A DNA stretch of 64,000 bases from Motilibacter rhizosphaerae (GTDB lineage Bacteria; Actinomycetota; Actinomycetes; Motilibacterales; Motilibacteraceae), in the NCBI RefSeq assembly GCF_004216915.1, contig NZ_SGXD01000001.1, forward strand, positions 744,001 to 808,000, in the 5' to 3' direction. The notes beneath the pieces were generated by a model that made no database searches, was not told where the DNA came from, and was given only the letters and a program-made list of their open reading frames with translations. Numbering within the stretch: position 1 is the stretch's first letter; each line of letters begins with the position of its first letter. The position numbers and the translations under genes were made by a program. Of this stretch, positions 1 to 64,000 are shown in pieces.

Positions 1-1
1 G

Positions 2-469
2 ACCGCCGGCAAGTGGGCCGTGGCGCCGATGCCGCAGTGGACCGCCGGTGGCACGGCCAACTCCGACTGGGGCGGCTCGACGTTCACCGTGACGACCCAG
101 ACCAAGCACCCGAAGGAGGCGACCATCGTCGCGCGGGAGCTGTTCGGGAAGTCGCAGGCGGCCTGGGACATCGGCGTCAACAAGGCGTTCCTCTACCCGC
201 TGGTCAAGCAGGTCGCCGACTCGCCGGCCTTCACCGACAAGGCGTACGACTTCTTCGGCGGTCAGAAGGTCAACCAGATCTACGTCCCCGCCTCCAACGG
301 CATCGGTGACTTCCAGTACTCCCCGTTCCAGGACTTCGTCTTCAGCACGCTGAACGACAACTCGGCGGCGGCGCTCGCCGGCAAGAAGGACTGGTCCTCG
401 GTGCTGGACGACACGCAGAAGACGATCAGCGACTACGCGAAGCAGCAGGGCTTCAAGGTCACCCAGTAG
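2..469 (+). CDS. Sugar ABC transporter substrate-binding protein, C-terminal part (5' end outside window)
   Basis: The last 155 residues of an extracellular solute-binding protein of the carbohydrate (family 1) type. The frame is open from base 2 and the visible part begins T-A-G-K-W-A-V-A-P-M-P-Q-W, the strand that in this family precedes the substrate-facing WGGS-type loop (here NSDWGGSTF). The end has the usual helical C-terminus and stops at TAG 467-469. Two sugar permeases follow at once in the same direction, so it is the binding component of that importer. The signal peptide and lipobox lie upstream and cannot be checked. The GH51 enzyme at the end of the operon suggests an arabinose-containing oligosaccharide as ligand; that is inference from context. 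Confidence 0.9.
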   Translation, partial: TAGKWAVAPMPQWTAGGTANSDWGGSTFTVTTQTKHPKEATIVARELFGKSQAAWDIGVNKAFLYPLVKQVADSPAFTDKAYDFFGGQKVNQIYVPASNGIGDFQYSPFQDFVFSTLNDNSAAALAGKKDWSSVLDDTQKTISDYAKQQGFKVTQ

Positions 470-476
470 CCCCGGC

Positions 477-511
477 GCGGGCGGCAGCGGACGACCGCCG
501 CTGCCGCCCGC
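477..511 (+). terminator. Strong stem-loop between binding-protein gene and first permease
   Basis: Two perfectly complementary 14-bp arms (477-490 and 498-511) enclose a 7-base loop. No T-run follows. It sits right after the binding-protein stop codon and before the permease ribosome binding site. In binding-protein-dependent importers such hairpins usually act as partial terminators or 3' mRNA stabilisers that give more binding protein than permease. The mannan-type operon carries the same arrangement at 36533-36574. Confidence 0.65.
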
Positions 512-549
512 AGACGCCGAAGAAGCCCCGTCCTCGAGGAGGAGGTCCC

Positions 550-1509
550 ATGAGCTCGACCCTGCGAGCCCCGGTCGAGGCCGCACCGCCCGCCCGGCCC
601 GCGGCACCTGCGCAAGCCCGGCGTCGCCCGTCCCACCAGCGGCGCCAGTCCCTGGCCGGCGTGCTGTTCGTCCTGCCGTTCCTCGTCGTCGTGGTGGTCT
701 TCCTGGCGCTGCCGCTGGGCTTCGCGCTCTGGCTGAGCCTCCACACCTCGAGCCTGGCGCTGGGCGACCACTTCAGCGGGCTCGACAACTACCGGCAGGC
801 CTTCACCGACCCGGTGTTCCTCGCCGGCGTCCGGCGGGTCGTGCTGTTCGGCGTCGTCCAGATCCCCGTGATGCTGGGCATCGCGCTCGCCGGCGCCCTC
901 GCGCTCGATGCGATCAGCACCCGCATGGCGACGGTCTACCGCTTCATCGCCTTCATGCCGTACGCCGTCCCCGCCGTCATCGGCGCGCTCATGTGGGGCT
1001 TCCTCTACAGCAAGACGTTCGGCCCCTTCGCCGGCGTGGGCAAGCTCCTCGGTGGCGGCCCGCTCGACTTCTTCGGCGGCTCGCTGCTCCTGGCGTCGCT
1101 CGGGAACATCGTGACCTGGGCCTGGACCGGCTACAACATGATCGTGCTGTACGCCGCGCTGCAGGGAGTCCCGCGCGAGATGTACGAGGCCGCCGTCCTG
1201 GACGGCGCGTCCCACGTGCAGATCGCCCTGCGGGTGAAGGTGCCGGCGATCCGGCAGGCGCTCTCGCTGGCGGTCATCTTCACGGTCATCGGCACCATGC
1301 AGTTCTTCACGGAGCCCTCGATCATGGCGCGCTTCGCGCCGGACATCGACGCGGGCTACACCCCGAACCTCTACGCCTACGCCCAGGCCTTCCGGTTCTC
1401 GGCCTTCAACTACTCGGCCGCGATCTCGTTCACGCTCGGCCTCGTGGTGTTCGTCATCTCCTACGCGTTCGTCTTCGTCAACCGCAGAAGGGCGGCCCGG
1501 ACGCCGTGA
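550..1509 (+). CDS. Sugar ABC transporter permease, MalF/UgpA type
   Basis: A 319-residue inner-membrane permease of the carbohydrate importer family. After a Pro/Ala/Arg-rich cytoplasmic leader of about 40 residues comes a hydrophobic segment, then further membrane spans typical of the MalF/UgpA group. The cytoplasmic EAA loop is seen as E-M-Y-E-A-A-V-L-D-G-A, the contact site for the ATPase. A good ribosome binding site (GAGGAGG, 537-543) supports the ATG at 550. The stop overlaps the next permease start (GTGA, 1506-1509), so the two are translationally coupled and should form the heterodimeric channel. No ATPase gene is present in the operon, as is common in actinobacteria, where one ATPase serves several sugar importers. 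Confidence 0.92.
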   Translation: MSSTLRAPVEAAPPARPAAPAQARRRPSHQRRQSLAGVLFVLPFLVVVVVFLALPLGFALWLSLHTSSLALGDHFSGLDNYRQAFTDPVFLAGVRRVVLFGVVQIPVMLGIALAGALALDAISTRMATVYRFIAFMPYAVPAVIGALMWGFLYSKTFGPFAGVGKLLGGGPLDFFGGSLLLASLGNIVTWAWTGYNMIVLYAALQGVPREMYEAAVLDGASHVQIALRVKVPAIRQALSLAVIFTVIGTMQFFTEPSIMARFAPDIDAGYTPNLYAYAQAFRFSAFNYSAAISFTLGLVVFVISYAFVFVNRRRAARTP

Positions 1510-2387
1510 CCATCACCAGTGCCCCCAGCCGGCGCCGCCCGCTCTCGGAGCCGCGTACGCGCCTCGCCCACACGCTGATGGCGGTCGGCGTGCTCTACTT
1601 CGCCGTGCCGCTGGTGTGGATCGTCATCGCGGCGACCAAGAGCCAGCCGGACCTGCTCTCGACGCCGGCGCTGTCGTTCTCGACGAAGTTCAACCTGTTC
1701 TCGAACCTCCACGACCTGTTCGCGGAGGAGAACGGGATCTACGGCCGCTGGCTGCTCAACACCGCGCTCTACGCCGGCGGCGGTGCCGTGGGCGCCACGG
1801 TGCTCTCGGCGCTCGCGGGCTACGGCCTGGCCCGGTTCTCGTTCCCGGGCAAGCAGTTCTTCGAGAGCGCGCTGCTCGGCATGGTCATGGTGCCGGCGAC
1901 CGCGCTCGTGCTGCCGACGTACCTCCTCCTCTCGCACCTGCACCTGGTCGACACGGTCTGGGCGGTGATCCTGCCGTCGCTGCTCTCGCCGTTCGGGACC
2001 TACCTCGTCAAGGTCTACGTCGACGAGAGCGTGCCCTCGGAGCTGCTCGAGGCCGCGCGGATCGACCGCGCGGGGGAGTTCCGCATCTTCCGCCAGGTCG
2101 CGCTGCCGATGATGCGGCCGGCCGTCGTCACGGTGTTCCTCTTCAGCCTCGTGGCGATCTGGAACAACTACTTCCTGCCGCTGGTCATGCTGAGCAACGA
2201 GCGGCTCTACCCGCTGACCGTCGGGCTGACGAACTGGTTCAACACCGCGCAGCAGGCCGGCGGCACGCGCTTCCTGTTCAACCTAGTGGTGACCGGGTCG
2301 CTCGTCGCGATCCTGCCGCTCGTCGTCGCGTTCGTCCTGCTGCAGCGCTTCTGGCAGAGCGGAGTGAGCACCGGGGCCCTCAAGTAG
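1506..2387 (+). CDS. Sugar ABC transporter permease, MalG/UgpE type
   Basis: A 293-residue permease, partner of the preceding MalF-type protein. The GTG start at 1506 overlaps the upstream stop by four bases. It has the expected six membrane segments and the EAA loop, visible as E-L-L-E-A-A-R-I-D-R-A-G, after a periplasm-facing first span. The C-terminus ends close to the last span (LLQRFWQSGVSTGALK), as in this family. Together the two permeases form the membrane channel for the sugar bound by the upstream lipoprotein. The GH51 gene follows 44 bp later and is probably co-transcribed. Confidence 0.92.
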   Translation: MTITSAPSRRRPLSEPRTRLAHTLMAVGVLYFAVPLVWIVIAATKSQPDLLSTPALSFSTKFNLFSNLHDLFAEENGIYGRWLLNTALYAGGGAVGATVLSALAGYGLARFSFPGKQFFESALLGMVMVPATALVLPTYLLLSHLHLVDTVWAVILPSLLSPFGTYLVKVYVDESVPSELLEAARIDRAGEFRIFRQVALPMMRPAVVTVFLFSLVAIWNNYFLPLVMLSNERLYPLTVGLTNWFNTAQQAGGTRFLFNLVVTGSLVAILPLVVAFVLLQRFWQSGVSTGALK

Positions 2388-2431
2388 CCCCCGCGTGCAG
2401 CCCGCCCGCCCCGACCCCCGAGGATCTCCCC

Positions 2432-3943
2432 GTGCTCTCCGCGTCCTTCCCGCTGAACCCGTCCTTCGTCATCGCCCCCGTCAACCGGCGCACGTTCGGC
2501 ACCTTCGTCGAGCACATGGGGCGCTGCGTCTACACCGGCATCTACGAGCCGGGGCACCCGACCGCTGACAAGGACGGGTTCCGCGGTGACGTCCTCGAGC
2601 TGACCCGGGAGCTCGGCGCCACCGTCGTGCGCTACCCCGGCGGCAACTTCGTCTCGGGCTACCGGTGGGAGGACGGCATCGGGCCGGTGGGCGAGCGCCC
2701 GGTGCGCCGCGACCTCGCTTGGCACAGCCTGGAGACCAACGAGATCGGCATCGACGAGTTCGCGCGGTGGGCGAAGAAGGCCGACCTCGAGATCATGTAC
2801 GCCGTCAACCTCGGCACCCGCGGCGTGCAGGAGGCGCTCGACGTGCAGGAGTACCTCAACCACCCCGAGGGCACCCGGCTGTCCGACCTGCGCCGAGCGA
2901 ACGGCGCGAAGGAGCCGTACGACGTCGCGATCTTCTGCCTGGGCAACGAGATGGACGGCCCGTGGCAGACGGGGCACAAGACCGCCCACGAGTACGGCCG
3001 GCTCGCCGCGGAGACCGCCCGCGCGCTGCGCTCGGCGCAGCCCGGCATCGAGCTGGTGGCCTGCGGCAGCTCGAGCTCGTCCATGCCGACGTTCGGGGCG
3101 TGGGAGGCCGAGGTCCTCGAGCTGGCCTACGACCAGGTCGACTACATCTCGGCGCACGCCTACTACGAGGAGCACGACGGTGACCTGGCGAGCTTCCTCG
3201 CCAGCGCCGTCGACATGGACCACTTCGTCGCCAGCGTCGTCGCCACCGCGGACAGCGTGGGCGCGCGACTGAAGAGCACGAAGAAGATCGGCATCTCGTT
3301 CGACGAATGGAACGTGTGGTACCTCAGCCGCTTCGAGGGCGCTCCCACGCCGGAGGAGTGGGCGGTCGCGCCGCGCGTGATCGAGGACCACTACAACGTC
3401 GCCGACGCCGTCGTCGTGGGGAGCCTGCTGGTCTCGCTGCTGCGGCACAGCGACCGCGTCACCGCCGCGTGCCAGGCGCAGCTGGTCAACGTCATCGCGC
3501 CGATCATGACCGAGCCCGGCGGACGGGCGTGGCGTCAGACGATCTTCCACCCGTTCGCGCTGACGGCGCGGCTGGCGAAGGGCGAGGTGCTGCGCGTCGA
3601 GCCGCGGGCCGCGACCGTCGAGACCGCCCGCTACGGCACGGTGGCCGCGCTCGACGCGGTCGCGACGCACGACCCGCAGACGGGCGAGGTCAGCGTCTTC
3701 GCGGTCAACCGCAGCACGAGCGAGCCGACGGAGCTCACCATCGACCTCACGGCCCTGCCGGGCCTGCAGGTCGCGGAGACCTGGACCGTGGCCGACGCCG
3801 ACCCGTACGCGCGCAACACCGCCGACGACCCCGAGCGCGTCGTGCCGCGGGAGAACGGCAGCGCGTCGCTCAGCGGGGGGACGCTGACGCTCGAGCTGCC
3901 GCCGGTGAGCTGGAGCGCCGTACGCCTCGTGCCGGCAGGCTGA
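2432..3943 (+). CDS. abfA: Alpha-L-arabinofuranosidase, glycoside hydrolase family 51
   Basis: A 503-residue cytoplasmic GH51 enzyme of normal family length that releases terminal alpha-L-arabinofuranosyl units from arabino-oligosaccharides by a retaining mechanism. The catalytic acid/base is Glu173 in C-L-G-N-E-M-D-G-P-W, and the nucleophile is Glu292 in I-S-F-D-E-W-N-V-W. The N-terminal TIM barrel is followed by a C-terminal beta-sandwich (from about residue 390). No signal peptide is seen, which fits hydrolysis of imported oligosaccharides. GTG 2432 is chosen because the protein then begins just before the conserved F-G-T-F-V-E-H-M-G-R motif. It follows the importer genes in the same direction. 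Its last 74 bp overlap the end of the reverse-strand membrane protein gene. Confidence 0.93.
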   Translation: MLSASFPLNPSFVIAPVNRRTFGTFVEHMGRCVYTGIYEPGHPTADKDGFRGDVLELTRELGATVVRYPGGNFVSGYRWEDGIGPVGERPVRRDLAWHSLETNEIGIDEFARWAKKADLEIMYAVNLGTRGVQEALDVQEYLNHPEGTRLSDLRRANGAKEPYDVAIFCLGNEMDGPWQTGHKTAHEYGRLAAETARALRSAQPGIELVACGSSSSSMPTFGAWEAEVLELAYDQVDYISAHAYYEEHDGDLASFLASAVDMDHFVASVVATADSVGARLKSTKKIGISFDEWNVWYLSRFEGAPTPEEWAVAPRVIEDHYNVADAVVVGSLLVSLLRHSDRVTAACQAQLVNVIAPIMTEPGGRAWRQTIFHPFALTARLAKGEVLRVEPRAATVETARYGTVAALDAVATHDPQTGEVSVFAVNRSTSEPTELTIDLTALPGLQVAETWTVADADPYARNTADDPERVVPRENGSASLSGGTLTLELPPVSWSAVRLVPAG

Positions 3944-5042
3944 GCGGCAGCGGGCCGGGGGCGCGGAGCGCCACGCCGAGGCCGACCAGCACGGCCGTGC
4001 TCGGGAGCCACTGCACGAGGGAGCCCGTCACGGCGTCGAGCCAGCCCGGCAGCAGCAGGGCGAGGGCGGCCAGCAGGACGCGCCGGTCGCGGGCGATCGC
4101 CAGCGCGGCGACACCCGCGACGAGCAGGTAGACGGCCGGGTCGCTGTAGTAGGCGGCCTGGAGGGGGTCGAGCGCGACGCGCACGGCGACGACTGCCGCG
4201 GGGGCCACCCAGACGGCGTGGGGCGAGCGGCGCAGCAGCAGGGCGAGCCCCGCGCCGGCGGCGATCGCGAGGCCCCCCTGCGCGAGCCGGTACGACCACG
4301 GGACCGGGGTACCGAGGCCGAGCAGGAGCGCGGGCAGGGAGCCGCGGCGGGCGTCCCAGTCGAACTCGCCCATGTGGAACGAGCCCGACGCCACCTCGGG
4401 GCCCCAGCTGAGCGCGGTGACGGCCAGGCAGGCCGCCGCGGCGCGCAGCCGGTCGCGCCCCTGGGCGAGCAGCAGCAGCCCGACGCCCATGAGCGCCCAG
4501 CTGTCGAACGCGGTCGCGAGCCCGAGCAGCAGTCCGGCCCGGGTCCCGCGGCCCGCCCGGGCCTCGAGCGCGGTGAGCAGCCAGAGCAGGCCGATGAGGG
4601 CGTGCGTGGGGTGCGCGAGGTCCATGCCGACCGCCCCCACCCCGACCGCGTACGCCGTGGCGAGGAGCAGCCCCGCCCCGCGCGCAGTGTCGTCGGCGGA
4701 GGTCGGCGCGAGCACCCGGCGGACGACGGTGACGCAGCAGCCGGCGCTGATCGCCGTCATCGCGGCCACCTCGCTCGGCGCCGCGGGCAGGTGCAGCACG
4801 CGCACCGCGCTGCCGAGCACCGCCACCAGGGCGAGCGCGAGGGGCCCGGTCTGCACGACGGGGTCGTCGAAGACCCGGTCGAACGACCCGTGCAGCAGCG
4901 CGTCCCCGTGCGCCTCGAACAGCGCCCAGTCCGCGGGGACCCACTGCAGGTCGCAGTCCAGCGTGGCGAGGACGGCGGCGAGCGCCGCCACGGCGTACCA
5001 GTGCGACCAGCACCAGGACGCCAGTCTGCGCGCGGAGGGCAT
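3870..5042 (-). CDS. Polytopic membrane protein, possibly a GT-C-type glycosyltransferase
   Basis: A 390-residue protein with about ten hydrophobic segments and no soluble domain. The early extracytoplasmic loop carries the acidic stretch D-W-A-L-F-E-A-H-G-D-A-L-L, and the rest alternates Leu/Ala-rich helices with short loops. This layout resembles GT-C glycosyltransferases of the kind that use polyprenyl-linked sugars, but no diagnostic motif is visible and the assignment is only a suggestion. The ATG at 5042 gives a protein whose first span starts near residue 12; the ribosome binding site is weak. The 3' end overlaps the GH51 gene by 74 bp. The last 25 residues are Ser/Ala/Arg-rich and may be a low-constraint tail. 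It is divergent from fliL, with 126 bp between the starts. Confidence 0.7.
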   Translation of the reverse strand: MPSARRLASWCWSHWYAVAALAAVLATLDCDLQWVPADWALFEAHGDALLHGSFDRVFDDPVVQTGPLALALVAVLGSAVRVLHLPAAPSEVAAMTAISAGCCVTVVRRVLAPTSADDTARGAGLLLATAYAVGVGAVGMDLAHPTHALIGLLWLLTALEARAGRGTRAGLLLGLATAFDSWALMGVGLLLLAQGRDRLRAAAACLAVTALSWGPEVASGSFHMGEFDWDARRGSLPALLLGLGTPVPWSYRLAQGGLAIAAGAGLALLLRRSPHAVWVAPAAVVAVRVALDPLQAAYYSDPAVYLLVAGVAALAIARDRRVLLAALALLLPGWLDAVTGSLVQWLPSTAVLVGLGVALRAPGPLPLSLPARGVRRSSSPAAARASASPR

Positions 5043-5168
5043 CACCCCCGCACCCTCGGCAGTGCGCGGCGCCGACCTGACCAGCGGCGCGTCACCCTCC
5101 CGGATGCTCCTCGCCGGCGCCGGCCGGCCGATGGGAAGGCTGCACGGCAACCGGCACGAGGAGCGAGC

Positions 5169-5651
5169 ATGGCCAAGGACGAGGCCGCCGACAAGGCAGA
5201 GGCGCCGAAGAAGAAGGACAAGAAGAAGCTCATCATGATCGTGGTGGGCATCGTCGTCCTCGGCGCTGCGTACAAGTTCGTGCTCGCGCCCAAGCCCGCG
5301 CCGGCCAGCCCGGCGGCCGCCGCCGCTGCCTCGGCCGCTGCCACGGCCATCCCGACGGGCCCGCCCGGCATCGTGGTGACGCTCGACCCGGTCAACATCA
5401 ACCTCGCCGGGGACGGGCACTACCTCAAGCTCGGCTTCTCCCTGCAGATGTCGAAGGCCGCGGGGGCGACGATCCCCGAGGGTGCCTTCGCCATGGATGC
5501 CGCGATCCGCATCTTCACCAACCAGTCGGTGCAGACGCTGAGCAACGGCAAGCAGGTCGAGAAGCTCAAGCACGAGCTGCTGACCGAGATCGAGGAGTAC
5601 TACGAGTACAAGGTGCAGGCGATCTACTTCACGAGCTTCGTGACGCAGTAG
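5169..5651 (+). CDS. fliL: Flagellar basal body-associated protein FliL
   Basis: A 160-residue single-pass membrane protein associated with the stator ring of the flagellar motor. It has a Lys/Glu-rich cytoplasmic N-terminus, one membrane span (about residues 19-36, LIMIVVGIVVLGAAYKFVL), an Ala/Pro linker, and a periplasmic FliL domain from about residue 66, recognisable by L-D-P-V-N-I-N-L-A and the C-terminal Y-F-T-S-F-V-T-Q. The ATG is supported by GAGGAG upstream. It is the first gene of the flagellar block and is separated from fliM by 89 bp, in contrast to the tightly overlapped genes further on. Confidence 0.9.
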   Translation: MAKDEAADKAEAPKKKDKKKLIMIVVGIVVLGAAYKFVLAPKPAPASPAAAAAASAAATAIPTGPPGIVVTLDPVNINLAGDGHYLKLGFSLQMSKAAGATIPEGAFAMDAAIRIFTNQSVQTLSNGKQVEKLKHELLTEIEEYYEYKVQAIYFTSFVTQ

Positions 5652-5704
5652 TCCAGCACCACCCGTACGGGCAGGGGGCGGCGCGCAGGTTCACCCGTCA
5701 GGGC

Positions 5705-5740
5705 TAAGGCTCGCGCCCCCCGCTGCCGAGAGTCCCTCTC
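5705..5740 (+). promoter_or_regulatory. Possible flagellar (FliA-type) promoter upstream of fliM
   Basis: Between fliL and fliM the sequence CTAAGGCT (5704-5711) and GCCGAGAG (5725-5732) resembles the two halves of a FliA-type promoter (TAAA and GCCGATAA). The spacing is 13 bases rather than the usual 11, and the match is imperfect. The 89-bp gap and weak ribosome binding site of fliM make a separate transcription start plausible, but this call is tentative. Confidence 0.25.
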
Positions 5741-6766
5741 GTGAGTGGACAGCCCAACCGGGTCTCGACGCGCAGGGTCGGCCGCAGCAGCAGCAGCGGC
5801 GAGTCGAACGTGGACGCGTACGACTTCCGCCGCCCGACCAAGCTCTCCCGCGAGCACGTACGGACGCTGCAGATCGTCTTCGAGACGTTCGCGCGGCAGT
5901 ACACGACGCTGCTCACGTCGACCCTGCGGGCGAGCAGCCAGGTCTCGCTCGTGTCCATCGAGCAGCTGACCTACGACGAGTACATCTCGCAGCTCGCGAA
6001 CCCCACGCTGATGATCACGCTCAGCGTGGAGCCGCTCGTCGGCGCCGGCGTGCTGGAGTTCAGCGTCGGCAGCGCGATGGCCTGCGTGGACCACGTGCTC
6101 GGCGGGCCCGGCGCCCTCGACCAGCCGGAGCGCCCGCTCACCGAGATCGAGATGTCGCTGCTCCGCGAGCTGCTCGAGCGCGTCCTGCACGAGCTCAAGT
6201 ACGCGTTCGAGGGCCTCGTCACGCTCGACCCGCAGATCGTGGGCTACGAGTACAACCCGCAGTTCGCCCAGGTCGCCGGCCCGACCGACCTCGTGCTCGT
6301 CGCGTCGTTCGACATGAAGATCGGCCTCGTCGACACCGTCGCCACGGTGTGCCTGCCGTTCGCGCCGACCCTCGCGGTCCTCGAGGCCAACTCGAGCAAC
6401 CACTTCAGCACCGAGCGGGAGCGCCAGCAGCGGCTCAACGCCGCCGCGCTCATGGCGACGCGTATGGAAGACGTCCACGTCGAGGTGCGCGTCTGCTTCG
6501 ACGAGACGCTCACCCACCCCGAGGACCTCGTCGACCTGCGCCCCGGCGACGTGGTGCCGCTGCGCCACGCGACCAGCCAGCCGCTGACCGTCCGCACCGA
6601 GGACGTCGTCTTCGCCCACGCCACGCCGGGCTCCACCGGCAAGCGGCTCGCCGTGCTCGTCGTCGAGCCGCCGCCCCGGGACGACGGGCCGCCGCAGATC
6701 CTCTCGACGAGCCCGCTCCGCCCCGCCCAGCCCCTTCCGACCACTTCCGGGAGCACCGCCCCATGA
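5741..6766 (+). CDS. fliM: Flagellar motor switch protein FliM
   Basis: A 341-residue FliM, the switch-complex protein that carries the CheC-like middle domain (about residues 40-230) and a C-terminal SpoA/FliN-like domain (about 245-320, with L-R-P-G-D-V-V-P-L and L-T-V-R-T-E-D-V). The N-terminus is Ser/Arg-rich and runs straight into the Y-D-F-R-R-P-T-K-L-S segment that normally follows the CheY-binding helix. The helix itself (consensus L-S-Q-x-E-I-D-A-L-L) is absent, and an in-frame stop at 5705-5707 leaves no room for a longer start with it. The GTG at 5741 is the best available start. The stop overlaps the fliN start (ATGA). Confidence 0.93.
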   Translation: MSGQPNRVSTRRVGRSSSSGESNVDAYDFRRPTKLSREHVRTLQIVFETFARQYTTLLTSTLRASSQVSLVSIEQLTYDEYISQLANPTLMITLSVEPLVGAGVLEFSVGSAMACVDHVLGGPGALDQPERPLTEIEMSLLRELLERVLHELKYAFEGLVTLDPQIVGYEYNPQFAQVAGPTDLVLVASFDMKIGLVDTVATVCLPFAPTLAVLEANSSNHFSTERERQQRLNAAALMATRMEDVHVEVRVCFDETLTHPEDLVDLRPGDVVPLRHATSQPLTVRTEDVVFAHATPGSTGKRLAVLVVEPPPRDDGPPQILSTSPLRPAQPLPTTSGSTAP

Positions 6767-7515
6767 GCACGTCCGTGCCGCAGGAGATCATCGCCGCCGT
6801 CGTCGCCGCCGCGACCGCCGCGGCCCCGCAGCTGCCGGCGTCGAGCCCGCTTGCGATCGGCGCCCCGGTCATGGACCTCGCGGCGCTCCCGCTGCCCGCC
6901 AACGCGGCCACCGCCGTCGTCGCCGACCTCGGCGGGGGCGTCCGCGGCACCTCGCTCGTCATCGTCCCGACCGACCTCGTCGAGGCGCTGCAGCAGAGCC
7001 CGCTCGGCCAGCTCGACCTCGCCTCCGCGGTGCGCCCCGGCCTCGCCGCGGCCGCCGAGGCGTTCGGCCAGGCCGTCCTCGACGCGCCGCTCGAGCTGCC
7101 GATCGACGTGGCCCTCGAGCGCCTGGCCGGCGCGGGTGCCGCCGTCGCGGTGCCGCTGCTCGACAACGGCCAGGTCGTCGTCGTGTACGCGGCGGCCATC
7201 TCCGCGACCGGCGCCGCCCGCCCCGCCGCCGGTGGCGGGCGCCGGCCGCAGCGCAACGGCGGCCTCGAGCTGCTGCGCGACGTCGTCATGGAGGTCACCG
7301 CCGAGCTCGGCCGCACGCGGATGACGGTGCGCGAGCTGCTCTCGCTCACCCCCGGCTCCGTGGTCGAGCTCGACCGGGCCGCCGGGAGCCCCGCTGACCT
7401 GCTCGTCAACGGCACGCTGATCGCCCGCGGCGAAGTCGTCGTCGTCGACGAGGAGTACGGCATCCGCATCACCGAGCTCGTCGGCCCGGGGGCGGACGCC
7501 GAGGGCGCCGCGTGA
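6763..7515 (+). CDS. fliN: Flagellar motor switch protein FliN, long form
   Basis: A 250-residue FliN-type protein. The conserved SpoA domain is at the C-terminus (about 165-240): a V-M-E-V-T-A-E-L-G-R-T-R-M-T-V-R-E-L-L segment, then L-T-P-G-S-V-V-E-L-D-R, and finally V-N-G-T-L-I-A-R-G-E-V-V-V-V-D, the classic FliN signature. The first 130 residues form an Ala-rich helical domain that ordinary FliN (about 100-140 residues) lacks; it may be a CheC-like remnant as in FliY, though no CheC catalytic motif (D/S-x3-E-x2-N) is evident. The ATG overlaps the fliM stop and the fliO start overlaps its stop, so translation is coupled. It works in the C-ring with FliM and FliG (FliG is not in this window). 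Confidence 0.88.
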   Translation: MSTSVPQEIIAAVVAAATAAAPQLPASSPLAIGAPVMDLAALPLPANAATAVVADLGGGVRGTSLVIVPTDLVEALQQSPLGQLDLASAVRPGLAAAAEAFGQAVLDAPLELPIDVALERLAGAGAAVAVPLLDNGQVVVVYAAAISATGAARPAAGGGRRPQRNGGLELLRDVVMEVTAELGRTRMTVRELLSLTPGSVVELDRAAGSPADLLVNGTLIARGEVVVVDEEYGIRITELVGPGADAEGAA

Positions 7516-7952
7516 GCACGGGTCGCGCGCTCGTCCAGCTGGTCTTCGCGCTCGGCGCCGTCCTCGCCCTGCTGCTCCTCGTCTCCAAGGTGCTCGGCCG
7601 CGCCGGCTCCGGCCGCAAGGGCAGCAACCTCGAGGTCCTCGCCCGCCGCCAGCTCGCCAAGGGCGCATCGGTCGCGGTGGTCCAGGTCGGCAGCCGGGCC
7701 CTGGTGCTGGGCGTGTCCGAGCAGGGCGTCCGCCTGCTCTCCGAGGCCGAGGCGGCCGAGTTCACCGCACCCGTCGAGGAGACCGCCGAGGACGGCGAGG
7801 CCGCTGACGGCCTGCCGACCCCCGGCCGGCCCGGGCGCCGCGCCCGCACGCTGTCCACCCCCGGCGGCGCGCTCGCCGGCAGCGTGCTCAGCCCCGCGAC
7901 CTGGCGGCAGACCGCCGAGGTGCTGCGGGAGCGGACGACGAGGCGCGGATGA
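7512..7952 (+). CDS. fliO: Flagellar biosynthesis protein FliO
   Basis: A 146-residue protein with one N-terminal membrane span (about residues 5-26, LVQLVFALGAVLALLLLVSKVL) followed by a small soluble FliO domain with L-E-V-L-A-R-R-Q-L-A-K-G-A-S-V-A-V-V-Q-V-G and L-V-L-G-V-S-E-Q-G-V. The last 50 residues are a charged and Pro/Gly-rich tail. FliO helps assemble the FliP ring of the type III export gate. The GTG start overlaps the fliN stop and the stop overlaps the fliP start (ATGA), which matches the coupled production expected of FliO and FliP. Confidence 0.88.
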   Translation: MSTGRALVQLVFALGAVLALLLLVSKVLGRAGSGRKGSNLEVLARRQLAKGASVAVVQVGSRALVLGVSEQGVRLLSEAEAAEFTAPVEETAEDGEAADGLPTPGRPGRRARTLSTPGGALAGSVLSPATWRQTAEVLRERTTRRG

Positions 7953-8737
7953 GCCTCCGCGCGCGCCGCAGCGCGCTGCTCGCCGGCGTCCTGACCGCTC
8001 TGCTCGTCCTCCCCGCCGGCGTCGCTGCCGCCGCCTCCCCGTCCGCCCCGACGGCACCGCGGACGCCCAGCACCCCGGGCGTCACGGTCAACCTCACCGG
8101 GCTCGTCGGCAAGCCCAGCTCCTCGCTGACGATCATCCTGGCGATCACGGTCCTGTCCGTGGCCCCGACCCTGCTGCTGCTCACCACCTGCTTCACCAAG
8201 GTGTTCGTCGTGCTCGGCCTGACGCGCAACGCGCTCGGGGTGCAGAGCGTCCCGCCGAACCAGGTGCTCGCCGGCATCGCGCTGTTCGTCTCGCTGTTCA
8301 TCATGGCGCCGGTGCTGAGCGACATGAACAAGGACGGGGTGCAGCCCTACCTGCACGGCGAGAAGACCCAGGCGCAGGCGTACAAGGACGGCGTCGCCCC
8401 GCTCCACGACTTCATGGTGAAGAAGACCCGCAAGGAGGAGCTCGCGCTCTTCACGAAGGTCGCGCAGAAGGGCAAGCCGAAGGACGCCGCGAGCGTCCCG
8501 CTGAGCACGCTCATCCCGGCGTTCATCCTGTCCGAGCTGAAGAGTGCGTTCATCATCGGCTTCGTCATCTTCATCCCGTTCCTCGTCATCGACATCGTCG
8601 TCAGCGCAGGCCTGATGTCGATGGGCATGATGATGCTGCCGCCAGCCATGATCTCGCTGCCGTTCAAGATGCTGCTCTTCGTCCTCGTGGACGGGTGGAG
8701 CCTCGTCATCACCTCGCTCGTGCAGAGCTACCACTAG
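7949..8737 (+). CDS. fliP: Flagellar type III export gate protein FliP
   Basis: A 262-residue FliP with a cleavable-looking N-terminal signal sequence (about residues 1-29), then the conserved first span I-I-L-A-I-T-V-L-S-V-A-P-T-L-L-L-L, the cytoplasmic/periplasmic loop carrying H-D-F-M-V-K-K-T-R-K-E-E-L, and the highly conserved C-terminal segment L-I-P-A-F-I-L-S-E-L-K-S-A-F-I-I-G-F, ending in M-M-L-P-P and the last span. FliP forms the core pentamer of the export gate with FliQ and FliR. ATG 7949 overlaps the fliO stop. Confidence 0.95.
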   Translation: MSLRARRSALLAGVLTALLVLPAGVAAAASPSAPTAPRTPSTPGVTVNLTGLVGKPSSSLTIILAITVLSVAPTLLLLTTCFTKVFVVLGLTRNALGVQSVPPNQVLAGIALFVSLFIMAPVLSDMNKDGVQPYLHGEKTQAQAYKDGVAPLHDFMVKKTRKEELALFTKVAQKGKPKDAASVPLSTLIPAFILSELKSAFIIGFVIFIPFLVIDIVVSAGLMSMGMMMLPPAMISLPFKMLLFVLVDGWSLVITSLVQSYH

Positions 8738-8749
8738 AAGGGCTTGCCA

Positions 8750-9022
8750 GTGAACGACTCCGCGATCCTCGACATCGGGCTGCAGACGATGCTCCTGGCG
8801 GCCAAGCTCAGCGCACCCATGCTCGTCACCTCGCTCGTGATCGGCTTCGCCGTCTCGCTCTTCCAGTCGGTCACGCAGATACAGGAGCAGACGCTGAGCT
8901 TCGTGCCCAAGGCGCTCGGCGTCGGGGTCGCGATCCTGCTCACCGGCAACTGGATGCTGCACTCGCTCATCGCCTTCACGCACGAGCTGTTCAACCGCGT
9001 ACCCGCCCTGCTGTCGTCCTGA
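8750..9022 (+). CDS. fliQ: Flagellar type III export gate protein FliQ
   Basis: A 90-residue FliQ, two membrane hairpin helices, with the conserved Q-S-V-T-Q-I-Q-E-Q-T-L-S-F-V-P-K loop. A longer frame from TTG 8744 exists, but GTG 8750 is preferred: AGAAGGG at 8737-8743 then lies at a normal 7-base distance. It is 12 bp downstream of fliP and 22 bp upstream of fliR, and forms the export gate with them. Confidence 0.93.
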   Translation: MNDSAILDIGLQTMLLAAKLSAPMLVTSLVIGFAVSLFQSVTQIQEQTLSFVPKALGVGVAILLTGNWMLHSLIAFTHELFNRVPALLSS

Positions 9023-9044
9023 CCCGCCACCGGCGAGGAGCCTC

Positions 9045-9821
9045 GTGAACGTCCAGATCGCCGCCCCGCTGCTGGTGAGCTTCCTGCTCGCCACAGTGCG
9101 CGCGGCGGCTTGGCTGTTCGTGGCCCCGCCGTTCGCCACCCGCTCGATCCCCTCGACGGTGAAGGCGGTGACGGCGTTCGCTCTCGCGCTGCCGGTCGCG
9201 CCGCGCCTCCGGGTCCCGGTCGAGTCGCTCAGCACGCCGTCGCTCGTCGCCGCCGTGGTGCTGCAGGTCTTCACCGGTACGGCGCTGGGCTTCGTGAGCT
9301 ACCTGCTCTTCGCCGCGGTCCAGGCTGCGGGTGACTTCATCGACCTGGTCGGGTCGTTCTCCATCGCCAGCGCCTATGACCCGATGTCGCAGGCGCAGAA
9401 CAGCGTCTTCGGCCGCTTCACGTACCAGATCGCGGTGATGCTGCTCTTCGCGGTCAACGGCCACCTGCTCGTCATCGAGGGGTTCGAGAAGTCGTACGAC
9501 CTCATCCCGCTCGACGCGACGGTCGACCTCACCCGGCTCGACCACGTCGTGACCGTGGGGCTTGCGCAGATGGTGATGATCGCGCTGGAGATCAGCGCTC
9601 CCATGGTCGCCGTGCTGTTCATGGTGGACGTCTCCATGGGCCTGCTCACCAAGGTCGCCCCGTCCCTGCAGGCGTTCTCGCTCGGCTTCCCCGCGAAGAT
9701 CCTCACGACGCTGCTCCTCTTCGGGGCCTTCATCCCGCTGTTCCCCGGTGCCGTCGACCACGTCGTCGACCTCACGCTGCACGCGCTCAAGGCGCTCTAC
9801 CCGGCGGGGGGTGGGTCGTGA
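9045..9821 (+). CDS. fliR: Flagellar type III export gate protein FliR
   Basis: A 258-residue polytopic protein with six or more hydrophobic segments and the family features R-A-A-A-W-L-F-V-A-P-P-F in the first span and F-S-I-A-S-A-Y-D-P-M-S-Q-A-Q-N-S-V-F-G-R-F in the middle cytoplasmic loop. GTG 9045 has a GGCGAGGAG ribosome binding site. The stop overlaps the flhB start by four bases (GTGA). FliR completes the FliP5Q4R1 gate and contacts FlhB directly, in keeping with the coupled gene pair. Confidence 0.94.
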   Translation: MNVQIAAPLLVSFLLATVRAAAWLFVAPPFATRSIPSTVKAVTAFALALPVAPRLRVPVESLSTPSLVAAVVLQVFTGTALGFVSYLLFAAVQAAGDFIDLVGSFSIASAYDPMSQAQNSVFGRFTYQIAVMLLFAVNGHLLVIEGFEKSYDLIPLDATVDLTRLDHVVTVGLAQMVMIALEISAPMVAVLFMVDVSMGLLTKVAPSLQAFSLGFPAKILTTLLLFGAFIPLFPGAVDHVVDLTLHALKALYPAGGGS

Positions 9822-10906
9822 GCGGCGAGAAGACGGAGAAACCGACAGCCAAGCGCGTCAAGGAGGCCCAGCGGGAGGGCCGCACCCCGAAGACGCCGGA
9901 CTTCGCCGGCTGGATCGGGCTGCTCAGCGCCAGCTTCGTCATCCCCGCCACGGCCGGCCACGCGACGAACGTCGCGCGGCAGACCCTCCTGCAGTCGGTC
10001 GACATCATCGCGGACCCCGACCCCCAGCGGGCGGCGATGCTCTTCGTCCACGGCATCGAGTCGGGCGTGGCCCTCGTCATCCCCATGGCGATCGTCATGA
10101 TCGTGATCGGCTCCGTCTCCAGCATCGCGCAGGGCGGCCTGCACATCGCGACGCACAAGCTGAAGCCGAGCTTCAAGTCGCTGAACGTCCTCGCCGGGCT
10201 CAAGCGGCTGGTGGGTCCGCACGGTGCCTGGGAGGCCGTGAAGTCCCTGCTGAAGCTGACGTTCCTCGGCTTCGTCGTCTGGCACGCCGTCGCCGGCGTG
10301 CGGCCGCTCCTCGCGTACGGGACGGCGCTCCCGCTCTCCGCCGTCCTCGCGACCGTCGGACGCACGACGCTCGAGGCGATGCGCGAGGGGGCGTGCGCCG
10401 GCCTGCTCATCGCGGCGGCGGACTACGGCTGGGTCCGTCGCCAGTACTCCAACAAGATGAAGATGAGCAAGCAGGAGATCAAGGAGGAGGGCCGCGCCGC
10501 AGAAGGTGACCCGGCCGTCAAGGGCAAGCGGAAGTCGAAGCAGTTCGAGCTCGCCCGCCAGCGCATGATGAACGCCGTCCCCCAGGCCGACGTCGTCATC
10601 GTCAACCCGACGCACGTCGCCGTCGCGCTGCGCTACGACGCGGCCCAGGGCGCTCCCCGGGTCGTCGCCAAGGGCTCGGGGCACGTGGCGAAGCGCATCC
10701 GCGAGCTGGCCCAGGAGCACCGCGTCCCGATGGTGCAGGACATCCCGCTGGCGCGCGCGATCTACGCCTCGGCCGAGGTCGGGGACGAGATCCCCCCGGA
10801 GCTCTACACCGCCGTCGCCCGCGTGCTGGCCTTCGTGCTGTCGCTGCGCGCACGCGGATCCGCTGCAGGTACGCACAAGCTGCCGGCGCTCGCGCAGCGC
10901 CGCTGA
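9818..10906 (+). CDS. flhB: Flagellar type III export switch protein FlhB
   Basis: A 362-residue FlhB. The N-terminus has the conserved E-K-T-E-K-P-T-A-K-R-V-K-E-A-Q-R-E-G segment, four membrane spans follow, and the cytoplasmic domain contains the autocleavage site Asn-Pro-Thr-His at residues 263-266 (V-I-V-N-P-T-H-V-A-V-A-L-R-Y). Cleavage between Asn and Pro switches the export apparatus from rod/hook to filament substrates, so the intact site indicates a functional switch. Upstream of it lies the usual K-x-E-I-K-E-E helix. The gene usually after flhB, flhA, is missing here: the next gene is on the other strand, only 4 bp away. Confidence 0.95.
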   Translation: MSGEKTEKPTAKRVKEAQREGRTPKTPDFAGWIGLLSASFVIPATAGHATNVARQTLLQSVDIIADPDPQRAAMLFVHGIESGVALVIPMAIVMIVIGSVSSIAQGGLHIATHKLKPSFKSLNVLAGLKRLVGPHGAWEAVKSLLKLTFLGFVVWHAVAGVRPLLAYGTALPLSAVLATVGRTTLEAMREGACAGLLIAAADYGWVRRQYSNKMKMSKQEIKEEGRAAEGDPAVKGKRKSKQFELARQRMMNAVPQADVVIVNPTHVAVALRYDAAQGAPRVVAKGSGHVAKRIRELAQEHRVPMVQDIPLARAIYASAEVGDEIPPELYTAVARVLAFVLSLRARGSAAGTHKLPALAQRR

Positions 10907-10910
10907 CGCA

Positions 10911-12023
10911 CTAGCTCCGTCGCAGCCGCGCGCCCGCGAGCTCGCCCGTCCGCCGGACGAGCCGGGCCGCGATCTCGCGGCGCGTGCCCCCGTCGCAGAG
11001 GAGCAGGTGCTCGACCGCGCCGATGCGGCCGGTGTCGTCGGCACGGCGGGAGCGGACGGCGTACTCCAGCGAGGCGAGGTAGCCGGCACCCGGGCCGGGC
11101 CCGCGGACCTTGCTCCCCAGCGCCACCCGCTCGACGGGGCCACCGCGCTGCGAGCGCAGCGCCTGCATCGTGCCCGCAGGCAGCTCGAGGTCGAGCACGT
11201 CGCCGACGACGTCAAGCGCCGCCGCGACCGTGCCGCCCATCCGCGCGGCCCGCGCCGCGGCCACGAGCTCGTCCCAGCCCGCCTCGTCGATGCCGCGCAG
11301 CAGCAGCGCGCAGTCGGCGATCCAGCGCAGCGGCGAGGGGTGCCAGCCGACGCCGTGCGCGGCCGTGACGACGAGCTGGTGCGCGCGGCTCGGCACGAGG
11401 ACCTCGGCCCCCGCCAGCGTCGCGGGGACCACCGCCTCCCACAGCGTGCCGGTGCTGCCGGGCTCCCACAGCGGGCGCCAGTGCAGGTCGAGCTGCGTGC
11501 CCGACTCCGGCACGTACGGGCTGGACTGCTTGCGCCGCCTGGCGTCCTCGGGAGGCTCCGGCTCGTACCAGTGCCACCCGCCCGCGACGAGCGCGTCGTG
11601 CGCGCGGACGGCGTCGGCCGCCGGCACGAGCACGTCGACGTCCTCCATCGGGCGCACGCCGACGTCGCCGCCCGTGCTCGTGGCGACCAGCGCGGCGCCC
11701 TTGAGCAGGACGACGGGGATGCCGGCCCCGGCCAGCAGGCGCAGCCCCGGGCCGGCGGCGTGGAGGAGCCGCTGGTTGGCGTACCACGCGTGCCGGTAGA
11801 CGCCCTGGAGCCGGGCGCGCTCCGGTGCCTCGACCCCGAGTCGCTCGAGGTTGCGGTAGAGCAGCGGCAGCAGCCGGTACGACACGGGCTCGAGGTCCGT
11901 CGGGTCGTGGTGGCGGCGCCACTCGGCGTACGCCTCCCGGCCGGTGTCGCCGTCGAGCAGGGCCGCGCGCAGCAGCAGCCGGCGCTCGGCGCCGGGCAGG
12001 GCGGAGTTGCGCTCCGTCGTCAC
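10911..12023 (-). CDS. Nucleotidyltransferase-fold family protein (PF14907-like), last gene of PqqD/HprK-like operon
   Basis: A 370-residue protein of the uncharacterised nucleotidyltransferase family found beside PqqD- and HPr-kinase-like genes. The nucleotidyltransferase core is seen as V-V-L-L-K-G-A-A-L-V-A followed by G-V-R-P-M-E-D-V-D-V-L-V, giving the metal-binding D-x-D, at about residues 105-135. Conserved H-G-V-G-W-H (about 237) and a C-terminal helical region follow. GTG 12023 overlaps the stop of the ABC gene and has AGGAGGT nine bases upstream. Members of this family occur in some lasso-peptide clusters, where one homologue has been linked to tail modification. The substrate here is unknown. 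A role in adding a nucleotide or sugar to the product of the operon is inference. Confidence 0.85.
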   Translation of the reverse strand: MTTERNSALPGAERRLLLRAALLDGDTGREAYAEWRRHHDPTDLEPVSYRLLPLLYRNLERLGVEAPERARLQGVYRHAWYANQRLLHAAGPGLRLLAGAGIPVVLLKGAALVATSTGGDVGVRPMEDVDVLVPAADAVRAHDALVAGGWHWYEPEPPEDARRRKQSSPYVPESGTQLDLHWRPLWEPGSTGTLWEAVVPATLAGAEVLVPSRAHQLVVTAAHGVGWHPSPLRWIADCALLLRGIDEAGWDELVAAARAARMGGTVAAALDVVGDVLDLELPAGTMQALRSQRGGPVERVALGSKVRGPGPGAGYLASLEYAVRSRRADDTGRIGAVEHLLLCDGGTRREIAARLVRRTGELAGARLRRS

Positions 12024-13678
12024 GGGACCGGGACCTCCTGCGCGGCCGTCCGCCCGTCCCGGAGCACGACGACGCGGTCGGCCGACGCTGCCGCCGCCGA
12101 GTCGTGCGTCACGACGAGCACCGAGGGGCGCCACGGCAGCTCGGCCAGCGTGGTGAGCAGGTGGGCGATGGCGGCGTCGTCGAGGTGCGTCGTCGGCTCG
12201 TCGAGCACGACGAGCCGGGGCTCGCCGAGCAGGGCGCGGGCGAGCCCGATGCGCTGGCGCTGGCCGCCGGAGAGCAACGAGCCCTCCTCGCCGATCCGCG
12301 CGTCGTAGCCGTCGGCCAGCCCCGCCACGACCGCGTCGGCGCCGGCGCGCCGTGCCGCGAGGCGGACCTGCTCCATGGTCGCCTCGCGGCCGTGGCGGAT
12401 CGCCTCGGCCACGGTCCCGTCGGCGAGCACCAGCTCCTGCAGCACGACGCCGAAGCGGGCGCGCAGGTGCGCGAGGTCGAGCTCGTCGTACGCCACGCCG
12501 TCGGCCCGCACGACCCCCGACTGCGGCCGGTAGAGGCCGAGCACGAGCGCGGTGACCGTGCTCTTGCCGGCGCCGTTCGGGCCGACGAGCGCGACGCGCT
12601 CGCCGGGGCGCAGCACGAGGTCGAGGTCCCGGATGAGGGGGCGCTCGTCGTAGCCGAAGGACACGCCCTCGAGCCGGACGTCCCCGCTGAACTCGATGCG
12701 CCGCGTCCCGCGGTACGGGGGTTCCGCGTCCGCGTCGAGCACCTCCTGCACCCGCCGGAGCGACGCGCCGCCGGTGACGAGGGCCGGCAGGGCGCCGACC
12801 ACCGTGCTGACGCTGCGCAGCAGGAGCGCGGCGATGGCGTAGAAGGAGAGCAGCGCGCCGATGGTCAGCGAGCCCGCGCTCACCTCGCGGCCGCCGACGA
12901 CGAGCACCGCGATCCCGGCCCCGGCAGCGACGGTGCCCTGCGCGATGGTCCAGGCCGACACCCGCCACGCCAGGCGGCGCCCGGACTCGCTCAGCGCCTC
13001 GACCGTGCGGGTACGCCGGGCGAGCTCGGCCTCGGCGGTGCCGAGCGCCGTGACCATGACCATGCCGCGCAGCCCCTGGGTGACCTCGGCGCTGAAGCGG
13101 TCGAAGTGCCGGTGCCAGTCCTGCGCGTAGCGCTCGACCACCGCGCCCAGCCAGCGGGAGAGCAGCGTGAGCAGCGGGAGGACCCCGGCGAGCACGAGCG
13201 TGAGCAGGGGGTCGAGGACGGCGGCGAGGACCCCGAGCGCCGCGGTCACCACGACGGCCGGCAGGAAGACCGACAGCGACTGGCTGATCACGAGGTCGAG
13301 CCGCTCGGTGTCCTGCACGACGCTGCCGTGGACGCGGCCCGGTTCCTGCGCGTCGTACCACCCGCGCGGCAGCTCGTAGAGCCGGTGCCACAGCCGGGTG
13401 CGCAGCCGCGTCATCGCGTCCTTGGTCGCGATGACGACGACCCAGCGGTTCGCGAGCCCGACGAGGGCGCTGAGGACGTAGAGCACGAGCACCGCCGCCC
13501 CGGTCCAGGTGACGCCGGTCGAGTCGTGGTGCGGCAGGTCGGTGTCGAAGATGCGCCGGACCAGCAGCGCCGCGGGCAGCAGCACCAGCGACTGCACCAC
13601 GGAGAGCACCACGCTGAGCGCGAGGAGGCGGTGCGCGCCGTCGAGCAGCTGGGCGTACGCGCGGACCGCCGCCCTCAC
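12020..13678 (-). CDS. ABC exporter, fused permease and ATPase (type IV/B-family)
   Basis: A 552-residue half-transporter. Residues 1-310 hold the transmembrane domain with about six spans. The ATPase follows, with Walker A G-P-N-G-A-G-K-S-T (about 365-373), signature L-S-G-G-Q-R-Q-R, Walker B R-L-V-V-L-D-E-P and switch His in V-T-H-D-S. There is no N-terminal C39 peptidase domain, so leader removal would need another enzyme. GTG 13678 overlaps the GT2 stop and the stop overlaps the nucleotidyltransferase start, both as GTGA. As the only transporter in the operon it most likely exports the modified product, or a lipid- or peptide-linked intermediate; the cargo is not known. Confidence 0.9.
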   Translation of the reverse strand: MRAAVRAYAQLLDGAHRLLALSVVLSVVQSLVLLPAALLVRRIFDTDLPHHDSTGVTWTGAAVLVLYVLSALVGLANRWVVVIATKDAMTRLRTRLWHRLYELPRGWYDAQEPGRVHGSVVQDTERLDLVISQSLSVFLPAVVVTAALGVLAAVLDPLLTLVLAGVLPLLTLLSRWLGAVVERYAQDWHRHFDRFSAEVTQGLRGMVMVTALGTAEAELARRTRTVEALSESGRRLAWRVSAWTIAQGTVAAGAGIAVLVVGGREVSAGSLTIGALLSFYAIAALLLRSVSTVVGALPALVTGGASLRRVQEVLDADAEPPYRGTRRIEFSGDVRLEGVSFGYDERPLIRDLDLVLRPGERVALVGPNGAGKSTVTALVLGLYRPQSGVVRADGVAYDELDLAHLRARFGVVLQELVLADGTVAEAIRHGREATMEQVRLAARRAGADAVVAGLADGYDARIGEEGSLLSGGQRQRIGLARALLGEPRLVVLDEPTTHLDDAAIAHLLTTLAELPWRPSVLVVTHDSAAAASADRVVVLRDGRTAAQEVPVP

Positions 13679-14349
13679 GGCGCCACCTCGCGCCGGCGCC
13701 GCAGCGCCTCGCGCACCACGCGGGTGAGGTCCACGCGCGAGCCCGGGTCCTGGCGCCCGGTGTTCGTGGCGTGCAGCCGCCGCCGCAGCACCACCTCGGG
13801 CACGTCCACGGCGACGAGGCCGGCCTCCTGCGCCCGCGCGTACCAGTCGATGAACTCGCCGACCCGCAGGTCCTCGCGCAGCGGCCCCACCCGCTCCACG
13901 AGCGCGCGACGCAGCAGCACACCGCCGAGCAGGTGGCCGGGCGTGCTGGCCGTGGTCGCGGGCCGGGGGGCGTGCGCCGGGTCGACGTCGGGGCTGACGA
14001 ACTCCTCGACGCGGCCGCGCACGACATCGACCTCCGCGCCCAGGGCGGCGAGGCGCACGGCGAGGGCTCCGGGGAGCCAGAGGTCGTCGGCGTCGAGGAA
14101 CCCCAGCACCGGGGCCGTCGTCCGCGCGATGCCGGTGTTGCGGGCGGCGCCGGGCCCGCGTGCCTCCGTCTGCACGAGGCTGACCCGCTCGCCGAAGGAG
14201 CGCGCGACCGCCGCGCTGCCGTCGGTCGAGCCGTCGTCGACGACGACCACCTCGGCGGGCGCGGGGACCTGGCCCAGCACGCTGTCGAGCGCCTCGCCGA
14301 GGTAGCGCTCGCCGTCGCGCACCGGCACGACGACGGCGACGCCGGTCAC
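13675..14349 (-). CDS. Glycosyltransferase family 2
   Basis: A 224-residue GT2 enzyme consisting of little more than the GT-A catalytic domain. It begins V-A-V-V-V-P-V-R-D-G-E-R-Y-L-G-E-A-L, followed by V-V-V-D-D-G-S-T-D-G-S (nucleotide-binding Asp pair), G-P-G-A-A-R-N-T-G-I, and the metal-binding D-A-D in L-G-F-L-D-A-D-D-L-W. No membrane segment is present, so it is a soluble transferase using a nucleotide sugar. The acceptor could be a peptide, lipid or polysaccharide. Both ends overlap their neighbours as GTGA, which puts it firmly in the operon with the HPr-kinase-like gene and the exporter. Confidence 0.88.
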   Translation of the reverse strand: MTGVAVVVPVRDGERYLGEALDSVLGQVPAPAEVVVVDDGSTDGSAAVARSFGERVSLVQTEARGPGAARNTGIARTTAPVLGFLDADDLWLPGALAVRLAALGAEVDVVRGRVEEFVSPDVDPAHAPRPATTASTPGHLLGGVLLRRALVERVGPLREDLRVGEFIDWYARAQEAGLVAVDVPEVVLRRRLHATNTGRQDPGSRVDLTRVVREALRRRREVAP

Positions 14350-15428
14350 GGCCCCTCCGCGCACAGCCGGGCGACGAGCTCGACCGCCTCGCGCGGGTCG
14401 CCGCCGAGGTCGAGGTGCCAGACGGGCACGGCGCGGGCGAGCGCCGCGAGCGGCGCCAGGGCCGCTCCACCGTCGGGCGGCAGCTGCAGGACCGTGGTGG
14501 GCGCCAGGGCCATGAGCGCCTGCGCCGCGGTGGCCGGCCGCAGCCGCGTGGGGGAGCCCGGCACCGGTCGGGGCAGCACCAGCGCGCGGACGTCGAGGGC
14601 GCGGACCAGCCGGTCGCCGTGGAGCGCGCCGACGTCGACCACGCGCTTCGCGCCGTCGTACGCCGAGGGGTGCACGGGCGGCAGCCCGGGCAGCAGGGCC
14701 GCCGACTCGGCGGTCAGCTTGGCGGTGCCGTAGACGCTGTGCGCGCGCACGCCGGTGCCGGTGGCCGTCTCCGCCCCGGTCTCGACGAGCACGTAGTCGT
14801 CGCCGGCGTACTGCAGCCCGGCCTGCAGCGCCGCGACCGCGGTGGTCGACTTGCCCGACCCGCCCGGACCGGCGAGCAGGACGCCGGAGCCGCCGGTGCC
14901 CACGCACGCGGCGTGCACGAGCAGGCGCCGGGGCCCGCGCAGCGCCCAGTGCAGGAGGGTGCGCAGCGGCGCGGCCCGCTCCCACCACGGGACGCGGTCG
15001 CGGTCGAGGACCCAGAAGAGCGCCTCGCCCGTCGAGCGGCGCACCAGGGAGAGCGCGCGGAAGTCGCCGTCCAGCGCCATGAGGTCGCCGTGGAAGACGG
15101 TGCTGACGTCGTCGTCGCTCACCCCGGCGACGAGCCCGCGGTGGCCGACGTCGGGCGCCTGCCACGGGAACCGCGGCGGCGCGACGCCGGTGCTGCCGGA
15201 GTCGAAGAGGCGCACCTCCAGCGCCGCGTCGCCGGGCGGTACGCGCAGGTGCCCCAGCGCCATCGTGAGGTCGGGGACCAGCTCCTCGCCGGCGAAGGCC
15301 AGCCGCAGGCGCACGCCGCCCACGTCGAGGTCGACGTCGTGGCGCCCGCGGCGGCGCGCGGCCTCCTGCCAGCTCGCCGAGGCGGCGTCGAACCACGCGC
15401 CCGCGGCGGTGACGGTCCCGGTGCTCAC
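14346..15428 (-). CDS. HPr-kinase-like P-loop ATPase
   Basis: A 360-residue protein with an N-terminal region of about 150 residues without clear motif, then a kinase core like that of HPr serine kinases: L-L-V-H-A-A-C-V-G (about 169-177), Walker A G-P-G-G-S-G-K-S-T at 187-195, Y-A-G-D-D-Y-V-L-V (about 211-219; Walker-B-like acidic pair). No HPr or PTS gene is nearby. HPr-kinase homologues placed beside PqqD proteins are known in peptide-modification settings (in the paeninodin lasso system one phosphorylates the C-terminal residue of the precursor). A comparable role acting on the PqqD-tail protein or an unlinked peptide is inference. GTG 15428 overlaps the pqqD-like stop. Confidence 0.82.
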   Translation of the reverse strand: MSTGTVTAAGAWFDAASASWQEAARRRGRHDVDLDVGGVRLRLAFAGEELVPDLTMALGHLRVPPGDAALEVRLFDSGSTGVAPPRFPWQAPDVGHRGLVAGVSDDDVSTVFHGDLMALDGDFRALSLVRRSTGEALFWVLDRDRVPWWERAAPLRTLLHWALRGPRRLLVHAACVGTGGSGVLLAGPGGSGKSTTAVAALQAGLQYAGDDYVLVETGAETATGTGVRAHSVYGTAKLTAESAALLPGLPPVHPSAYDGAKRVVDVGALHGDRLVRALDVRALVLPRPVPGSPTRLRPATAAQALMALAPTTVLQLPPDGGAALAPLAALARAVPVWHLDLGGDPREAVELVARLCAEGP

Positions 15429-15868
15429 CCAGTCGAGCCGGTGAGCGCCTGGGGCCAGCCGTTGTCGTCGGCCTCGTGCACCGGGTCGAGCAGGAGGAGG
15501 TACTCCATGTCGTCGTAGCGCTGGAGCAGCGGCGCGGCGTACGCCTCGGGCGCGTCGCCGAGGACCACCTCGCCGTCCGCGGCTGCCCCGCCGGGGGAGA
15601 GCAGCTCCTCGGCGAGCAGCTGGCCGGTGAGCGCGGCGACGTCCGACGCGACCTGCGCGGGGTCGGCGCCGGGGTAGCGCGCCGCCAGCGCCGCCGTGCA
15701 CCGCTCGACCGGCACGCCCTGCGACAGCGCCGACCACGCGGCCGGACCGGTGCCGGTCAGGCTGTAGTAGACGCCGGTCGTGAGCGCGATGAGGATGGTC
15801 TCCCCGTCGAGCGTCTCGTGCACGACCTTGCCCGGTTCGACGGCGTACGCCGTCCCTTCCGCCATCAT
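15425..15868 (-). CDS. PqqD-like (RiPP recognition element) protein with C-terminal acidic tail
   Basis: A 147-residue protein, first in its operon. Residues 1-90 look like a PqqD domain, the winged-helix fold that binds leader peptides: T-L-D-G-E-T-I-L-I-A, Y-Y-S-L-T-G-T-G-P-A-A-W, then a helical V-A-S-D-V-A-A-L-T-G-Q-L-L-A-E-E-L-L. PqqD proteins are normally about 90 residues; here a 55-residue extension follows, with a linker and then the compact motif R-Y-D-D-M-E-Y-L-L-L-L-D-P-V-H-E-A-D-D-N, ending in a Gly/Ser/Thr-rich segment with Ser145 near the terminus. The tail could be the modified substrate itself (inference). The ATG at 15868 has GGGGAGGA upstream, and a second Met follows directly. 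It is divergent from the GT4 gene, with six bases between starts. Confidence 0.82.
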   Translation of the reverse strand: MMAEGTAYAVEPGKVVHETLDGETILIALTTGVYYSLTGTGPAAWSALSQGVPVERCTAALAARYPGADPAQVASDVAALTGQLLAEELLSPGGAAADGEVVLGDAPEAYAAPLLQRYDDMEYLLLLDPVHEADDNGWPQALTGSTG

Positions 15869-15874
15869 CGCCTG

Positions 15875-17095
15875 GTGGTCCTCCCCGTCGAGCCCCCGCC
15901 GGCCCCGTCCGCGCTCCTCGTGGCCCAGCGCTCACCGGCCACGACGTACGGCGGGGTCGACCTCCGATGCCGCACGACGGTAGCCGGACTGCACGCGGCG
16001 CGGCTCGGAATCACGCTCTTCTGCCCCGATCCGGCAGACAGGACCACTCCTCCGCCGCCCGGCTGCGGGCTGCGCCTCGGGCCGCCGGCCGCGCAGCCGG
16101 TGCCGGCGCTGGGCTGGCTGGCGGCACCGGACGGACTGCCGGCGGACCGGTGGTGGCACGAGGGCGTGCTCGCCGAGCTCGCGTCCGTGGTCGCGGAGCT
16201 GCGCCCGAGCGTGGCGGTGCTCGAGCACCTCGTCATGCAGCGGGCGCTGCCGGTGCTGCGCGCCGCCGGCGTCCCGACCGTGCTCAGCGCGCACAACGTC
16301 GAGGGCCGGCTGCACGACGACATGGCCGCGGCGCGCGGCGACGCGCTGCCGCCCGGCCTCTCGGCGCGCGTCGCCGAGCGCACCCGCGCCGTCGAGGGGA
16401 CGGTCGTGGCGCAGGTCGACGCCGTCTGGGCGTGCAGCGAGCGCGACGCGGCGCTGCTGCGCGAGACGTACGCGGGGTGCGCGCCCGTGACCGTCGTCCC
16501 CAACGCGGTCGACGTGCCGGAGGTGCCGGCCGGTGACGAGGGCCGCGACCTCGACGAGGTGCTGTACGCCGGCGCCCTCGGCTACCCGCCCAACGTCGCC
16601 GCGGCCGAGGTGCTGCTCGAGGCGCTGCCGGCCCTGCGCGCGGCTGCGCCGGCCCTGCACCTGACGGTGCTCGGCTCCGGGCCGCCGCCCGCGCTGCGGG
16701 CGCGCGCCGCGGCGACCCCGGGGGCGCTGCTGACCGGGACCGTGCCGGACGCGGCGCCGTACCTCGCGCGGGCGGGGGTGCTCGCCGTCCCGCTCCAGGT
16801 GGGCAGCGGCACCCGCTTCAAGGTGCTCGAGGCGTTCGCCGCCGGACTGCCGGTCGTCAGCACGCCGAAGGGCGTGGAGGGCCTGGACGTCGTCGACGGC
16901 GAGCACGTGCTCCTCGCGGACTCCGCGCGCGAGCTCGTCGAGGCGGTCCTGCGGCTCCGGGCGGACGCCGGGCTCCGCGAGGCGCTCCGGGCGCAGGCCC
17001 ACGCCCTCGTCGGCGAGCGCTACTCGACGTCGGCCGTCGCGCCGCTGGTGGCCGCGTCCGTGGCGGAGGTGCTCGAGCGCAGGGCCCGCGCGTAG
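15875..17095 (+). CDS. Glycosyltransferase family 4
   Basis: A 406-residue GT-B fold enzyme. The N-terminal half carries V-L-E-H-L-V-M-Q and L-S-A-H-N-V-E-G. The C-terminal half carries V-V-P-N-A-V-D-V-P, the donor-site segment V-P-L-Q-V-G-S-G-T-R-F-K-V-L-E-A-F-A-A-G, and V-S-T-P-K-G-V-E-G-L. This is the variant of GT4 seen in exopolysaccharide and exosortase-associated clusters. GTG 15875 is chosen because the first beta-strand (S-A-L-L-V-A-Q-R-S-P) begins soon after it; GTG 15920 is an alternative that would cut this strand. It is divergent from the PqqD-like operon, so both likely share a control region lying within the coding starts. Its last 76 bp overlap the convergent epimerase gene. 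Confidence 0.88.
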   Translation: MVLPVEPPPAPSALLVAQRSPATTYGGVDLRCRTTVAGLHAARLGITLFCPDPADRTTPPPPGCGLRLGPPAAQPVPALGWLAAPDGLPADRWWHEGVLAELASVVAELRPSVAVLEHLVMQRALPVLRAAGVPTVLSAHNVEGRLHDDMAAARGDALPPGLSARVAERTRAVEGTVVAQVDAVWACSERDAALLRETYAGCAPVTVVPNAVDVPEVPAGDEGRDLDEVLYAGALGYPPNVAAAEVLLEALPALRAAAPALHLTVLGSGPPPALRARAAATPGALLTGTVPDAAPYLARAGVLAVPLQVGSGTRFKVLEAFAAGLPVVSTPKGVEGLDVVDGEHVLLADSARELVEAVLRLRADAGLREALRAQAHALVGERYSTSAVAPLVAASVAEVLERRARA

Positions 17096-17805
17096 CGGCG
17101 CAGCCGGGCCGCCCCCCGCACGCGCCGCGGCGCGCCGTCGAGCGGGTGCCAGCCGAGCACGCTGCGCGTGCTGTGCAGCCCGCGCGGGTTGCGGGACACC
17201 GCGTACGCGACGGCGCAGCCGCCCGGCACGACCGGCACGTCGAGCGCGGCGCGGACGGCGGCGACGAGGTCGCGCTCGCTGAGCCAGAGGCTGCGCTCGA
17301 GCGGGTCCTCCAGCGGCGCCGGCGCCACCCCGCCGAGGCGCAGCGCCACGACCTCGAGCCCTCCGGCGGCCGCCTCGCGCCCGAGCTGCTCGGCGCGCGC
17401 CTTGCTGCGTCCGTACGGCGTGGCCGGGTCCCCCGCCCGGTCCGGCGCCAGCCGGCGCTCCCACGGGCGGCGCAGCCGGACCCCTCCGGCGTGCACCGAA
17501 CTGGCGAGCACCACCCGCCGTGCGCGCCGCTCGGCCGCGGCCCGGAGGACGGTGCGGACCATCTCCAGGTTGTCGGGGTCGGTCGTGCCCGTGTCGTAGT
17601 TCTCACCGGGGATGTCCCAGGCCAGGTGCACGACGGCGCAGCCCAGGGGCAGTGCCGTCAGCAGTCCGGTGAGGTCGCGCACGTCGTGCTCGGGCAGGTC
17701 GAGGGCGACGACGCCCGAGCCCAGCGCCGGCACGAGCGCCCGGCCGACGCGGCCGCGGGCACCGGTGACGACGACGGCAGCGGGCACCCCTCCATGCTCG
17801 CGCAC
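17020..17805 (-). CDS. NAD-dependent epimerase/dehydratase family protein
   Basis: A 261-residue short-chain dehydrogenase of the extended sugar-epimerase type, shorter than the usual 310-330. The NAD-binding glycine motif T-G-A-R-G-R-V-G lies close to the N-terminus, then V-H-L-A-W-D-I-P-G-E-N-Y and the catalytic segment with S-S-V-H-A-G-G and Y-G-R-S-K-A, in which Tyr-x-x-x-Lys is intact. It could act on a nucleotide sugar used by the neighbouring glycosyltransferases. Start choice is uncertain: GTG 17805 is taken because GTG 17787 would have its GGAGG only one base away. The 3' end overlaps the GT4 gene by 76 bp. Confidence 0.8.
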   Translation of the reverse strand: MREHGGVPAAVVVTGARGRVGRALVPALGSGVVALDLPEHDVRDLTGLLTALPLGCAVVHLAWDIPGENYDTGTTDPDNLEMVRTVLRAAAERRARRVVLASSVHAGGVRLRRPWERRLAPDRAGDPATPYGRSKARAEQLGREAAAGGLEVVALRLGGVAPAPLEDPLERSLWLSERDLVAAVRAALDVPVVPGGCAVAYAVSRNPRGLHSTRSVLGWHPLDGAPRRVRGAARLRRYARALRSSTSATDAATSGATADVE

Positions 17806-17954
17806 CGTGCCGCTCGGGCGTGCGGATGCACCAGCGGGAGGCGTCCGTTGTCCCCGCAACGGGTGACGATCGCCACAGCCGCAGGACCCGACTTCCCTCA
17901 TGTCCCTCGCCTAACCTGCCGTAGTCATACGTGCCGGCACCATGCCGGTCCCCA

Positions 17955-18136
17955 CCCCGGCAACGCCGAGTCCTGTCCGGCCGGGTGGGTGGTCGTCAGA
18001 CGCAGAGGACAGGAGCGGGGGACCCACTCCGCACGGAGATCGCCGGCAGCCGTCAGGCCGCCGGCTCGGGGTGAAGCCGCACCACGCGGCCGGGGCACTT
18101 CCAGTCCCGAACCCGACAGCTCACTTCGCAGGCGTG
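17955..18136 (+). ncRNA. Cyclic di-AMP riboswitch (ydaO/yuaA type)
   Basis: The untranslated leader of the NlpC/P60 gene carries the conserved pieces of the ydaO class in order: GCCGAGTCCTG near 17970, a complementary GACAGGAGC that leads into GCGGGGGACCCA (18008-18035), the GGGGTGAAGCC block (18068-18079), and near the 3' end CGACAGCTCACTTCGCAGGCG, at 18114-18134. In actinobacteria this class typically precedes cell-wall hydrolase genes, exactly the gene found here 18 bp further on. Ligand binding is expected to lower expression of the hydrolase. Outer limits are approximate. Confidence 0.88.
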
Positions 18137-18153
18137 CTGGAAGGGCTTCCTCT

Positions 18154-18735
18154 TTGCTGCGCGCCATCTCTGGCGGGCACGCGCTGCTGCGCCGTGCCGC
18201 CGTCCTCGTCCTCGCCGTCGTCTCGACGCTCGGCGTCCTCGTCCCCGCCGCGGGCTCCGCCTCGGCCGCGACCGCCGCCGTCACCCAGCCCGCCAAGGGC
18301 CCGAAGGCCAGCGTCTCCGTCCCCGCCGTCCGCCAGCACGCGATCCAGCGCGCGGCCGACGCCCAGCGCCTCGCCCTGCACACCAAGCGGGTGAAGGTCG
18401 CGCTGCGCACCGCCTCCGGCCTCAAGGGCAAGCCGTACGTCTACGGCTCGACCGGTCCGCGCTCGTTCGACTGCTCCGGCTTCACCGGCTACGTCATGCG
18501 CCACGCGGGGCTCTCGCTGCCGCGCACCTCCCGCGAGCAGTACTCCCGCTCGCACAAGATCTCCAAGGCCGACATCCAGCCCGGTGACCTGGTCTTCTTC
18601 GAGCACGGCGGTCGCGTCTACCACGTCGCGATCTACGCGGGGCACGGGCGGATCTGGCACGCGCGCCAGCCCGGCCAGGGCGTCGCGCTGACCCGCATCA
18701 GCACGAGCAGCTGGGTCGCCGGCCGGGTCCTCTAG
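18154..18735 (+). CDS. Secreted NlpC/P60 peptidoglycan endopeptidase
   Basis: A 193-residue secreted cysteine peptidase. The unusual TTG start is supported by GGAAGGG eight bases upstream. A signal peptide covers about residues 1-40 (Arg pair, then VLVLAVVSTLGVLVPAAGSA with Ala-x-Ala cleavage site). A short linker leads to the NlpC/P60 domain (about 85-193) with catalytic Cys in S-F-D-C-S-G-F-T-G-Y-V, His in Y-H-V-A-I-Y-A-G and the third residue in I-W-H-A. It should cut within peptidoglycan stem peptides. Expression is probably set by the c-di-AMP riboswitch directly upstream. There is no SH3, LysM or coiled-coil domain, so it is a minimal single-domain form. Confidence 0.93.
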   Translation: MLRAISGGHALLRRAAVLVLAVVSTLGVLVPAAGSASAATAAVTQPAKGPKASVSVPAVRQHAIQRAADAQRLALHTKRVKVALRTASGLKGKPYVYGSTGPRSFDCSGFTGYVMRHAGLSLPRTSREQYSRSHKISKADIQPGDLVFFEHGGRVYHVAIYAGHGRIWHARQPGQGVALTRISTSSWVAGRVL

Positions 18736-18764
18736 GCCCCTGCCGCGGGCGGCAGGATGGGGGC

Positions 18765-19820
18765 ATGTCCTCCGACCCCCTGCGCATCGCGGTCCTCGGG
18801 TACGGCCTCGCCGGCTCGACCTTCCACGCCCCCGTCATCTCCTCGGTCCCGGGCCTGCGCGTCACCGCCGTCGTCACCCGCGACGCGGAGCGCGCGGCCC
18901 GGGCCGAGGCGTCCCTGCCGGGGGTGCGGGTGCTGGGCTCGGCCGACGACGTCCTGGCCGACGCGGCGTCCTACGACGGCGTGGTCGTGGCGAGCCCCAA
19001 CCGCAGCCACTCGGAGCTCGCGACCCGCTCCCTCGAGGCCGGGCTCCCCGTCGTCGTCGACAAGCCGCTGGCCGTGACCAGCGAGGAGGGCCAGCGCCTC
19101 GTCGACCTCGCCGAGGAGCGCGGCGTCGCCCTCACCGTCTACCAGAACCGCCGCTGGGACTCCGACTTCCGCACGCTGCAGGCGCTCGTCGCCGAGGGCC
19201 GGCTCGGCCGCGTCCACCGCTACGAGTCGCGCTTCGAGCGCTGGCGGCCCGTACCCAAGCCGGGGTGGCGGGAGAGCGGGGACCCCGCGGACGCGGGCGG
19301 CCTGCTCAACGACCTCTGCAGCCACCTCGTCGACCAGGCCGTGCAGCTGCTCGGCCCCGTCGCGTCGGTCTACGCCGAGGTCCACGTGCGGCGGGACTCG
19401 GTCGCGGTCGACGACGACGTCTTCGTCGCGCTGACGCACGTCGGCGGCGAGCGCTCGCACCTCTGGGCCGGCGCCCTCACCGCGCAGCTCGGCCCGCGGC
19501 TGCGCGTGCTCGGCTCCGCCGGCGCGTACGTCGTGCACGGGCTGGACCCCCAGGAGGCCGCCCTGCGCGAGGGCGGCACGCCGGCCGACCCGGGCTGGGG
19601 CGAGGAGCCGGAGGAGCGCTGGGGGCTGCTCGGCAGCGACGAGGACGCCGCACCGGTGCGCACGCTGCCCGGCGCGTGGCAGGAGTTCTACGCGGGGTGG
19701 CGCGACGCGCTGCTCGGCCGGGGCCCGGTCCCGGTGGACCCGCGGGACGCCGTCGCCACGCTGCGGGTGCTCGAGGCGGCGCGGACGTCGTCGCAGGAGG
19801 GGCGCACCGTCCGGCTCTGA
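18765..19820 (+). CDS. Gfo/Idh/MocA family oxidoreductase
   Basis: A 351-residue NAD(P)-dependent sugar or polyol oxidoreductase. The Rossmann fold begins at residue 7 with I-A-V-L-G-Y-G-L-A-G, and the conserved E-K-P-like motif appears as V-V-D-K-P-L-A-V, where Lys contacts cofactor and substrate. The C-terminal alpha/beta domain has G-G-L-L-N-D-L-C-S-H-L-V-D-Q, containing the typical catalytic D-x-x-x-H. The proteins most like this (YdgJ/YhhX group) act on scyllo-inositol or related compounds, but the substrate cannot be read from sequence. ATG 18765 is preceded by a purine-rich GGATGGGGG. It stands alone between the hydrolase and a palindromic repeat. Confidence 0.88.
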   Translation: MSSDPLRIAVLGYGLAGSTFHAPVISSVPGLRVTAVVTRDAERAARAEASLPGVRVLGSADDVLADAASYDGVVVASPNRSHSELATRSLEAGLPVVVDKPLAVTSEEGQRLVDLAEERGVALTVYQNRRWDSDFRTLQALVAEGRLGRVHRYESRFERWRPVPKPGWRESGDPADAGGLLNDLCSHLVDQAVQLLGPVASVYAEVHVRRDSVAVDDDVFVALTHVGGERSHLWAGALTAQLGPRLRVLGSAGAYVVHGLDPQEAALREGGTPADPGWGEEPEERWGLLGSDEDAAPVRTLPGAWQEFYAGWRDALLGRGPVPVDPRDAVATLRVLEAARTSSQEGRTVRL

Positions 19821-19884
19821 GCGCGACGGCGCTCCTCCGGGCGCCGAGCGCGTCGGCGCTCCGTCCGGCGGTGACCCACCCCCG

Positions 19885-19938
19885 ACTGCGGTGATCATGC
19901 AGGTCCTGGGTCCCAAGGACGTGCATGATCACGGCAGT
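19885..19938. repeat. Intergenic palindromic repeat, copy 1
   Basis: A near-perfect palindrome of about 54 bp between the oxidoreductase gene and the next cluster. The outer arms ACTGC...GTGATCATGCA and TGCATGATCAC...GCAGT pair, and the centre CCTGGGTCCCAAGG is slightly imperfect. It is the same element as the copies at 40951-40997, 44173-44218 and 56034-56077. It could form a long hairpin in RNA from either strand; here it lies between two genes of the same direction. Confidence 0.85.
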
Positions 19939-20049
19939 GGGGGCTGTGGACGAACCCTGCCCGCCTGTGGATGACGGAGCGCGCGGGCCCTCCACCGCCC
20001 TAGCGTCCCGTCCTGCCGCGCACCGTGCGCGGGGGACGGAGGACGCGGG

Positions 20050-20343
20050 ATGGGCACCCGGCTGGTCGTCGACGGCGACCTCCTCGCCACCGCGGTGGCG
20101 GACCTGCGCGGCGTGTCCCGCGTGCTGGAGGGCCTGCCCGGGCTGCTCGGCGACGTGGACGGGGCGCTGCCGGCAGGCGGGCTGCGACACGCCGTCGACG
20201 AAGCCGTGCGCGACTGGGGCGACCGGCGCCGCCACCTGCTGACCCGCGTCGAGGCGCTGCGCGAGCTGGCGGGGACGTCGCTCGGGACCTACGCGCAGGT
20301 CGAGGACGAGCTCGTCCGTGCCCTCAGCGGGCGGGCGCGGTGA
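20050..20343 (+). CDS. Small helical protein, WXG100/ESX-like
   Basis: A 97-residue, nearly all-helical protein of the size of ESX (WXG100) proteins. A Trp-Gly sits in the middle at the predicted helix turn (V-R-D-W-G-D-R-R-R), and Y-A-Q-V-E near the C-terminus fits the YxxxD/E type VII secretion signal. No database-level match can be claimed from sight. ATG 20050 has GGAGG eight bases upstream. It overlaps the next gene (TGATG), and the following two genes are also coupled, as is usual for WXG-type partners and their large effectors. Confidence 0.65.
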   Translation: MGTRLVVDGDLLATAVADLRGVSRVLEGLPGLLGDVDGALPAGGLRHAVDEAVRDWGDRRRHLLTRVEALRELAGTSLGTYAQVEDELVRALSGRAR

Positions 20344-21611
20344 TGCGCCCGCGCTCCTGGGTGCCGCTGTGCGCGGACGACCCGGTGCCCGGCGACCCGG
20401 AGCAGCTGCGGCTCTCTGCGGCGCGCAGCCGCGCAGCGGCCGCAGCGCTCGAGCAGCAGGCGGCCGACCTGGAGCGGCTGGCGGCCGCGCCGGGCGAGGC
20501 GGCGGCGCTGGACCGGCTGCGCGAGGAGGCCGGCGCCGTCGCCCACGAGCTGCGCCGGGCGGCCACGCGCTGCCGCGTGGTCGGGTCCGCGCTGTCGGCG
20601 GCCGCCCCCGCGCTCGAGGACGCGCAGCGCGCCAGTCTGCGGGTCCTGCAGGAGGCGCAGGCGGCCGCCGGCGCTGCGCCGCCCGCCGACCTCGCGGACG
20701 TCCTCACCCGGGCCCGGACGGCGCTGGCCGGCGTCGTGCGCGACTGGGACGAGGCGCAGGAGCGGGCGGCGCGCGCGGTGCGCAGCGCCTGCTCCGGGGA
20801 CGGTCTCGCCGACGGCCACTGGCGCTGGGTCCACCGCGCCTGGGACGCCGCCGCCGGCGTGGTGCGCGCGCACGCGGCCGGGCTCGCCCGGCTGGCGGGC
20901 GCGCTCTCCGTCGTCTCCACCGTGCTCGCGGCCGCGGCGTTCCTGCTCCCCGTGCTGGGCCCCGCGCTCGCCGCCCTCGCCGGCGCGCTGGCCGGCGTCG
21001 CGGCCCTCGTCCACCTGGCGCTCGCCGTCGCGGGGCCGGGCGACTGGTCCGACGTGGTGTGGGACGGCGTCGGCATGGCCACGGGCGTCGTCGGGGGCCG
21101 GGCCGGCGCGGTCGCCCTGCGCCGGATCACGGCGGCGGCGGACCGCCTCGCCGGGGAGCCGGCGGCAGCGGCGGTCCGTACGGTCCGCGCCCCGTCCGTC
21201 GGTGCGGCGCACCGGGTGCTCGCCGACCCCGCGGCTGCGCCGGCCGACCGCGCGGGGGCGGCGTGGCGGCTGCGCGAGGCCGCGGACGCCGAGCGCCGGG
21301 CGAGGGAGCGGGCGACCGCCGACCTGCTGGGCGAGCCCGGGCTGCGCCACCGCCTCGCGTACGGGCCCGGCGAGGCTGCCGCCGCCGCGCGTGCCCGGGC
21401 GCGGGTCGCGGCCGCCCACCCGTCCTCGCGCCGGGGCCGCCGCGCCGTGCGCGACGCAGGGGACGCGCTCGTCGTGGTCGGGGCAGCGCGGTGGGTCGGC
21501 TTCGCGCTCGACCCAGTGGACCGCGCCGACCGCCGGCTCACCGGGCACTCGCACGAGGACGGGTTCGGGCTGCGGCACAGCCGCCGCCGGTCCGTACGGA
21601 GTCCGCGGTGA
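20343..21611 (+). CDS. Helical protein with hydrophobic core, putative type VII-secreted effector-like protein
   Basis: A 422-residue protein with a long Ala/Arg/Glu helical N-terminus (residues 15-190, probable coiled coil), a strongly hydrophobic stretch of about 60 residues (near 190-255, LSVVSTVLAAAAFLLPVLG onward), then a second charged helical region. This layout resembles the N-terminal half of polymorphic toxins exported by type VII systems, but no nuclease, deaminase or other toxin domain is recognisable at the C-terminus, which ends in a basic H-S-R-R-R-S-V-R-S. It starts at ATG 20343, overlapping the stop of the WXG-like gene, and its stop overlaps the next GTG. Function unknown. 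Confidence 0.65.
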   Translation: MRPRSWVPLCADDPVPGDPEQLRLSAARSRAAAAALEQQAADLERLAAAPGEAAALDRLREEAGAVAHELRRAATRCRVVGSALSAAAPALEDAQRASLRVLQEAQAAAGAAPPADLADVLTRARTALAGVVRDWDEAQERAARAVRSACSGDGLADGHWRWVHRAWDAAAGVVRAHAAGLARLAGALSVVSTVLAAAAFLLPVLGPALAALAGALAGVAALVHLALAVAGPGDWSDVVWDGVGMATGVVGGRAGAVALRRITAAADRLAGEPAAAAVRTVRAPSVGAAHRVLADPAAAPADRAGAAWRLREAADAERRARERATADLLGEPGLRHRLAYGPGEAAAAARARARVAAAHPSSRRGRRAVRDAGDALVVVGAARWVGFALDPVDRADRRLTGHSHEDGFGLRHSRRRSVRSPR

Positions 21612-22285
21612 GCGCGGCGGAGGAGCCGAGCGTCCCGCCCCTGCGCTGGAGCATGGTGCTGCCGCCGGGGTGGCAGCCGCTGCCCCTCGACGCGACCGCC
21701 CCGCGCGCGGTGGCGGCCCTCGTCCGCCGCCAGCTGCGCCGCCACCTGCCGCGCGACGCGGCCGCCGCCTCCCGGCTGCGGGCGCCGCTGACCGCCGCGC
21801 TGTCGCGCAGCGTCGCCGACGCGCGGGCCGCGGGGGCGCTCGGCCTCTACCTGCACCTGCCGGCCGACGAGGTCCCCGTCGCCGCCGCGCTGTGCGTCGT
21901 CCCGCTGCCGGGGACGCCGACGGACGCCGGTCTGCTCGCGGGCGCCGTCGCGCTGCCGGGGGGCGGGACCCTGCGCGAGCGGCGCGTGGCCGTGGCGCCC
22001 GGGGCACCGGAGGCCGCGGTGCTGGAGGTGCTGCTGCCGGTGGACGCGGGGCCGGTGCGGCTGCTCGGGCTCACGCTCAGCACGCCCCTGGTCGAGCTCG
22101 CGCCGGCGTACGCCCGGCTGCTGCGCGCCGTCGCCGCCACCGTGCGGGTCCTGCCGCCGGCGGCCGGTGCGGCTAGCCCCGGCGGGCGGGCCAGGCCAGC
22201 GGGGCCGCTCCCCGCAGCTGCGCGGCGACCTCGCCCGCCAGCCAGCGGGCGAACTCCCACGCCTGCGCCGAGAGCTGCGGGGTGA
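21608..22285 (+). CDS. Conserved-looking hypothetical protein of type VII-like cluster
   Basis: A 225-residue soluble protein of unrecognised family, third in a coupled trio (GTG 21608 overlaps the upstream stop). It has no signal peptide or membrane span. The core (about 20-175) is an alpha/beta region with L-P-P-G-W-Q-P-L-P-L and two Val/Leu/Ala-rich strand blocks. The last 40 residues are Pro/Arg-rich low-complexity sequence encoded opposite the convergent ATPase gene and may be little more than run-on past a lost stop. Immunity protein or secretion chaperone for the upstream product are both possible; neither is supported by a motif. Confidence 0.6.
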   Translation: MSAAEEPSVPPLRWSMVLPPGWQPLPLDATAPRAVAALVRRQLRRHLPRDAAAASRLRAPLTAALSRSVADARAAGALGLYLHLPADEVPVAAALCVVPLPGTPTDAGLLAGAVALPGGGTLRERRVAVAPGAPEAAVLEVLLPVDAGPVRLLGLTLSTPLVELAPAYARLLRAVAATVRVLPPAAGAASPGGRARPAGPLPAAARRPRPPASGRTPTPAPRAAG

Positions 22286-23153
22286 GCAGAAGCGCCTGCT
22301 CCCGGCACTGCTGCTCGACCTGCACCACCTGCGCCGCGACGGGCGCGAGCTCGGCGAGCACCGCCGCGCCGGTGCGGTCGCCGAGGCGCAGCACGAGGTC
22401 CGCCTGCGCGCGCCCCTGCTCGTGGGCGCGGCGCAGCGCGGCCGCCACCTCCTCGAGGGCGTCGGCGTAGGTCCCGCGCAGCTGCTCCCAGCTGGTGACG
22501 AGCCCCGCCCAGCCGGGCTCCCCCGTGCCGCCGCTCTCGGCCACGCCGACCAGCGCGAGCTCCCGCACCAGCTCCTCGACGTGCGAGCGCACCTCGGTCC
22601 ACAGCTGCGCGGGGACCGCGAGCAGCGTGACGGCCAGCTCGTGGCGCGGGTCGGCGCGCGCCGGCTCCTCCAGCTCGTGCAGGTCGAGCTCGAGCTCGCT
22701 CCAGCCCTCGAGGTCGTCGGGACGGGCGTCGTCCGGCTCGGCCTGGTCGAGCGGCACGGTGAACCACACCCCCTTGCCCGCGGCGCCGTCGAGGGGGTCG
22801 GTGCCCCAGGCCGTCGCCACCCGCTCGAGGAGGAGCAGGCCGCGTCCGGTCGTCGACGTCCCGACCCCGGGCGAGGGGTGCGGGAGGTCGGGGCAGCCGT
22901 CGCGCACGACGACGCGGAGGGCGGGCCCGGCGCGCCCGACCTCCACCTCGAGCGGCGTGTGCGCGTGGAGGACGACGTTGGTGACGAGCTCGCTGGTGAG
23001 CAGGACGGCGCTCTCCACCGCCGCGCTCGTGGCGCCGAGGCCGGTGGCGGCGTCGCGCACCCACCGTCGGGCGGCGCCGGGGCTCGCGGGCTCCGGCTCG
23101 AGGCGCAGCGCGGAGCCCGTCGCCGACGGGTCCGGCCTCGTGCTCGACTGCAC
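22173..23153 (-). CDS. RsbW-like ATP-binding protein with C-terminal helical extension
   Basis: A 326-residue protein. The first 140 residues form a GHKL/HATPase_c_2 domain of the RsbW/SpoIIAB anti-sigma type: E-S-A-V-L-L-T-S-E-L-V-T-N-V-V-L-H-A (N-box), R-V-V-V-R-D-G-C-P-D-L-P and G-R-G-L-L-L-L-E-R-V-A-T-A-W-G. The remaining 185 residues form an additional helical domain of unknown role, rich in Glu and Leu, not part of ordinary RsbW. No sigma factor or anti-anti-sigma gene is adjacent. GTG 23153 is supported by GGGGAGGGG upstream. Its 3' end overlaps the convergent hypothetical gene by 113 bp. Confidence 0.83.
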   Translation of the reverse strand: MQSSTRPDPSATGSALRLEPEPASPGAARRWVRDAATGLGATSAAVESAVLLTSELVTNVVLHAHTPLEVEVGRAGPALRVVVRDGCPDLPHPSPGVGTSTTGRGLLLLERVATAWGTDPLDGAAGKGVWFTVPLDQAEPDDARPDDLEGWSELELDLHELEEPARADPRHELAVTLLAVPAQLWTEVRSHVEELVRELALVGVAESGGTGEPGWAGLVTSWEQLRGTYADALEEVAAALRRAHEQGRAQADLVLRLGDRTGAAVLAELAPVAAQVVQVEQQCREQALLLTPQLSAQAWEFARWLAGEVAAQLRGAAPLAWPARRG

Positions 23154-23242
23154 CCCGCCCCTCCCCGAGTCGACGCGCCCTGGATGTCCAGTTTGCCGTA
23201 CGCCGCGCCGCACCGCGCTGCCACCCCTGCGAGCATGGGCGG

Positions 23243-23701
23243 ATGGCCACCGCGACCACCACGACCGTCGACCGCGCTGCGCTGCTGGAGTTCCTCCGCC
23301 CGCGCAGGAAGGGCGTCCTCGCCACGACCCGCGCGGACGGGCGGCCCCAGCTCTCGCCCGTCGCCTGCGGCGTCGACGACGCAGGACTGCTCCTCGTCTC
23401 CACCTACCCCGAGCGCGCCAAGGCACGCAACGCCGCGCGGGACCCGCGGGTCAGCGTCTGCGTGCTGTCCGACGACTGGGACGGCCCGTGGGTGCAGCTC
23501 GACGGCAGTGCGGAGGTCATCACGCTGCCCGAGGCGGTCGAGCCGCTCGTGGACTACTACCGCGCCCTCGCCGGGGAGCACCCGGACTGGGAGGAGTACC
23601 GCGCGGCCATGGTGCGGCAGGGCAAGTGCCTGCTGCGCATCACGGTGGAGCGGTGGTCGCCGATCGCGACGGGCGGGTTCCCCGCCCGGTTGTCGCAGTG
23701 A
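23243..23701 (+). CDS. PPOX-class F420/FMN-dependent oxidoreductase
   Basis: A 152-residue split-barrel flavin/deazaflavin protein of the actinobacterial PPOX type. Typical features are F-L-R-P-R-R-K-G-V-L-A-T-T-R-A-D-G-R-P-Q-L-S near the N-terminus and R-A-K-A-R-N-A-A-R-D-P-R-V-S-V in the middle, where Lys/Arg contact the cofactor phosphate. Members reduce small substrates with F420H2 or FMNH2; the substrate is unknown. ATG 23243 is taken because residue 10 onward starts the conserved helix. It stands alone, divergent from the RsbW-like gene with 89 bp between starts. Confidence 0.87.
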   Translation: MATATTTTVDRAALLEFLRPRRKGVLATTRADGRPQLSPVACGVDDAGLLLVSTYPERAKARNAARDPRVSVCVLSDDWDGPWVQLDGSAEVITLPEAVEPLVDYYRALAGEHPDWEEYRAAMVRQGKCLLRITVERWSPIATGGFPARLSQ

Positions 23702-23752
23702 GGACCGTCGCGCCGCGGGCAGGGGGTGCCCGGGTGAGCGACTGCTAGTCTG

Positions 23753-23781
23753 GGAACCGTACCTACGGTTCCGTAACCGTA
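23753..23781 (+). promoter_or_regulatory. Operator with three AACCGTA half-sites upstream of the desaturase
   Basis: A perfect 20-bp inverted repeat (GGAACCGTA, two bases, TACGGTTCC; 23753-23772) is followed directly by another AACCGTA at 23775-23781, so that TACGGTT and AACCGTA form a second palindrome (23764-23781). A possible -10 hexamer TAGTCT lies just upstream at 23746-23751. This is what a TetR-type repressor site covering the transcription start looks like. Fatty-acid desaturase genes in actinobacteria are commonly controlled this way. The regulator itself is not in the window. Confidence 0.65.
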
Positions 23782-23806
23782 AGTAAACCCGAGGAGGCAG
23801 TCCACC

Positions 23807-24820
23807 ATGGCGGAGCGCCGGCCGACCCAGCTCGAGCTGCTGCACGAGCTCGAGCCCGTCGTCGAGGAGAACCTCGAGCGGCACCTCAAGGTCGCCAAGG
23901 AGTGGATGCCGCACCAGTACATCCCGTGGAGCGAGGGCCGCGACTTCGACGGCCCCCTCGGCGGCGAGGCCTGGAGCCCCGAGCAGTCGCGCATCACCGA
24001 GGTGGGGCGCACCGCGCTGGTCGTCAACCTGCTCACCGAGGACAACCTGCCGAGCTACCACCACGAGATCGCGAAGGTCTTCGGGCGCGACGGCGCGTGG
24101 GGCACGTGGGTGCACCGGTGGACCGCGGAGGAGGGCCGGCACGGCATCGCGATCCGCGACTACCTGCTCGCGACGCGCGCGGTCGACCCCGACGCCCTCG
24201 AGCGCACCCGGATGATCCACATGGGCCAGGGCTTCGAGACGAAGCAGGACGAGGACATGCTGCGCTCCGTCGCGTACGTCTCGTTCCAGGAGCTCGCCAC
24301 CCGCATCTCGCACCGCAACACGGGCCGCTTCACCGAGGACCCGCTCTGCGACCAGCTCCTCGCCCGGATCTCCACGGACGAGAACCTCCACATGGTCTTC
24401 TACCGCAACCTGCTCGCGGCCGCGTTCGAGATCTCGCCGAGCCAGACCATGCGCGCGGTGACCGAGGTGGTCAAGGGCTTCGAGATGCCCGGCAGTACCA
24501 TCGAGGACTTCGGCCGCAAGTCGCTGCAGATCGCCCTCGCCGGCATCTACGACCTGCGCATCCACCACGACGACGTGATCTCCCCGGTGTTGCGCGCCTG
24601 GGGCGTCTGGGACATCGAGGGGCTGGACGCCGACGGCGAGGCGGCCCGCGAGGAGCTCGCGGCCTTCATGGCGAAGACCGACGCGACCGCCACGCGGTTC
24701 GAGGAGAAGCGCGACCGGCTCAAGGCGCGCATCCTCGCCACCGAGCAGCCCGACCCCACCGCCCCGGCGGCAGGGAAGGCAGCGCCCGAGCGCGACGCCG
24801 TCTCCACGGACGCCGGCTGA
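23807..24820 (+). CDS. Acyl-[acyl-carrier-protein] desaturase
   Basis: A 337-residue soluble di-iron desaturase of the DesA/plant stearoyl-ACP type. Iron ligands are visible as E-E-N-L-E-R (helix 1), E-E-G-R-H (E-x-x-H) and D-E-N-L-H (second E-x-x-H-like). It introduces a cis double bond into acyl-ACP or acyl-CoA and so controls membrane fluidity. The C-terminal 30 residues are a Pro/Ala-rich tail. ATG 23807 has GAGGAGG upstream, and the operator at 23753-23781 lies in the leader. It is monocistronic or co-transcribed with the protease gene 42 bp downstream. Confidence 0.93.
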   Translation: MAERRPTQLELLHELEPVVEENLERHLKVAKEWMPHQYIPWSEGRDFDGPLGGEAWSPEQSRITEVGRTALVVNLLTEDNLPSYHHEIAKVFGRDGAWGTWVHRWTAEEGRHGIAIRDYLLATRAVDPDALERTRMIHMGQGFETKQDEDMLRSVAYVSFQELATRISHRNTGRFTEDPLCDQLLARISTDENLHMVFYRNLLAAAFEISPSQTMRAVTEVVKGFEMPGSTIEDFGRKSLQIALAGIYDLRIHHDDVISPVLRAWGVWDIEGLDADGEAAREELAAFMAKTDATATRFEEKRDRLKARILATEQPDPTAPAAGKAAPERDAVSTDAG

Positions 24821-24862
24821 GCGGCTCTCCGCCCCGGGGACGCCGTAGGGGAGCATGACCGG

Positions 24863-26059
24863 GTGCGCGTCCTCGGCTTCCCGCTCCGGCTGACGCCCTG
24901 GCTGCCGGTCGTGCTCGTCGCGCTGGCGCAGGGACGGCCGGTCGAGGCCCAGGTCGCCTTCGTGGTGGGCGGGGTCCTCGCGATCCTCGTCCACGAGCTC
25001 GGCCACGCGCTGGCCGCGCGGGCCGCCGGCGCCCGGGACATCCGCATCGAGCTGGTCGCGCTCGGCGGGGTCACCTCGTACGAGGGGGCGCCCCGCTCCC
25101 GCCTCGCGCGCATCGGCATCGCGGTCGCCGGGCCCGCCACCGGCGTCGCGCTGGGGCTGCCGCTGCTCGCCGTGCAGCGCTCGTCGGCCGTCACCGGCAG
25201 CACGGTCGACGTGCTCGACGCCCTCGTGTTCGTCACGCTCGGCTGGGCCGTGCTCAACCTGCTCCCCGTGCGCCCCTTCGACGGCGGCCACGTGCTGGAG
25301 TCCGTGCTCCCCGGCGACGAGGGGCGCCGGGCGCGGCTCGCGGGCGCCGTCTCCGTCGTGCTCGCCCTCGCGGTGGTCGCGTGGGCGTGGGAGCGCGGGC
25401 TCTCGTGGACCGCGGGGGTGTTCCTCGTCGTGGCCGCGCTCAACCTCGGGCCGTTCCTCGCCCGCGGCGGGCAGGTGCGGCAGAGCCCCGAGCAGCGCAC
25501 GACCGCGGTGCTCCGCGACGTCGTCTCCGGGCAGCTCGCCGCAGCCCGTGAGCGTGCCGCGACCGGGCGGTGCGACGCCGTGGTCGCCCCGCTGCTGGCG
25601 CTCGCCGAGGGTGCGGCGCCGGACGAGCCGCTCGCCCGGCTCGAGGCGCTCGTCGAGGCGCGGCCGGACCCGCTGCGCCGCGCGTACCTCCTCGTGGGCT
25701 GCGTCGTGGCCCGCCGCTTCGCGCGTGCGGCGGAGGTCGTCGCCGCCGGACCGCTGCCCGCCGGCCTGCCGACGTGGGCGGTCGGCGCCGTACGCGCGGG
25801 CGGGCGACCCGCGGACGCCGCGCTCGTCGGGCAGGCGGCGCTGGCCGCGAGCCCCGACCCCGCCCTCGCCCACGCGACGGCCCGGGCGTGGGGCGCGGCG
25901 GGCGAGCCGCAGCGCGCGTACGACGCCCTGGCCTACGCCCGGGCGCTGGGCTGGGCCGACCTCGCCGGTGCGGCGGTCGACCCGGACCTCGCCGAGGTGC
26001 GCGCGCTCCCCGCCTGGGGGGCCCTGTTCGCCCAGCAACCTCCCAGGAACCGCGGTTAG
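24863..26059 (+). CDS. Site-2-protease family (M50) membrane metalloprotease with C-terminal TPR-like region
   Basis: A 398-residue protein. The membrane protease core has the zinc site H-E-L-G-H at residues 44-48 and the third ligand in N-L-L-P-V-R-P-F-D-G-G (Asp140), both intact, within four to six hydrophobic segments. From about residue 210 a soluble Ala/Leu-rich helical region with TPR-like repeats follows; no CBS or PDZ domain is evident. Such proteases cut transmembrane or signal-peptide substrates. The GTG at 24863 is favoured as an upstream ATG (24855) is out of frame. The gene follows the desaturase in the same direction after 42 bp. Confidence 0.86.
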   Translation: MRVLGFPLRLTPWLPVVLVALAQGRPVEAQVAFVVGGVLAILVHELGHALAARAAGARDIRIELVALGGVTSYEGAPRSRLARIGIAVAGPATGVALGLPLLAVQRSSAVTGSTVDVLDALVFVTLGWAVLNLLPVRPFDGGHVLESVLPGDEGRRARLAGAVSVVLALAVVAWAWERGLSWTAGVFLVVAALNLGPFLARGGQVRQSPEQRTTAVLRDVVSGQLAAARERAATGRCDAVVAPLLALAEGAAPDEPLARLEALVEARPDPLRRAYLLVGCVVARRFARAAEVVAAGPLPAGLPTWAVGAVRAGGRPADAALVGQAALAASPDPALAHATARAWGAAGEPQRAYDALAYARALGWADLAGAAVDPDLAEVRALPAWGALFAQQPPRNRG

Positions 26060-26141
26060 GGTGGGGCACGGCTAGGGCCGCCGCGACCGGAGCGGAGCAC
26101 CCGTGCCCGCCGTCCCCGTCGTCTGCTGCGAAGGTCCCCTC

Positions 26142-27200
26142 GTGCGCCGTCTCGCCCTCGCCCCCCTCTCCGTCCTCGTCGGCGGCTCCCTGCTCCTCGC
26201 CGGGTGCGGCGGCAGCAGCAGCTCGTCCTCGCAGGGCTCGACCGCCTCGGGGAGCGCTGCGGCCAGCGCGGCTCCTTCGTCCGCGGCGTCGGCCGGTGCG
26301 AGCAGCGCCGCCACGCCGCAGCCGTCCCCCTCGTGCCAGACCCCGAGCGTGGCGCCGACCATCGGCACGAGCAGCACGGTCGCGGCCAAGGCGTCCGGGA
26401 GCTACGGCGACAAGCCGACGCTGACCTTCTCCGGCAAGCCCGCGTCGACGCTGGGCGTCCAGGTGCTCAAGCAGGGCACGGGCAAGGTCGTCGCGAAGGG
26501 CGACCTGCTCGAGGCGGACTACCTCGGCCAGGTCTGGGGCGGCAAGGTCTTCGACAACAGCTACGACCGCGGCGCGGCCGCGGCGTTCCCGATCGGCGTG
26601 GGCCAGGTCGTGGCGGGGTGGGACCGCACGCTGGTCGGGCAGAAGGTCGGCAGCCGCGTGCTGCTGAGCCTGCCGCCGAGCCAGGGCTACGCGTGCGGCA
26701 ACGACCAGGCCGGCATCAAGGCGACCGACACGATCGCGTTCGTCGTCGACATCGTCGACGCGTTCGACAAGAGCGCCGCTGGCCAGGCGACGGCCGCGCC
26801 GCAGACGCTGCCGAGCGGGGCGCCCACGGTGAAGGGCGACCTCGGCAAGCCCGCGACGATCACCCTGCCGACCGGCTGGAAGCCCCCGACCACCCCGCGG
26901 GTCAGCCTCCTGGCGAAGGGCACCGGCCCGGCCGTGACCGGGACGGTCATCGTCAACTACGCCGCAGTCGAGACCGGCGGCAAGTCCGAGTCGTCGTGGG
27001 CCGACGGGACGCCGCAGTCGATCGACACGACCAACACCTCGGCCGCGCCGTTCGACCAGCTCAAGGGGCTGCCCGTCGGCAGCCGCGTGCTCGTCGAGGT
27101 GCCGGCCGACGCGAGCAGCGGCCGCTCGGCCGCGGCGTTCGTGCTCGACCTCATCGCCGTCCCGACGTCCGCCAAGAAGGCCGCGGCCTCCGCGAAGTAG
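26142..27200 (+). CDS. FKBP-type peptidyl-prolyl isomerase lipoprotein, two FKBP-like domains
   Basis: A 352-residue lipoprotein. The signal sequence ends in the lipobox L-L-A-G-C, then a Ser/Ala-rich linker of about 60 residues. Domain 1 (about 85-180) is an FKBP fold with G-D-L-L-E-A-D-Y-L-G-Q-V, F-D-N-S-Y-D-R, G-V-G-Q-V-V-A-G-W-D-R-T-L-V-G and G-S-R-V-L-L. Domain 2 (about 210-345) repeats the pattern with weaker active-site residues (V-N-Y-A-A-V-E, F-D-Q-L-K-G-L-P-V-G-S-R-V-L). It is probably a periplasmic folding helper. GTG 26142 gives a clean lipoprotein signal and has GAAGG seven bases upstream; GTG 26103 in frame is an alternative. Confidence 0.88.
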   Translation: MRRLALAPLSVLVGGSLLLAGCGGSSSSSSQGSTASGSAAASAAPSSAASAGASSAATPQPSPSCQTPSVAPTIGTSSTVAAKASGSYGDKPTLTFSGKPASTLGVQVLKQGTGKVVAKGDLLEADYLGQVWGGKVFDNSYDRGAAAAFPIGVGQVVAGWDRTLVGQKVGSRVLLSLPPSQGYACGNDQAGIKATDTIAFVVDIVDAFDKSAAGQATAAPQTLPSGAPTVKGDLGKPATITLPTGWKPPTTPRVSLLAKGTGPAVTGTVIVNYAAVETGGKSESSWADGTPQSIDTTNTSAAPFDQLKGLPVGSRVLVEVPADASSGRSAAAFVLDLIAVPTSAKKAAASAK

Positions 27201-27271
27201 CCCCCAGCGGGCGTTGCCAGCGCCCGCCCCCGCCCGCATGCTGGTCCTTCCGCTGCGGCGAGGGGGTGGGA

Positions 27272-29551
27272 GTGGGGACGCGTGCCACGGCCGTCGACCC
27301 GTACGCCGACCCGCCCGTGCGCCCGCAGGGCTGGTCGACCGCCCTCGAGGGCGTCGTCGACGTGCTCGCCGCCGCCGTCGCGCGGGAGGGCGGGACCGCG
27401 GTCCTGCCCGCCGCGCTCGAGCAGGTGGCGCTGGCGTTCGACGCCGACGTCGTCGCCCTCGTGCGCGGCGATGACGTGCTGGACAGCGTGGGGCGGGCAC
27501 CTGCCGACAGACTGCTGGCGGTGGCGGCCGGGACGCTCACCGCGCTCGACGTCGCCGGCGCGGGACGCTGCCACGCCCTACGCGCCGCCGCCGGGAGCGA
27601 CGTCCTCGTCGTCGCCCGCTCGACCGGCCCGCTCGAGCCCGAGCAGCGCCGCCTGCTGGGGAGCACGGCGCGCGCGCTCGGCCTCGTCCTGGAGCTGGTC
27701 CGCCGGGCGGACGCCGAGCACGAGCTGCGGTCCGAGGCCGAGCGGCGGGCGGCGGAGGACTCCGCGCTGCTGGCGGGGGCCCGCGGCCGGCAGGACCTGC
27801 TCGAGCGGCTGGCCGACGTGCAGCAGGCGATCGCGCAGCGGCTGCCGCTGCCGTACGTCCTCGCCGCGGTGGCGGCCGGCGCCCGGCAGGCCACCGGCGC
27901 CGCGTGCGTCGCGCTCGTGCTCGACGAGCCGCCCGAGGCCCTCCGGCCGGACCCGCTGGTCGCGTGGGACGGCGACGAGGCCCTTGCGCGGGCGGTGGCC
28001 GAGGACCCCGCGGCCGCGGCAGGGCTCGTCCTCCCCGTGCACGAGGGCGGCCGCGTCGCGGGGCGCCTGGTCGCCGTGGCCGGACCTGACGCCCCTCCTG
28101 GCGACCCCTTCAGCGACACCGCCGCGGGCGCGCTGCTGGCCTGGGCCGAGCACGCGTCGCTCGCGCTCACCGACGCGCGGACGCTGGAGACGCTGACCCG
28201 CGCCTTCCACGACCCGCTGACCGGGCTGGCGACCCGCGCCCTGCTCCACGAGCGGCTGAGCTACGCGCTGGCGGGCGCCGCGCGCCGCGACACCCCGGTG
28301 GGCCTGCTCTTCCTCGACCTCGACCGCTTCAAGCTGGTCAACGACACCCTCGGCCACGCGGCCGGCGACGACCTGCTGGTCGGGCTCGCGGAGCGGCTGC
28401 GCCGCTGCCTGCGCGCGAGCGACACCGCCGCCCGCTTCGGCGGGGACGAGTTCGTCGTGCTGCTGGAGGACACGGCGGAGGACGGGGCCGTGCAGGTCGC
28501 GGACCAGGTGCTCGACGCCGTGCGCCAGCCCTTCCTGCTCTCCGGGCAGCGGGTGCTGGTCGACGCCAGCGTCGGCGTGGCCGTGGCGCGGCCGTCGGGG
28601 ACGCTGACGCGCGGGACGACCGCCGGTGTGCGCGGGTTCGAGGTGAGCTCCGAGGCCGATGCGCTGCTGCGCGCGGCCGACGTCGCGATGTACGCCGCGA
28701 AGCGCGCCGGGAAGGGGCGCATCGAGCTCTACCGCCCCGAGATGAGCAGCGGGCAGGCCCGCCGGCTCGACCTCGAGTCGGGCCTGCGCCAGGCGCTCGA
28801 CCGCGGGGAGCTCGTCCTGGAGTTCCAGCCGGTCGTGCGGCTGCGCGACGGCGCCCTGGTGTCGGCGGAGGCGCTGCTGCGCTGGTCGCACCCGGTGCGC
28901 GGCGTCGTGCACCCGGAGGAGTTCATCCCCGTGGCGGAGGAGACCGGGCTGATCGTGCCGATGGGCCGCTGGGCGCTGCGCGAGGCCTGCCACCAGGCCG
29001 CGCGCTGGCAGCGGGTCCTCGAGCCGGGCGCGGACCCCGTGGCGGTCGCGGTCAACCTGTCCGCGCGCCAGCTCGAGCTGCCCGGCTTCGCCGAGGACGT
29101 CGAGGCCGCCCTCGCCGCCTCCGCCCTGCCACCGCACCTGCTCTGCCTGGAGCTGACCGAGACGCTGCTCGTCCGCGACCTCGAGCCGACGGCGGCGGCG
29201 CTGCGCCGGCTCAAGGAGATCGGCGTCGAGATCGCGGTCGACGACTTCGGGACGGGCTACTCCTCGCTCGCCCACCTGTGGAGCTTCCCGGTCGACAAGC
29301 TGAAGATCGACCGGTCCTTCGTGGCCGGCATGCGCACCGAGCAGGGCGAGGCGTTCGTCCGCGCGATCCTCGGGCTGGCCCGCTCGCTCGGCCTGGCGGT
29401 GGTCGGCGAGGGCATCGAGACCCCGACCCAGCTCGCGGCCCTGCGGGCGGCGGGGTGCGGGCAGGGGCAGGGGGCGCTGTTCTCCTGGTCGCTGCCGGCA
29501 CCGGGCATGCTGCGCCTCATCACCGGCGAGGCGCAGCTGCCCATCTGGTGA
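27272..29551 (+). CDS. GAF-like/GGDEF/EAL cyclic di-GMP signalling protein
   Basis: A 759-residue soluble protein. Residues 1-330 hold one or two GAF-like sensor regions. The GGDEF domain has intact R-F-G-G-D-E-F (Gly-Gly-Asp-Glu-Phe near 390-394) and an allosteric RxxD site (R-A-S-D) placed exactly five residues before it. The EAL domain has E-A-L-L-R-W (from 532), the metal-binding D-D-F-G-T-G-Y-S-S (near 657) and V-V-G-E-G-I-E-T. Both a cyclase and a phosphodiesterase could therefore be active; the balance is not predictable. In this motile organism it may affect flagella. GTG 27272 has GAGGGGG upstream. No membrane segment is present. Confidence 0.9.
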   Translation: MGTRATAVDPYADPPVRPQGWSTALEGVVDVLAAAVAREGGTAVLPAALEQVALAFDADVVALVRGDDVLDSVGRAPADRLLAVAAGTLTALDVAGAGRCHALRAAAGSDVLVVARSTGPLEPEQRRLLGSTARALGLVLELVRRADAEHELRSEAERRAAEDSALLAGARGRQDLLERLADVQQAIAQRLPLPYVLAAVAAGARQATGAACVALVLDEPPEALRPDPLVAWDGDEALARAVAEDPAAAAGLVLPVHEGGRVAGRLVAVAGPDAPPGDPFSDTAAGALLAWAEHASLALTDARTLETLTRAFHDPLTGLATRALLHERLSYALAGAARRDTPVGLLFLDLDRFKLVNDTLGHAAGDDLLVGLAERLRRCLRASDTAARFGGDEFVVLLEDTAEDGAVQVADQVLDAVRQPFLLSGQRVLVDASVGVAVARPSGTLTRGTTAGVRGFEVSSEADALLRAADVAMYAAKRAGKGRIELYRPEMSSGQARRLDLESGLRQALDRGELVLEFQPVVRLRDGALVSAEALLRWSHPVRGVVHPEEFIPVAEETGLIVPMGRWALREACHQAARWQRVLEPGADPVAVAVNLSARQLELPGFAEDVEAALAASALPPHLLCLELTETLLVRDLEPTAAALRRLKEIGVEIAVDDFGTGYSSLAHLWSFPVDKLKIDRSFVAGMRTEQGEAFVRAILGLARSLGLAVVGEGIETPTQLAALRAAGCGQGQGALFSWSLPAPGMLRLITGEAQLPIW

Positions 29552-29591
29552 GGCCCCTGCTGCCGGGGTCCCTCCCCCACGCCGCCCCGGG

Positions 29592-30812
29592 CTAGGACAT
29601 CAGCCCGAGCATCCGCGCTCCGAACTCCCGGTGGAGGACGAGCGCCGCGGCGCCCACCGCGGCCGCGTCGGAGGCGATGGGCGAGAGCAGCACGCGGGTC
29701 GTCGCCTGCTCGGCCCGGGCACCGACCGCCGCCTGCACGGCGTCGAGGTGCAGCCGCTCCATGCGGCCGAACCCCCCGCCGGCGAGCACGACGAGCTCGA
29801 GGTCGAGCATCTCGACGAGGTTGGACATCGCGACGCTGAGCGCCTCGGCGGAGGCGTCCAGCAGGCGCAGCGCGCACGACACGCCGGCGGCGTACGCCCG
29901 GGCGAGCCGGTCGTAGTCCTGACGGACCGAGCTCGAGCCGGGCGGCAGGTCGAGCGCGCACCCCGCGTGGCCCTCCTGGTGCGCGCGGGCGGCGAGGACG
30001 ACGGCGTGGGGCGCGGTGTAGCCGTTGAGGCAGCCGCGCTTGCCGCAGAAGCAGCCGAGCCCGCCGGGGTGCACGACCACGTGGGCGAGCTCGCCGGCCT
30101 GGTTGGCTGCCCCGCGGTAGGGGCGCCCGTCGAGGAAGAGGCCCGAGCCGATGCCGTCGGACACGAAGACGACGCCGAACGACGAGGCGGTCGCAGCGCT
30201 CCCCACCCAGCGCTCGCCGATCGCGGCGGCCGTCGCGTCGTTGTCCACGAGCACGGGCAGGCCGAGCCCGCGGACCAGCGGGTCGGCGAGCGGGACGCCG
30301 GCCCAGCCGGGCACGCCGCCCTGCGCGAGCACCGTCCCGGTGTCGGCGTCGACGAGCCCGGGGAAGGCGACCCCGACGCCCGCGACCCGCTCGCGCGGCA
30401 CGTCGGCGGAGGCGAGCACCTTCTCCACCGAGGCGCCGGTCGCGGCGATCACCGTCGCGGGCTCGCGCTGCGAGCCCTGGCGCAGCACCTGCCGGCGGAC
30501 GACGGCGCCCACGAGGTCGGTGACGACGACGGTCGTGCTCGCCGCGGACACCTGGACCCCGACGGCGTAGCGGCCGGTCGGGTCGATCCGCAGCAGGGTG
30601 CGCGGCTTGCCGCCGGTGGACTCGCCCTTCCCCGTCTCCATGAGCAGTCCGTCGTCGAGCAGCACCCGCACGATCCGGCTCATCGTGGCGCCGGTCAGCC
30701 CCGTCATGGCTGCCAGCTCGACCCTGCTGAGGACGCCGTACGAGCGGACCGTGTCGAGCACGAGGTTGCGGTTGTAGGAGCTCACGAGGGGCAGGTTGGC
30801 GCCGCCCTTCAC
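29592..30812 (-). CDS. ROK family transcriptional regulator (NagC/XylR type)
   Basis: A 406-residue protein with an N-terminal winged helix (about 10-75, S-R-V-E-L-A-A-M-T-G-L-T-G-A-T-M-S-R-I-V), then a ROK sugar-binding/kinase-fold domain with V-D-N-D-A-T-A-A-A-I-G-E and the zinc-binding Cys cluster in G-C-F-C-G-K-R-G-C-L-N. This cysteine pattern is the ROK signature. It should repress sugar genes until a sugar or sugar phosphate binds. GTG 30812 is supported by GGGAGG upstream. It lies 53 bp downstream of the exporter gene and may share its transcript. Its operator cannot be read here. Confidence 0.92.
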   Translation of the reverse strand: MKGGANLPLVSSYNRNLVLDTVRSYGVLSRVELAAMTGLTGATMSRIVRVLLDDGLLMETGKGESTGGKPRTLLRIDPTGRYAVGVQVSAASTTVVVTDLVGAVVRRQVLRQGSQREPATVIAATGASVEKVLASADVPRERVAGVGVAFPGLVDADTGTVLAQGGVPGWAGVPLADPLVRGLGLPVLVDNDATAAAIGERWVGSAATASSFGVVFVSDGIGSGLFLDGRPYRGAANQAGELAHVVVHPGGLGCFCGKRGCLNGYTAPHAVVLAARAHQEGHAGCALDLPPGSSSVRQDYDRLARAYAAGVSCALRLLDASAEALSVAMSNLVEMLDLELVVLAGGGFGRMERLHLDAVQAAVGARAEQATTRVLLSPIASDAAAVGAAALVLHREFGARMLGLMS

Positions 30813-30865
30813 CCTGTCCCTCCCGTGCCCCCGGGCGCTCCGCCCGGCGCCGCTCCCGCGGAAGC

Positions 30866-32641
30866 CTAGGTCACGCTCGTGCCGCTCCCCGCGAGGTCCA
30901 CCAGCCCCGCGTACGCCCCGGCCGCCGCGAGGAGCGCGGCGTGGCTGCCGACCTCGACGATGCGGCCCTCCCGCATGACGGCGATGCGGTCCGCCCCGCG
31001 CACGGTCGAGAGGCGGTGGGCGACGACGAAGGTCGTGCGCCCGGCGACCAGACGGGCCAGCGCCTCCTGCACGAGCGCCTCGGACTCGGGGTCCAGGGCC
31101 GAGGTGGCCTCGTCGAGGACGAGGACGCGGGGGTCGCGCACGAGGGCGCGCGCGATCGCCAGCCGCTGCTTCTGCCCCCCGGACAGCTGGCCCCCGCGCT
31201 CGCCGATCCGCGCGTCCAGCCCGCCGGCGGCGCGGACGAACTCCCACGCGTTGGCCGCCTCCAGCGCCTCCTGGAGGTCGCGGTCGCGCAGCTCGGGCTG
31301 GCCGTACCCCACGTTGTCGCGGACCGTGCCGGCGAGCAGCAGCGACTCCTGCGGCACCACCGCGAGGTGGCGGCGGTACGTCCGCAGGTCGAGCTCCTGC
31401 ATGTCGCGGCCGTCGAGGAGCACGCGCCCGGTGGTGGGCTGCAGGAAGCCGATGACGACGCCGAGCATGGTCGACTTCCCCGACCCGGAGGGACCGACCA
31501 GGGCGACCGTCTCGCCGGGGGCGACGTCGAGGTCGACGGCGTCGAGCGCCGGGCCGGCACTCCCGGGGTACGCGAAGCCCACCCGCTCGAAGACGAGCCG
31601 CCCGCGCACCTCGCGGACCTCGGCCTTGCCCTCGTTGCGCTCGACGTCGGGCTCGGTCAGGACCTCGCTCATCGAGCGCACCGACTCGAGCCCACGGGCC
31701 AGCTGCGGCGCCAGGCCCATGAGCATGGTCACGGACCCGGTGAGCGCGACGAAGTAGCTCGACAGGAGCACGACGTCCCCCGGGGTGACCGAGAGGGCGT
31801 GCAGCCGCGCGGCGAAGGCGGCCGACGCCAGGCAGAGCACGCTGAGCAGCTGGAAGAGCGCCCAGGCCAGGGCGGAGAACCGCCCGTTGACCACGTCGAG
31901 CTCGACGCCCTGCTCGCGGACGTCGCGCAGCGTCGAGCCCATGCGCTCGAGCTCGCTGCCCTCGAGGGCGTGCGCGCGGGTGACGGGGATGAGGTGGGTC
32001 ATCTCGCTGACCCGCGCGGACAGCTGCTCGATCTGGTGGCGGAACGCCTCGTTGCGCAGGTGCAGCCGGCGGCGCATCGCGGTGACGAGGGCGGCGGCGG
32101 CGGGGACGGCGACGGCGAACACCGGCAGGAACGCCGGCACCTCGAGCCCCGTGAGGACGAGCGCCCCGGCCAGCGTCATCAGCGCGGCCAGGGCCGAGTC
32201 GAACACCTGCCGCGAGCTCTCGACGACGTTCTCGACGTCGCGGACCACCTTGGCCTGCAGGACGCCCGCGCTCATCCGGCGGTGGTAGCCGATGGAGAGC
32301 TCCTGGAGGCGCTGGCAGAGCGTGATCCGCAGCTCGGTCTCGACCGTGCGCAGCGCGAGGCTCAGCTCGCGCGCGTAGACCTGCGTCAGGGGCATGTTCT
32401 GCAGCACCAGCAGGACCATCACGCCCACGTCGACCCAGAGCACGCGCAGCGGGCGCTCCTCGACGACGGCGTCGATGGTGTTCGCCGTGAGCAGCGGCAT
32501 CACCCACACCGGCGAGTGCTTGCAGGCGAAGGCGACCGTCGCGAGCAGGAGGTGGCGGCGCTGCCCCCGGTAGAGCCGCCGTGCGGTCTGGACGGGGTGC
32601 TCGGGGGAGAACACCTCCGCCGGGATGGTCCCGCTGGTCAC
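30866..32641 (-). CDS. ABC exporter, fused permease and ATPase
   Basis: A 591-residue half-transporter with six membrane spans in residues 1-330 and a C-terminal ATPase: Walker A G-P-S-G-S-G-K-S-T (about 382-390), signature L-S-G-G-Q-K-Q-R, Walker B V-L-V-L-D-E-A-T and the switch His in V-A-H-R-L-S-T. It belongs to the MdlB/MsbA-like group. The cargo is unknown. GTG 32641 has GAGGAGG upstream. The ROK regulator downstream could suggest a sugar-related cargo, but exporters of this type handle peptides, lipids and drugs as well. It is divergent from the GH5 gene by 84 bp. Confidence 0.9.
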   Translation of the reverse strand: MTSGTIPAEVFSPEHPVQTARRLYRGQRRHLLLATVAFACKHSPVWVMPLLTANTIDAVVEERPLRVLWVDVGVMVLLVLQNMPLTQVYARELSLALRTVETELRITLCQRLQELSIGYHRRMSAGVLQAKVVRDVENVVESSRQVFDSALAALMTLAGALVLTGLEVPAFLPVFAVAVPAAAALVTAMRRRLHLRNEAFRHQIEQLSARVSEMTHLIPVTRAHALEGSELERMGSTLRDVREQGVELDVVNGRFSALAWALFQLLSVLCLASAAFAARLHALSVTPGDVVLLSSYFVALTGSVTMLMGLAPQLARGLESVRSMSEVLTEPDVERNEGKAEVREVRGRLVFERVGFAYPGSAGPALDAVDLDVAPGETVALVGPSGSGKSTMLGVVIGFLQPTTGRVLLDGRDMQELDLRTYRRHLAVVPQESLLLAGTVRDNVGYGQPELRDRDLQEALEAANAWEFVRAAGGLDARIGERGGQLSGGQKQRLAIARALVRDPRVLVLDEATSALDPESEALVQEALARLVAGRTTFVVAHRLSTVRGADRIAVMREGRIVEVGSHAALLAAAGAYAGLVDLAGSGTSVT

Positions 32642-32725
32642 CCGTGGCCTCCTCGGCGTCCGTGGCGCCCCGAGTCTAAGCCCGCCTTCCGTACGTCACG
32701 CAAGGAAGTGTGCGAGGCTGCGCCC

Positions 32726-33730
32726 ATGCCGAGGTACGGGTTCAACGTCCAGTGGCTCTTCACCCAGAGCCGCCCCCCGCAGGGGCCCGACGAGCGCGTC
32801 CTCGACGCGGTCGCCGCATGGGGCTTCGACTTCCTGCGGCTGCCGACCGACTACCGCCACTGGGCGGTCGGCGGCGACCCCTTCCGGGCTGACGAGGCGG
32901 TGCTGCAGCTCGTCGACCAGGCCCTCGAGGCCTGCCGGCAGCGCGGCATCCACCTGAGCCTCAACCTGCACCGCGCCCCCGGCTACGTCATCACCGGCTG
33001 GGAGACCGAGCCGTACGACCTGTGGTCGGACCAGGAGCCGCAGGACGCCTTCGTCGCGACCTGGGAGCGGTTCGCCGAGCGCTACCGCGGCGTCCCCGGT
33101 GAGGCGCTGAGCTTCGACCTCGTCAACGAGCCCCCCGCCCTGGGGCTGCGCGGGTTCTCGCGCGACGCGCACGAGCGCGTCATCCGGCGTACGCACGCCG
33201 CCGTCCGCGCGGTCGACCCGCAGCGCCCGGTGGTCATCGACGGGCTGGACGGCGGGAACCTCGCCATGCCCGAGCTCGCGGACCTGGCCGGCACGACGCA
33301 GAGCGTGCGCGGCTACCAGCCGATGGCGGTGTCGCACTACCGCGCCGAGTGGTGGCCGCCGAGCGCGGAGCTGCCCGCCCCCGCGTACCCCGTGGAGTAC
33401 GACGGCCGGCACTGGGACCGCGCCGGACTGCGGGCGTCGTACGCGCCGTGGCGCCAGCTCGAGCAGCGTGGAGTGCCGGTGCACGTGGGGGAGTTCGGCT
33501 GCTACGAGCACACGCCGGACGACGTCGCGCGCGCCTGGTTCGCCGACCTCTTCGCGGTCTTCGCGGAGTTCGGCTGGGGCTACGCGCTCTGGGAGTTCGA
33601 GGGGCCGTTCGGGGTCGTCGGGCACCACCGCCCGGGCGCGGCCTTCGAGCAGCGCGACGGGTTCCTCGTCGACGTGGGCCTGCTGGAGCTCCTCCAGTCC
33701 TCGCGCGTGCGGGACGCGGTGACCGGCTAG
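32726..33730 (+). CDS. Glycoside hydrolase family 5 enzyme, intracellular
   Basis: A 334-residue TIM-barrel hydrolase without a signal peptide. Catalytic acid/base Glu135 sits in F-D-L-V-N-E-P-P and the nucleophile Glu256 in V-H-V-G-E-F-G-C-Y-E. The N-terminus has the GH5 pattern G-F-D-F-L-R-L-P-T-D-Y. Family members cleave beta-1,4-glucans, mannans or xyloglucans. The nearby beta-mannosidase and oligosaccharide importer favour manno-oligosaccharides or glucomanno-oligosaccharides (inference). The stop codon is shared with the convergent LacI gene: the four bases CTAG (33727-33730) hold both stops. Confidence 0.88.
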   Translation: MPRYGFNVQWLFTQSRPPQGPDERVLDAVAAWGFDFLRLPTDYRHWAVGGDPFRADEAVLQLVDQALEACRQRGIHLSLNLHRAPGYVITGWETEPYDLWSDQEPQDAFVATWERFAERYRGVPGEALSFDLVNEPPALGLRGFSRDAHERVIRRTHAAVRAVDPQRPVVIDGLDGGNLAMPELADLAGTTQSVRGYQPMAVSHYRAEWWPPSAELPAPAYPVEYDGRHWDRAGLRASYAPWRQLEQRGVPVHVGEFGCYEHTPDDVARAWFADLFAVFAEFGWGYALWEFEGPFGVVGHHRPGAAFEQRDGFLVDVGLLELLQSSRVRDAVTG

Positions 33731-34848
33731 GGCGCCAGCTCGCCGGAGCCCCGCTGGACGAGCCATGTGGGGACGACGACCTGCCGCGGGGGGCTGACGA
33801 GGTCGTCCTGCCTCCACAGGGCGAGCCGCACGGCCGCGCGGCCCATCTCCCCCGGGTCGTGGGCCACCACGCTCACGCCGAGCGTCGCGGCGAGGTCGAA
33901 GTCGTCGAACCCCACGAACGCGAACGGCTGCAGCATCCCCTGCCGCACCGCCAGGATGCCGACGCTGGCCTTGTTGTTGCCCGCGAGCAGGGCGGTGGGC
34001 GGCTCGGGCAGGGCGAGCAGCGCCCGGGTAGCGCGCTCGGCCTCCGTCGCGTCGGTGGCGTCGTGCCGCTCGTACTCCGGGCGCGGGGCGATGCCGGCCG
34101 CGGCGAGCGCACGGCGGTAGCCCGCCAGCCGCTCCTCGTGGGTGTACAGGGTCGGCGCGCTGCCGACGAAGGCGACCCTGCGGTGGCCGTGCTGGACCAG
34201 GCTGCGCACCGCGGCCTCGGCTCCGGCGGCGTTGTCGAAGACCACGCTGTCCGTGACGAGGTTGCGGGCCGGGCGGTCCACGCAGATGACGGGCGTGCCG
34301 AGCTGGCGCTCGCCCTCGAGGTAGCCCTGGTCGGGGGCGATGGGCACCAGCAGCAGGCTGCGGACGCGCCGCTCGAGCATCGCGCCCACGACCCGCTGCT
34401 CGTGCGCGGCCTCGTCGTCGGTGGCGGCGATGACGAGGGTCAGCCCGTGCTCGGCGAGCTCGCGCTCGATGCCCGCGGCGACCTTGGAGTAGAACGCGTT
34501 GGACAGGTCGCCCATGACGAACGCCACCGTCGTGGAGACCCCGCCCCTGCGCAGGTCGCGGGCGAGGGAGTTGGGCCGGAACCGCAGCCGCTGCGCTGCT
34601 TCGAGCACGCGCGTACGCGTCTCGGGCGAGACGCTGGAAGACCCCGCGAACACCCGCGAGACCGTCTTGCCGGAGACGCCCGCCAGCCGCGCGACGTCGG
34701 TCACGGTCGCCCGGGACAGGGCGGGGCTGGGGGCGGAGGGGCCGCTCTCGTCCGCGGTGCGCTCCTGCACCGGTATGCCCGTGCGGGCCTGCGTGGCGCT
34801 CGCGATGGCGTCGCTCGACGCTGTGCGGGGGCTGTCCACGGCGGGCAC
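33727..34848 (-). CDS. LacI family transcriptional regulator
   Basis: About 373 residues. The helix-turn-helix is A-T-V-T-D-V-A-R-L-A-G-V-S-G-K-T-V-S-R-V-F, followed by a hinge and a periplasmic-binding-protein-like effector domain of usual length. As translated from GTG 34848 it has an extra 50-residue Ser/Ala-rich N-terminus before the HTH, which is atypical; internal GTG codons, for example near 34770, could be the real start. It lies between GH5 and the importer operon and is the obvious local repressor. The GTCAACG motif near its own start and near the binding-protein gene may be its target. Confidence 0.88.
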   Translation of the reverse strand: MPAVDSPRTASSDAIASATQARTGIPVQERTADESGPSAPSPALSRATVTDVARLAGVSGKTVSRVFAGSSSVSPETRTRVLEAAQRLRFRPNSLARDLRRGGVSTTVAFVMGDLSNAFYSKVAAGIERELAEHGLTLVIAATDDEAAHEQRVVGAMLERRVRSLLLVPIAPDQGYLEGERQLGTPVICVDRPARNLVTDSVVFDNAAGAEAAVRSLVQHGHRRVAFVGSAPTLYTHEERLAGYRRALAAAGIAPRPEYERHDATDATEAERATRALLALPEPPTALLAGNNKASVGILAVRQGMLQPFAFVGFDDFDLAATLGVSVVAHDPGEMGRAAVRLALWRQDDLVSPPRQVVVPTWLVQRGSGELAP

Positions 34849-35167
34849 GCTACCAGCCGTCGTCCGCGCCCACCCCCAAGTCAACGATAGACATCAACTC
34901 GTCCGGCTTCAGGGGCCGCGACTACGGTCGTCTCGTCGCCCTGGAGGAGATCCCGTTGCCCTTCAACCCTTCCTCCCTGTCATGACTGGTGCTCTGCCGC
35001 CCGCGGCCGGGGCCTCGAGCGAGAGCGCTGGTCGATGACAGCGATGACATGGGGTCTTGACGGCAGCTCGAGTGATGCCTAGGTTCGGCGGCACACCTAC
35101 TTACGACCTGTTGCTAAGTCCAGCGCGGGTCGGCCGCAGTGTCAACGCTGACATCGAAGGGCTCCTC
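34849..35167. promoter_or_regulatory. Intergenic control region between lacI and the sugar importer operon
   Basis: About 320 bp without a gene. It holds a well-formed housekeeping-type promoter on the forward strand (TTGACG at 35057-35062, 17-base spacer, TAGGTT at 35080-35085). Downstream, at 35140-35153, is the 14-bp inverted repeat TGTCAACGCTGACA, which is suitable for a LacI protein, and near 34880 on the lacI side is a related GTCAACG half-site. The order promoter-operator-binding-protein gene fits repression by the LacI regulator. The remaining sequence shows nothing recognisable. Confidence 0.6.
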
Positions 35168-36517
35168 ATGAAGAAGCAAGCAGCCGTCGTGCTGGCCTCC
35201 GCCTTCGCCCTCGCGGCGTGCGGCAGCAGCGGCGGGAAGGACACCACGGCGAGCAGCAGCGCGGCGGGCGGCTCCGCCGGCGTCTCGGCCGCCTCCGGCG
35301 CGTCAGCAGCCCCGGCGGGCGGGGAGGTCGCCGGCGACCTGACCGTGCTCACGCACCGCACGGACCTGGTCAACACCGTGTTCAAGGACTACGCGAAGAC
35401 CTTCGAAGCGAAGTACCCGGAGGTCCACGTGAAGTTCGAAGCCGTCACGGACTACGAGCAGACCGTCCGCACGCGGCTCAACACCAACGACTACGGCGAC
35501 GTCGTCGAGATCCCGGGGTCCGTGACGCCCGACCAGCTCTCGAAGTACTTCGTGCCGCTGGGCACGGTCGACGAGGAGAGCGCGAAGTACAACTGGGTCC
35601 GCCCGCAGTCCTACCAGGGCGAGTCCTACGGGCGACCGATCGTGGGCAACGCGCAGGGCATCCTCTACAACCGCAAGGTGTGGACGGCGGCGGGGGTCAC
35701 CGACCTGCCGAAGACGCCCGACGAGTTCCTCGCCGATCTGCAGAAGATCAAGGACACGCAGAAGGGCGTCACGCCGTTCTACACGAACTACAAGGACGGC
35801 TGGCCCGTCACGCAGTGGATCGGGATGCGCGACTCCATCACGGGCGATCCCGACGTCGACAACGCGTACGCGCACAGCGACGCGCCCTGGGCGTCAGGGA
35901 CCTCCCTCAACATCACCGACACCCTGCTCTACGACATCGTGCACCAGGGCCTGGCCGAGAAGGACCCGACGACCACCAACTGGGAGGCGTCGAAGAAGCT
36001 CATCGGCACGGGCAAGGTCGCGACGATGGCGCTCGGCTCGTGGGCGATCGTCCAGATGCAGGCCGCCGCCCCGTCCAAGGACGACATCGGCTACATGCCC
36101 TACCCGTACCAGAAGGACGGGAAGTTCTACTCGCAGACCGGTGGCGACTACAACAACGCCATCAGCATCCACTCGAAGAACAAGGCCGCAGCCAAGGCGT
36201 GGATCGACTGGTTCTCCGACGAGTCGGGCTACGCCGACCACGAGGGCGGCATCCCGGTCAAGAAGGGTGCTCCGCTCCCGGCGACGCTGTCGGACTTCAC
36301 GAAGGCCGACGTCCAGCTGATCGAGCTCAACCCCGCTCCCGCCGGTGAGGAGGGGCTGTTCAACCGGATCGACCAGAAGTCCGAGATCGGCGTGAACGAC
36401 CCCAAGTACCACCAGCGCATCATCGACGCCGCACGCGGCGCGAAGAAGGAGACGCTGCAGCAGATCTTCGACGACCTCGACGCGAAGTGGGCAGCTGCCC
36501 GCAAGTCCACGACGTAG
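35168..36517 (+). CDS. Sugar ABC transporter substrate-binding lipoprotein
   Basis: A 449-residue binding protein of the carbohydrate family 1. The signal peptide M-K-K-Q-A-A-V-V-L ends in the lipobox L-A-A-C, then a Ser/Ala/Gly linker of about 35 residues. The mature part begins L-T-V-L-T-H-R-T-D-L-V-N and has typical elements such as V-V-E-I-P-G-S-V-T-P and G-N-A-Q-G-I-L-Y-N-R-K-V-W. ATG 35168 is preceded by GAAGGG. It is the first gene of the importer operon and follows the promoter and operator at 35057-35153. Ligand predicted from context: manno-oligosaccharide. Confidence 0.93.
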   Translation: MKKQAAVVLASAFALAACGSSGGKDTTASSSAAGGSAGVSAASGASAAPAGGEVAGDLTVLTHRTDLVNTVFKDYAKTFEAKYPEVHVKFEAVTDYEQTVRTRLNTNDYGDVVEIPGSVTPDQLSKYFVPLGTVDEESAKYNWVRPQSYQGESYGRPIVGNAQGILYNRKVWTAAGVTDLPKTPDEFLADLQKIKDTQKGVTPFYTNYKDGWPVTQWIGMRDSITGDPDVDNAYAHSDAPWASGTSLNITDTLLYDIVHQGLAEKDPTTTNWEASKKLIGTGKVATMALGSWAIVQMQAAAPSKDDIGYMPYPYQKDGKFYSQTGGDYNNAISIHSKNKAAAKAWIDWFSDESGYADHEGGIPVKKGAPLPATLSDFTKADVQLIELNPAPAGEEGLFNRIDQKSEIGVNDPKYHQRIIDAARGAKKETLQQIFDDLDAKWAAARKSTT

Positions 36518-36532
36518 CCCGAGCCCACTGCT

Positions 36533-36574
36533 CCGGCAGCGCGGCGGGCGCTGTCCCGTACGCCGCGCTGCCGG
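36533..36574 (+). terminator. Stem-loop between binding-protein gene and permease
   Basis: Perfect 14-bp arms (36533-36546 and 36561-36574) with a 14-base loop, no T-run. It lies between the binding-protein stop and the permease start, matching the hairpin at 477-511 in position and arm length. It probably trims or stabilises the transcript to give excess binding protein. Confidence 0.65.
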
Positions 36575-36599
36575 CACCACCCTGAGGAGACGAGGAGAC

Positions 36600-37550
36600 A
36601 TGACCGTCGTCATGGGCCGCGCCGCCCGCGAGGCGCGGGGCAGTGGCAGTCCGCGGGGTGGCTCCGGCCGTGCGCGGAAGCAGCCGCTGCTCACGACGCT
36701 GACGCCGTACCTCTTCCTGCTCGTGCCCGTCACCCTGCTGCTGGTCTTCGTCTACCTCCCGAGCATCGACCTCGTGTGGTACGGGTTCAGCGACTACGCG
36801 GGGCTGGGGACGCCCAAGTGGGTCGGACTCGCGAACTACCAGGAGGTCTACCAGCGCCCGGAGCTCTTCCGGGCTTTCTGGGTCAGCCTCTACTACATGG
36901 TCGGCAGCGTCGTGCAGATGGTGCTCGCGCTCTACCTCGCGACCGTGCTCAGCTTCAGCGTGCGCTTCCGCAACCTCTGGAAGGGCATCATCTTCTTCCC
37001 CTTCCTGCTCAACACCGTGGCCATCGCCATGATCTTCCAGTTCGCCTTCCAGGAGAACGGCACGGTCGACGCGGTGCTGTCCCTCGTGGGGCTGGGCTCC
37101 GTCAAGCAGCAGTGGCTGGGCAACACGAGCATCGTCAACTGGTCGATGGTGACGGTGTCGATCTGGCGCTACCTCGGCCTGAACTTCGTCATCTTCCTCG
37201 GGGCGATCCAGTCGATCCCCGGAGCGCTCTACGAGGCCGCGGACCTCGACGGTGCCAGCCGCTGGCAGCAGTTCCGCTACATCATCTTCCCCGGTATCAA
37301 GCCGCTGGTGGCGCTGTCGTTCATCCTCAGCATCGCCGGCTCGCTCGCGGCCTTCGACACGCCGTACATCATCCTCAAGGGTGCCAACGGCACGCAGACG
37401 TTCGTCATCGAGATCGTGCAGCTCGCCTTCGTCGAGTCGCACAAGGTGGGTCTCGCCTCGGCGCTGGCGATCATCCTGCTCGTCATCACGCTCATCGTGG
37501 TCGTCGGGCTCCGGCGCCTGCTCCCGGACGAGAAGGTGAACCTCACGTGA
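36600..37550 (+). CDS. Sugar ABC transporter permease, MalF/UgpA type
   Basis: A 316-residue permease with an Arg/Gly-rich cytoplasmic leader (about 30 residues) and six spans. The EAA loop is A-L-Y-E-A-A-D-L-D-G-A-S. ATG 36600 is preceded by GAGGAGAC repeats; an internal Met at residue 5 is also possible. It is coupled to the next permease by a GTGA overlap and forms the channel with it. There is no ATPase gene in the operon. Confidence 0.92.
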   Translation: MTVVMGRAAREARGSGSPRGGSGRARKQPLLTTLTPYLFLLVPVTLLLVFVYLPSIDLVWYGFSDYAGLGTPKWVGLANYQEVYQRPELFRAFWVSLYYMVGSVVQMVLALYLATVLSFSVRFRNLWKGIIFFPFLLNTVAIAMIFQFAFQENGTVDAVLSLVGLGSVKQQWLGNTSIVNWSMVTVSIWRYLGLNFVIFLGAIQSIPGALYEAADLDGASRWQQFRYIIFPGIKPLVALSFILSIAGSLAAFDTPYIILKGANGTQTFVIEIVQLAFVESHKVGLASALAIILLVITLIVVVGLRRLLPDEKVNLT

Positions 37551-38413
37551 GCGCCGTCCCCGGGACGCCCGCGCCGCTCCGCGACTCGCGGGCACGCGGC
37601 CGCATGCTCAGCGCGCTGAAGTACGCGTCCCTGCTCGCCGCGTCGGCGTTCATGCTCGTGCCGATGCTCGTCATCCTCTTCAACAGCCTGAAGAGCAACG
37701 ACGAGCTCTTCTCCGGCTACCCGTTGGCGCTCCCGCACGGCCTGCACCTCAGCAACTACGCGACGGCGTGGACCGACGGCAACATGGCGCGCGGCTTCCT
37801 CAACACCGGGATCATCCTCGTGGTGTCGCTCGTGGGGAACATCCTCGTCGCGTCGATGACGGCGTACGCGCTGGACCGCTTCGAGTTCCGAGGGAAGAAG
37901 CTGGTGCTGGCAGGGTTCGTCGTCGCCACCCTGATCCCGGGGATCACCACGCAGGTCGCCGTCTTCCAGATCGTCAACCACCTCGGGCTGTTCAACACTC
38001 GCTGGTCCGCGATCCTGCTCTTCCTCGGCACGGACATCATCTCGATCTACATCTTCCTGCAGTTCCTCCGCGGCATCCCCCGCGAGCTCGACGAGGCGGC
38101 GGCGCTGGACGGCGCCAACGTCCTGTCGATCTTCTTCCGGATCATCTTCCCGCTGCTGCGCCCGGCGATCGCCACGGTCTGCATCGTCAAGGGCGTCGCG
38201 ATCTACAACGACTTCTTCGTGCCGTTCCTCTACATGCCCAAACCGGAGCTGCAGACGGTGTCGACCTCGCTGTACGCCTTCCAGGGCCCGTACGGCGGGC
38301 AGTGGGAGATCATCTCGGCCGCGATCGTCATCATCGCGCTGCCCTCGCTCGTGCTCTTCCTGGCGCTCCAGCGCTACGTCTACAACGGGTTCACCTCGGG
38401 CGCGACCAAGTAG
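37547..38413 (+). CDS. Sugar ABC transporter permease, MalG/UgpE type
   Basis: A 288-residue permease, GTG start overlapping the upstream stop. Six membrane spans; the EAA loop reads E-L-D-E-A-A-A-L-D-G-A-N. The end (L-Q-R-Y-V-Y-N-G-F-T-S-G-A-T-K) is the usual short cytoplasmic tail of MalG-like proteins. Partner of the preceding permease in uptake of the sugar bound by the 35168-36517 lipoprotein. Confidence 0.92.
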   Translation: MSAVPGTPAPLRDSRARGRMLSALKYASLLAASAFMLVPMLVILFNSLKSNDELFSGYPLALPHGLHLSNYATAWTDGNMARGFLNTGIILVVSLVGNILVASMTAYALDRFEFRGKKLVLAGFVVATLIPGITTQVAVFQIVNHLGLFNTRWSAILLFLGTDIISIYIFLQFLRGIPRELDEAAALDGANVLSIFFRIIFPLLRPAIATVCIVKGVAIYNDFFVPFLYMPKPELQTVSTSLYAFQGPYGGQWEIISAAIVIIALPSLVLFLALQRYVYNGFTSGATK

Positions 38414-38512
38414 CCCTGCCCCGCCTGCTGGCCACAGCGCCACCGCCCGGCGGCGCCGTAGGCTGCCGTGGTCCCGTCTGCACCCGTCCACCCCCTGCTT
38501 CCGGGAGCTTCC

Positions 38513-40957
38513 GTGCTGCGTACCGACCTCCATGACGGCTGGACCGTCCGCGCCGTGGCCGGGGACCCGCCGCCCGACGTCGCGGCCGCCACCGTCCCTG
38601 CCACCGTGCCCGGCAGCGTGCACACCGACCTGCTGGCCGCCGGGCTGATCGCGGACCCGTACCTCGACCTCAACGAGCAGCTGCTGCAGTGGGTGGGCCG
38701 CACGGACTGGCGCTACGAGACGAGCTTCGCGTGGGCCGGCGGGGCGGACGAGCGCGTCGACCTCGTCCTCGAGGGGCTCGACACCGTGGCCAGGGTGGAG
38801 CTCAACGGGCGCACGGTCGCCGAGACGCGCAACATGCACCGCACCTACCGCGTCGACGTGGGCGCGCTGCTCTCCGTCGGGGACAACACGCTGGCCGTCG
38901 CCTTCCGCTCCCCGGTCAAGGCCGCGGACGAGGCGTCCGAGCAGATCGGCCGGCGCCCCCACGTCAACACCCACCCGTACAACGCCATCCGGAAGATGGC
39001 CTGCAACTTCGGCTGGGACTGGGGGCCCGACCTCGCCACCGTCGGGATCTGGAAGCCGATCAGCCTGCAGGCGTGGTCGGGTGCGCGGCTCGCAGCGGTG
39101 CGCCCGCTCGTCTCCGTGGACGGTACGCGGGGGATCGTCCGCGTCGCGGTCGACGTCGAGCGCGCCGGCCTGGCGGGCGACCTGCCGCTCGTCGCCCGGG
39201 TGGGCGACGTCACGGTCGAGTCCGTCGTGCCTGCCGGCGCCTCCTCCGCGGTCGTCGAGGTCGTGGTCGAGGACGCGGAGCTGTGGTGGCCGGTCGGCCA
39301 CGGCGACCAGCCGCTCTACGACGTCACGGTCGAGCTCGGCGGCGACCTCGACACCTGGTCCGGTCGCGTCGGCTTCCGGACTGTCGAGCTGCGCACGGAG
39401 CCCGACGACCGCGGCACCTCGTTCACCTTCGTCATCAACGGCAGGCCGGTGTTCGTCAAGGGCGCCAACTGGATCCCGGACGACTGCTTCCTCGAGCGCG
39501 TGACGCGCGAGCGGTACGCCGCCCGGATCACGCAGTCGCTCGACGCCGGCATCAACCTGCTCCGCGTCTGGGGCGGGGGCATCTACGAGCAGGACGACTT
39601 CTACGAGCTCTGCGACGAGCAGGGACTGCTGGTGTGGCAGGACTTCCTCTTCGCCTGCGCGGCGTACTCCGAGGAGGAGCCGCTGCGCTCCGAGGTGGCG
39701 GCGGAGGCCCGCGACAACGTCACTCGGCTCGTCGCCCACCCGAGCCTCGTCCTGTGGAACGGCAACAACGAGAACATCTGGGGCTACCACGACTGGGGGT
39801 GGCAGGAGCGGCTCGACGGCCTGAGCTGGGGCGCGGGCTACTACGACGACCTGCTCCCGTCGATCGTCGCCGAGCTCGACGGCACCCGGCCGTACTCCAA
39901 CGGCAGTCCGTACTCCGTAGACCCGGAGCGCCACCCGAACGACCCGGCGCACGGCTCGATGCACATCTGGGACGTGTGGAACCAGCGCGACTACACGGTC
40001 TACCGCGACTACGAGCCGCGCTTCGTCTCGGAGTTCGGCTGGCAGGGTCCGCCGACGTGGGCCACGCTCACCCGGGCGATCTCCGACGAGCCGCTGACGC
40101 CCGAGTCGCCGGGCGTGCTGCTGCACCAGAAGGCCATGGAGGGCAACAGGAAGCTCGAGACCGGGCTCGCGCCGCACCTCCCGCAGCCGCGGGGGATGGA
40201 CGACTTCCACTGGGCGACGCAGCTCAACCAGGCGCGCGCGATCGCCTTCGGCATCGAGCACTTCCGCTCCATCGCACCCCACTGCTCCGGGGCGGTCGTC
40301 TGGCAGATCAACGACTGCTGGCCGGTGACGTCCTGGGCGGCGGTCGACGGCGACGGCCGCAAGAAACCGCTGTGGTACGCCCTCCGCCGGGTCTTCCGGC
40401 CACGGCTGCTCACCCTCCAGCCGCGCAGCGGCGGGCTCGCCGTCGTCGTGTCGAACGACAGCGGCGAGGCGTGGGCGGGGGAGGTCGCCGTGTCCCGGCG
40501 CGCGTTCGACGGCAGGACGCTCGAGTCAGCTGCCCTGCCGTTCAGCGCCGACGCGTGGGGAACCGTCTCCGTCGACCTGCCGAAGGAGCTGACGCTGGCC
40601 GAGGACGGGACGGCGGAGCTCCTCGTCGCGGAGGTGCCGGGCGCCCAGCGGGCGGTGTGGTTCTTCGCCGAGGACCGGGACTCGGCACTGCCCGCGCCGG
40701 AGCTCACGACGGCGGTGGCGCGTACGGGCCGGGGCTATGCGGTGACGGTGACCGCCGGCGCGCTGGCGCGTGACCTCACCCTGCTCGCGGACAAGGCCGC
40801 GGCCGACGCGGAGGTCGACGAGCAGCTCGTCACCCTGCTGCCGGGCGAGTCCGTGGTGTTCGAGGTCAGCACCGCCGCCGAGCTCGACGCCGCCGCGCTC
40901 ACCGGCTGGTCGGTGCTGCGCAGCGCCAACCAGCTCCTCCACCCCAGAACCCCGTGA
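38513..40957 (+). CDS. Beta-mannosidase, glycoside hydrolase family 2
   Basis: An 814-residue GH2 enzyme of the beta-mannosidase group (family about 800-900). The N-terminal sugar-binding domain has V-P-G-S-V-H-T-D-L and G-W-D-W-G-P-D-L-A-T-V-G-I-W, the hallmark of this group. The catalytic acid/base Glu420 is in W-N-G-N-N-E-N-I-W, the nucleophile Glu507 in F-V-S-E-F-G-W-Q-G. It releases mannose from non-reducing ends of beta-1,4-manno-oligosaccharides. No signal peptide. GTG 38513 has GGGAG upstream; GTG 38468 is in frame but lacks one. The TGA stop (40955-40957) lies inside the palindromic repeat at 40951-40997. Confidence 0.92.
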   Translation: MLRTDLHDGWTVRAVAGDPPPDVAAATVPATVPGSVHTDLLAAGLIADPYLDLNEQLLQWVGRTDWRYETSFAWAGGADERVDLVLEGLDTVARVELNGRTVAETRNMHRTYRVDVGALLSVGDNTLAVAFRSPVKAADEASEQIGRRPHVNTHPYNAIRKMACNFGWDWGPDLATVGIWKPISLQAWSGARLAAVRPLVSVDGTRGIVRVAVDVERAGLAGDLPLVARVGDVTVESVVPAGASSAVVEVVVEDAELWWPVGHGDQPLYDVTVELGGDLDTWSGRVGFRTVELRTEPDDRGTSFTFVINGRPVFVKGANWIPDDCFLERVTRERYAARITQSLDAGINLLRVWGGGIYEQDDFYELCDEQGLLVWQDFLFACAAYSEEEPLRSEVAAEARDNVTRLVAHPSLVLWNGNNENIWGYHDWGWQERLDGLSWGAGYYDDLLPSIVAELDGTRPYSNGSPYSVDPERHPNDPAHGSMHIWDVWNQRDYTVYRDYEPRFVSEFGWQGPPTWATLTRAISDEPLTPESPGVLLHQKAMEGNRKLETGLAPHLPQPRGMDDFHWATQLNQARAIAFGIEHFRSIAPHCSGAVVWQINDCWPVTSWAAVDGDGRKKPLWYALRRVFRPRLLTLQPRSGGLAVVVSNDSGEAWAGEVAVSRRAFDGRTLESAALPFSADAWGTVSVDLPKELTLAEDGTAELLVAEVPGAQRAVWFFAEDRDSALPAPELTTAVARTGRGYAVTVTAGALARDLTLLADKAAADAEVDEQLVTLLPGESVVFEVSTAAELDAAALTGWSVLRSANQLLHPRTP

Positions 40958-40997
40958 TCATGCACGTCCTGGGACACAGGACGTGCATGATCACGGG
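40951..40997. repeat. Intergenic palindromic repeat, copy 2 (contains beta-mannosidase stop)
   Basis: A perfect palindrome with 21-bp arms (40951-40971 and 40977-40997) and a 5-base loop GGACA. The left arm begins CCCGTGATCATGCACGTCC. The TGA of GTGATCA serves as the stop of the beta-mannosidase gene, and the right arm ends eight bases before the stop of the convergent binding-protein gene. RNA from either side would fold into a very stable hairpin, so it probably also works as a bidirectional terminator. Confidence 0.9.
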
Positions 40998-41005
40998 GAG
41001 TCGGG

Positions 41006-42364
41006 TCAGCCCTTCGGCCAGCTCGCGTCGATGGCCTTCGTGGTGTCGGCGGTGCTCTGCCCCTCGACCCACTTGACGATCTGCTGCCAGAAGGTACCGG
41101 CGCCGACCGAGCTCGGCATCATGTCCGAACCGTCGAACCGGACGACCGCCTTCGGGTCGTGCAGGATCTGGGCCTGGAGCTTGTCGAACGGCTTGGCGTA
41201 GAGCGACATCGGCGCCAGGTTGTTCGGCGAGATGCTGCCGCCGAACTTGTAGCGATTGACGGCGTACTCCTGGCTCGCGGTGAACTCCTGCACGGCCTGC
41301 ACCTCGGGCCGCTGCGAGAAGGCCACCTCGAACTCACCCGCCACGAGGACGGGCTTCACCGTGGCGGGGTCGACCGCGGGGAGGTAGAAGGCCCAGACGT
41401 CACCGTCCGGCGCGACGTTCGCGCCCTTCGGCCACATCCCGCCGTAGAAGTCGGCCATGCGGTAGAGCGAGCACTTGCCCTCGACGACGCCCAGGCCCGA
41501 GGTCTGGAACGGCGTCGTGCCGATCTTGCCGGCGGCCTCGTGCACGAGCTTGTCGTCCTTGAGGTAGCTGCCGACGAGGTCGAACGTGCTCTGGATGCGC
41601 GGGTCGGCGAAGGGGACCGTGTGCGCGACCCAGCCGTCGTAGACGTCGAGCGGCTGGGTGCGCAGGAGGAAGTCCTCGATCCAGTCGGTGCCCGGCCAGC
41701 CGGTGTTGCCGCCGGATTCGAAGCCGGCGCACCACGGGGCCTTGCCCGACGCCGCGATCTTCTCGGTGAGGTTCCGCATGTCGCCGAAGGTGGCCGGAAC
41801 CTGCCAGCCGTTCTTCGCGAACTCCTTCGGGGAGTACCACACCAGCGACTTGACGTCGGCGGTCAGCGGGATGCCGTACTGCTTGTCCTTGTCCGACCCG
41901 TAGCCGATGAACTCCTTCGACCAGAGGGACGACGCCTTGGCAGCCAGCGCCGGCGGGAGGGGCTTCGCCGCTCCCGACTCGGCGAACTTCTTGATGAGGC
42001 CGGGCTGGTAGATCGTCGCCATGTCAGGAGCGTGCCCGGACTCGACGGCCTTCGTCAGATCGCCCTCGAAGTCGGCGTGCCCGTCCATCTTGACCGTGAT
42101 CCCCGTGCAGTCCATGAAGTTCTGCATGATCTGCGGGATCGCGACGACGTTGTTGCCGGCGCTGTGCATGTAGTTGACCGTCGTGCCGGCGTGGCCCATC
42201 CACGCGGCGTACGGCTTGCAGTCGATGCCGTCCGGCGTACGGCTGGCCGCGTCGACGCCCGTGCCTGCACTGCCGCACGCCGCGGTGACGGCGAGCGCTG
42301 CCGTAGCCGCCGTAGCGGCGAGCGTCCGGCGGAGGAAGCGCCGGGAGCTGACGGGAAGGTTCAT
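41006..42364 (-). CDS. Solitary extracellular solute-binding protein linked to a chemoreceptor
   Basis: A 452-residue binding protein of the sugar family 1. The N-terminus V-S-S-R-R-F-L-R-R-T-L (Tat-like twin Arg) is followed by an Ala/Thr-rich span and T-A-A-C, a weak lipobox. Mature features: N-Y-M-H-S-A-G-N-N-V-V, W-Y-S-P-K-E-F-A-K-N-G-W, G-N-T-G-W-P-G-T-D-W. Unlike the other two sugar-binding proteins, no permease genes are beside it; it follows a methyl-accepting chemotaxis gene by 28 bp in the same direction. It may present its ligand to that receptor (inference). ATG 42364 is preferred over 42379 because GGAG lies 10 bases upstream. Confidence 0.9.
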   Translation of the reverse strand: MNLPVSSRRFLRRTLAATAATAALAVTAACGSAGTGVDAASRTPDGIDCKPYAAWMGHAGTTVNYMHSAGNNVVAIPQIMQNFMDCTGITVKMDGHADFEGDLTKAVESGHAPDMATIYQPGLIKKFAESGAAKPLPPALAAKASSLWSKEFIGYGSDKDKQYGIPLTADVKSLVWYSPKEFAKNGWQVPATFGDMRNLTEKIAASGKAPWCAGFESGGNTGWPGTDWIEDFLLRTQPLDVYDGWVAHTVPFADPRIQSTFDLVGSYLKDDKLVHEAAGKIGTTPFQTSGLGVVEGKCSLYRMADFYGGMWPKGANVAPDGDVWAFYLPAVDPATVKPVLVAGEFEVAFSQRPEVQAVQEFTASQEYAVNRYKFGGSISPNNLAPMSLYAKPFDKLQAQILHDPKAVVRFDGSDMMPSSVGAGTFWQQIVKWVEGQSTADTTKAIDASWPKG

Positions 42365-42392
42365 GGTGGAGGTCTCCATCGTCGTGCGGAGG

Positions 42393-43979
42393 TCAGGCGG
42401 TGACGAAGCGGTGGACCGCGTCGCGCAGGTGCTGGGCGGTCGAGCTGAGGTCGTCAGCAGCCTGGCGGGCGGCCTTGCCGTCGTCGGCCGCGGTCGTGAC
42501 CGAGCCTGCGAGGTCGTCGATGGTGCCGGCGATCTCGTGCGTACGCATCGCGGCCTCGGTGACGTTGCGGCTCATCTCGCCGGTCGTCGCGGTCTGCTCC
42601 TCGACGGCGGCGGCGATGGAGATCTGGTGCTCGCTGATCTCCGCGATGATCCGGCTGATGCCGCTGATGGCCTCCACGGCCTGGATGCTCGTGCTCTGGA
42701 TCGCCTCGACGCGGCGCGCGATGTCCTCGGTGGCGCTGGCGGTCTCGCGGGCCAGGTCCTTCACCTCGCTCGCGACGACGGCGAAGCCCTTGCCGGCCTC
42801 ACCAGCGCGGGCGGCCTCGATGGTGGCGTTGAGCGCGAGCAGGTTGGTCTGTTCGGCGATCGCGGTGATGACCTTGACGACCTCACCGATCTCGGCGGAG
42901 GAGGCGCCGAGCTTGGTCACCGTGTCGGTGGTGTTCTCGACGGCCTCGACCGCCTCGCTGGCCACGCCCGCGGCCTTGTTGGCGCTCTCCGAGATCGACT
43001 GCATCGCGACGCCGGTCTCCTCGGCGCCCGCGGCGAGGGTCTGCACGTTGGCCGAGACCATCTCCGCGGAGGCGGTGACCAGGGACGCGCGGTCCGCCGC
43101 GGTCGCGGTCGAGCTGCCGATGCGGCCGCCGGAGGCCTGGACGCGCTCCGAGGCCTCGGTGACGCGGTCGGCCGCCTCCGTCAGAGCGGCCACGGTGTCG
43201 CGCATGGCCTGGCGGGCCTGCTCGTAGCCGTGCGCCATCTGCCCGATCTCGTCGTCGGACGGCACGAGGGCAGCGGCGGTGAGGTCGCCGGTCGCCATGC
43301 GGGCGAGGGCGCTCTGCACCTTGCGCACCGGGCCGACGATGGCCTGCGCCACGACGAGCGCGAGCGCCACGGAGATGCCCAGGCCGAGGAGGAGCACGAT
43401 GACGAGCAGGCGGATCGCGCTCGACTTGGCGCGCTGGATCTGCAGGCTGCCCTTGATCACCGCGTCGGACTCGATCTTCTCGATGCGGTCGAGGTTCTCG
43501 CTCGCGGCCGAGATCGCGCTGTTCTCGTTGGCGCGTGAGCCCTGGAAGGTCGCGACATCGCCCTTGCGGCCGGCGGGGAGCATCGTCGAGTCGCGGGTGT
43601 CGCGGTAGAACCCGACCGCGCTCTGGATCACGTCGTTGGTGCCCGCGCGGTGCGTGCTGTGCGCTGCGTACGCCGCCCACGCCTTGTCGTAGGCCGTGTC
43701 CGCCGCCTTGATGTCGGCCTCGGCCTGTCGGCGAGAGATGTCGTCGCTCAGGTTGATGTAGCCGAGGAGGGTGTTGTCCTCCTGCAGTAGGTTGTTGCGC
43801 GCCTCGTTGAGGCGCAGCGCCTGCTGCATGTGGCTGTCGGAGATGACCTTCGCGGTGTGCGCCACCGAGCGCAGCTGCAGGACACCGACGGCGCCCACGC
43901 CTGCGGTCGCGAGCCCCGCGACCAGGGTGACGACGAGCAGCTTTGCCCGTACGCCCAGATTGCGCCAACTAGCCAACAT
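42393..43979 (-). CDS. Methyl-accepting chemotaxis protein (chemoreceptor)
   Basis: A 528-residue receptor. One membrane span near residues 11-36, a periplasmic four-helix-bundle sensor (about 37-188), a second span (about 190-212), a HAMP domain (about 213-265), and the cytoplasmic signalling hairpin, whose tip is fully conserved: [19 protein letters not shown] and G-F-A-V-V-A-S-E-V. It ends without a CheR-docking pentapeptide. Being directly upstream of a solitary binding protein, it likely senses a sugar through it. ATG 43979 starts just before the first span. Confidence 0.94.
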
Positions 43980-44360
43980 CCCGCACCCCTCCGAGTCCTG
44001 CGCTGTCCAGAGACGATCGGCGCCGGCCGCCGAGACCTGAGGGGAGTGCAGAGGGCGCGGGGGAGGGGCCCAAGACGTGCATGATCACGGGAGAAGAGGG
44101 CGAGCGGCCCACAACGTGCATGATCACGGGGAAGGGGAGGGGCCCCGCGCGGGGTCGGCGCCACCCCTCCCACCGTGATCATGCAGATCCTGGGCGCCCA
44201 GGACCTGCATGATCACGGGAGAAGAGGGCGAGCGGCCCAGGACGTGCATGATCACGGGCAAGGGGGAGGGGCCCCGCGCCGTGCGCGGGGCCCCTCGGAC
44301 GAGCGTGCTGCGGATGAGCGGCGCAGCAGGTGAGCAGTGGTGCGACTCGCTACGCGCGGG
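43980..44360. repeat. Gene-free repeat field with palindrome copy, half-sites and direct repeats
   Basis: About 380 bp with no gene. It holds one full palindrome (44173-44218, two 23-bp arms, one mismatch pair), three isolated half-sites reading CGTGCATGATCACGGG (44076-44091, 44115-44130, 44243-44258), and a direct repeat of about 73 bp: 44079-44151 is repeated at 44207-44280 with few changes. The remaining sequence is G-rich linker. It resembles the remains of repeated duplication of the palindromic element seen elsewhere in the window. Confidence 0.85.
44266..44296. terminator. Strong hairpin downstream of the beta-helix protein gene
   Basis: Perfect 14-bp arms: GAGGGGCCCCGCGC (44266-44279) and its complement (44283-44296), with a 3-base loop CGT. 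It lies 65 bp past the stop of the reverse-strand gene at 44361-47006 and upstream of the chemoreceptor gene on the same strand. A typical stable GC hairpin of a high-GC terminator, without a T-run. Confidence 0.7.
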
Positions 44361-47006
44361 TCACGGGTAGCTCACCACGTCGACCGGCACCGTGGCCGAC
44401 CCCTGCGCCGTGGCGCCGACGTCGTTGATCACGTGGGTGATCGTGCCGTTGCCGCCGAGGCTCACCGTCGCCATGTCGTGGAACTTCACGCCGGCGGTGT
44501 TCGGGACCTCGAACGCGTGGTACGCGTTGACCGAGGTGTTGACGTTGAAGTAGCAGTACGACCCCAGGCCCCACGCCTCGTGGGTGGTGACGCCCGGCGC
44601 GACCTTGTACGCCGCGTACCCGTTGGTCGTGGAGGTGCTCATCCAGGCGGCCTGGTTGGGGACGTCGTACGGCATCTCGTTCTGGAAGAAGATCGTGCGG
44701 CCGCGCTCGCCGTTCCAGAGCACCTCGAACTTCTGGTAGTGCTCGACGAACAGACCCGTGGCGATGACGTCGTTGCCGTTGACCGTGAGCCCGTTGGCGG
44801 CGGGGTTCGTGGTCCAGCCCACACCGGCGCCGTGGTCAGCGCGCCACGCCCAGATGTGGTCGATGATGACGTTGCCGCTGTTGACGACCAGGCTGTTGGT
44901 CGCGCTGCCCGGTCCGGCACCGCCGATCCGGAAGAACACGTCCTGGATGCTCGTCGGGTTGCTGGCGTGCGCGCCACCGGACCCGGCCGGACCGACCTGC
45001 AGCAGGGTGTCCGAGTTCGTGGTCCCTGCGTCGAAGAGCACGCCCTTGATGCGGACGCCGTCGACGTCAGCCACGTGCATCGCGTCCACACCGCCGTCGG
45101 GGATCAGCGTCGGCATGCCCACGCCGAGGACGGTGGTGCCGGCCTTCGTGACGTTGAGCGTCTGGTTCAGGTGGTAGACGCCCGGGGTGAAGAACAGGTT
45201 GCAGCCCTGGGCGAGGTAGCCGTTGAGCGTCGCCGCGCTGTCCGTGGGCTTGGCGACGTAGAACGTGCTCATCGGCACCGAGGTGCCCGGGGTCGAGCCG
45301 CCCGCCCAGCTGGCCTGCGACGCGTTCGTGCGCAGGGACGGCAGGAACACGCGGTACTTGCCGCTGCTGTCGACGTAGAGGTACGGCACGTCGCGCGACA
45401 CGGGGGTCGTGGACAGCGTCGTGAAGGGCGGGTTCGGGAAGCTCTGCGCCGGAGCGCCGCTCACCCCGCTGAACACCATGTTCCAGTTGGACCCGCTCCA
45501 GCTGCCGAAGCCCGAGTCCCGCGAGTACCACTGCTGCTGGCTCGCGGACGCGACCTGGCCGTCGACCTTCGTGTCGGCGATGTAGCCGCCCGAGGCCCAG
45601 CCGTAGCTCGCCGGGAAGAGGTCGAGGTTGCCCTTGACGTGGATCCGGCGGAACGGTGCGGCCTGCGCGACCGCCCAGCGGTCCTCGCCACCGTTCGCGG
45701 TGATGGCGAGGTTCTCGGCCGAGCGCCAGAAGTTCTGCGTTGCGTTGCCCGTGCCGTCGAAGGCGTCGACCGTGACGTTGCCGACGATGTTCGTGTCATC
45801 GGGGTTCTGGCCGAGGCCGAGGATCGAGGTGTAGTAGCCGATGTTGGCGTAGACGCCGTTGTAGGTGCCCGGCTTGAAGAACAGCGCGTCGCGGCGAGTG
45901 CCGAACTGGTTGAGCTTCTGCGCGTTGAAGACCTCGTCGAGCTTGGCCTGGATCGTGGCCGCGCTCATGCTCGGGTCGAAGACCGCGACGTTCGCCCCGA
46001 AGTCCGGGGTGTCCGACTGGGTCGGGCAGGCCGCCGGCGTCGTCCCACCGCCGCTGCCGGTGGTGTAGGCCTGGATCTCCCAGAGGCTGTAGCCGTACTG
46101 GGTGGCGCGGGTGGTGCCGTAGACGCGGAGGTAGCGCCCGGTGCCGGTGACGTTGAGGGTCTGGGTGCCGCCGGTGCCGGTGGTGGTCGAGTAGATGGGA
46201 GTCCAGGTGGCGGCGTCGGTGGAGGTCTGGAGCTGGAAGGCCTTGGCGTAGGCGGCTTCCCACTGCAGGACGACCTGGCAGAGGGTCTGGGGAGTGCCGA
46301 GGTCGATCTGGATCCACTGGGGGTCGGTGGCGGCGCTGGACCAGCGGGTGCCGGGGTTGCCGTCGACGGCGGCGCTGGCGGGGGTGCCGGCGTTCTCGGT
46401 GCTGGAGGCGGTGGCGGTCTTGCCCTGGGCGGCGTTGGTGGTGCCGCACGTGCCGCCGGTGCCGCCGCCGGTGGTGCCGGTGGTGCCGTAGACCTGGAAC
46501 TCCCACAGGCTGTAGCCGTAGGTGGTGGCGCGGGCGGTGCCGTACATGCGGACGTAGCGCCCGGTGCCGTTGACGGGGAGGGTCTGGGTGCCGCCGGTGC
46601 TGGTGGTGGTGCTGTAGACGGTGGTCCAGGTGGCGGCGTCGGTGCTGGTCTGGATCTGGAAGGCCTTGGCGTAGGCGGCTTCCCACTGCAGGGTGACCGA
46701 GGTGACGGTGGCGGTGGCGCCGAGGTCGACCTGGAGCCACTGGGGGTCGGAGAACGCGCTGGACCAGCGGGTGCCGGTGTTGCCGTCGACGGCGTTCGCC
46801 GCAGCGGAGCCGGCGTTCTCGGTCGAGGAGGCGGTCGCCGTCTTGCCCTGCGACAGCAGCGCATCAGCCGCGTGGGCGGGAGAGGTCGCCGTGATGGCGG
46901 CGACCGGGGCGAGCAGCAGGCCGGCGAGGGCGGCCGCGACCCGGCGCCCCCTCCTGCCGACGGACGTCCTCGTACGTGCTCGAGGACGGAGGGGTGCCAC
47001 AGGCAT
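44361..47006 (-). CDS. Secreted protein with two discoidin (F5/8 type C) domains and a parallel beta-helix domain
   Basis: An 881-residue secreted protein. Signal peptide about 1-46 (twin Arg clusters, then hydrophobic, ending A-H-A-A-D). Discoidin/CBM32-type domains lie at about 50-175 and 190-315, each starting Q-G-K-T-A-T-A-S-S-T-E-N-A-G and containing W-E-A-A-Y-A-K-A-F-Q; they bind carbohydrates. A right-handed beta-helix follows (about 335-881), with A-L-F-F-K-P-G-T-Y, D-H-I-W-A-W-R-A-D-H-G and E-V-L-W-N-G-E-R-G-R-T. As I recall, related actinobacterial proteins are sometimes labelled adenylyl cyclase, but no cyclase motif is visible. A polysaccharide-acting enzyme or adhesin is more likely; the substrate is unknown. 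Confidence 0.85.
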   Translation of the reverse strand: MPVAPLRPRARTRTSVGRRGRRVAAALAGLLLAPVAAITATSPAHAADALLSQGKTATASSTENAGSAAANAVDGNTGTRWSSAFSDPQWLQVDLGATATVTSVTLQWEAAYAKAFQIQTSTDAATWTTVYSTTTSTGGTQTLPVNGTGRYVRMYGTARATTYGYSLWEFQVYGTTGTTGGGTGGTCGTTNAAQGKTATASSTENAGTPASAAVDGNPGTRWSSAATDPQWIQIDLGTPQTLCQVVLQWEAAYAKAFQLQTSTDAATWTPIYSTTTGTGGTQTLNVTGTGRYLRVYGTTRATQYGYSLWEIQAYTTGSGGGTTPAACPTQSDTPDFGANVAVFDPSMSAATIQAKLDEVFNAQKLNQFGTRRDALFFKPGTYNGVYANIGYYTSILGLGQNPDDTNIVGNVTVDAFDGTGNATQNFWRSAENLAITANGGEDRWAVAQAAPFRRIHVKGNLDLFPASYGWASGGYIADTKVDGQVASASQQQWYSRDSGFGSWSGSNWNMVFSGVSGAPAQSFPNPPFTTLSTTPVSRDVPYLYVDSSGKYRVFLPSLRTNASQASWAGGSTPGTSVPMSTFYVAKPTDSAATLNGYLAQGCNLFFTPGVYHLNQTLNVTKAGTTVLGVGMPTLIPDGGVDAMHVADVDGVRIKGVLFDAGTTNSDTLLQVGPAGSGGAHASNPTSIQDVFFRIGGAGPGSATNSLVVNSGNVIIDHIWAWRADHGAGVGWTTNPAANGLTVNGNDVIATGLFVEHYQKFEVLWNGERGRTIFFQNEMPYDVPNQAAWMSTSTTNGYAAYKVAPGVTTHEAWGLGSYCYFNVNTSVNAYHAFEVPNTAGVKFHDMATVSLGGNGTITHVINDVGATAQGSATVPVDVVSYP
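46080..46860. repeat. Intragenic duplication encoding the two discoidin domains
   Basis: The two domain-coding halves (about 46080-46440 and 46500-46860) are close to identical at DNA level over long runs. For example, the 30-odd bases encoding A-Y-A-K-A-F at 46237-46268 recur at 46661-46692. Identity extends to third codon positions, so the duplication is recent or kept similar by gene conversion. Confidence 0.75.
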
Positions 47007-47052
47007 GGGGCCTGCCTCTCTGCAGGGGGAAGCCGTTCACGGCTTTCTACAA

Positions 47053-47107
47053 GACATGAAATGTCAGCCTCGGCCCACGAGCCGTCAAGAGCGCGGAAGC
47101 GCTTCGA
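47053..47107 (-). promoter_or_regulatory. Promoter region with two inverted repeats upstream of the beta-helix protein gene
   Basis: On the reverse strand a TTGACG box lies at 47083-47088. GAAGCGCTTC (47096-47105), a perfect palindrome with the CG-centred look of LacI-family operators, lies just upstream of it. Downstream, GACATGAAATGTC (47053-47065) is a second inverted repeat overlapping the expected -10 area. Together they suggest substrate-induced control of the secreted protein. The -10 element is not clear. Confidence 0.45.
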
Positions 47108-47164
47108 GCAGGACCGTTATGGTGTTGTGACCGGAATGCCCCCTCCGTGCTCCGGCCCTCCCCG

Positions 47165-49978
<2,814 letters not shown>

Positions 49979-50021
49979 CGCCCCCGCCCTCCCGCCTGGG
50001 CAGGTGCGCGCGCGGACCGCG

Positions 50022-50110
50022 GACTCCCTACGCCGGCATGACCCGTCTCAGGTTCGACGGTCGGACGGCGTCGGCGTCCCTCTCAGCCCGCGGCCCGGGC
50101 TCCCGTGTCG
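50022..50110 (-). ncRNA. TPP riboswitch (THI element)
   Basis: On the reverse strand the conserved thi-box pieces occur in order: GGGCTGAGAGGGA (50083-50095), GAACCTGA (50048-50055) and GGGTCATGCCGGCG (50031-50045). The 5' helix ACACGGGAGC pairs near the end. It stands directly before thiO and should turn down the thiO-thiS-thiG-tenA operon when thiamin pyrophosphate is plentiful. Outer limits approximate. Confidence 0.95.
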
Positions 50111-50145
50111 CGGAGCAGCCTAGCCGGGTGGCCTGCCGGCCCCGC

Positions 50146-51687
50146 TCAAGCCCCGCGGGTCGGCGCCGAGCTCCCCTCTCGCAGGTCGATGTCGCCGTGC
50201 CGCCGGGCACCGAGGCCTGCGGCGAGGCGGGCCTGGCGGCGCCCGTACGCGAAGTAGATGACCATGCCGAGCGCGAGCCAGATGACGAAGCGGAGCCAGG
50301 TCTCGAGCGTGAGGTTGGCCATGAGGTAGAGGCAGGCCAGCGCGGACAGCACGGGGACCACCGGCGAGAGGGGCACGGTGAACGCCCGCTTCACGTCGGG
50401 GCGGGTGTGCCGCAGGATCGGCACGGCCAGCGAGACGAGGACGAAGGCGAACAGCGTGCCGATGCTGACGAGGTTGGCGAGGTCGGCCAGCGGCACGAAG
50501 CCCGCGAGCAGGGCGACGAGCACGGTCACCACGACCGTGATCTTGTACGGCGTGCCGAAGCGCGGGTGGATCGCGGAGGACGCGCCCGGGAGCAGGCCGT
50601 CCCTCGTCATGGCGTAGCCGATGCGGCCCATCGCGACGAGGTCGACGAGCACGACGGTGGTGAGGCCGCAGACCGCGGCGACGTCGACGAAGTACGACGC
50701 CCAGCCCGCCCCGACGCTCTTGAAGGCGCTGGCGATGGCGGCGTTGTCGTCGATGTCCTTGTAGTTCACCATGCCGGTCAGCACGAACGAGACGCCGACG
50801 TAGAGCAGCAGCGAGATGCCGAGGGTGCCGAGCAGCCCGAGCGGCAGGTTGCGCTGCGGCTTGCGGGTCTCCTCGCTCATGTTCGCGACGGCTTCGAAGC
50901 CGGTGAAGCTGAAGAAGACCACGGCCATCGCGGTGAGGATGCCGCCGATGCCGTAGACCGCGGGGGAGACCCCGAGGACGGCCTCGACCAGGGTCTGCGA
51001 CGCGCCCGTGTCGCCCTTCGCCGGCTTCGACGGGGGGATGAACGGCGTGAGGTTGGAGCGCTTGATGTAGAACACGCCCACCGCGATGATGAACACGCAG
51101 ATCGCGACCTTGACGATGACGAGCCCCGTCGCCAGCCGCGCGGACTGCTTGATGCCGGTGTAGGCCACGGCCCCCAGCACCACTACCAGCGCGATCGCCC
51201 CGATGTTGACCGTGGAGCCGTCCTCCGCGAACAGCGACGACGGCAGGTGGAAGAGGTTCGCGAGGTAGCCCGACCAGGCGCGGGCCACGGACGCGGCCCC
51301 CAGCGAGAACTCCAGCACGAGGTCCCACCCGACGATCCAGGCGAAGATCTCGCCCATCGTCGCGTACGCGTAGGTGTAGGCGCTGCCCGCCGTCGGCACG
51401 CTGGAGGCGAGCTCGGCGTAGCAGAGGGCCGCGAGGAACGACGCGAGCCCGGCGAAGGCGAACGACAGCACGATCCCGGGGCCGGCGTGCTCCTTGGCCT
51501 GCACGCCGGTCAGCGTGAAGATGCCGGCACCGATGACGATGCCGATCCCGAAGCCGACGAGGTCGAGCGCTCCCAGGCGCTTCTTGAGGTGGCCGCCGCC
51601 GCTCTCGCCGGAGCCGGGGCCCTCCTCGTCACCGCCCTGCTCGAGGATGTCCTCGACGGGCTTGGTGCGGAAGAGATCGAGCGACAT
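50146..51687 (-). CDS. Amino acid permease, APC superfamily (cationic amino acid transporter-like)
   Basis: A 513-residue permease with 12 or more spans. The first helix region G-A-L-D-L-V-G-F-G-I-G-I-V-I-G-A-G-I-F contains the unwound substrate-binding Gly motif of the APC fold; F-S-F-T-G-F-E-A-V-A-N-M-S-E-E in helix 6 is typical of the CAT/YfnA group. Amino acids are the likely substrate. The Gly/Ser-rich N-terminal leader before span 1 is cytoplasmic. It follows the neighbouring permease gene on the same strand after 65 bp. ATG 51687 has only a distant GGAGGGG. Confidence 0.9.
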   Translation of the reverse strand: MSLDLFRTKPVEDILEQGGDEEGPGSGESGGGHLKKRLGALDLVGFGIGIVIGAGIFTLTGVQAKEHAGPGIVLSFAFAGLASFLAALCYAELASSVPTAGSAYTYAYATMGEIFAWIVGWDLVLEFSLGAASVARAWSGYLANLFHLPSSLFAEDGSTVNIGAIALVVVLGAVAYTGIKQSARLATGLVIVKVAICVFIIAVGVFYIKRSNLTPFIPPSKPAKGDTGASQTLVEAVLGVSPAVYGIGGILTAMAVVFFSFTGFEAVANMSEETRKPQRNLPLGLLGTLGISLLLYVGVSFVLTGMVNYKDIDDNAAIASAFKSVGAGWASYFVDVAAVCGLTTVVLVDLVAMGRIGYAMTRDGLLPGASSAIHPRFGTPYKITVVVTVLVALLAGFVPLADLANLVSIGTLFAFVLVSLAVPILRHTRPDVKRAFTVPLSPVVPVLSALACLYLMANLTLETWLRFVIWLALGMVIYFAYGRRQARLAAGLGARRHGDIDLREGSSAPTRGA

Positions 51688-51752
51688 GGGCCGGGAGTAC
51701 CCCTCCGCCACGCATCCCAAGCGTCCCCGCAGGTCACCCGGGCGAGTGGCGG

Positions 51753-53693
<1,941 letters not shown>

Positions 53694-53700
53694 GCCGCTC

Positions 53701-54819
53701 CTAGCGCAGGCCGAGCAGCTCGACGGCCCGGCGCGCGGCCGGCCCCCCCGAGCCGCGTGCCGCGTCGAGGGCGCGGGGCACGTCCAGGCCGTCGAGCAGG
53801 GCGGCGTCGACCTCGGCGGCCCCGCTGGCGCTCCCGGGCCGGCCCGCTGCCGCGTGCAGCTCCTCGACGGTGGCGGCCGCCTGCTCGAGCAGCGCCGGGG
53901 AGTACTCCCAGTGCTCCTCGGGCCGGCGGGCGAGGCAGAGCAGCCGCACCGCGGAGGGCGTCGTGGAGGCGAGGAGCTGGTCGACGAGGACGAGGTTGCC
54001 CGTCGACTTCGCCATCTTCGCGCCGTCGACGCTGACGACGCCCGGTCGCAGCCACGCCCGCGCGAAGGGGACCACGCCGGTCGCCGTCTCGGCGAGCAGC
54101 GCCTCGACGGCGTGGTGCGGGTAGGCGAGGTCGGCGCCACCGAGGTGCAGGTCGACCGTGCCGTACGCGCCGAGGACCATCGCCGCGCACTGGGCGTGCC
54201 ACCCGGGGCGCCCCGGGCCCCACGGGCTCGGCCAGACGACCTCGTCGCCCTCCCTGCCCCCGAGCCAGACCGGGGTGTCGAGCGGGTGCTCCTTGGCCGG
54301 GTCGTCCGGCTCGTCGCCGAACTCCCGGCTGAGCTCCAGGGCGCGCGCCTCGTCGACCCCCGCCCGCTCCGCCGCGGCGGCGGCGCGTGCGTAGACCGTG
54401 CCGCCGACGACGTACGCCGCGCCCAGGTCGACGAGGGCGGCGGCCAGCGCGATGACCTGCCGGACGCTCCGCCGCGCCGTGGGCTCGTGGTCCGGCAGGC
54501 GCACGCCGAGCGCGGACATCGTCACGTCGAAGGCGAAGCGCTGGCGGCTCGCGAGCAGGTCGTACGGCTCGCCGCTCCTCCGCGCAGCGGCCAGCAGGGC
54601 CTCGTCCACGTCGGTGACGTTGCGGGTGAGCTCGACCTTGCTGCCGGTGGCGCGCAGCACGCGCGCGGCGAGGTCGGACCACAGGAAGGTGGAGGCGTGA
54701 CCGAGGTGGGTCACGTCGTACGGCGTGATGCCGCAGACGTACATCCGCACGGGACCCACGGTGTGCAGCGGGCGACCGCCGAGCCGCAGGGGTGCGGGAG
54801 GAGCGTCAGGGCGGTTCAC
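53701..54819 (-). CDS. MshC-like cysteine ligase (mycothiol ligase / cysteinyl-tRNA synthetase family)
   Basis: A 372-residue class-I synthetase-fold protein. The phrase [17 protein letters not shown] carries the HIGH-type motif in the form typical of MshC, which joins Cys to GlcN-inositol in mycothiol synthesis. The KMSKS motif is K-M-A-K-S. The zinc residues Cys (VCG), Cys (W-H-A-Q-C) and His (Y-P-H-H) are kept, but the normally following Glu is Ala. It is short (MshC is about 410) and lacks part of the N-terminus. It may be a diverged paralogue. GTG 54819 is the most likely start; a longer frame reaches 54894. Confidence 0.78.
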
Positions 54820-54876
54820 GCTCCTGATCCTGCCACCTGGTGCGGGCAGCGCCCGGGGCCGGCCGAGGTGCGCCCG

Positions 54877-54903
54877 GTTTGTCCGGATCGCCACGCTGGG
54901 TAA
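54877..54903 (+). promoter_or_regulatory. SigB/SigF-type stress promoter for the YihY gene
   Basis: GTTT (54877-54880), a 17-base spacer and GGGTAA (54898-54903) match the GTTT-N15-17-GGGTA pattern of actinobacterial SigB/SigF promoters. The start codon of the YihY-family gene follows 42 bp later. General-stress control of this envelope protein is therefore likely. Confidence 0.6.
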
Positions 54904-54944
54904 CGGGGGTCGAGAGCACCCGAGACCCCGAACGGAGTCCCGCC

Positions 54945-56000
54945 ATGTCCGTGGCAGACAAGGTCCGCGACCGCCTGCACGTCGGTGCGCACGACAGCAA
55001 GCCCTCCGACGACCGCCCGCAGGTCCTGCACGACCGCGCTGCCGAGCCGGCGACCGCGCAGCGCCAGCCCGGCGCCCAGGCCGAGAAGCCCACGGACATC
55101 CCGGCGGCCGGGTGGAAGCAGATCCTCGAGCGGGCCTGGAAGGAGTCCAAGGAGGACAACGTCTCGCTGCTCGCGGCGGGCGTGGCCTTCTTCGCGTTCC
55201 TCGCGGTGTTCCCCGCGGCGATCGCGGCGGTGACGCTGTACGGCCTGTTCGCCGACCCCACCGACGTGGCCAAGCAGGCCGACAGCCTCACCTCGGGCAT
55301 GCCTGCCGACACCCGCTCCCTGATCACGCGGCAGCTGACGGCGATCGCCGGGGAGAAGTCCGGCGCTCTCTCCGTGGGCCTCGTCATCAGCCTGCTCGCC
55401 GCGCTCTGGTCGGCGAGCGGCGGCATGGGCAACCTCATGAAGGCGATCAACATCGCCTACGACGAGGAGGAGACCCGCACGTTCGTCAAGCTGCGCAGCA
55501 CCGCGCTCGCGCTCACCGTCGGGGCGATCGTCTTCATCGTGGTGGCCGTCGGGCTCATCGCCGTGCTGCCCTCGCTGCTCGACGGGCTCGGCACCGCCGG
55601 GGTCATCGCGGTGCAGGTCGTGCGGTGGGTCGGCCTCGTCGTCGCGGTGATGGTCGCGCTGGCCGTCGCGTACCGGTACGCGCCGGACCGCGACGACCCG
55701 AAGTTCCCCTGGACCTCGCAGGGCGCGGTCATCGGCGGCGTCATCTGGATCATCGCCTCGGTCGCCTTCGCGCTGTACGCCTCGCGCGGCGGCTACAGCA
55801 ACACGTACGGCGCGCTGGCCGGCGTCGTCGTGCTCATGATGTGGCTCTACATCACGTCGTACATCGTGCTGCTGGGCGCGGAGATCAACGCCGAGTCCGA
55901 GCGGCAGACGATGGCCGACACGACGGTCGGGGCCCCGCGGCCCAAGGGCGAGCGGCGCGCGGTGGCCTCCGACACGTTCCCCGAGGACGCCGCCCACTGA
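54945..56000 (+). CDS. YihY/BrkB family inner-membrane protein
   Basis: A 351-residue protein of the BrkB family. A charged cytoplasmic N-terminus (about 65 residues) precedes W-K-Q-I-L-E-R-A-W-K-E-S and the first span region D-N-V-S-L-L-A-A-G-V-A-F-F-A-F-L. Six spans; A-L-W-S-A-S-G-G-M-G-N-L and L-L-G-A-E-I-N-A-E are family signatures. Function is unproven; family members are tied to envelope stress or export. ATG 54945 has GGAG upstream. It is preceded by a stress-type promoter and followed 34 bp later by a palindromic repeat. Confidence 0.88.
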   Translation: MSVADKVRDRLHVGAHDSKPSDDRPQVLHDRAAEPATAQRQPGAQAEKPTDIPAAGWKQILERAWKESKEDNVSLLAAGVAFFAFLAVFPAAIAAVTLYGLFADPTDVAKQADSLTSGMPADTRSLITRQLTAIAGEKSGALSVGLVISLLAALWSASGGMGNLMKAINIAYDEEETRTFVKLRSTALALTVGAIVFIVVAVGLIAVLPSLLDGLGTAGVIAVQVVRWVGLVVAVMVALAVAYRYAPDRDDPKFPWTSQGAVIGGVIWIIASVAFALYASRGGYSNTYGALAGVVVLMMWLYITSYIVLLGAEINAESERQTMADTTVGAPRPKGERRAVASDTFPEDAAH

Positions 56001-56033
56001 TCCCTGGCGCGGGAGTCGCGCCCCCACCTCCCC

Positions 56034-56077
56034 CGTGATCATGCACGTCCTGGGCTCCCAGGACGTGCATGATCACG
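56034..56077. repeat. Intergenic palindromic repeat, copy 4 (contains ABC permease stop)
   Basis: A perfect palindrome with 21-bp arms and a 2-base centre (CT). The left arm begins CGTGATCATGCACGTCC. It lies between convergent genes. The reverse-strand TGA (56073-56075) of the ABC-2 permease gene is part of the right arm, as also seen for the beta-mannosidase at copy 2. Confidence 0.9.
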
Positions 56078-57266
56078 AGGGGGTGGTGCGGGTACGGGAC
56101 GACCTCCAGGCCGAGCGCCAGGAGAGCACGGAGCCCGTGTGCAGCACGGCCCCCTCGTAGAGCCGGGCGCCCACGACGACCAGGCCGGCGATGGCGCCGA
56201 GCATGAGGACGACCGCGAGAGCCACCATCCACGCGGTGGCCCCGCCGCCCGCCACCAGCGGCGGGTTCACCAGCGCGGAGAACGGCGGCACGACCGCCAG
56301 GACCTTCGCGAGCGTCGCGTCGCTGTTGTTGGAGGCGTAGACCGCGGCGAAGAAGCTGCCCACGAGGGCGAAGGTCATCGGCGAGGTGACGTTCTGGACG
56401 TCCTCCTGGCGGCTGACGCGGGCGGCCGCCGCAGCGTACGCCGTGGCGTAGAACGCGAAGCCCAGCAGGAACCACGCGAGCACGATGCCGGTCGGGAGCA
56501 GCACGTCGCTGTCGATCGACACCACGCCGAGGGCTGCGGCGACGCCAAGCGAGACCACCGTCAGCAGCAGGAGCTGGCCCAGGCCGAGCAGGCCGATGCC
56601 GACGATCTTGCCCGCCAGCAGCGCCCGGGGCGGTACGGCCGACAGCAGGACCTCCACGACGCGGCTCGACTTCTCCTCCGCCACACCGAACGCGACCCAG
56701 ATGCCGTAGGTCAGCAGTTGGCCGTAGAGCAGCAGCGTGCCGACGAACGCCACCTCCTTGCGCCGGTCCGAGCGCTTGTCCGGCGGGTCGAGCGCCGTCA
56801 CCCGGAGCGGGGTCACGGCGAAGGCCTGCTGGACCTTCGCCGGGTCGATCCCCTGCTGCTGCAGCCGCTGCGTCGCCACGGCCTGCTGCTGCGTCGCGTC
56901 GATGACCGCGCGCAGGCGGTCGGGCAGCTCCTTGTGGACGCGTACGCCCGAAGCCCCGACGACCGCGTCGAGCTTGCCCTTGCGCAGCAGCGCGTCCGTG
57001 CCGCCCGAGCGGACGCGGACCTGGACGCCGACCGCCTTCCCCTGCGTCTGCAGGGACTGCGCGCTCACGCCGGCGCCGGGCTCCAACCCCACGTGGTACG
57101 TCGTGGTGCCGCCCGACGTGAGCTTCGAGATGACGAGCACGGCGAGCAGGATCGCGAGCGTGATGCCGGTGGAGATGAGGAAGCCCTTGTCCCGCGCGCG
57201 GGACGTGATCTCGCGGCCGGCGACGAGCCGGGTCGCCCCGACGAAGCTGACGGGCTGGGCGCTCAT
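56073..57266 (-). CDS. ABC-2 type transporter permease (NatB/YhaP-like)
   Basis: A 397-residue permease. One N-terminal span (about 28-48), a large extracytoplasmic domain (about 50-190, with D-A-V-V-G-A-S-G-V-R-V), then five or six C-terminal spans with the A-E-E-K-S-S-R-V-V-E-V-L-L-S-A motif of the family. Paired with the ATPase gene upstream, it forms an exporter, commonly for sodium, drugs or peptides; the cargo is unknown. ATG 57266 overlaps the ATPase stop (ATGA). The stop is inside the palindromic repeat, and the last 15 residues are Ser/Arg/Thr-rich. Confidence 0.88.
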   Translation of the reverse strand: MSAQPVSFVGATRLVAGREITSRARDKGFLISTGITLAILLAVLVISKLTSGGTTTYHVGLEPGAGVSAQSLQTQGKAVGVQVRVRSGGTDALLRKGKLDAVVGASGVRVHKELPDRLRAVIDATQQQAVATQRLQQQGIDPAKVQQAFAVTPLRVTALDPPDKRSDRRKEVAFVGTLLLYGQLLTYGIWVAFGVAEEKSSRVVEVLLSAVPPRALLAGKIVGIGLLGLGQLLLLTVVSLGVAAALGVVSIDSDVLLPTGIVLAWFLLGFAFYATAYAAAAARVSRQEDVQNVTSPMTFALVGSFFAAVYASNNSDATLAKVLAVVPPFSALVNPPLVAGGGATAWMVALAVVLMLGAIAGLVVVGARLYEGAVLHTGSVLSWRSAWRSSRTRTTPS

Positions 57267-58147
57267 GCGGCGACCACCTCACGGAAGAGCTCGGTCAGGG
57301 AGGGCAGGACAGGGGCGAACTCGTGCACCGGACCGCTGCGGCGGGCGGCGTCGAGCACGGTCTGGTCGTCGACGTCGTCGGCGAGCTCGAGCAGCTGCGC
57401 GTCGCCGTCGCGCGACAGCACCAGCACGCCGGGGAGGCCCTGCGCCCAGGCCGCATCGGGGGTCCGGACGCGCAGCCGGCGGGCCCGTCCCTGCTGGCGG
57501 AGCGCGCCGACCGACCCCTCCGCGACGACGCGGCCGGCCTTGACGATGCCGACGCTGTCGCAGAGCCGTTCGACGAGGTCGAGCTGGTGGCTCGAGAAGA
57601 GCACCGGGACCCCACGGTCGACGCGGGTGCGCAGGGTCGCCGCGAGTGCGTCGACGCCCACGGGGTCGAGGCCGGAGAAGGGCTCGTCCAGCACCAGCAG
57701 CTCCGGGTCGTGCACGAGCGCGGCGGCGAGCTGCACCCGCTGCTGGTTGCCGAGCGACAGCGCCTCGATCCGGCTGTCGGCCCGCTCCTCGAGCCCGAGC
57801 GCGGCGAGCAGCTCGTCGGTCGAGCGTCGGGCGTCGGGAGCGGAGGAGCCGTGGAGCCGGGCGAGGTAGACCAGCTGGTCGCGTACGCGCATCTTCGGGT
57901 AGAGCCCGCGCTCCTCGGGCATGTAGCCCGTCCGCAGCCGCGCGGCCGCGTCCATCGGGCGCCCGTCCCAGTGGACCTCGCCGGAGTCGGCCGCGAGGAC
58001 GCCCAGCACGATGCGCATCGTCGTGGTCTTGCCGGCGCCGTTCTGGCCGACGAAGCCGAAGACCTCGCCGGGGCGTACGGTCAGGGACAGGTCGTCCAGG
58101 GCGACGGTGTCGCCGTAGGCCTTGCGCAGGCTGCGGATCTCCAGCAC
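57263..58147 (-). CDS. ABC transporter ATP-binding protein (NatA-like)
   Basis: A 294-residue ATPase: Walker A G-Q-N-G-A-G-K-T-T (near 37), Walker B L-L-V-L-D-E-P-F-S-G-L, and the signature, here L-S-L-G-N-Q-Q-R (the NatA-type form of LSGGQ). The D-loop and switch His (F-S-S-H-Q-L) are present. The C-terminal 70 residues are the usual extension of drug/sodium exporters. It drives the ABC-2 permease. GTG 58147 starts right before L-E-I-R-S-L-R-K-A-Y-G; the ribosome binding site is poor. Divergent from the ribokinase gene, 29 bp apart. Confidence 0.9.
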   Translation of the reverse strand: MLEIRSLRKAYGDTVALDDLSLTVRPGEVFGFVGQNGAGKTTTMRIVLGVLAADSGEVHWDGRPMDAAARLRTGYMPEERGLYPKMRVRDQLVYLARLHGSSAPDARRSTDELLAALGLEERADSRIEALSLGNQQRVQLAAALVHDPELLVLDEPFSGLDPVGVDALAATLRTRVDRGVPVLFSSHQLDLVERLCDSVGIVKAGRVVAEGSVGALRQQGRARRLRVRTPDAAWAQGLPGVLVLSRDGDAQLLELADDVDDQTVLDAARRSGPVHEFAPVLPSLTELFREVVAA

Positions 58148-58176
58148 GCGGCAAGTAGATCGAGAGGGCGGGCGCG

Positions 58177-59295
58177 GTGTCCAATGACCTCCCCGCCGCA
58201 ACCACCGGCGGCGGTGTCGTCGGTGTCGTCGTCGTGGGATCGGCCAACGTCGACCTCCTGGTCACCGTGCCGCGGATCCCGCGGCCCGGGGAGACGGTCC
58301 TCGGGGGCGACCTGCGCCGCGCGGCGGGCGGCAAGGGCGCGAACCAGGCGGTGGCCGCCGCGCGGCTCGGGGCGCGCACGACCTTCGTCGGACGGGTCGG
58401 CGACGACGAGCCCGGAGCGGGTACGCAGCGCGCCCTCGCCGCGGAGGGGATCGACTGCCGGTGGCTGCGGAGCACGCCAGGAACCGCGACCGGCACGGCA
58501 CTCATCGCCGTGGACAGCACCGGGGAGAACACGATCGTCGTCTCCCCAGGGGCGAACGCGCGGCTGCAGCCGGCTGACGTGGAGGCCGCCGCCGAGGCCG
58601 TCGGACCGGGCGCGGTCCTCGTGACCCAGCTGGAGACGGGGGTGGCCGGCACCTGCGCGGCACTGGCCGCGGCTCGGGGTGCGCGGTTCCTCCTCAACGC
58701 GGCGCCGGCGCCGAGCTCGCTCGCGGCGGACGTCGTCGCGGCGGCGGACCCGCTCGTGGTGAACGAGCACGAAGCGGCTGCGGTGCTTGAGGTCCTCGGC
58801 GCGAGGACCTGGTCCGAGCCGAGGGACCACGCGCTCGCCCTCGCCCAGCACGCGGCCTCGGTCGTCGTCACCGCCGGGGCCGACGGGGCGTGGTGGTGCC
58901 TGCGGGGAGAGCAGGCGCAGCACGTCCCCGCTCCGCCCGTGGGGGAGGTCGTCGACACGACCGGCGCGGGGGACACCGTCGTGGGCGCCGTGGCCGCTGC
59001 CCTGGCCGCAGGGTCGGGCCTGGCGGAGGCCGTCGAGCGGGGGGTGCGCGCCGCGTCCTGGAGCGTGCGCGTCGCCGGTGCGCAGCCGTCGATGCCGCGG
59101 TCGGAGGACCTCGCGGCCACGCGATCCACTCGGCGCGTCATCCCAGCACTCGGAAACATGCGTGATACGACAGGTCCCTACGGTACGCCCGCCGGAGCGC
59201 CGACCAGGAGCGCCGGCGGACTCCTGAGCGGGCCCCACGAGGGCCCGCCCACCGACGGGGAAGGGACACGTGCATGGCACGGAAGCTGCTCGTAG
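58177..59295 (+). CDS. rbsK: Ribokinase-type PfkB carbohydrate kinase with run-on C-terminus
   Basis: A 372-residue PfkB kinase. N-terminal G-S-A-N-V-D-L-L-V-T, G-G-K-G-A-N-Q-A-V-A-A-A-R-L-G (PfkB signature 1) and D-T-T-G-A-G-D-T-V-V-G (anion hole and catalytic Asp) point to ribokinase. Normal ribokinases end near residue 310 at A-Q-P-S-M-P; here the frame stays open for a further 60 residues of no recognisable fold, through the leader and hairpin of the next gene, and stops at TAG 59293-59295 inside that gene. GTG 58177 is backed by GAGAGGG. No ribose importer is adjacent. Confidence 0.87.
   Translation: MSNDLPAATTGGGVVGVVVVGSANVDLLVTVPRIPRPGETVLGGDLRRAAGGKGANQAVAAARLGARTTFVGRVGDDEPGAGTQRALAAEGIDCRWLRSTPGTATGTALIAVDSTGENTIVVSPGANARLQPADVEAAAEAVGPGAVLVTQLETGVAGTCAALAAARGARFLLNAAPAPSSLAADVVAAADPLVVNEHEAAAVLEVLGARTWSEPRDHALALAQHAASVVVTAGADGAWWCLRGEQAQHVPAPPVGEVVDTTGAGDTVVGAVAAALAAGSGLAEAVERGVRAASWSVRVAGAQPSMPRSEDLAATRSTRRVIPALGNMRDTTGPYGTPAGAPTRSAGGLLSGPHEGPPTDGEGTRAWHGSCS
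59228..59248 (+). terminator. Hairpin in the leader of the peptide importer operon
   Basis: Perfect 8-bp arms GCGGGCCC (59228-59235) and GGGCCCGC (59241-59248), loop CACGA. It sits 25 bp upstream of the binding-protein ATG and within the run-on end of the ribokinase frame. It could be the old terminator of the ribokinase gene or a leader structure of the dpp operon. Confidence 0.5.
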
Positions 59296-60869
59296 GCGCT
59301 GCTGCGCTCGGGCTGGTGCTCGCTGGCTGCGGAGGCAGCAGCAGCGGGGGCGGGAGCAGCTCCGGAGGGAGCAGCTCCTCGAGCGGGGGCGGCGGCAAGG
59401 TCGCGAAGGCGGTCATCCTCGGGACGACCGACACGCCGACGAGCCTCGACCCCGCAGGGGCCTACGACCTGCCGTCGTGGACCATCTTCTGGAACGTCTA
59501 CCAGAACCTGCTGAAGATCCCGCAGGGCAAGACGGTCCCCGTCTCGGACGCCGCTGACTCGTGCTCGTTCAGCGACCCGACGACCTACGTCTGCAAGCTC
59601 AAGCCGGGGCTCAAGTTCTCCGACGGCTCGGCGCTGACCGCGACCGACGTGAAGGCGTCGTTCGACCGCGTGCTGAAGATCAACGACCCCAACGGGCCGG
59701 CGTCGCTGTTCGCCAACCTCAAGGGCACCGACGCGACCGACCCGACGACGGTCACGATGCACCTCGACCACGCGGACGCGACGTGGCCCTACGTCCTCAC
59801 GACCGGCGCGGGCGCCATCGTCAAGGCCAGCAGCTACCCCGCGGACAAGCTGCTCCCGAGCGACCAGGTCGTCGGCTCCGGCCCGTACAAGATCGACAAG
59901 TACGAGGACAAGAAGATCGCGGTCTTCAGCGCGAACCCGGACTACACGGGTGACGACCAGCTCGCCAACAAGTCCTTCATCGTCCAGTACTACGACCAGG
60001 CCTCGGCGCTGAAGCTCGCGATCGAGCAGGGCGACGTGGACGTGGCCTACCGCAACCTCTCGCCGACCGACCTCAACTCGCTGAAGTCCGAGTCGAGCAA
60101 GGGCGTCAAGGTGGTGTCGGGCAACGGCACCGAGATCCGCTACCTCGTCTTCCAGTTCAAGCAGAAGCCGTTCGACAACAAGGCCGTCCGGCAGGCGTTC
60201 GCCGCGGTCATCGACCGGGACGCCATCGCGAAGAACGCCTACGACGGCAACGTGACGCCGCTCTACTCGATGGTGCCGCAGGGCCTGCAGTACGCCGGGC
60301 AGCCGTTCAAGGACGCGTTCCCGTCGCCGGACAAGGCGAAGGCCGCCGCGCTGCTGAAGGCCGCGGGTGTGACGACCCCGGTCCCCGTGACGCTGTGGTA
60401 CACCCCCACCCACTACGGCCCGAACTCCGTCGACGAGATGACGGAGCTCAAGCGCCAGCTCGACTCGAGCGGGCTGTTCAAGGCGACGGTGCAGAGCACG
60501 GAGTGGCAGGCCTACCAGAAGGCCTACAAGGCCGGCCAGTACCCCGTGTTCCAGCTCGGGTGGTTCCCGGACTTCCCGGACCCCGACAACTACAGCGCCC
60601 CGTTCCTCGACGGCAAGGGCGGCTACTTCGCCAACAACTACCTCAACCCGACGCTGACGAAGCTGACGGCGGCGGAGCAGGGCGAGACCGACAAGACCAA
60701 GCGGGGCACGGACTTCGACCAGATCCAGAAGATCACCGCTGACGACGTGCCGATGATCCCGGTCTGGCAGGGCAAGCAGATCGCGGCCATCCGCAACGGC
60801 GTCACCGGCGTCGAGTCGACCTTCGACCCGTCGTTCAACTTCCGGTTCTGGCTCATCGGGAAGAGCTGA
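59274..60869 (+). CDS. Peptide ABC transporter substrate-binding lipoprotein (family 5, DppA/OppA-like)
   Basis: A 531-residue binding protein of normal family-5 size. Signal peptide with lipobox V-L-A-G-C, then a Gly/Ser linker. Mature features: P-T-S-L-D-P-A-G-A-Y-D near the start, L-K-P-G-L-K-F-S-D-G-S-A-L-T-A-T-D-V-K-A-S (the family signature) and V-G-S-G-P-Y-K-I. Substrates of the family are di- and oligopeptides, nickel or some oligosaccharides. ATG 59274 has GGGGAAGGG upstream and overlaps the end of the ribokinase frame. First gene of a dpp-like operon. Confidence 0.92.
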   Translation: MARKLLVGAAALGLVLAGCGGSSSGGGSSSGGSSSSSGGGGKVAKAVILGTTDTPTSLDPAGAYDLPSWTIFWNVYQNLLKIPQGKTVPVSDAADSCSFSDPTTYVCKLKPGLKFSDGSALTATDVKASFDRVLKINDPNGPASLFANLKGTDATDPTTVTMHLDHADATWPYVLTTGAGAIVKASSYPADKLLPSDQVVGSGPYKIDKYEDKKIAVFSANPDYTGDDQLANKSFIVQYYDQASALKLAIEQGDVDVAYRNLSPTDLNSLKSESSKGVKVVSGNGTEIRYLVFQFKQKPFDNKAVRQAFAAVIDRDAIAKNAYDGNVTPLYSMVPQGLQYAGQPFKDAFPSPDKAKAAALLKAAGVTTPVPVTLWYTPTHYGPNSVDEMTELKRQLDSSGLFKATVQSTEWQAYQKAYKAGQYPVFQLGWFPDFPDPDNYSAPFLDGKGGYFANNYLNPTLTKLTAAEQGETDKTKRGTDFDQIQKITADDVPMIPVWQGKQIAAIRNGVTGVESTFDPSFNFRFWLIGKS

Positions 60870-61898
60870 GTGGCCTCTCGTCAGGGTTCGCTCGTCAGGT
60901 TCATCGGCACCCGGGTCCTGCTCGCGGTGCCGATGGTCCTGCTCCTGCTCACACTGGTGTTCCTGCTGATGCGGGTCGCACCCGGCGACCCCATCAGCAG
61001 TGCCCTGGGGGGCAAGCTCTCCGCTGCCGAGCTGGCGAAGCGCCGCGCGGAAGCGGGCTTCGACCGCCCGGTGCTCGAGCAGTACCTCGACTACCTCAAG
61101 CAGATCGCGCACCTCGACTTCGGTCGCACGATCACGGACAACCGCAAGGTCACCGACATCTTCGTCGACAACGGGGGCGCGACGCTCACGCTGAGCGTCG
61201 CGGCCCTCGTGGTCGCGCTCGTCATCGGCCTGCCGCTCGGGCTCGTGTCCGGACGGCGCCGCGACTCGGCCGCCGACGTCGTCATCCGGCTGTTCGGCAT
61301 CGTGACCTACGCGGCGCCGGTGTTCTTCGTCGGCCTGCTGCTGCAGCTGGTCCTCGGCAAGGAGCTCGGGTGGCTGCCGACCTCCGGGCAGGCCAGCCCC
61401 GTCGTCGAGGCGACGACCGACGACCGCACGCACATCCTGCTCGTCGACCTCCTGCTCGGCGGCGACACCGACGGGCTGCAGGACGGGCTGCGCCACCTCG
61501 TGCTGCCCGCGGTCACGCTCGGCCTGCTCGTCGTCGGCGTGCTCATCCGCCTCGTGCGCGTCAACCTCATCGGCACGCTGCAGAGCGACTACGTCGAGGC
61601 CGCCCGGGCACGCGGGGTGCGGGAGCGGATCGTCGTGCGGCGCCACGGCTTCCGCAACGCCCTCGTGCCCGTGGTGACCGTCATGGGCCTGCAGGTGGCG
61701 GCGCTGCTCGGGGGCGCCGTGCTCACCGAGGAGACGTTCAACTGGCCCGGGGTGGGCAACGAGCTCGTGCACTACCTCAACAACCGCGACTACACCGCCG
61801 TGCAGGGCATCGTCACCGCGTTCGCGCTCGTCGTCGTGGCCGTGAGCCTCGTCATCGATGTCGTCAACGCGCTCATCGACCCCCGCATCCGGTACTGA
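60870..61898 (+). CDS. Peptide ABC transporter permease, DppB-like
   Basis: A 342-residue permease. The first span F-I-G-T-R-V-L-L-A-V-P-M-V-L-L-L-L-T and the large periplasmic loop with R-V-A-P-G-D-P-I are typical of DppB. The EAA loop is Y-V-E-A-A-R-A-R-G-V-R-E-R. GTG 60870 follows the binding-protein stop with no spacing. Channel partner of the DppC-like protein. Confidence 0.93.
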   Translation: MASRQGSLVRFIGTRVLLAVPMVLLLLTLVFLLMRVAPGDPISSALGGKLSAAELAKRRAEAGFDRPVLEQYLDYLKQIAHLDFGRTITDNRKVTDIFVDNGGATLTLSVAALVVALVIGLPLGLVSGRRRDSAADVVIRLFGIVTYAAPVFFVGLLLQLVLGKELGWLPTSGQASPVVEATTDDRTHILLVDLLLGGDTDGLQDGLRHLVLPAVTLGLLVVGVLIRLVRVNLIGTLQSDYVEAARARGVRERIVVRRHGFRNALVPVVTVMGLQVAALLGGAVLTEETFNWPGVGNELVHYLNNRDYTAVQGIVTAFALVVVAVSLVIDVVNALIDPRIRY

Positions 61899-61909
61899 GG
61901 AACGAGACC

Positions 61910-62833
61910 TTGGCCCGCCACCCGCTCCTCGACGCCGTACGCGGCTCCCGCGGTACGCCGCGCGCGCTGCTCGTCGTCGGGTCCGCGCTGACCCTGCTGT
62001 TCACGGTGCTGGCGCTGTTCGCCCCCTGGATCGCGCCGTACGACTTCGACACCTACACCTCGGGCGGCACGCGGTTCGGCAAGCTGGCGCACCCCGACTC
62101 GCACCACTGGTTCGGTACCACGGTGCAGTCGCTGGACGTGCTGTCCCGCGTGGTCTTCGGGGCGCGTACGGCCATGGAGGTCGTGCTGCTGGCGGTCATC
62201 TTCTCGATCGTCATCGGCGTGCCGCTCGGGCTCGTCTCCGGCTACCGGGGCGGCTGGGTCGACCGGGTCCTCGTCCTCATCACCGACGCGCTGTTCGCGT
62301 TCCCCTACCTGCTGCTGGCCATCGTCATCGCGTTCGCGCTGTCGTCGGGTGCGGGAGGTGGCGTTCTCACCGCCGCGGCGGCGATCACCGTCGTCTACGT
62401 GCCGCAGTACTTCCGCGTGGTGCGCGCCAGCACGCTGAGCGCGCGCGAGGCGACGTACGTCGAGGCCGCCCGCGCGATCGGTGCGCGCCCTCGCACGGTC
62501 CTCGTGCGCTACCTGTTCGGCAACGTCGTGCAGAGCGTGCCGGTCATCGCGACCCTGAACGCCGCCGACGCCATCCTCACCCTGGCGGGGCTGGGCTTCC
62601 TCGGCTACGGCATCCAGCCGACGCAGGCCGCCGAGTGGGGCTACGACCTCCAGCGCGCGATCTCCGACGCGGGCGCCGGCATCTGGTGGACGGCGTTGTG
62701 GCCCGGCCTCGCGATCACCCTGCTCGTCGTCGGGCTCACGCTCGTCGGTGAGGGCCTGAACGAGGCCCTGAACCCCTCGCTGCGCCGCCGCGGCACGGTC
62801 CCGGCCGTCACCCTCGAGGAGGCCGCGTCGTGA
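61910..62833 (+). CDS. Peptide ABC transporter permease, DppC-like
   Basis: A 307-residue permease, TTG start with GAGGAA eight bases upstream. N-terminal span L-F-T-V-L-A-L-F-A-P-W-I-A-P-Y-D-F, then W-F-G-T-T and the family phrase D-V-L-S-R-V-V-F-G-A-R-T. The EAA loop is Y-V-E-A-A-R-A-I-G-A-R-P. Its stop overlaps the next ATPase start (GTGA). Confidence 0.92.
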   Translation: MARHPLLDAVRGSRGTPRALLVVGSALTLLFTVLALFAPWIAPYDFDTYTSGGTRFGKLAHPDSHHWFGTTVQSLDVLSRVVFGARTAMEVVLLAVIFSIVIGVPLGLVSGYRGGWVDRVLVLITDALFAFPYLLLAIVIAFALSSGAGGGVLTAAAAITVVYVPQYFRVVRASTLSAREATYVEAARAIGARPRTVLVRYLFGNVVQSVPVIATLNAADAILTLAGLGFLGYGIQPTQAAEWGYDLQRAISDAGAGIWWTALWPGLAITLLVVGLTLVGEGLNEALNPSLRRRGTVPAVTLEEAAS

Positions 62834-63843
62834 GCGCGCTGACGGTCTCCTGCCTGCGGGTCGTCTACGCGGGGCGGCGGCCCGTACGCGCCGTCGACGG
62901 TGTGAGCATCGAGCTGCAGCCCGGCGAGTCCCTCGGCCTGGTCGGGGAGTCCGGGTGCGGCAAGAGCACGCTGGGCAAGGCACTCCTCGGGCTGCTACCC
63001 GACGGTGCGCGCATGGAGGGCAGCGTCAGCGTCGGCGACCAGGAGCTGGTCGGTCTGTCGCCGCGCAAGCTGCGCCGGCTGCGCGGCAAGCAGGTCGGCC
63101 TCGTCTTCCAGGAGCCGATGACCCGCCTCGACCCGTTGATGAAGGTCAGCGAGCACTTCGAGGAGCTGCTCCGCACCCACGAGCGCAAGCTGTCGCGCAA
63201 GGAGCGCCGTGAGCGCGCGCTCGAAGCGCTGCGTGCCACAGGGATCCCGGCCAGCCGCTACGACCAGTACCCGCACGAGTTCTCCGGCGGCATGCGGCAG
63301 CGCATCATGATCGCGCTCACCCTCGTGCTGCGTCCCGCCGTCGTCGTCGCCGACGAGCCGACGACGGCGCTGGACGTGCTGGTGGAGGCGCAGATCCTCG
63401 CGCTGCTCGCGGAGCTGCGCCGGCAGTCCGGTACGGCGCTGCTGCTCATCACGCACAACCTCGGCATCGTCGCTGAGGCCTGCGACCGCGTCGCGGTGAT
63501 GTACGCCGGGCGCATCATGGAGGAAGGCCCGTCGCAGCAGGTGTTCCGGGAGCCTGCGCACCCGTACACGCGGGAGCTGATGCGCTCCACCATCTCGCTC
63601 AGCACGACCGAGCTGCACAGCATCCCGGGCTCGCCGCCGGACCTCTCCGAGCCCATCCCCGGGTGCCCGTTCGCCGCGCGCTGTCCCGACGCCATGCGGG
63701 CCTGCCCCGTCCGCAACCCCGGCGAGGTGCGCACCGCCGGCGGCCAGCGCGTGAGCTGCTGGTTGCACCGCCTGCACGACCTCAGCGGCGCCGAGCGCGA
63801 GCCGCTGCCCCGACAGGAGCTGGCCGTTGCCGACGAAGCTTGA
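62830..63843 (+). CDS. Peptide ABC transporter ATP-binding protein, DppD-like
   Basis: A 337-residue ATPase. Walker A G-E-S-G-C-G-K-S-T, Q-loop F-Q-E-P-M, signature F-S-G-G-M-R-Q-R, Walker B V-V-V-A-D-E-P-T and the C-terminal oligopeptide domain with conserved Cys in P-G-C-P-F-A-A-R-C-P and A-C-P-V-R, the iron-sulfur cluster motif of this group. GTG 62830 overlaps the dppC-like stop. Confidence 0.93.
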   Translation: MSALTVSCLRVVYAGRRPVRAVDGVSIELQPGESLGLVGESGCGKSTLGKALLGLLPDGARMEGSVSVGDQELVGLSPRKLRRLRGKQVGLVFQEPMTRLDPLMKVSEHFEELLRTHERKLSRKERRERALEALRATGIPASRYDQYPHEFSGGMRQRIMIALTLVLRPAVVVADEPTTALDVLVEAQILALLAELRRQSGTALLLITHNLGIVAEACDRVAVMYAGRIMEEGPSQQVFREPAHPYTRELMRSTISLSTTELHSIPGSPPDLSEPIPGCPFAARCPDAMRACPVRNPGEVRTAGGQRVSCWLHRLHDLSGAEREPLPRQELAVADEA

Positions 63844-64000
63844 CCTGACCAAGCACGACGCACCGGGGGACGCAACGGCGCCCTTCGTCGAGGTGCGCGA
63901 CCTGCTCGTGCACTTCGACCTGCGCGGCAGCGTGCTCTCCCGCCTCCTGGGCCGCTCGCAGGCCAAGGTGCGCGCCGTCGACGGCGTGAGCTTCACGATC
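63827..64000 (+). CDS. Peptide ABC transporter ATP-binding protein, DppF-like (5' end, cut by window)
   Basis: The first 58 codons of the second ATPase of the importer. The TTG start overlaps the dppD-like gene by 17 bp, with AGGAG seven bases upstream. The visible part reads F-V-E-V-R-D-L-L-V-H-F-D-L-R-G-S-V-L-S and K-V-R-A-V-D-G-V-S-F-T-I, the beta-strand lead-in to Walker A of DppF/OppF proteins. Confidence 0.85.
   Translation, partial: MPTKLDLTKHDAPGDATAPFVEVRDLLVHFDLRGSVLSRLLGRSQAKVRAVDGVSFTI

Follow-up and report, generated by a model that had tools for sequence, protein, structure and literature searches.

Organization of the locus

On what do an RRE protein, an HPr-kinase-like protein, a glycosyltransferase, a nucleotidyltransferase and an exporter act when no gene for a separate precursor peptide lies among them? 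The question is raised by a block of seven genes in a 64,000-nucleotide stretch of the Motilibacter rhizosphaerae genome (contig NZ_SGXD01000001.1, positions 744,001 to 808,000; hereafter the window). The host is a flagellated actinobacterium, and the block adjoins flhB. In window positions, the features are:

10907..17990, no strand: segment from flhB to a c-di-AMP riboswitch, inserted here or lost in a relative (comparison with same-genus genome G001)
10911..12023, minus: NTP_transf_5 nucleotidyltransferase (NT), 370 aa (PF14907, 1.1e-37)
12020..13678, minus: MsbA-like ABC exporter half-transporter without peptidase domain, 552 aa (PF00664 ABC_membrane and PF00005 ABC_tran)
13675..14349, minus: small family-2 glycosyltransferase (GT2), 224 aa (PF00535 Glycos_transf_2, 1.1e-25)
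14346..15428, minus: HPr-kinase-like protein, 360 aa (Hpr_kinase_C, 1.9e-5)
15425..15868, minus: tailed PqqD/RRE protein, 147 aa (PF05402, 3e-11, residues 23-90 only)
15875..17095, plus: family-4 glycosyltransferase (GT4; PF13692, 5e-24)
17020..17805, minus: SDR/NAD-dependent epimerase-like protein (PF01370, 5.5e-12)

The initial annotation had described five reverse-strand genes joined by four GTGA overlaps, a divergent GT4 gene six bases from the first start and an epimerase-like gene convergent with it. This layout was reproduced, with Pfam identities in agreement: GTGA is found on the minus strand (TCAC on the plus strand) at 15425-15428, 14346-14349, 13675-13678 and 12020-12023, the SDR gene overlaps the GT4 gene by 76 bp, and the six-base gap between the PqqD and GT4 genes holds only with GTG at 15875 as the GT4 start. 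The PqqD gene has a good Shine-Dalgarno sequence (GGGGAGGA, 15886-15879), and no obvious one was seen at the GT4 start. The minus-strand ORFs of 147, 360, 224, 552 and 370 aa are all open, with GC3 values of 0.96-0.99, and codon-position GC favours all seven frames of the block.

Overlaps of 4 bp are frequent in high-GC operons and have little meaning alone. Stronger grounds for the unity of the cassette are the recurrence of its core in three phyla, described below, and the absence of the whole block from the same-genus genome G001. There, the flhB stop codon is followed by 207 bp, a c-di-AMP riboswitch and an NlpC/P60 gene, with no seven-gene block at the site; in the window the seven genes lie between flhB and the corresponding riboswitch (17991-18148). 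Since G001 has just 207 bp at this site, gain or loss affected the block as a whole. The HPr-kinase-like gene is likewise absent from all four of the other genomes of the family examined. Given both observations, the flagellar neighbourhood of the block is probably incidental.

Partner enzymes

The match of the kinase-like protein to Hpr_kinase_C (1.9e-5) is below the curated cut-off, yet the P-loop GGSGKS, His172 and Asp210-Asp211 are intact, and the catalytic positions are invariant or nearly so among 14 homologues. With 41.8 bits against the model for HprK-related kinase A (TIGR04352; cut-off 200), it falls outside that family, and its HprK-like character is what it has in common with the HPr-rel-A systems. 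A structure model of this protein failed (pLDDT 33.5). In the NT, a motif alignment showed the KG...RPMEDVDV motif to be intact. The best NCBIfam match of the exporter is TIGR02204 (MsbA_rel), below cut-off.

Recurrence of the core in three phyla

A tailed PqqD protein together with an HPrK-like kinase, at least one GT2 and an NT was found in the region around each of 16 loci in 14 genomes, by a search that used the kinase as query first and then a PqqD profile. The tailed loci lie in Actinomycetota, Chlamydiota and Cyanobacteriota, among them a chlamydial MAG (L031) and a plasmid of Crinalium epipsammum (L044); sampling beyond Actinomycetota consisted of one genome-contig scan and a plasmid collection. 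The HPrK-like gene adjoins the tailed PqqD gene in nearly all loci, and one 803-aa frame in L035 encodes the kinase and GT2 as a fusion. Each related locus carries one to three GT2 paralogues (~230 aa), and the exporter is encoded in some loci only. Direct BLASTP against the other loci returned no close homologues of the GT4 or the SDR protein, so that neither was retained as a conserved part of the cassette, and the same comparison dismissed an SDR of the Crinalium plasmid as counterpart of the window SDR.

Two expectations of the initial annotation were thus borne out in part. A search for the same gene order elsewhere had been proposed, and a PqqD-HPrK-GT2-NT core does recur in three phyla, but the exact five-gene order does not. 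Both glycosyltransferases, the kinase, the NT and the exporter had been assigned to one product; the recurrence upholds a GT2/kinase/NT core, while the GT4 is not in the conserved set, the exporter is present only at some loci and the epimerase-like gene, part of the block, likewise stands outside that set.

Evolutionary distances also tie the PqqD protein to the kinase. In a set from which one near-duplicate was removed and in which locus L104 was included, PqqD and HPrK distances correlate with r=0.61 (0 of 5000 permutations), and those of the tail alone with the HPrK with r=0.44 (10 of 5000). Weaker correlations were obtained for PqqD with NT and for HPrK with NT (r=0.36), possibly owing to loci with several NT copies, of which one was picked.

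Could these simply be genes for a surface polysaccharide or for flagellin glycosylation beside the flagellar operon? Two glycosyltransferases, an SDR and an ABC exporter adjoining flhB would fit such a role, and a capsule locus had been named beforehand as the context that would speak against a peptide system. One related locus, L039, does belong to a polysaccharide region in which rmlB/rmlD-like genes and export genes are found. However, the same-genus relative has flhB and no block at the site, in L031 and L105 the related cassettes are surrounded by unrelated housekeeping genes, and the PqqD/HPrK/NTP_transf_5 trio with its conserved tail would be left unexplained. As L031, L105 and the window all lie outside polysaccharide regions, the cassette cannot be put down to an ordinary capsule locus, and we regard the polysaccharide or flagellin interpretation as quite improbable. 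A role in anti-phage defence was rejected: the PADLOC matches are confined to the ABC protein and are of the ATPase type. Pattern matches were obtained on viral contigs, with no relative of the cassette among them.

A conserved tail on the RRE protein

The PqqD protein of the window, the sole PF05402 protein of the genome by whole-genome profile search, consists of an RRE domain (residues ~13-93), a variable linker and a tail (residues 110-139) with a short variable end. In NCBIfam it matched lasso chaperone models, all below cut-off, and otherwise only a single unrelated domain, weakly. An AlphaFold2 model, built from a two-sequence alignment of the window protein and a chlamydial homologue, reached a mean pLDDT of 82. 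Its best solved match is the TbiB1-leader complex (Z 12, 31% identity, residues 8-93), which places the domain with the lasso-type RREs (B1); it also resembles a second lasso B1, and both B1 proteins were solved with leader. Foldseek/VIA matches other than to RRE domains were middling.

Two elements are recognized in the tail:

15524..15541, minus: YAAPLL, residues 110-115, leader-like putative RRE-binding motif (motif of PMC13381572 and PMC10368454)
15452..15487, minus: DPVHEADDNGWP, residues 128-139, near-invariant segment at the core position of lasso peptides and linear polyphosphorylated peptides (LPPs) (alignment)

The tail pattern is thus a leader-like motif, [YWF]xxPx[LIVM], followed by a DP[IV]H[DE]...GWP segment, and lasso RREs have no such tail. 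Conservation in the protein peaks at residues 110-139, where mean column identity is 0.64; in the RRE domain it is 0.43 and in the linker 0.28. D120, D128, P129, H131 and G137 are found in all aligned tails, and W138 and P139 in most. No conserved Ser, Thr or Tyr is found in the tail alignment, and several tails have none at all after DPxH. A tail-only profile run over 394 genomes matched only tailed PqqD proteins (E<1e-15; next best 0.008), with no stand-alone peptide of this type, and about 150 further matches of the PqqD profile end ahead of the tail. By these sequence comparisons, the tailed proteins form a discrete conserved subfamily across phyla.

The leader motifs of LPP and lasso peptides follow [Y/W]xxPx[L/V/I/F/A] (PMC13381572). 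The stringent form, [YW]xxPx[LVIFA], occurs in 8 of 16 tails (shuffles: mean 0.5, maximum 4, n=5000), and a relaxed form, [YWF]xxPx[LVIFAM], in 12 of 16 (mean 1.2, maximum 6, n=5000). The four tails without it belong to L035, L106, L107 and L108, the last two of which also have no GWP. In all 12 tails with the motif, its distance to DPxH is exactly 18 residues. These tails are homologous and so not 12 independent observations, although the linker sequence that flanks the motif is close to saturation. As the Tyr/Trp of lasso and LPP leaders is found at -15 to -17 from the core (PMC10368454, PMC13381572), the -18 spacing of the tail is close to the leader position. In the AlphaFold2 model, residues 101-120 have pLDDT values of 88-89 and a strand is predicted at 114-118, directly after YAAP (pLDDT about 88), in the leader-like part of the tail. 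Conversely, residues 121-140 drop to about 52-57, and the DPVH...GWP part is unpacked. A leader-like part bound by its own RRE, with the C-terminus free, would fit this model.

Relation to lasso and LPP systems

Neither the lasso B2 leader protease (PF13471) nor the lasso cyclase domain (PF00733, Asn_synthase) occurs anywhere in the genome, which is listed as 100% complete. The block is therefore not a lasso pathway, and a lasso cluster split over the genome was rejected on the same grounds. This extends to the whole genome the initial view that, without lasso cyclase or transglutaminase, the block is no ordinary lasso cluster; the accompanying comparison of its PqqD/kinase/glycosyltransferase/NT/exporter set to phosphorylated-lasso tailoring was right. 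Clusters of the latter kind (paeninodin, pseudomycoidin, Bsf; PMC8498205, PMC10368454) likewise have a PqqD-type B1 protein, an HPrK homologue, an NT and an ABC exporter, and they share the leader motif and its spacing from the core. They differ from the block, which has no B2 protease or cyclase genome-wide and no separate precursor that could be found, and their B1 proteins have no tail. The shared RRE, kinase, NT and ABC genes could also be what is left of a phosphorylated-lasso cluster that lost its precursor, B2 and cyclase genes. With all frames and catalytic motifs intact, and the tailed proteins forming a discrete conserved subfamily across phyla, such decay is very improbable indeed.

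A search for co-occurring short peptides had been proposed, and this expectation was not borne out. No short ORF with a YxxPxL leader was found in window positions 1-30 kb, nor reliably near the tailed loci, and none would fit into the gap-free operon; the same scan did find a leader-like candidate in a lasso-type locus (L113). The LPP precursor motif YxxPxVLxHQxIxFETxxS is absent from the short ORFs near the block, and a related motif is found in the PqqD tail. A hidden short precursor ORF near the loci was thus discarded, and the sequence evidence suggests that the precursor that was sought may be carried by the PqqD protein, as its C-terminal tail. Alternatively, a classical RRE pathway could operate in trans on a precursor encoded elsewhere in the genome, with the tail as an autoinhibitory plug which that precursor displaces. 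Other discrete RREs do act in trans (PMC13381572), but the window showed no leader-like short ORF and the scanned regions of the tailed loci no reliable one, and the operon leaves no space for one; we consider this arrangement unlikely.

The nearest described system is the LPP pathway, which combines an RRE, an HprK-like kinase, an NTP transferase and an MsbA-like exporter, without a cyclase (Popov et al. 2026, PMC13381572). All four components occur together in the block, as does an RRE-binding motif, and both have no lasso cyclase. Unlike in the LPP pathway, the precursor-like motif is fused to the RRE protein and no peptidase, SpI-like or other, is found among the seven genes. Moreover, Ser3 of the LPP core is phosphorylated while the tail has no conserved Ser, and the C-terminal segment is variable in LPP but invariant here. 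LPP systems are found in Bacillota, the tailed cassettes in Actinomycetota, Chlamydiota and Cyanobacteriota and always with small GT2s. A peptide substrate carried at the C-terminus of a pathway protein is known from borosins of the fungal OphMA type, in which this protein is a methyltransferase; in the present case a recognition domain takes its place, and the modification is putative.

A candidate pathway with the precursor in cis

In combination, these data are best read as an RRE-guided phospho/glyco-modification pathway with its precursor in cis on the RRE, i.e. a cis variant of the LPP systems, to which we assign a probability of about 0.4. The RRE domain would bind YAAPLL of its own tail, or of the tail of a neighbouring copy, leaving DPVHEADDNGWP exposed where a lasso or LPP core would begin. 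The HPrK-like kinase, GT2 and NT would then act on the exposed segment, and the RRE is known to help present the peptide to HPrK-like kinases (PMC10368454; PMC13381572). By analogy to pseudomycoidin, in which the NT attaches hexoses to the phosphate (PMC8498205), the kinase would add a phosphate, the NT a sugar to this phosphate, and GT2 would extend it. Where encoded, the MsbA-like exporter would move the product out.

Several observations weigh against this cis-precursor model. Characterised kinases of this kind phosphorylate Ser, and the tail has no conserved Ser, Thr or Tyr; a segment invariant across phyla behaves as much like a docking motif as like a product; 4 of 16 tails have no leader-like motif, two of them (L107, L108) no GWP either; and the block has no peptidase and several related loci no exporter. 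Because of the missing hydroxyl residue, a docking or regulatory tail is a close rival to full modification. In such an arrangement the leader-like part would fill the RRE groove and DPxH...GWP would bind the kinase, GT2 or NT to form a complex, the tail itself remaining unmodified and the true substrate being a glycan, a lipid-linked sugar or another protein. The invariant D, P, H, G and W without a conserved hydroxyl residue, the correlated PqqD-HPrK distances (also for the tail alone), the loci without exporter or peptidase (L031, L105, L107) and the polysaccharide setting of L039 are all consistent with docking. Still, a tail that only docks could do without a leader motif at the spacing known from lasso leaders, and the loci have no alternative substrate gene in common. 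It is a serious contender, if a doubtful one.

Taken further, the cis-precursor model would make the tailed proteins a cross-phylum RiPP-like class in which RRE, leader and core form one polypeptide, and in which the near-invariant DPxHx...GWP core is phosphorylated and glycosylated to a conserved product; we put this forward tentatively, as rather less than an even chance. The modified residue would then perhaps be an unusual one (His or Asp), and the product something such as a carrier, cofactor or signal and not a variable antibiotic.

Implications

What is new relative to the initial annotation is an RRE-borne tail that resembles the peptide its own protein should bind. Genome mining with RREs seeks a separate short precursor beside the RRE, and an RRE with its own leader and core would escape it; 21% of PF05402 proteins are reported to be too large for the discrete-RRE size cut-off and to carry no further annotation (PMC12710340). 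If the tail only docks, it would represent a new way of assembling the same enzymes. If it is modified, the cassette would constitute a pathway, shared by three phyla, whose product is almost fixed. HPrK-like kinases and NTP_transf_5 enzymes, of which the chemistry is poorly known, could then be studied on a substrate consisting of one protein. The core set found in this actinobacterium, in cyanobacteria and in chlamydiae may be an undescribed kind of modified-peptide pathway.

Block boundaries in the window

The right boundary of the inserted block is formed by a c-di-AMP riboswitch, downstream of which lies an NlpC/P60 gene. A flagellar operon abuts the block directly at the operon end, and the GC content of the window reaches its maximum, 0.82, at 20001-22000.

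Window 5200-10906: flagellar operon (FliM/FliN-like, FliO, FliP, FliQ, FliR, FlhB)
Window 17991-18148: c-di-AMP riboswitch, matching RF00379 at 52 bits

Related loci in other genomes

Two features were recorded at related loci, the short ORF being directly followed downstream by an HPr-kinase-like gene:

L035:7731-10142: HPr-kinase-like and GT2 sequences fused in one 803-aa frame
L113:10735-10908: short ORF with a lasso-like leader (YERPSMTDYGSLARRT) and Ser at the end

Tailed and lasso-type genes stand adjacent in a single locus, L034 (G156 C76), where a cyclase-like gene adjoins the tailed PqqD set, together with a second short PqqD, a second kinase and nucleotidyltransferase, a B2-like (leader protease) gene and an ABC gene. 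Genome G075 carries a tailed PqqD besides a lasso-type cluster (L042, contig C209) comprising a short tail-less PqqD, an Asn-synthase-like cyclase, B2, an HPr-kinase-like gene and an ABC gene; this cluster provides a helpful contrast to the tailed PqqD within the same genome.

Follow-up and report, generated by a model that had tools for sequence, protein, structure and literature searches.

The window analyzed here is a 64,000-nucleotide stretch of the 4.3 Mb genome of Motilibacter rhizosphaerae (G000; the comparison genomes are designated G001, G057, G214, and so on). Positions 42393-43979 on its minus strand encode a methyl-accepting chemotaxis protein, MCP1, assigned from its 528-residue ORF and Pfam domains. 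It is followed on the same strand by the gene for SBP1 (protein P0001, 41006-42364), a sugar-type solute-binding lipoprotein with no permease gene beside it. The SBP1 ORF runs from 42379 to 41006 when read from its first ATG, a start that would add 5 residues; translation more likely begins at the second ATG (42364), which is preceded by GGAG at a distance of 9 nt. With this start, the gap between the MCP1 stop and the SBP1 start (42365-42392, minus strand) is 28 bp, and it contains neither a promoter-like nor a terminator-like site. A scan of 40900-44400 for sigma-70 promoters and T-run terminators found none. Right after the SBP1 stop there is a near-perfect inverted repeat (40951-40999), a terminator- or repeat-like hairpin that lacks a T run and was negative in the terminator scan. 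The nearest permease ORFs in the window, identified by Pfam, are at 36600-38413 (plus strand), behind an SBP gene of their own (35057-36517), and are separated from SBP1 by a convergent glycoside hydrolase gene (38468-40957, plus strand). The sequence-only reading had described an MCP gene and, 28 bp behind it, a sugar-type SBP gene, with no permease adjoining the two; the ORFs bear this out, and the coordinates are exact. Upstream of MCP1 on the same strand is a gene for a large protein (44361-47006) in which Pfam recognizes two F5/8 type C domains but gives no further strong match.

The domains of MCP1 found by Pfam are a four-helix bundle (4HB, PF12729, 7e-10), HAMP (PF00672, 1e-10), and the MCP signalling domain (MCPsignal, PF00015, 5e-33). 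With the membrane helices judged by eye, the layout is an N-terminal membrane helix, an extracytoplasmic four-helix bundle, HAMP, and the signalling domain, so that MCP1 has the extracytoplasmic sensor, HAMP, and signalling domain of a receptor of the MalE-Tar kind. It extends 134 residues past the hairpin tip, and the cheA-operon MCP 133, which places the two in the same length class. CheA is present in G000, with one match, and also in G057, a genome considered below.

A flagellar-type promoter-like site, TCAG-N15-GCCGATCG, is located at 44014-44040 on the minus strand and ends 34 nt ahead of the MCP1 start codon. It resembles, imperfectly, the flagellar/WhiG promoter consensus, given as TAAA at -35 and GCCGATAA at -10 (PMC8325347). 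The corresponding pattern, TCA-N16-GCCGA, was found upstream of 10 of the 16 chemotaxis units tested in G000, including cheA and both units in which an SBP gene is paired with an MCP gene, compared with 403 of 20,000 random pieces (2.0%). Other spacers, shifted by one to six bases, gave 0 or 1 of the 16 units; thus, a site of the TAAA/TCAA...GCCGAT type associated with flagellar sigma factors (FliA/WhiG) occurs at a fixed spacing before chemotaxis genes. The binomial tail for this enrichment is 8e-14, or 2.5e-12 when MCP1 is left out; since the genes used for the count had also served to derive the pattern, the figure overstates the case, but the enrichment persists without the MCP of the window. 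The count dropped 5 of the 19 MCP-matching loci, which are fragmentary (L019 and L022-L025), and the start sites of the remaining loci are approximate. The whole window contains 9 matches, with 3.2 expected. One of them, at 44155-44178 (minus strand), is farther upstream of MCP1, overlaps a palindromic repeat, and is probably coincidental. The MCP1-SBP1 unit thus looks co-regulated with the chemotaxis genes. Separate promoters with unrelated regulation had been set as the finding that would tell against a unit; no TCA-N16-GCCGA match precedes SBP1 alone, which speaks for the unit.

MCP1 might instead feed a CheA output other than flagellar taxis, such as type IV pili or c-di-GMP. In some actinobacteria, pilus genes are under the control of WhiG/FliA-type sigma factors (PMC8325347), and a GGDEF gene is found near the second SBP-MCP pair of G000. 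Against this, there is only one CheA match in G000, and the signalling domain of MCP1 is in the length class of the cheA-operon MCP, so that we regard a different output as very unlikely.

What kind of protein is SBP1? Pfam at an E-value of 1e-3 placed P0001 in none of its families, including SBP_bac_1 and SBP_bac_8, whereas the G057 counterpart matches PF01547 at 4e-24. Compared with the NCBIfam models and the PDB, the SBP1 sequence gives weak matches to sugar SBPs of the AcbH/NgcE type. An AF2 model, with 23 relatives in the alignment, has a mean pLDDT of 79.9 and best matches AcbH, with Z = 39.0 and an rmsd of 2.6 over 374 aligned residues, a fold that is not diagnostic of the ligand. The top five Foldseek matches to the model are all glucose-binding proteins. 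The assignment of SBP1 as an SBP is therefore based on the NCBIfam and PDB sequence matches, a paralogue, and the fold, rather than on Pfam filing. Cys35 is in a lipobox-like context, judged by eye, as are cysteines in the SBPs of the second pair, and 91% of relatives have Cys at that site. SBP1 is a secreted protein, probably lipid-anchored outside the membrane.

The paralogue, 41% identical to SBP1, is on contig 3 (G000:C3:19858) and is followed by two BPD_transp_1 permease genes. Matches to the SBP1 family at 1e-30 were found in 166 of 393 genomes of the class. Among the best 28 loci from this search, the closest relatives of SBP1 in the class, all 28 adjoin a gene for an AglF-like permease, and so do 24 of the 26 relatives taken from named genomes. 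'AglE/AglF-like' is a provisional label for the family and its permease. Since the relatives are linked to permeases, SBP1 is a transporter-type SBP that has no permease neighbours. Eight ORFs flanking transporter-linked relatives were scanned for a clue to the ligand, and no alpha-glucosidase was found among them. A further candidate, in G019, was rejected, because one SBP fragment there precedes a permease gene and the other runs off the contig.

The sensor region of MCP1 (210 residues) was searched against the 393 genomes of the class, and matches were obtained in two, G000 itself and G057, which belongs to another family of the same class; in both, an SBP gene adjoins the receptor gene. 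The G057 MCP is 60% identical to MCP1 over 522 residues, with 50% identity in the sensor region and 46% in its periplasmic part. The adjacent G057 SBP is 43% identical to SBP1, the ATG of its gene overlaps the MCP stop, and no permease is beside it; G057 furthermore holds a permease-linked SBP paralogue of its own. There is no TCA-N16-GCCGA match upstream of the G057 MCP. Of the 5 genomes searched in the order of the window, G000 alone has the pair and the orphan SBP, and of 341 genomes in the family of G057, G057 alone has the pair. It was found in 0 of 396 genomes drawn from the phylum and in none of the 22 genomes of the family of G101, both of these searches having been performed without a positive control. 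Being confined to two of the genomes searched, the MCP1-SBP1 pair is rare.

In a 50-row tree, which left out 12 rows (L029, L047, L050-L057, L067, and L106), the orphan SBPs of G000 and G057 form one clade with support of 98/91, on long branches that are able to attract each other; the SH-aLRT support is 93 in 62 rows. The count of conserved residues excludes one duplicate row (L067) and 14 rows of remote SBPs. All 45 permease-linked relatives keep G346 and F413, and both orphan SBPs have V at both positions. SBP1 keeps 70 of 78 near-invariant positions of the family and the G057 orphan 64 of 78. Since most of the conserved residues are retained, the orphan SBPs could have residual transport function.

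These data bear on two alternatives in which SBP1 serves transport. In the first, SBP1 serves solely as an additional binding protein of an importer encoded elsewhere, for instance with the contig 3 permeases, and its position next to MCP1 is incidental. The paralogue with its two BPD_transp_1 permeases and the 70 conserved positions in SBP1 are what such a protein would lead one to expect. However, G057 shows the same pairing and likewise has a permease-linked paralogue, the orphan SBPs form a separate clade, and the chemotaxis promoter-like site that precedes the MCP1-SBP1 unit is not found upstream of the paralogue operon; transport as the only role therefore seems most improbable. In the second, SBP1 has a dual role, signalling through MCP1 and also feeding the contig 3 permeases, like maltose-binding protein in Escherichia coli. 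The retained core of SBP1 would be suited to this, and permeases of the same family are present in both genomes that bear the pair, but each genome has a separate permease-linked paralogue, and the orphan SBPs share changes at invariant sites. We consider a dual role rather unlikely. The sequence-only reading had named a permease pair served elsewhere in the genome as evidence against a dedicated unit. A candidate pair is present on contig 3, and SBP1 has kept most of the conserved positions, so this part of the concern stands; the permeases have an SBP of their own, and the reading of a dedicated unit stays supported.

A second pair in G000 has the same arrangement with a different SBP. At L116:5771-8543 (G000:C2:769770-772542), a lipoprotein-type gene of the ChvE family, SBP2, is directly upstream of an MCP gene, MCP2, with a spacing of 19 nt from the favoured start. 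G000 has 18 MCP-matching loci besides MCP1; a Pfam scan that covered one or more neighbours of each found an SBP at this pair only. G000 SBP2 scores 489 bits with the NCBIfam ChvE model (NF040907, cut-off 460 bits) and matches the ChvE structure at 2e-121. The sensor region of MCP2, searched against the 393 genomes, has orthologues at 1e-42 or better in G001, G002, and, twice, G214. The SBP2 proteins of G214 score 462 and 506 bits with the ChvE model, and those of G001 and G002 score 453 and 458 bits, just below the cut-off. The ChvE-type gene is immediately upstream of MCP2 in 5 of 5 copies in four genomes, G000 included, and the neighbours that were scanned contain no permeases. Thus, an SBP gene and a transducer gene adjacent on one strand, with no permease among the scanned flanking genes, occur in the window, in G057, and in all five copies of the second pair. 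Three of these five operons (in G002 and, twice, in G214, outside the genus of the window) lack the TCA-N16-GCCGA pattern. Weaker matches to MCP2 in G389, on contig 8 of G002, and in G003 (1e-11 to 1e-17) have no adjoining SBP2 match. The G389 locus (L136:1394-4937) has tandem MCP genes, one of which distantly matches the MCP2 sensor region; upstream on the same strand (L136:5241-7384) are two ORFs that by eye resemble trehalose-phosphate synthase and phosphatase.

Because the MCP1-SBP1 pair recurs in G057, and a second type of pair is conserved in four genomes, we have rejected chance adjacency as an explanation. The second pair is also relevant to the possibility that MCP1 senses its ligand directly and that SBP1 is co-transcribed with it for another reason. 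4HB domains can bind small ligands directly, and the G000 and G057 receptors share only 46% identity in their periplasmic parts, but the same arrangement is kept in 5 of 5 copies of the separate ChvE-MCP pair. We regard direct sensing by MCP1, with SBP1 co-transcribed for another reason, as very unlikely.

The two G214 copies (L134:6977-9946 and L135:6298-9101) have receptors that are 98-100% identical and SBPs that are 75% identical. The SBP genes differ by 93 amino acid-changing and 25 silent codons, while 4 of the 7 receptor differences are at residues 108-113. DNA identity is mosaic along the SBP gene, with windows ranging from 67 to 97%, and mostly 93-100% along the MCP gene. This pattern suggests that the receptor is kept constant while its binding proteins vary, or else that the receptor half has undergone gene conversion. 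The G214 copies are the most telling case for a broader and tentative proposal, that the sugar-taste repertoire of motile actinobacteria may be modular, with a constant receptor and exchangeable lipoprotein SBPs, drawn from unrelated transporter families, setting the ligand.

The closest precedents differ from the pairs described here in gene arrangement, ligand, or output. In E. coli, maltose-binding protein and Tar are, as here, a sugar SBP and an MCP with a four-helix bundle; the SBP is encoded within the importer operon and Tar elsewhere, whereas SBP1 and MCP1 are one unit with no adjoining permease. The archaeal BasB-BasT and CosB-CosT genes form operons that are not known to include a permease gene. 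In a pull-down network of Halobacterium salinarum, BasB and CosB were co-purified with the transducers BasT and CosT, substrate-binding proteins paired with a transducer like SBP1 (PMC3579733). Those archaeal systems recognize amino acids and osmoprotectants, while the present pairs are bacterial, with sugar-type SBPs of two families. ChvE of Agrobacterium mediates aldose chemotaxis and signals to the kinase VirA (PMC4086400); SBP2 is of the same family, but its lipoprotein-type gene is beside an MCP gene with no transporter genes adjoining. In the CuaD-CuaS-CuaR system of Ruminiclostridium cellulolyticum, a second, non-transport sugar SBP is encoded beside a sensor gene and a paralogue serves the importer, but the output there is a histidine kinase that controls transcription, rather than an MCP (PMC10384115). 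SPH1118 of Sphingomonas sp. A1, a polysaccharide-binding SBP, is required for chemotaxis; unlike SBP1, it is encoded with ABC permeases and is also needed for assimilation, and its MCP is described as postulated (PMC7055323). The docking of ligand-bound SBPs on MCPs is established, and this use of SBPs is described as general across receptor types (PMC9602780).

Given this established docking, the single unit, the presence of CheA, and the length of MCP1, which is like that of the cheA-operon MCP, we estimate a probability of about 0.8 that MCP1 and SBP1 are a dedicated chemosensory pair. The genomic evidence, namely the G057 pair, the orphan clade, the promoter-like site, and the ChvE-MCP pair, is best read as the dedicated sugar chemotaxis unit that had been proposed from the sequence. 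In the mechanism that we propose, the MCP1 and SBP1 genes would be one transcription unit within the motility regulon, and SBP1 would be exported and probably lipid-anchored outside the membrane. Binding of the sugar would close SBP1, which would then dock on the extracytoplasmic four-helix bundle of MCP1. Docking would change the activity of CheA and subsequently flagellar rotation, with the ligand presumably acting as an attractant. SBP1 would have arisen from the SBP family of CUT1-type ABC transporters, keeping most of the conserved core while becoming the partner of one receptor.

What is the ligand? Just upstream of the G057 pair, on the same strand, L103:10310-16858 encodes a pullulanase and an alpha-amylase that carries a CBM20 starch-binding domain, a hint that sugars from starch are the attractant. 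From these two adjoining genes, our only basis, we infer that the ligand may be an alpha-glucan-type sugar.

The mechanism itself is already known; what would be new is the recruitment, in Actinobacteria, of SBPs from two families as dedicated partners of MCPs. These pairs stand apart from their known relatives in their host group, in the SBP families used, and in the flagellar-type promoter site. A literature search found no actinobacterial SBP-MCP pair, and it is on this search that the novelty depends. Most chemoreceptors have no assigned ligand, and actinobacterial chemotaxis is little studied at the receptor level; a survey of it, in the portion available, covers pathway classes and not ligands (PMC10746217). 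A receptor with its own SBP makes the ligand question tractable, because ligand screens can be run on the soluble SBP itself. The pairs are also a clean setting for studying the conversion of transporter SBPs into partners in signalling, and the TCA-N16-GCCGA motif could serve to predict the motility regulon of the order.

Finally, intergenic palindromic repeats built on CCCGTGATCATGCACGTCCTGGG are found in the window at 19892-19931, 40951-40999, 44074-44257, and 56032-56075. There are 11 copies of the repeat core, TGATCATGCA, in the window and 4 in 110 kb of other G000 loci, and it was not found in the loci examined from G001-G004, G057, and G214. The repeats are possibly a strain-specific REP-like or terminator element.
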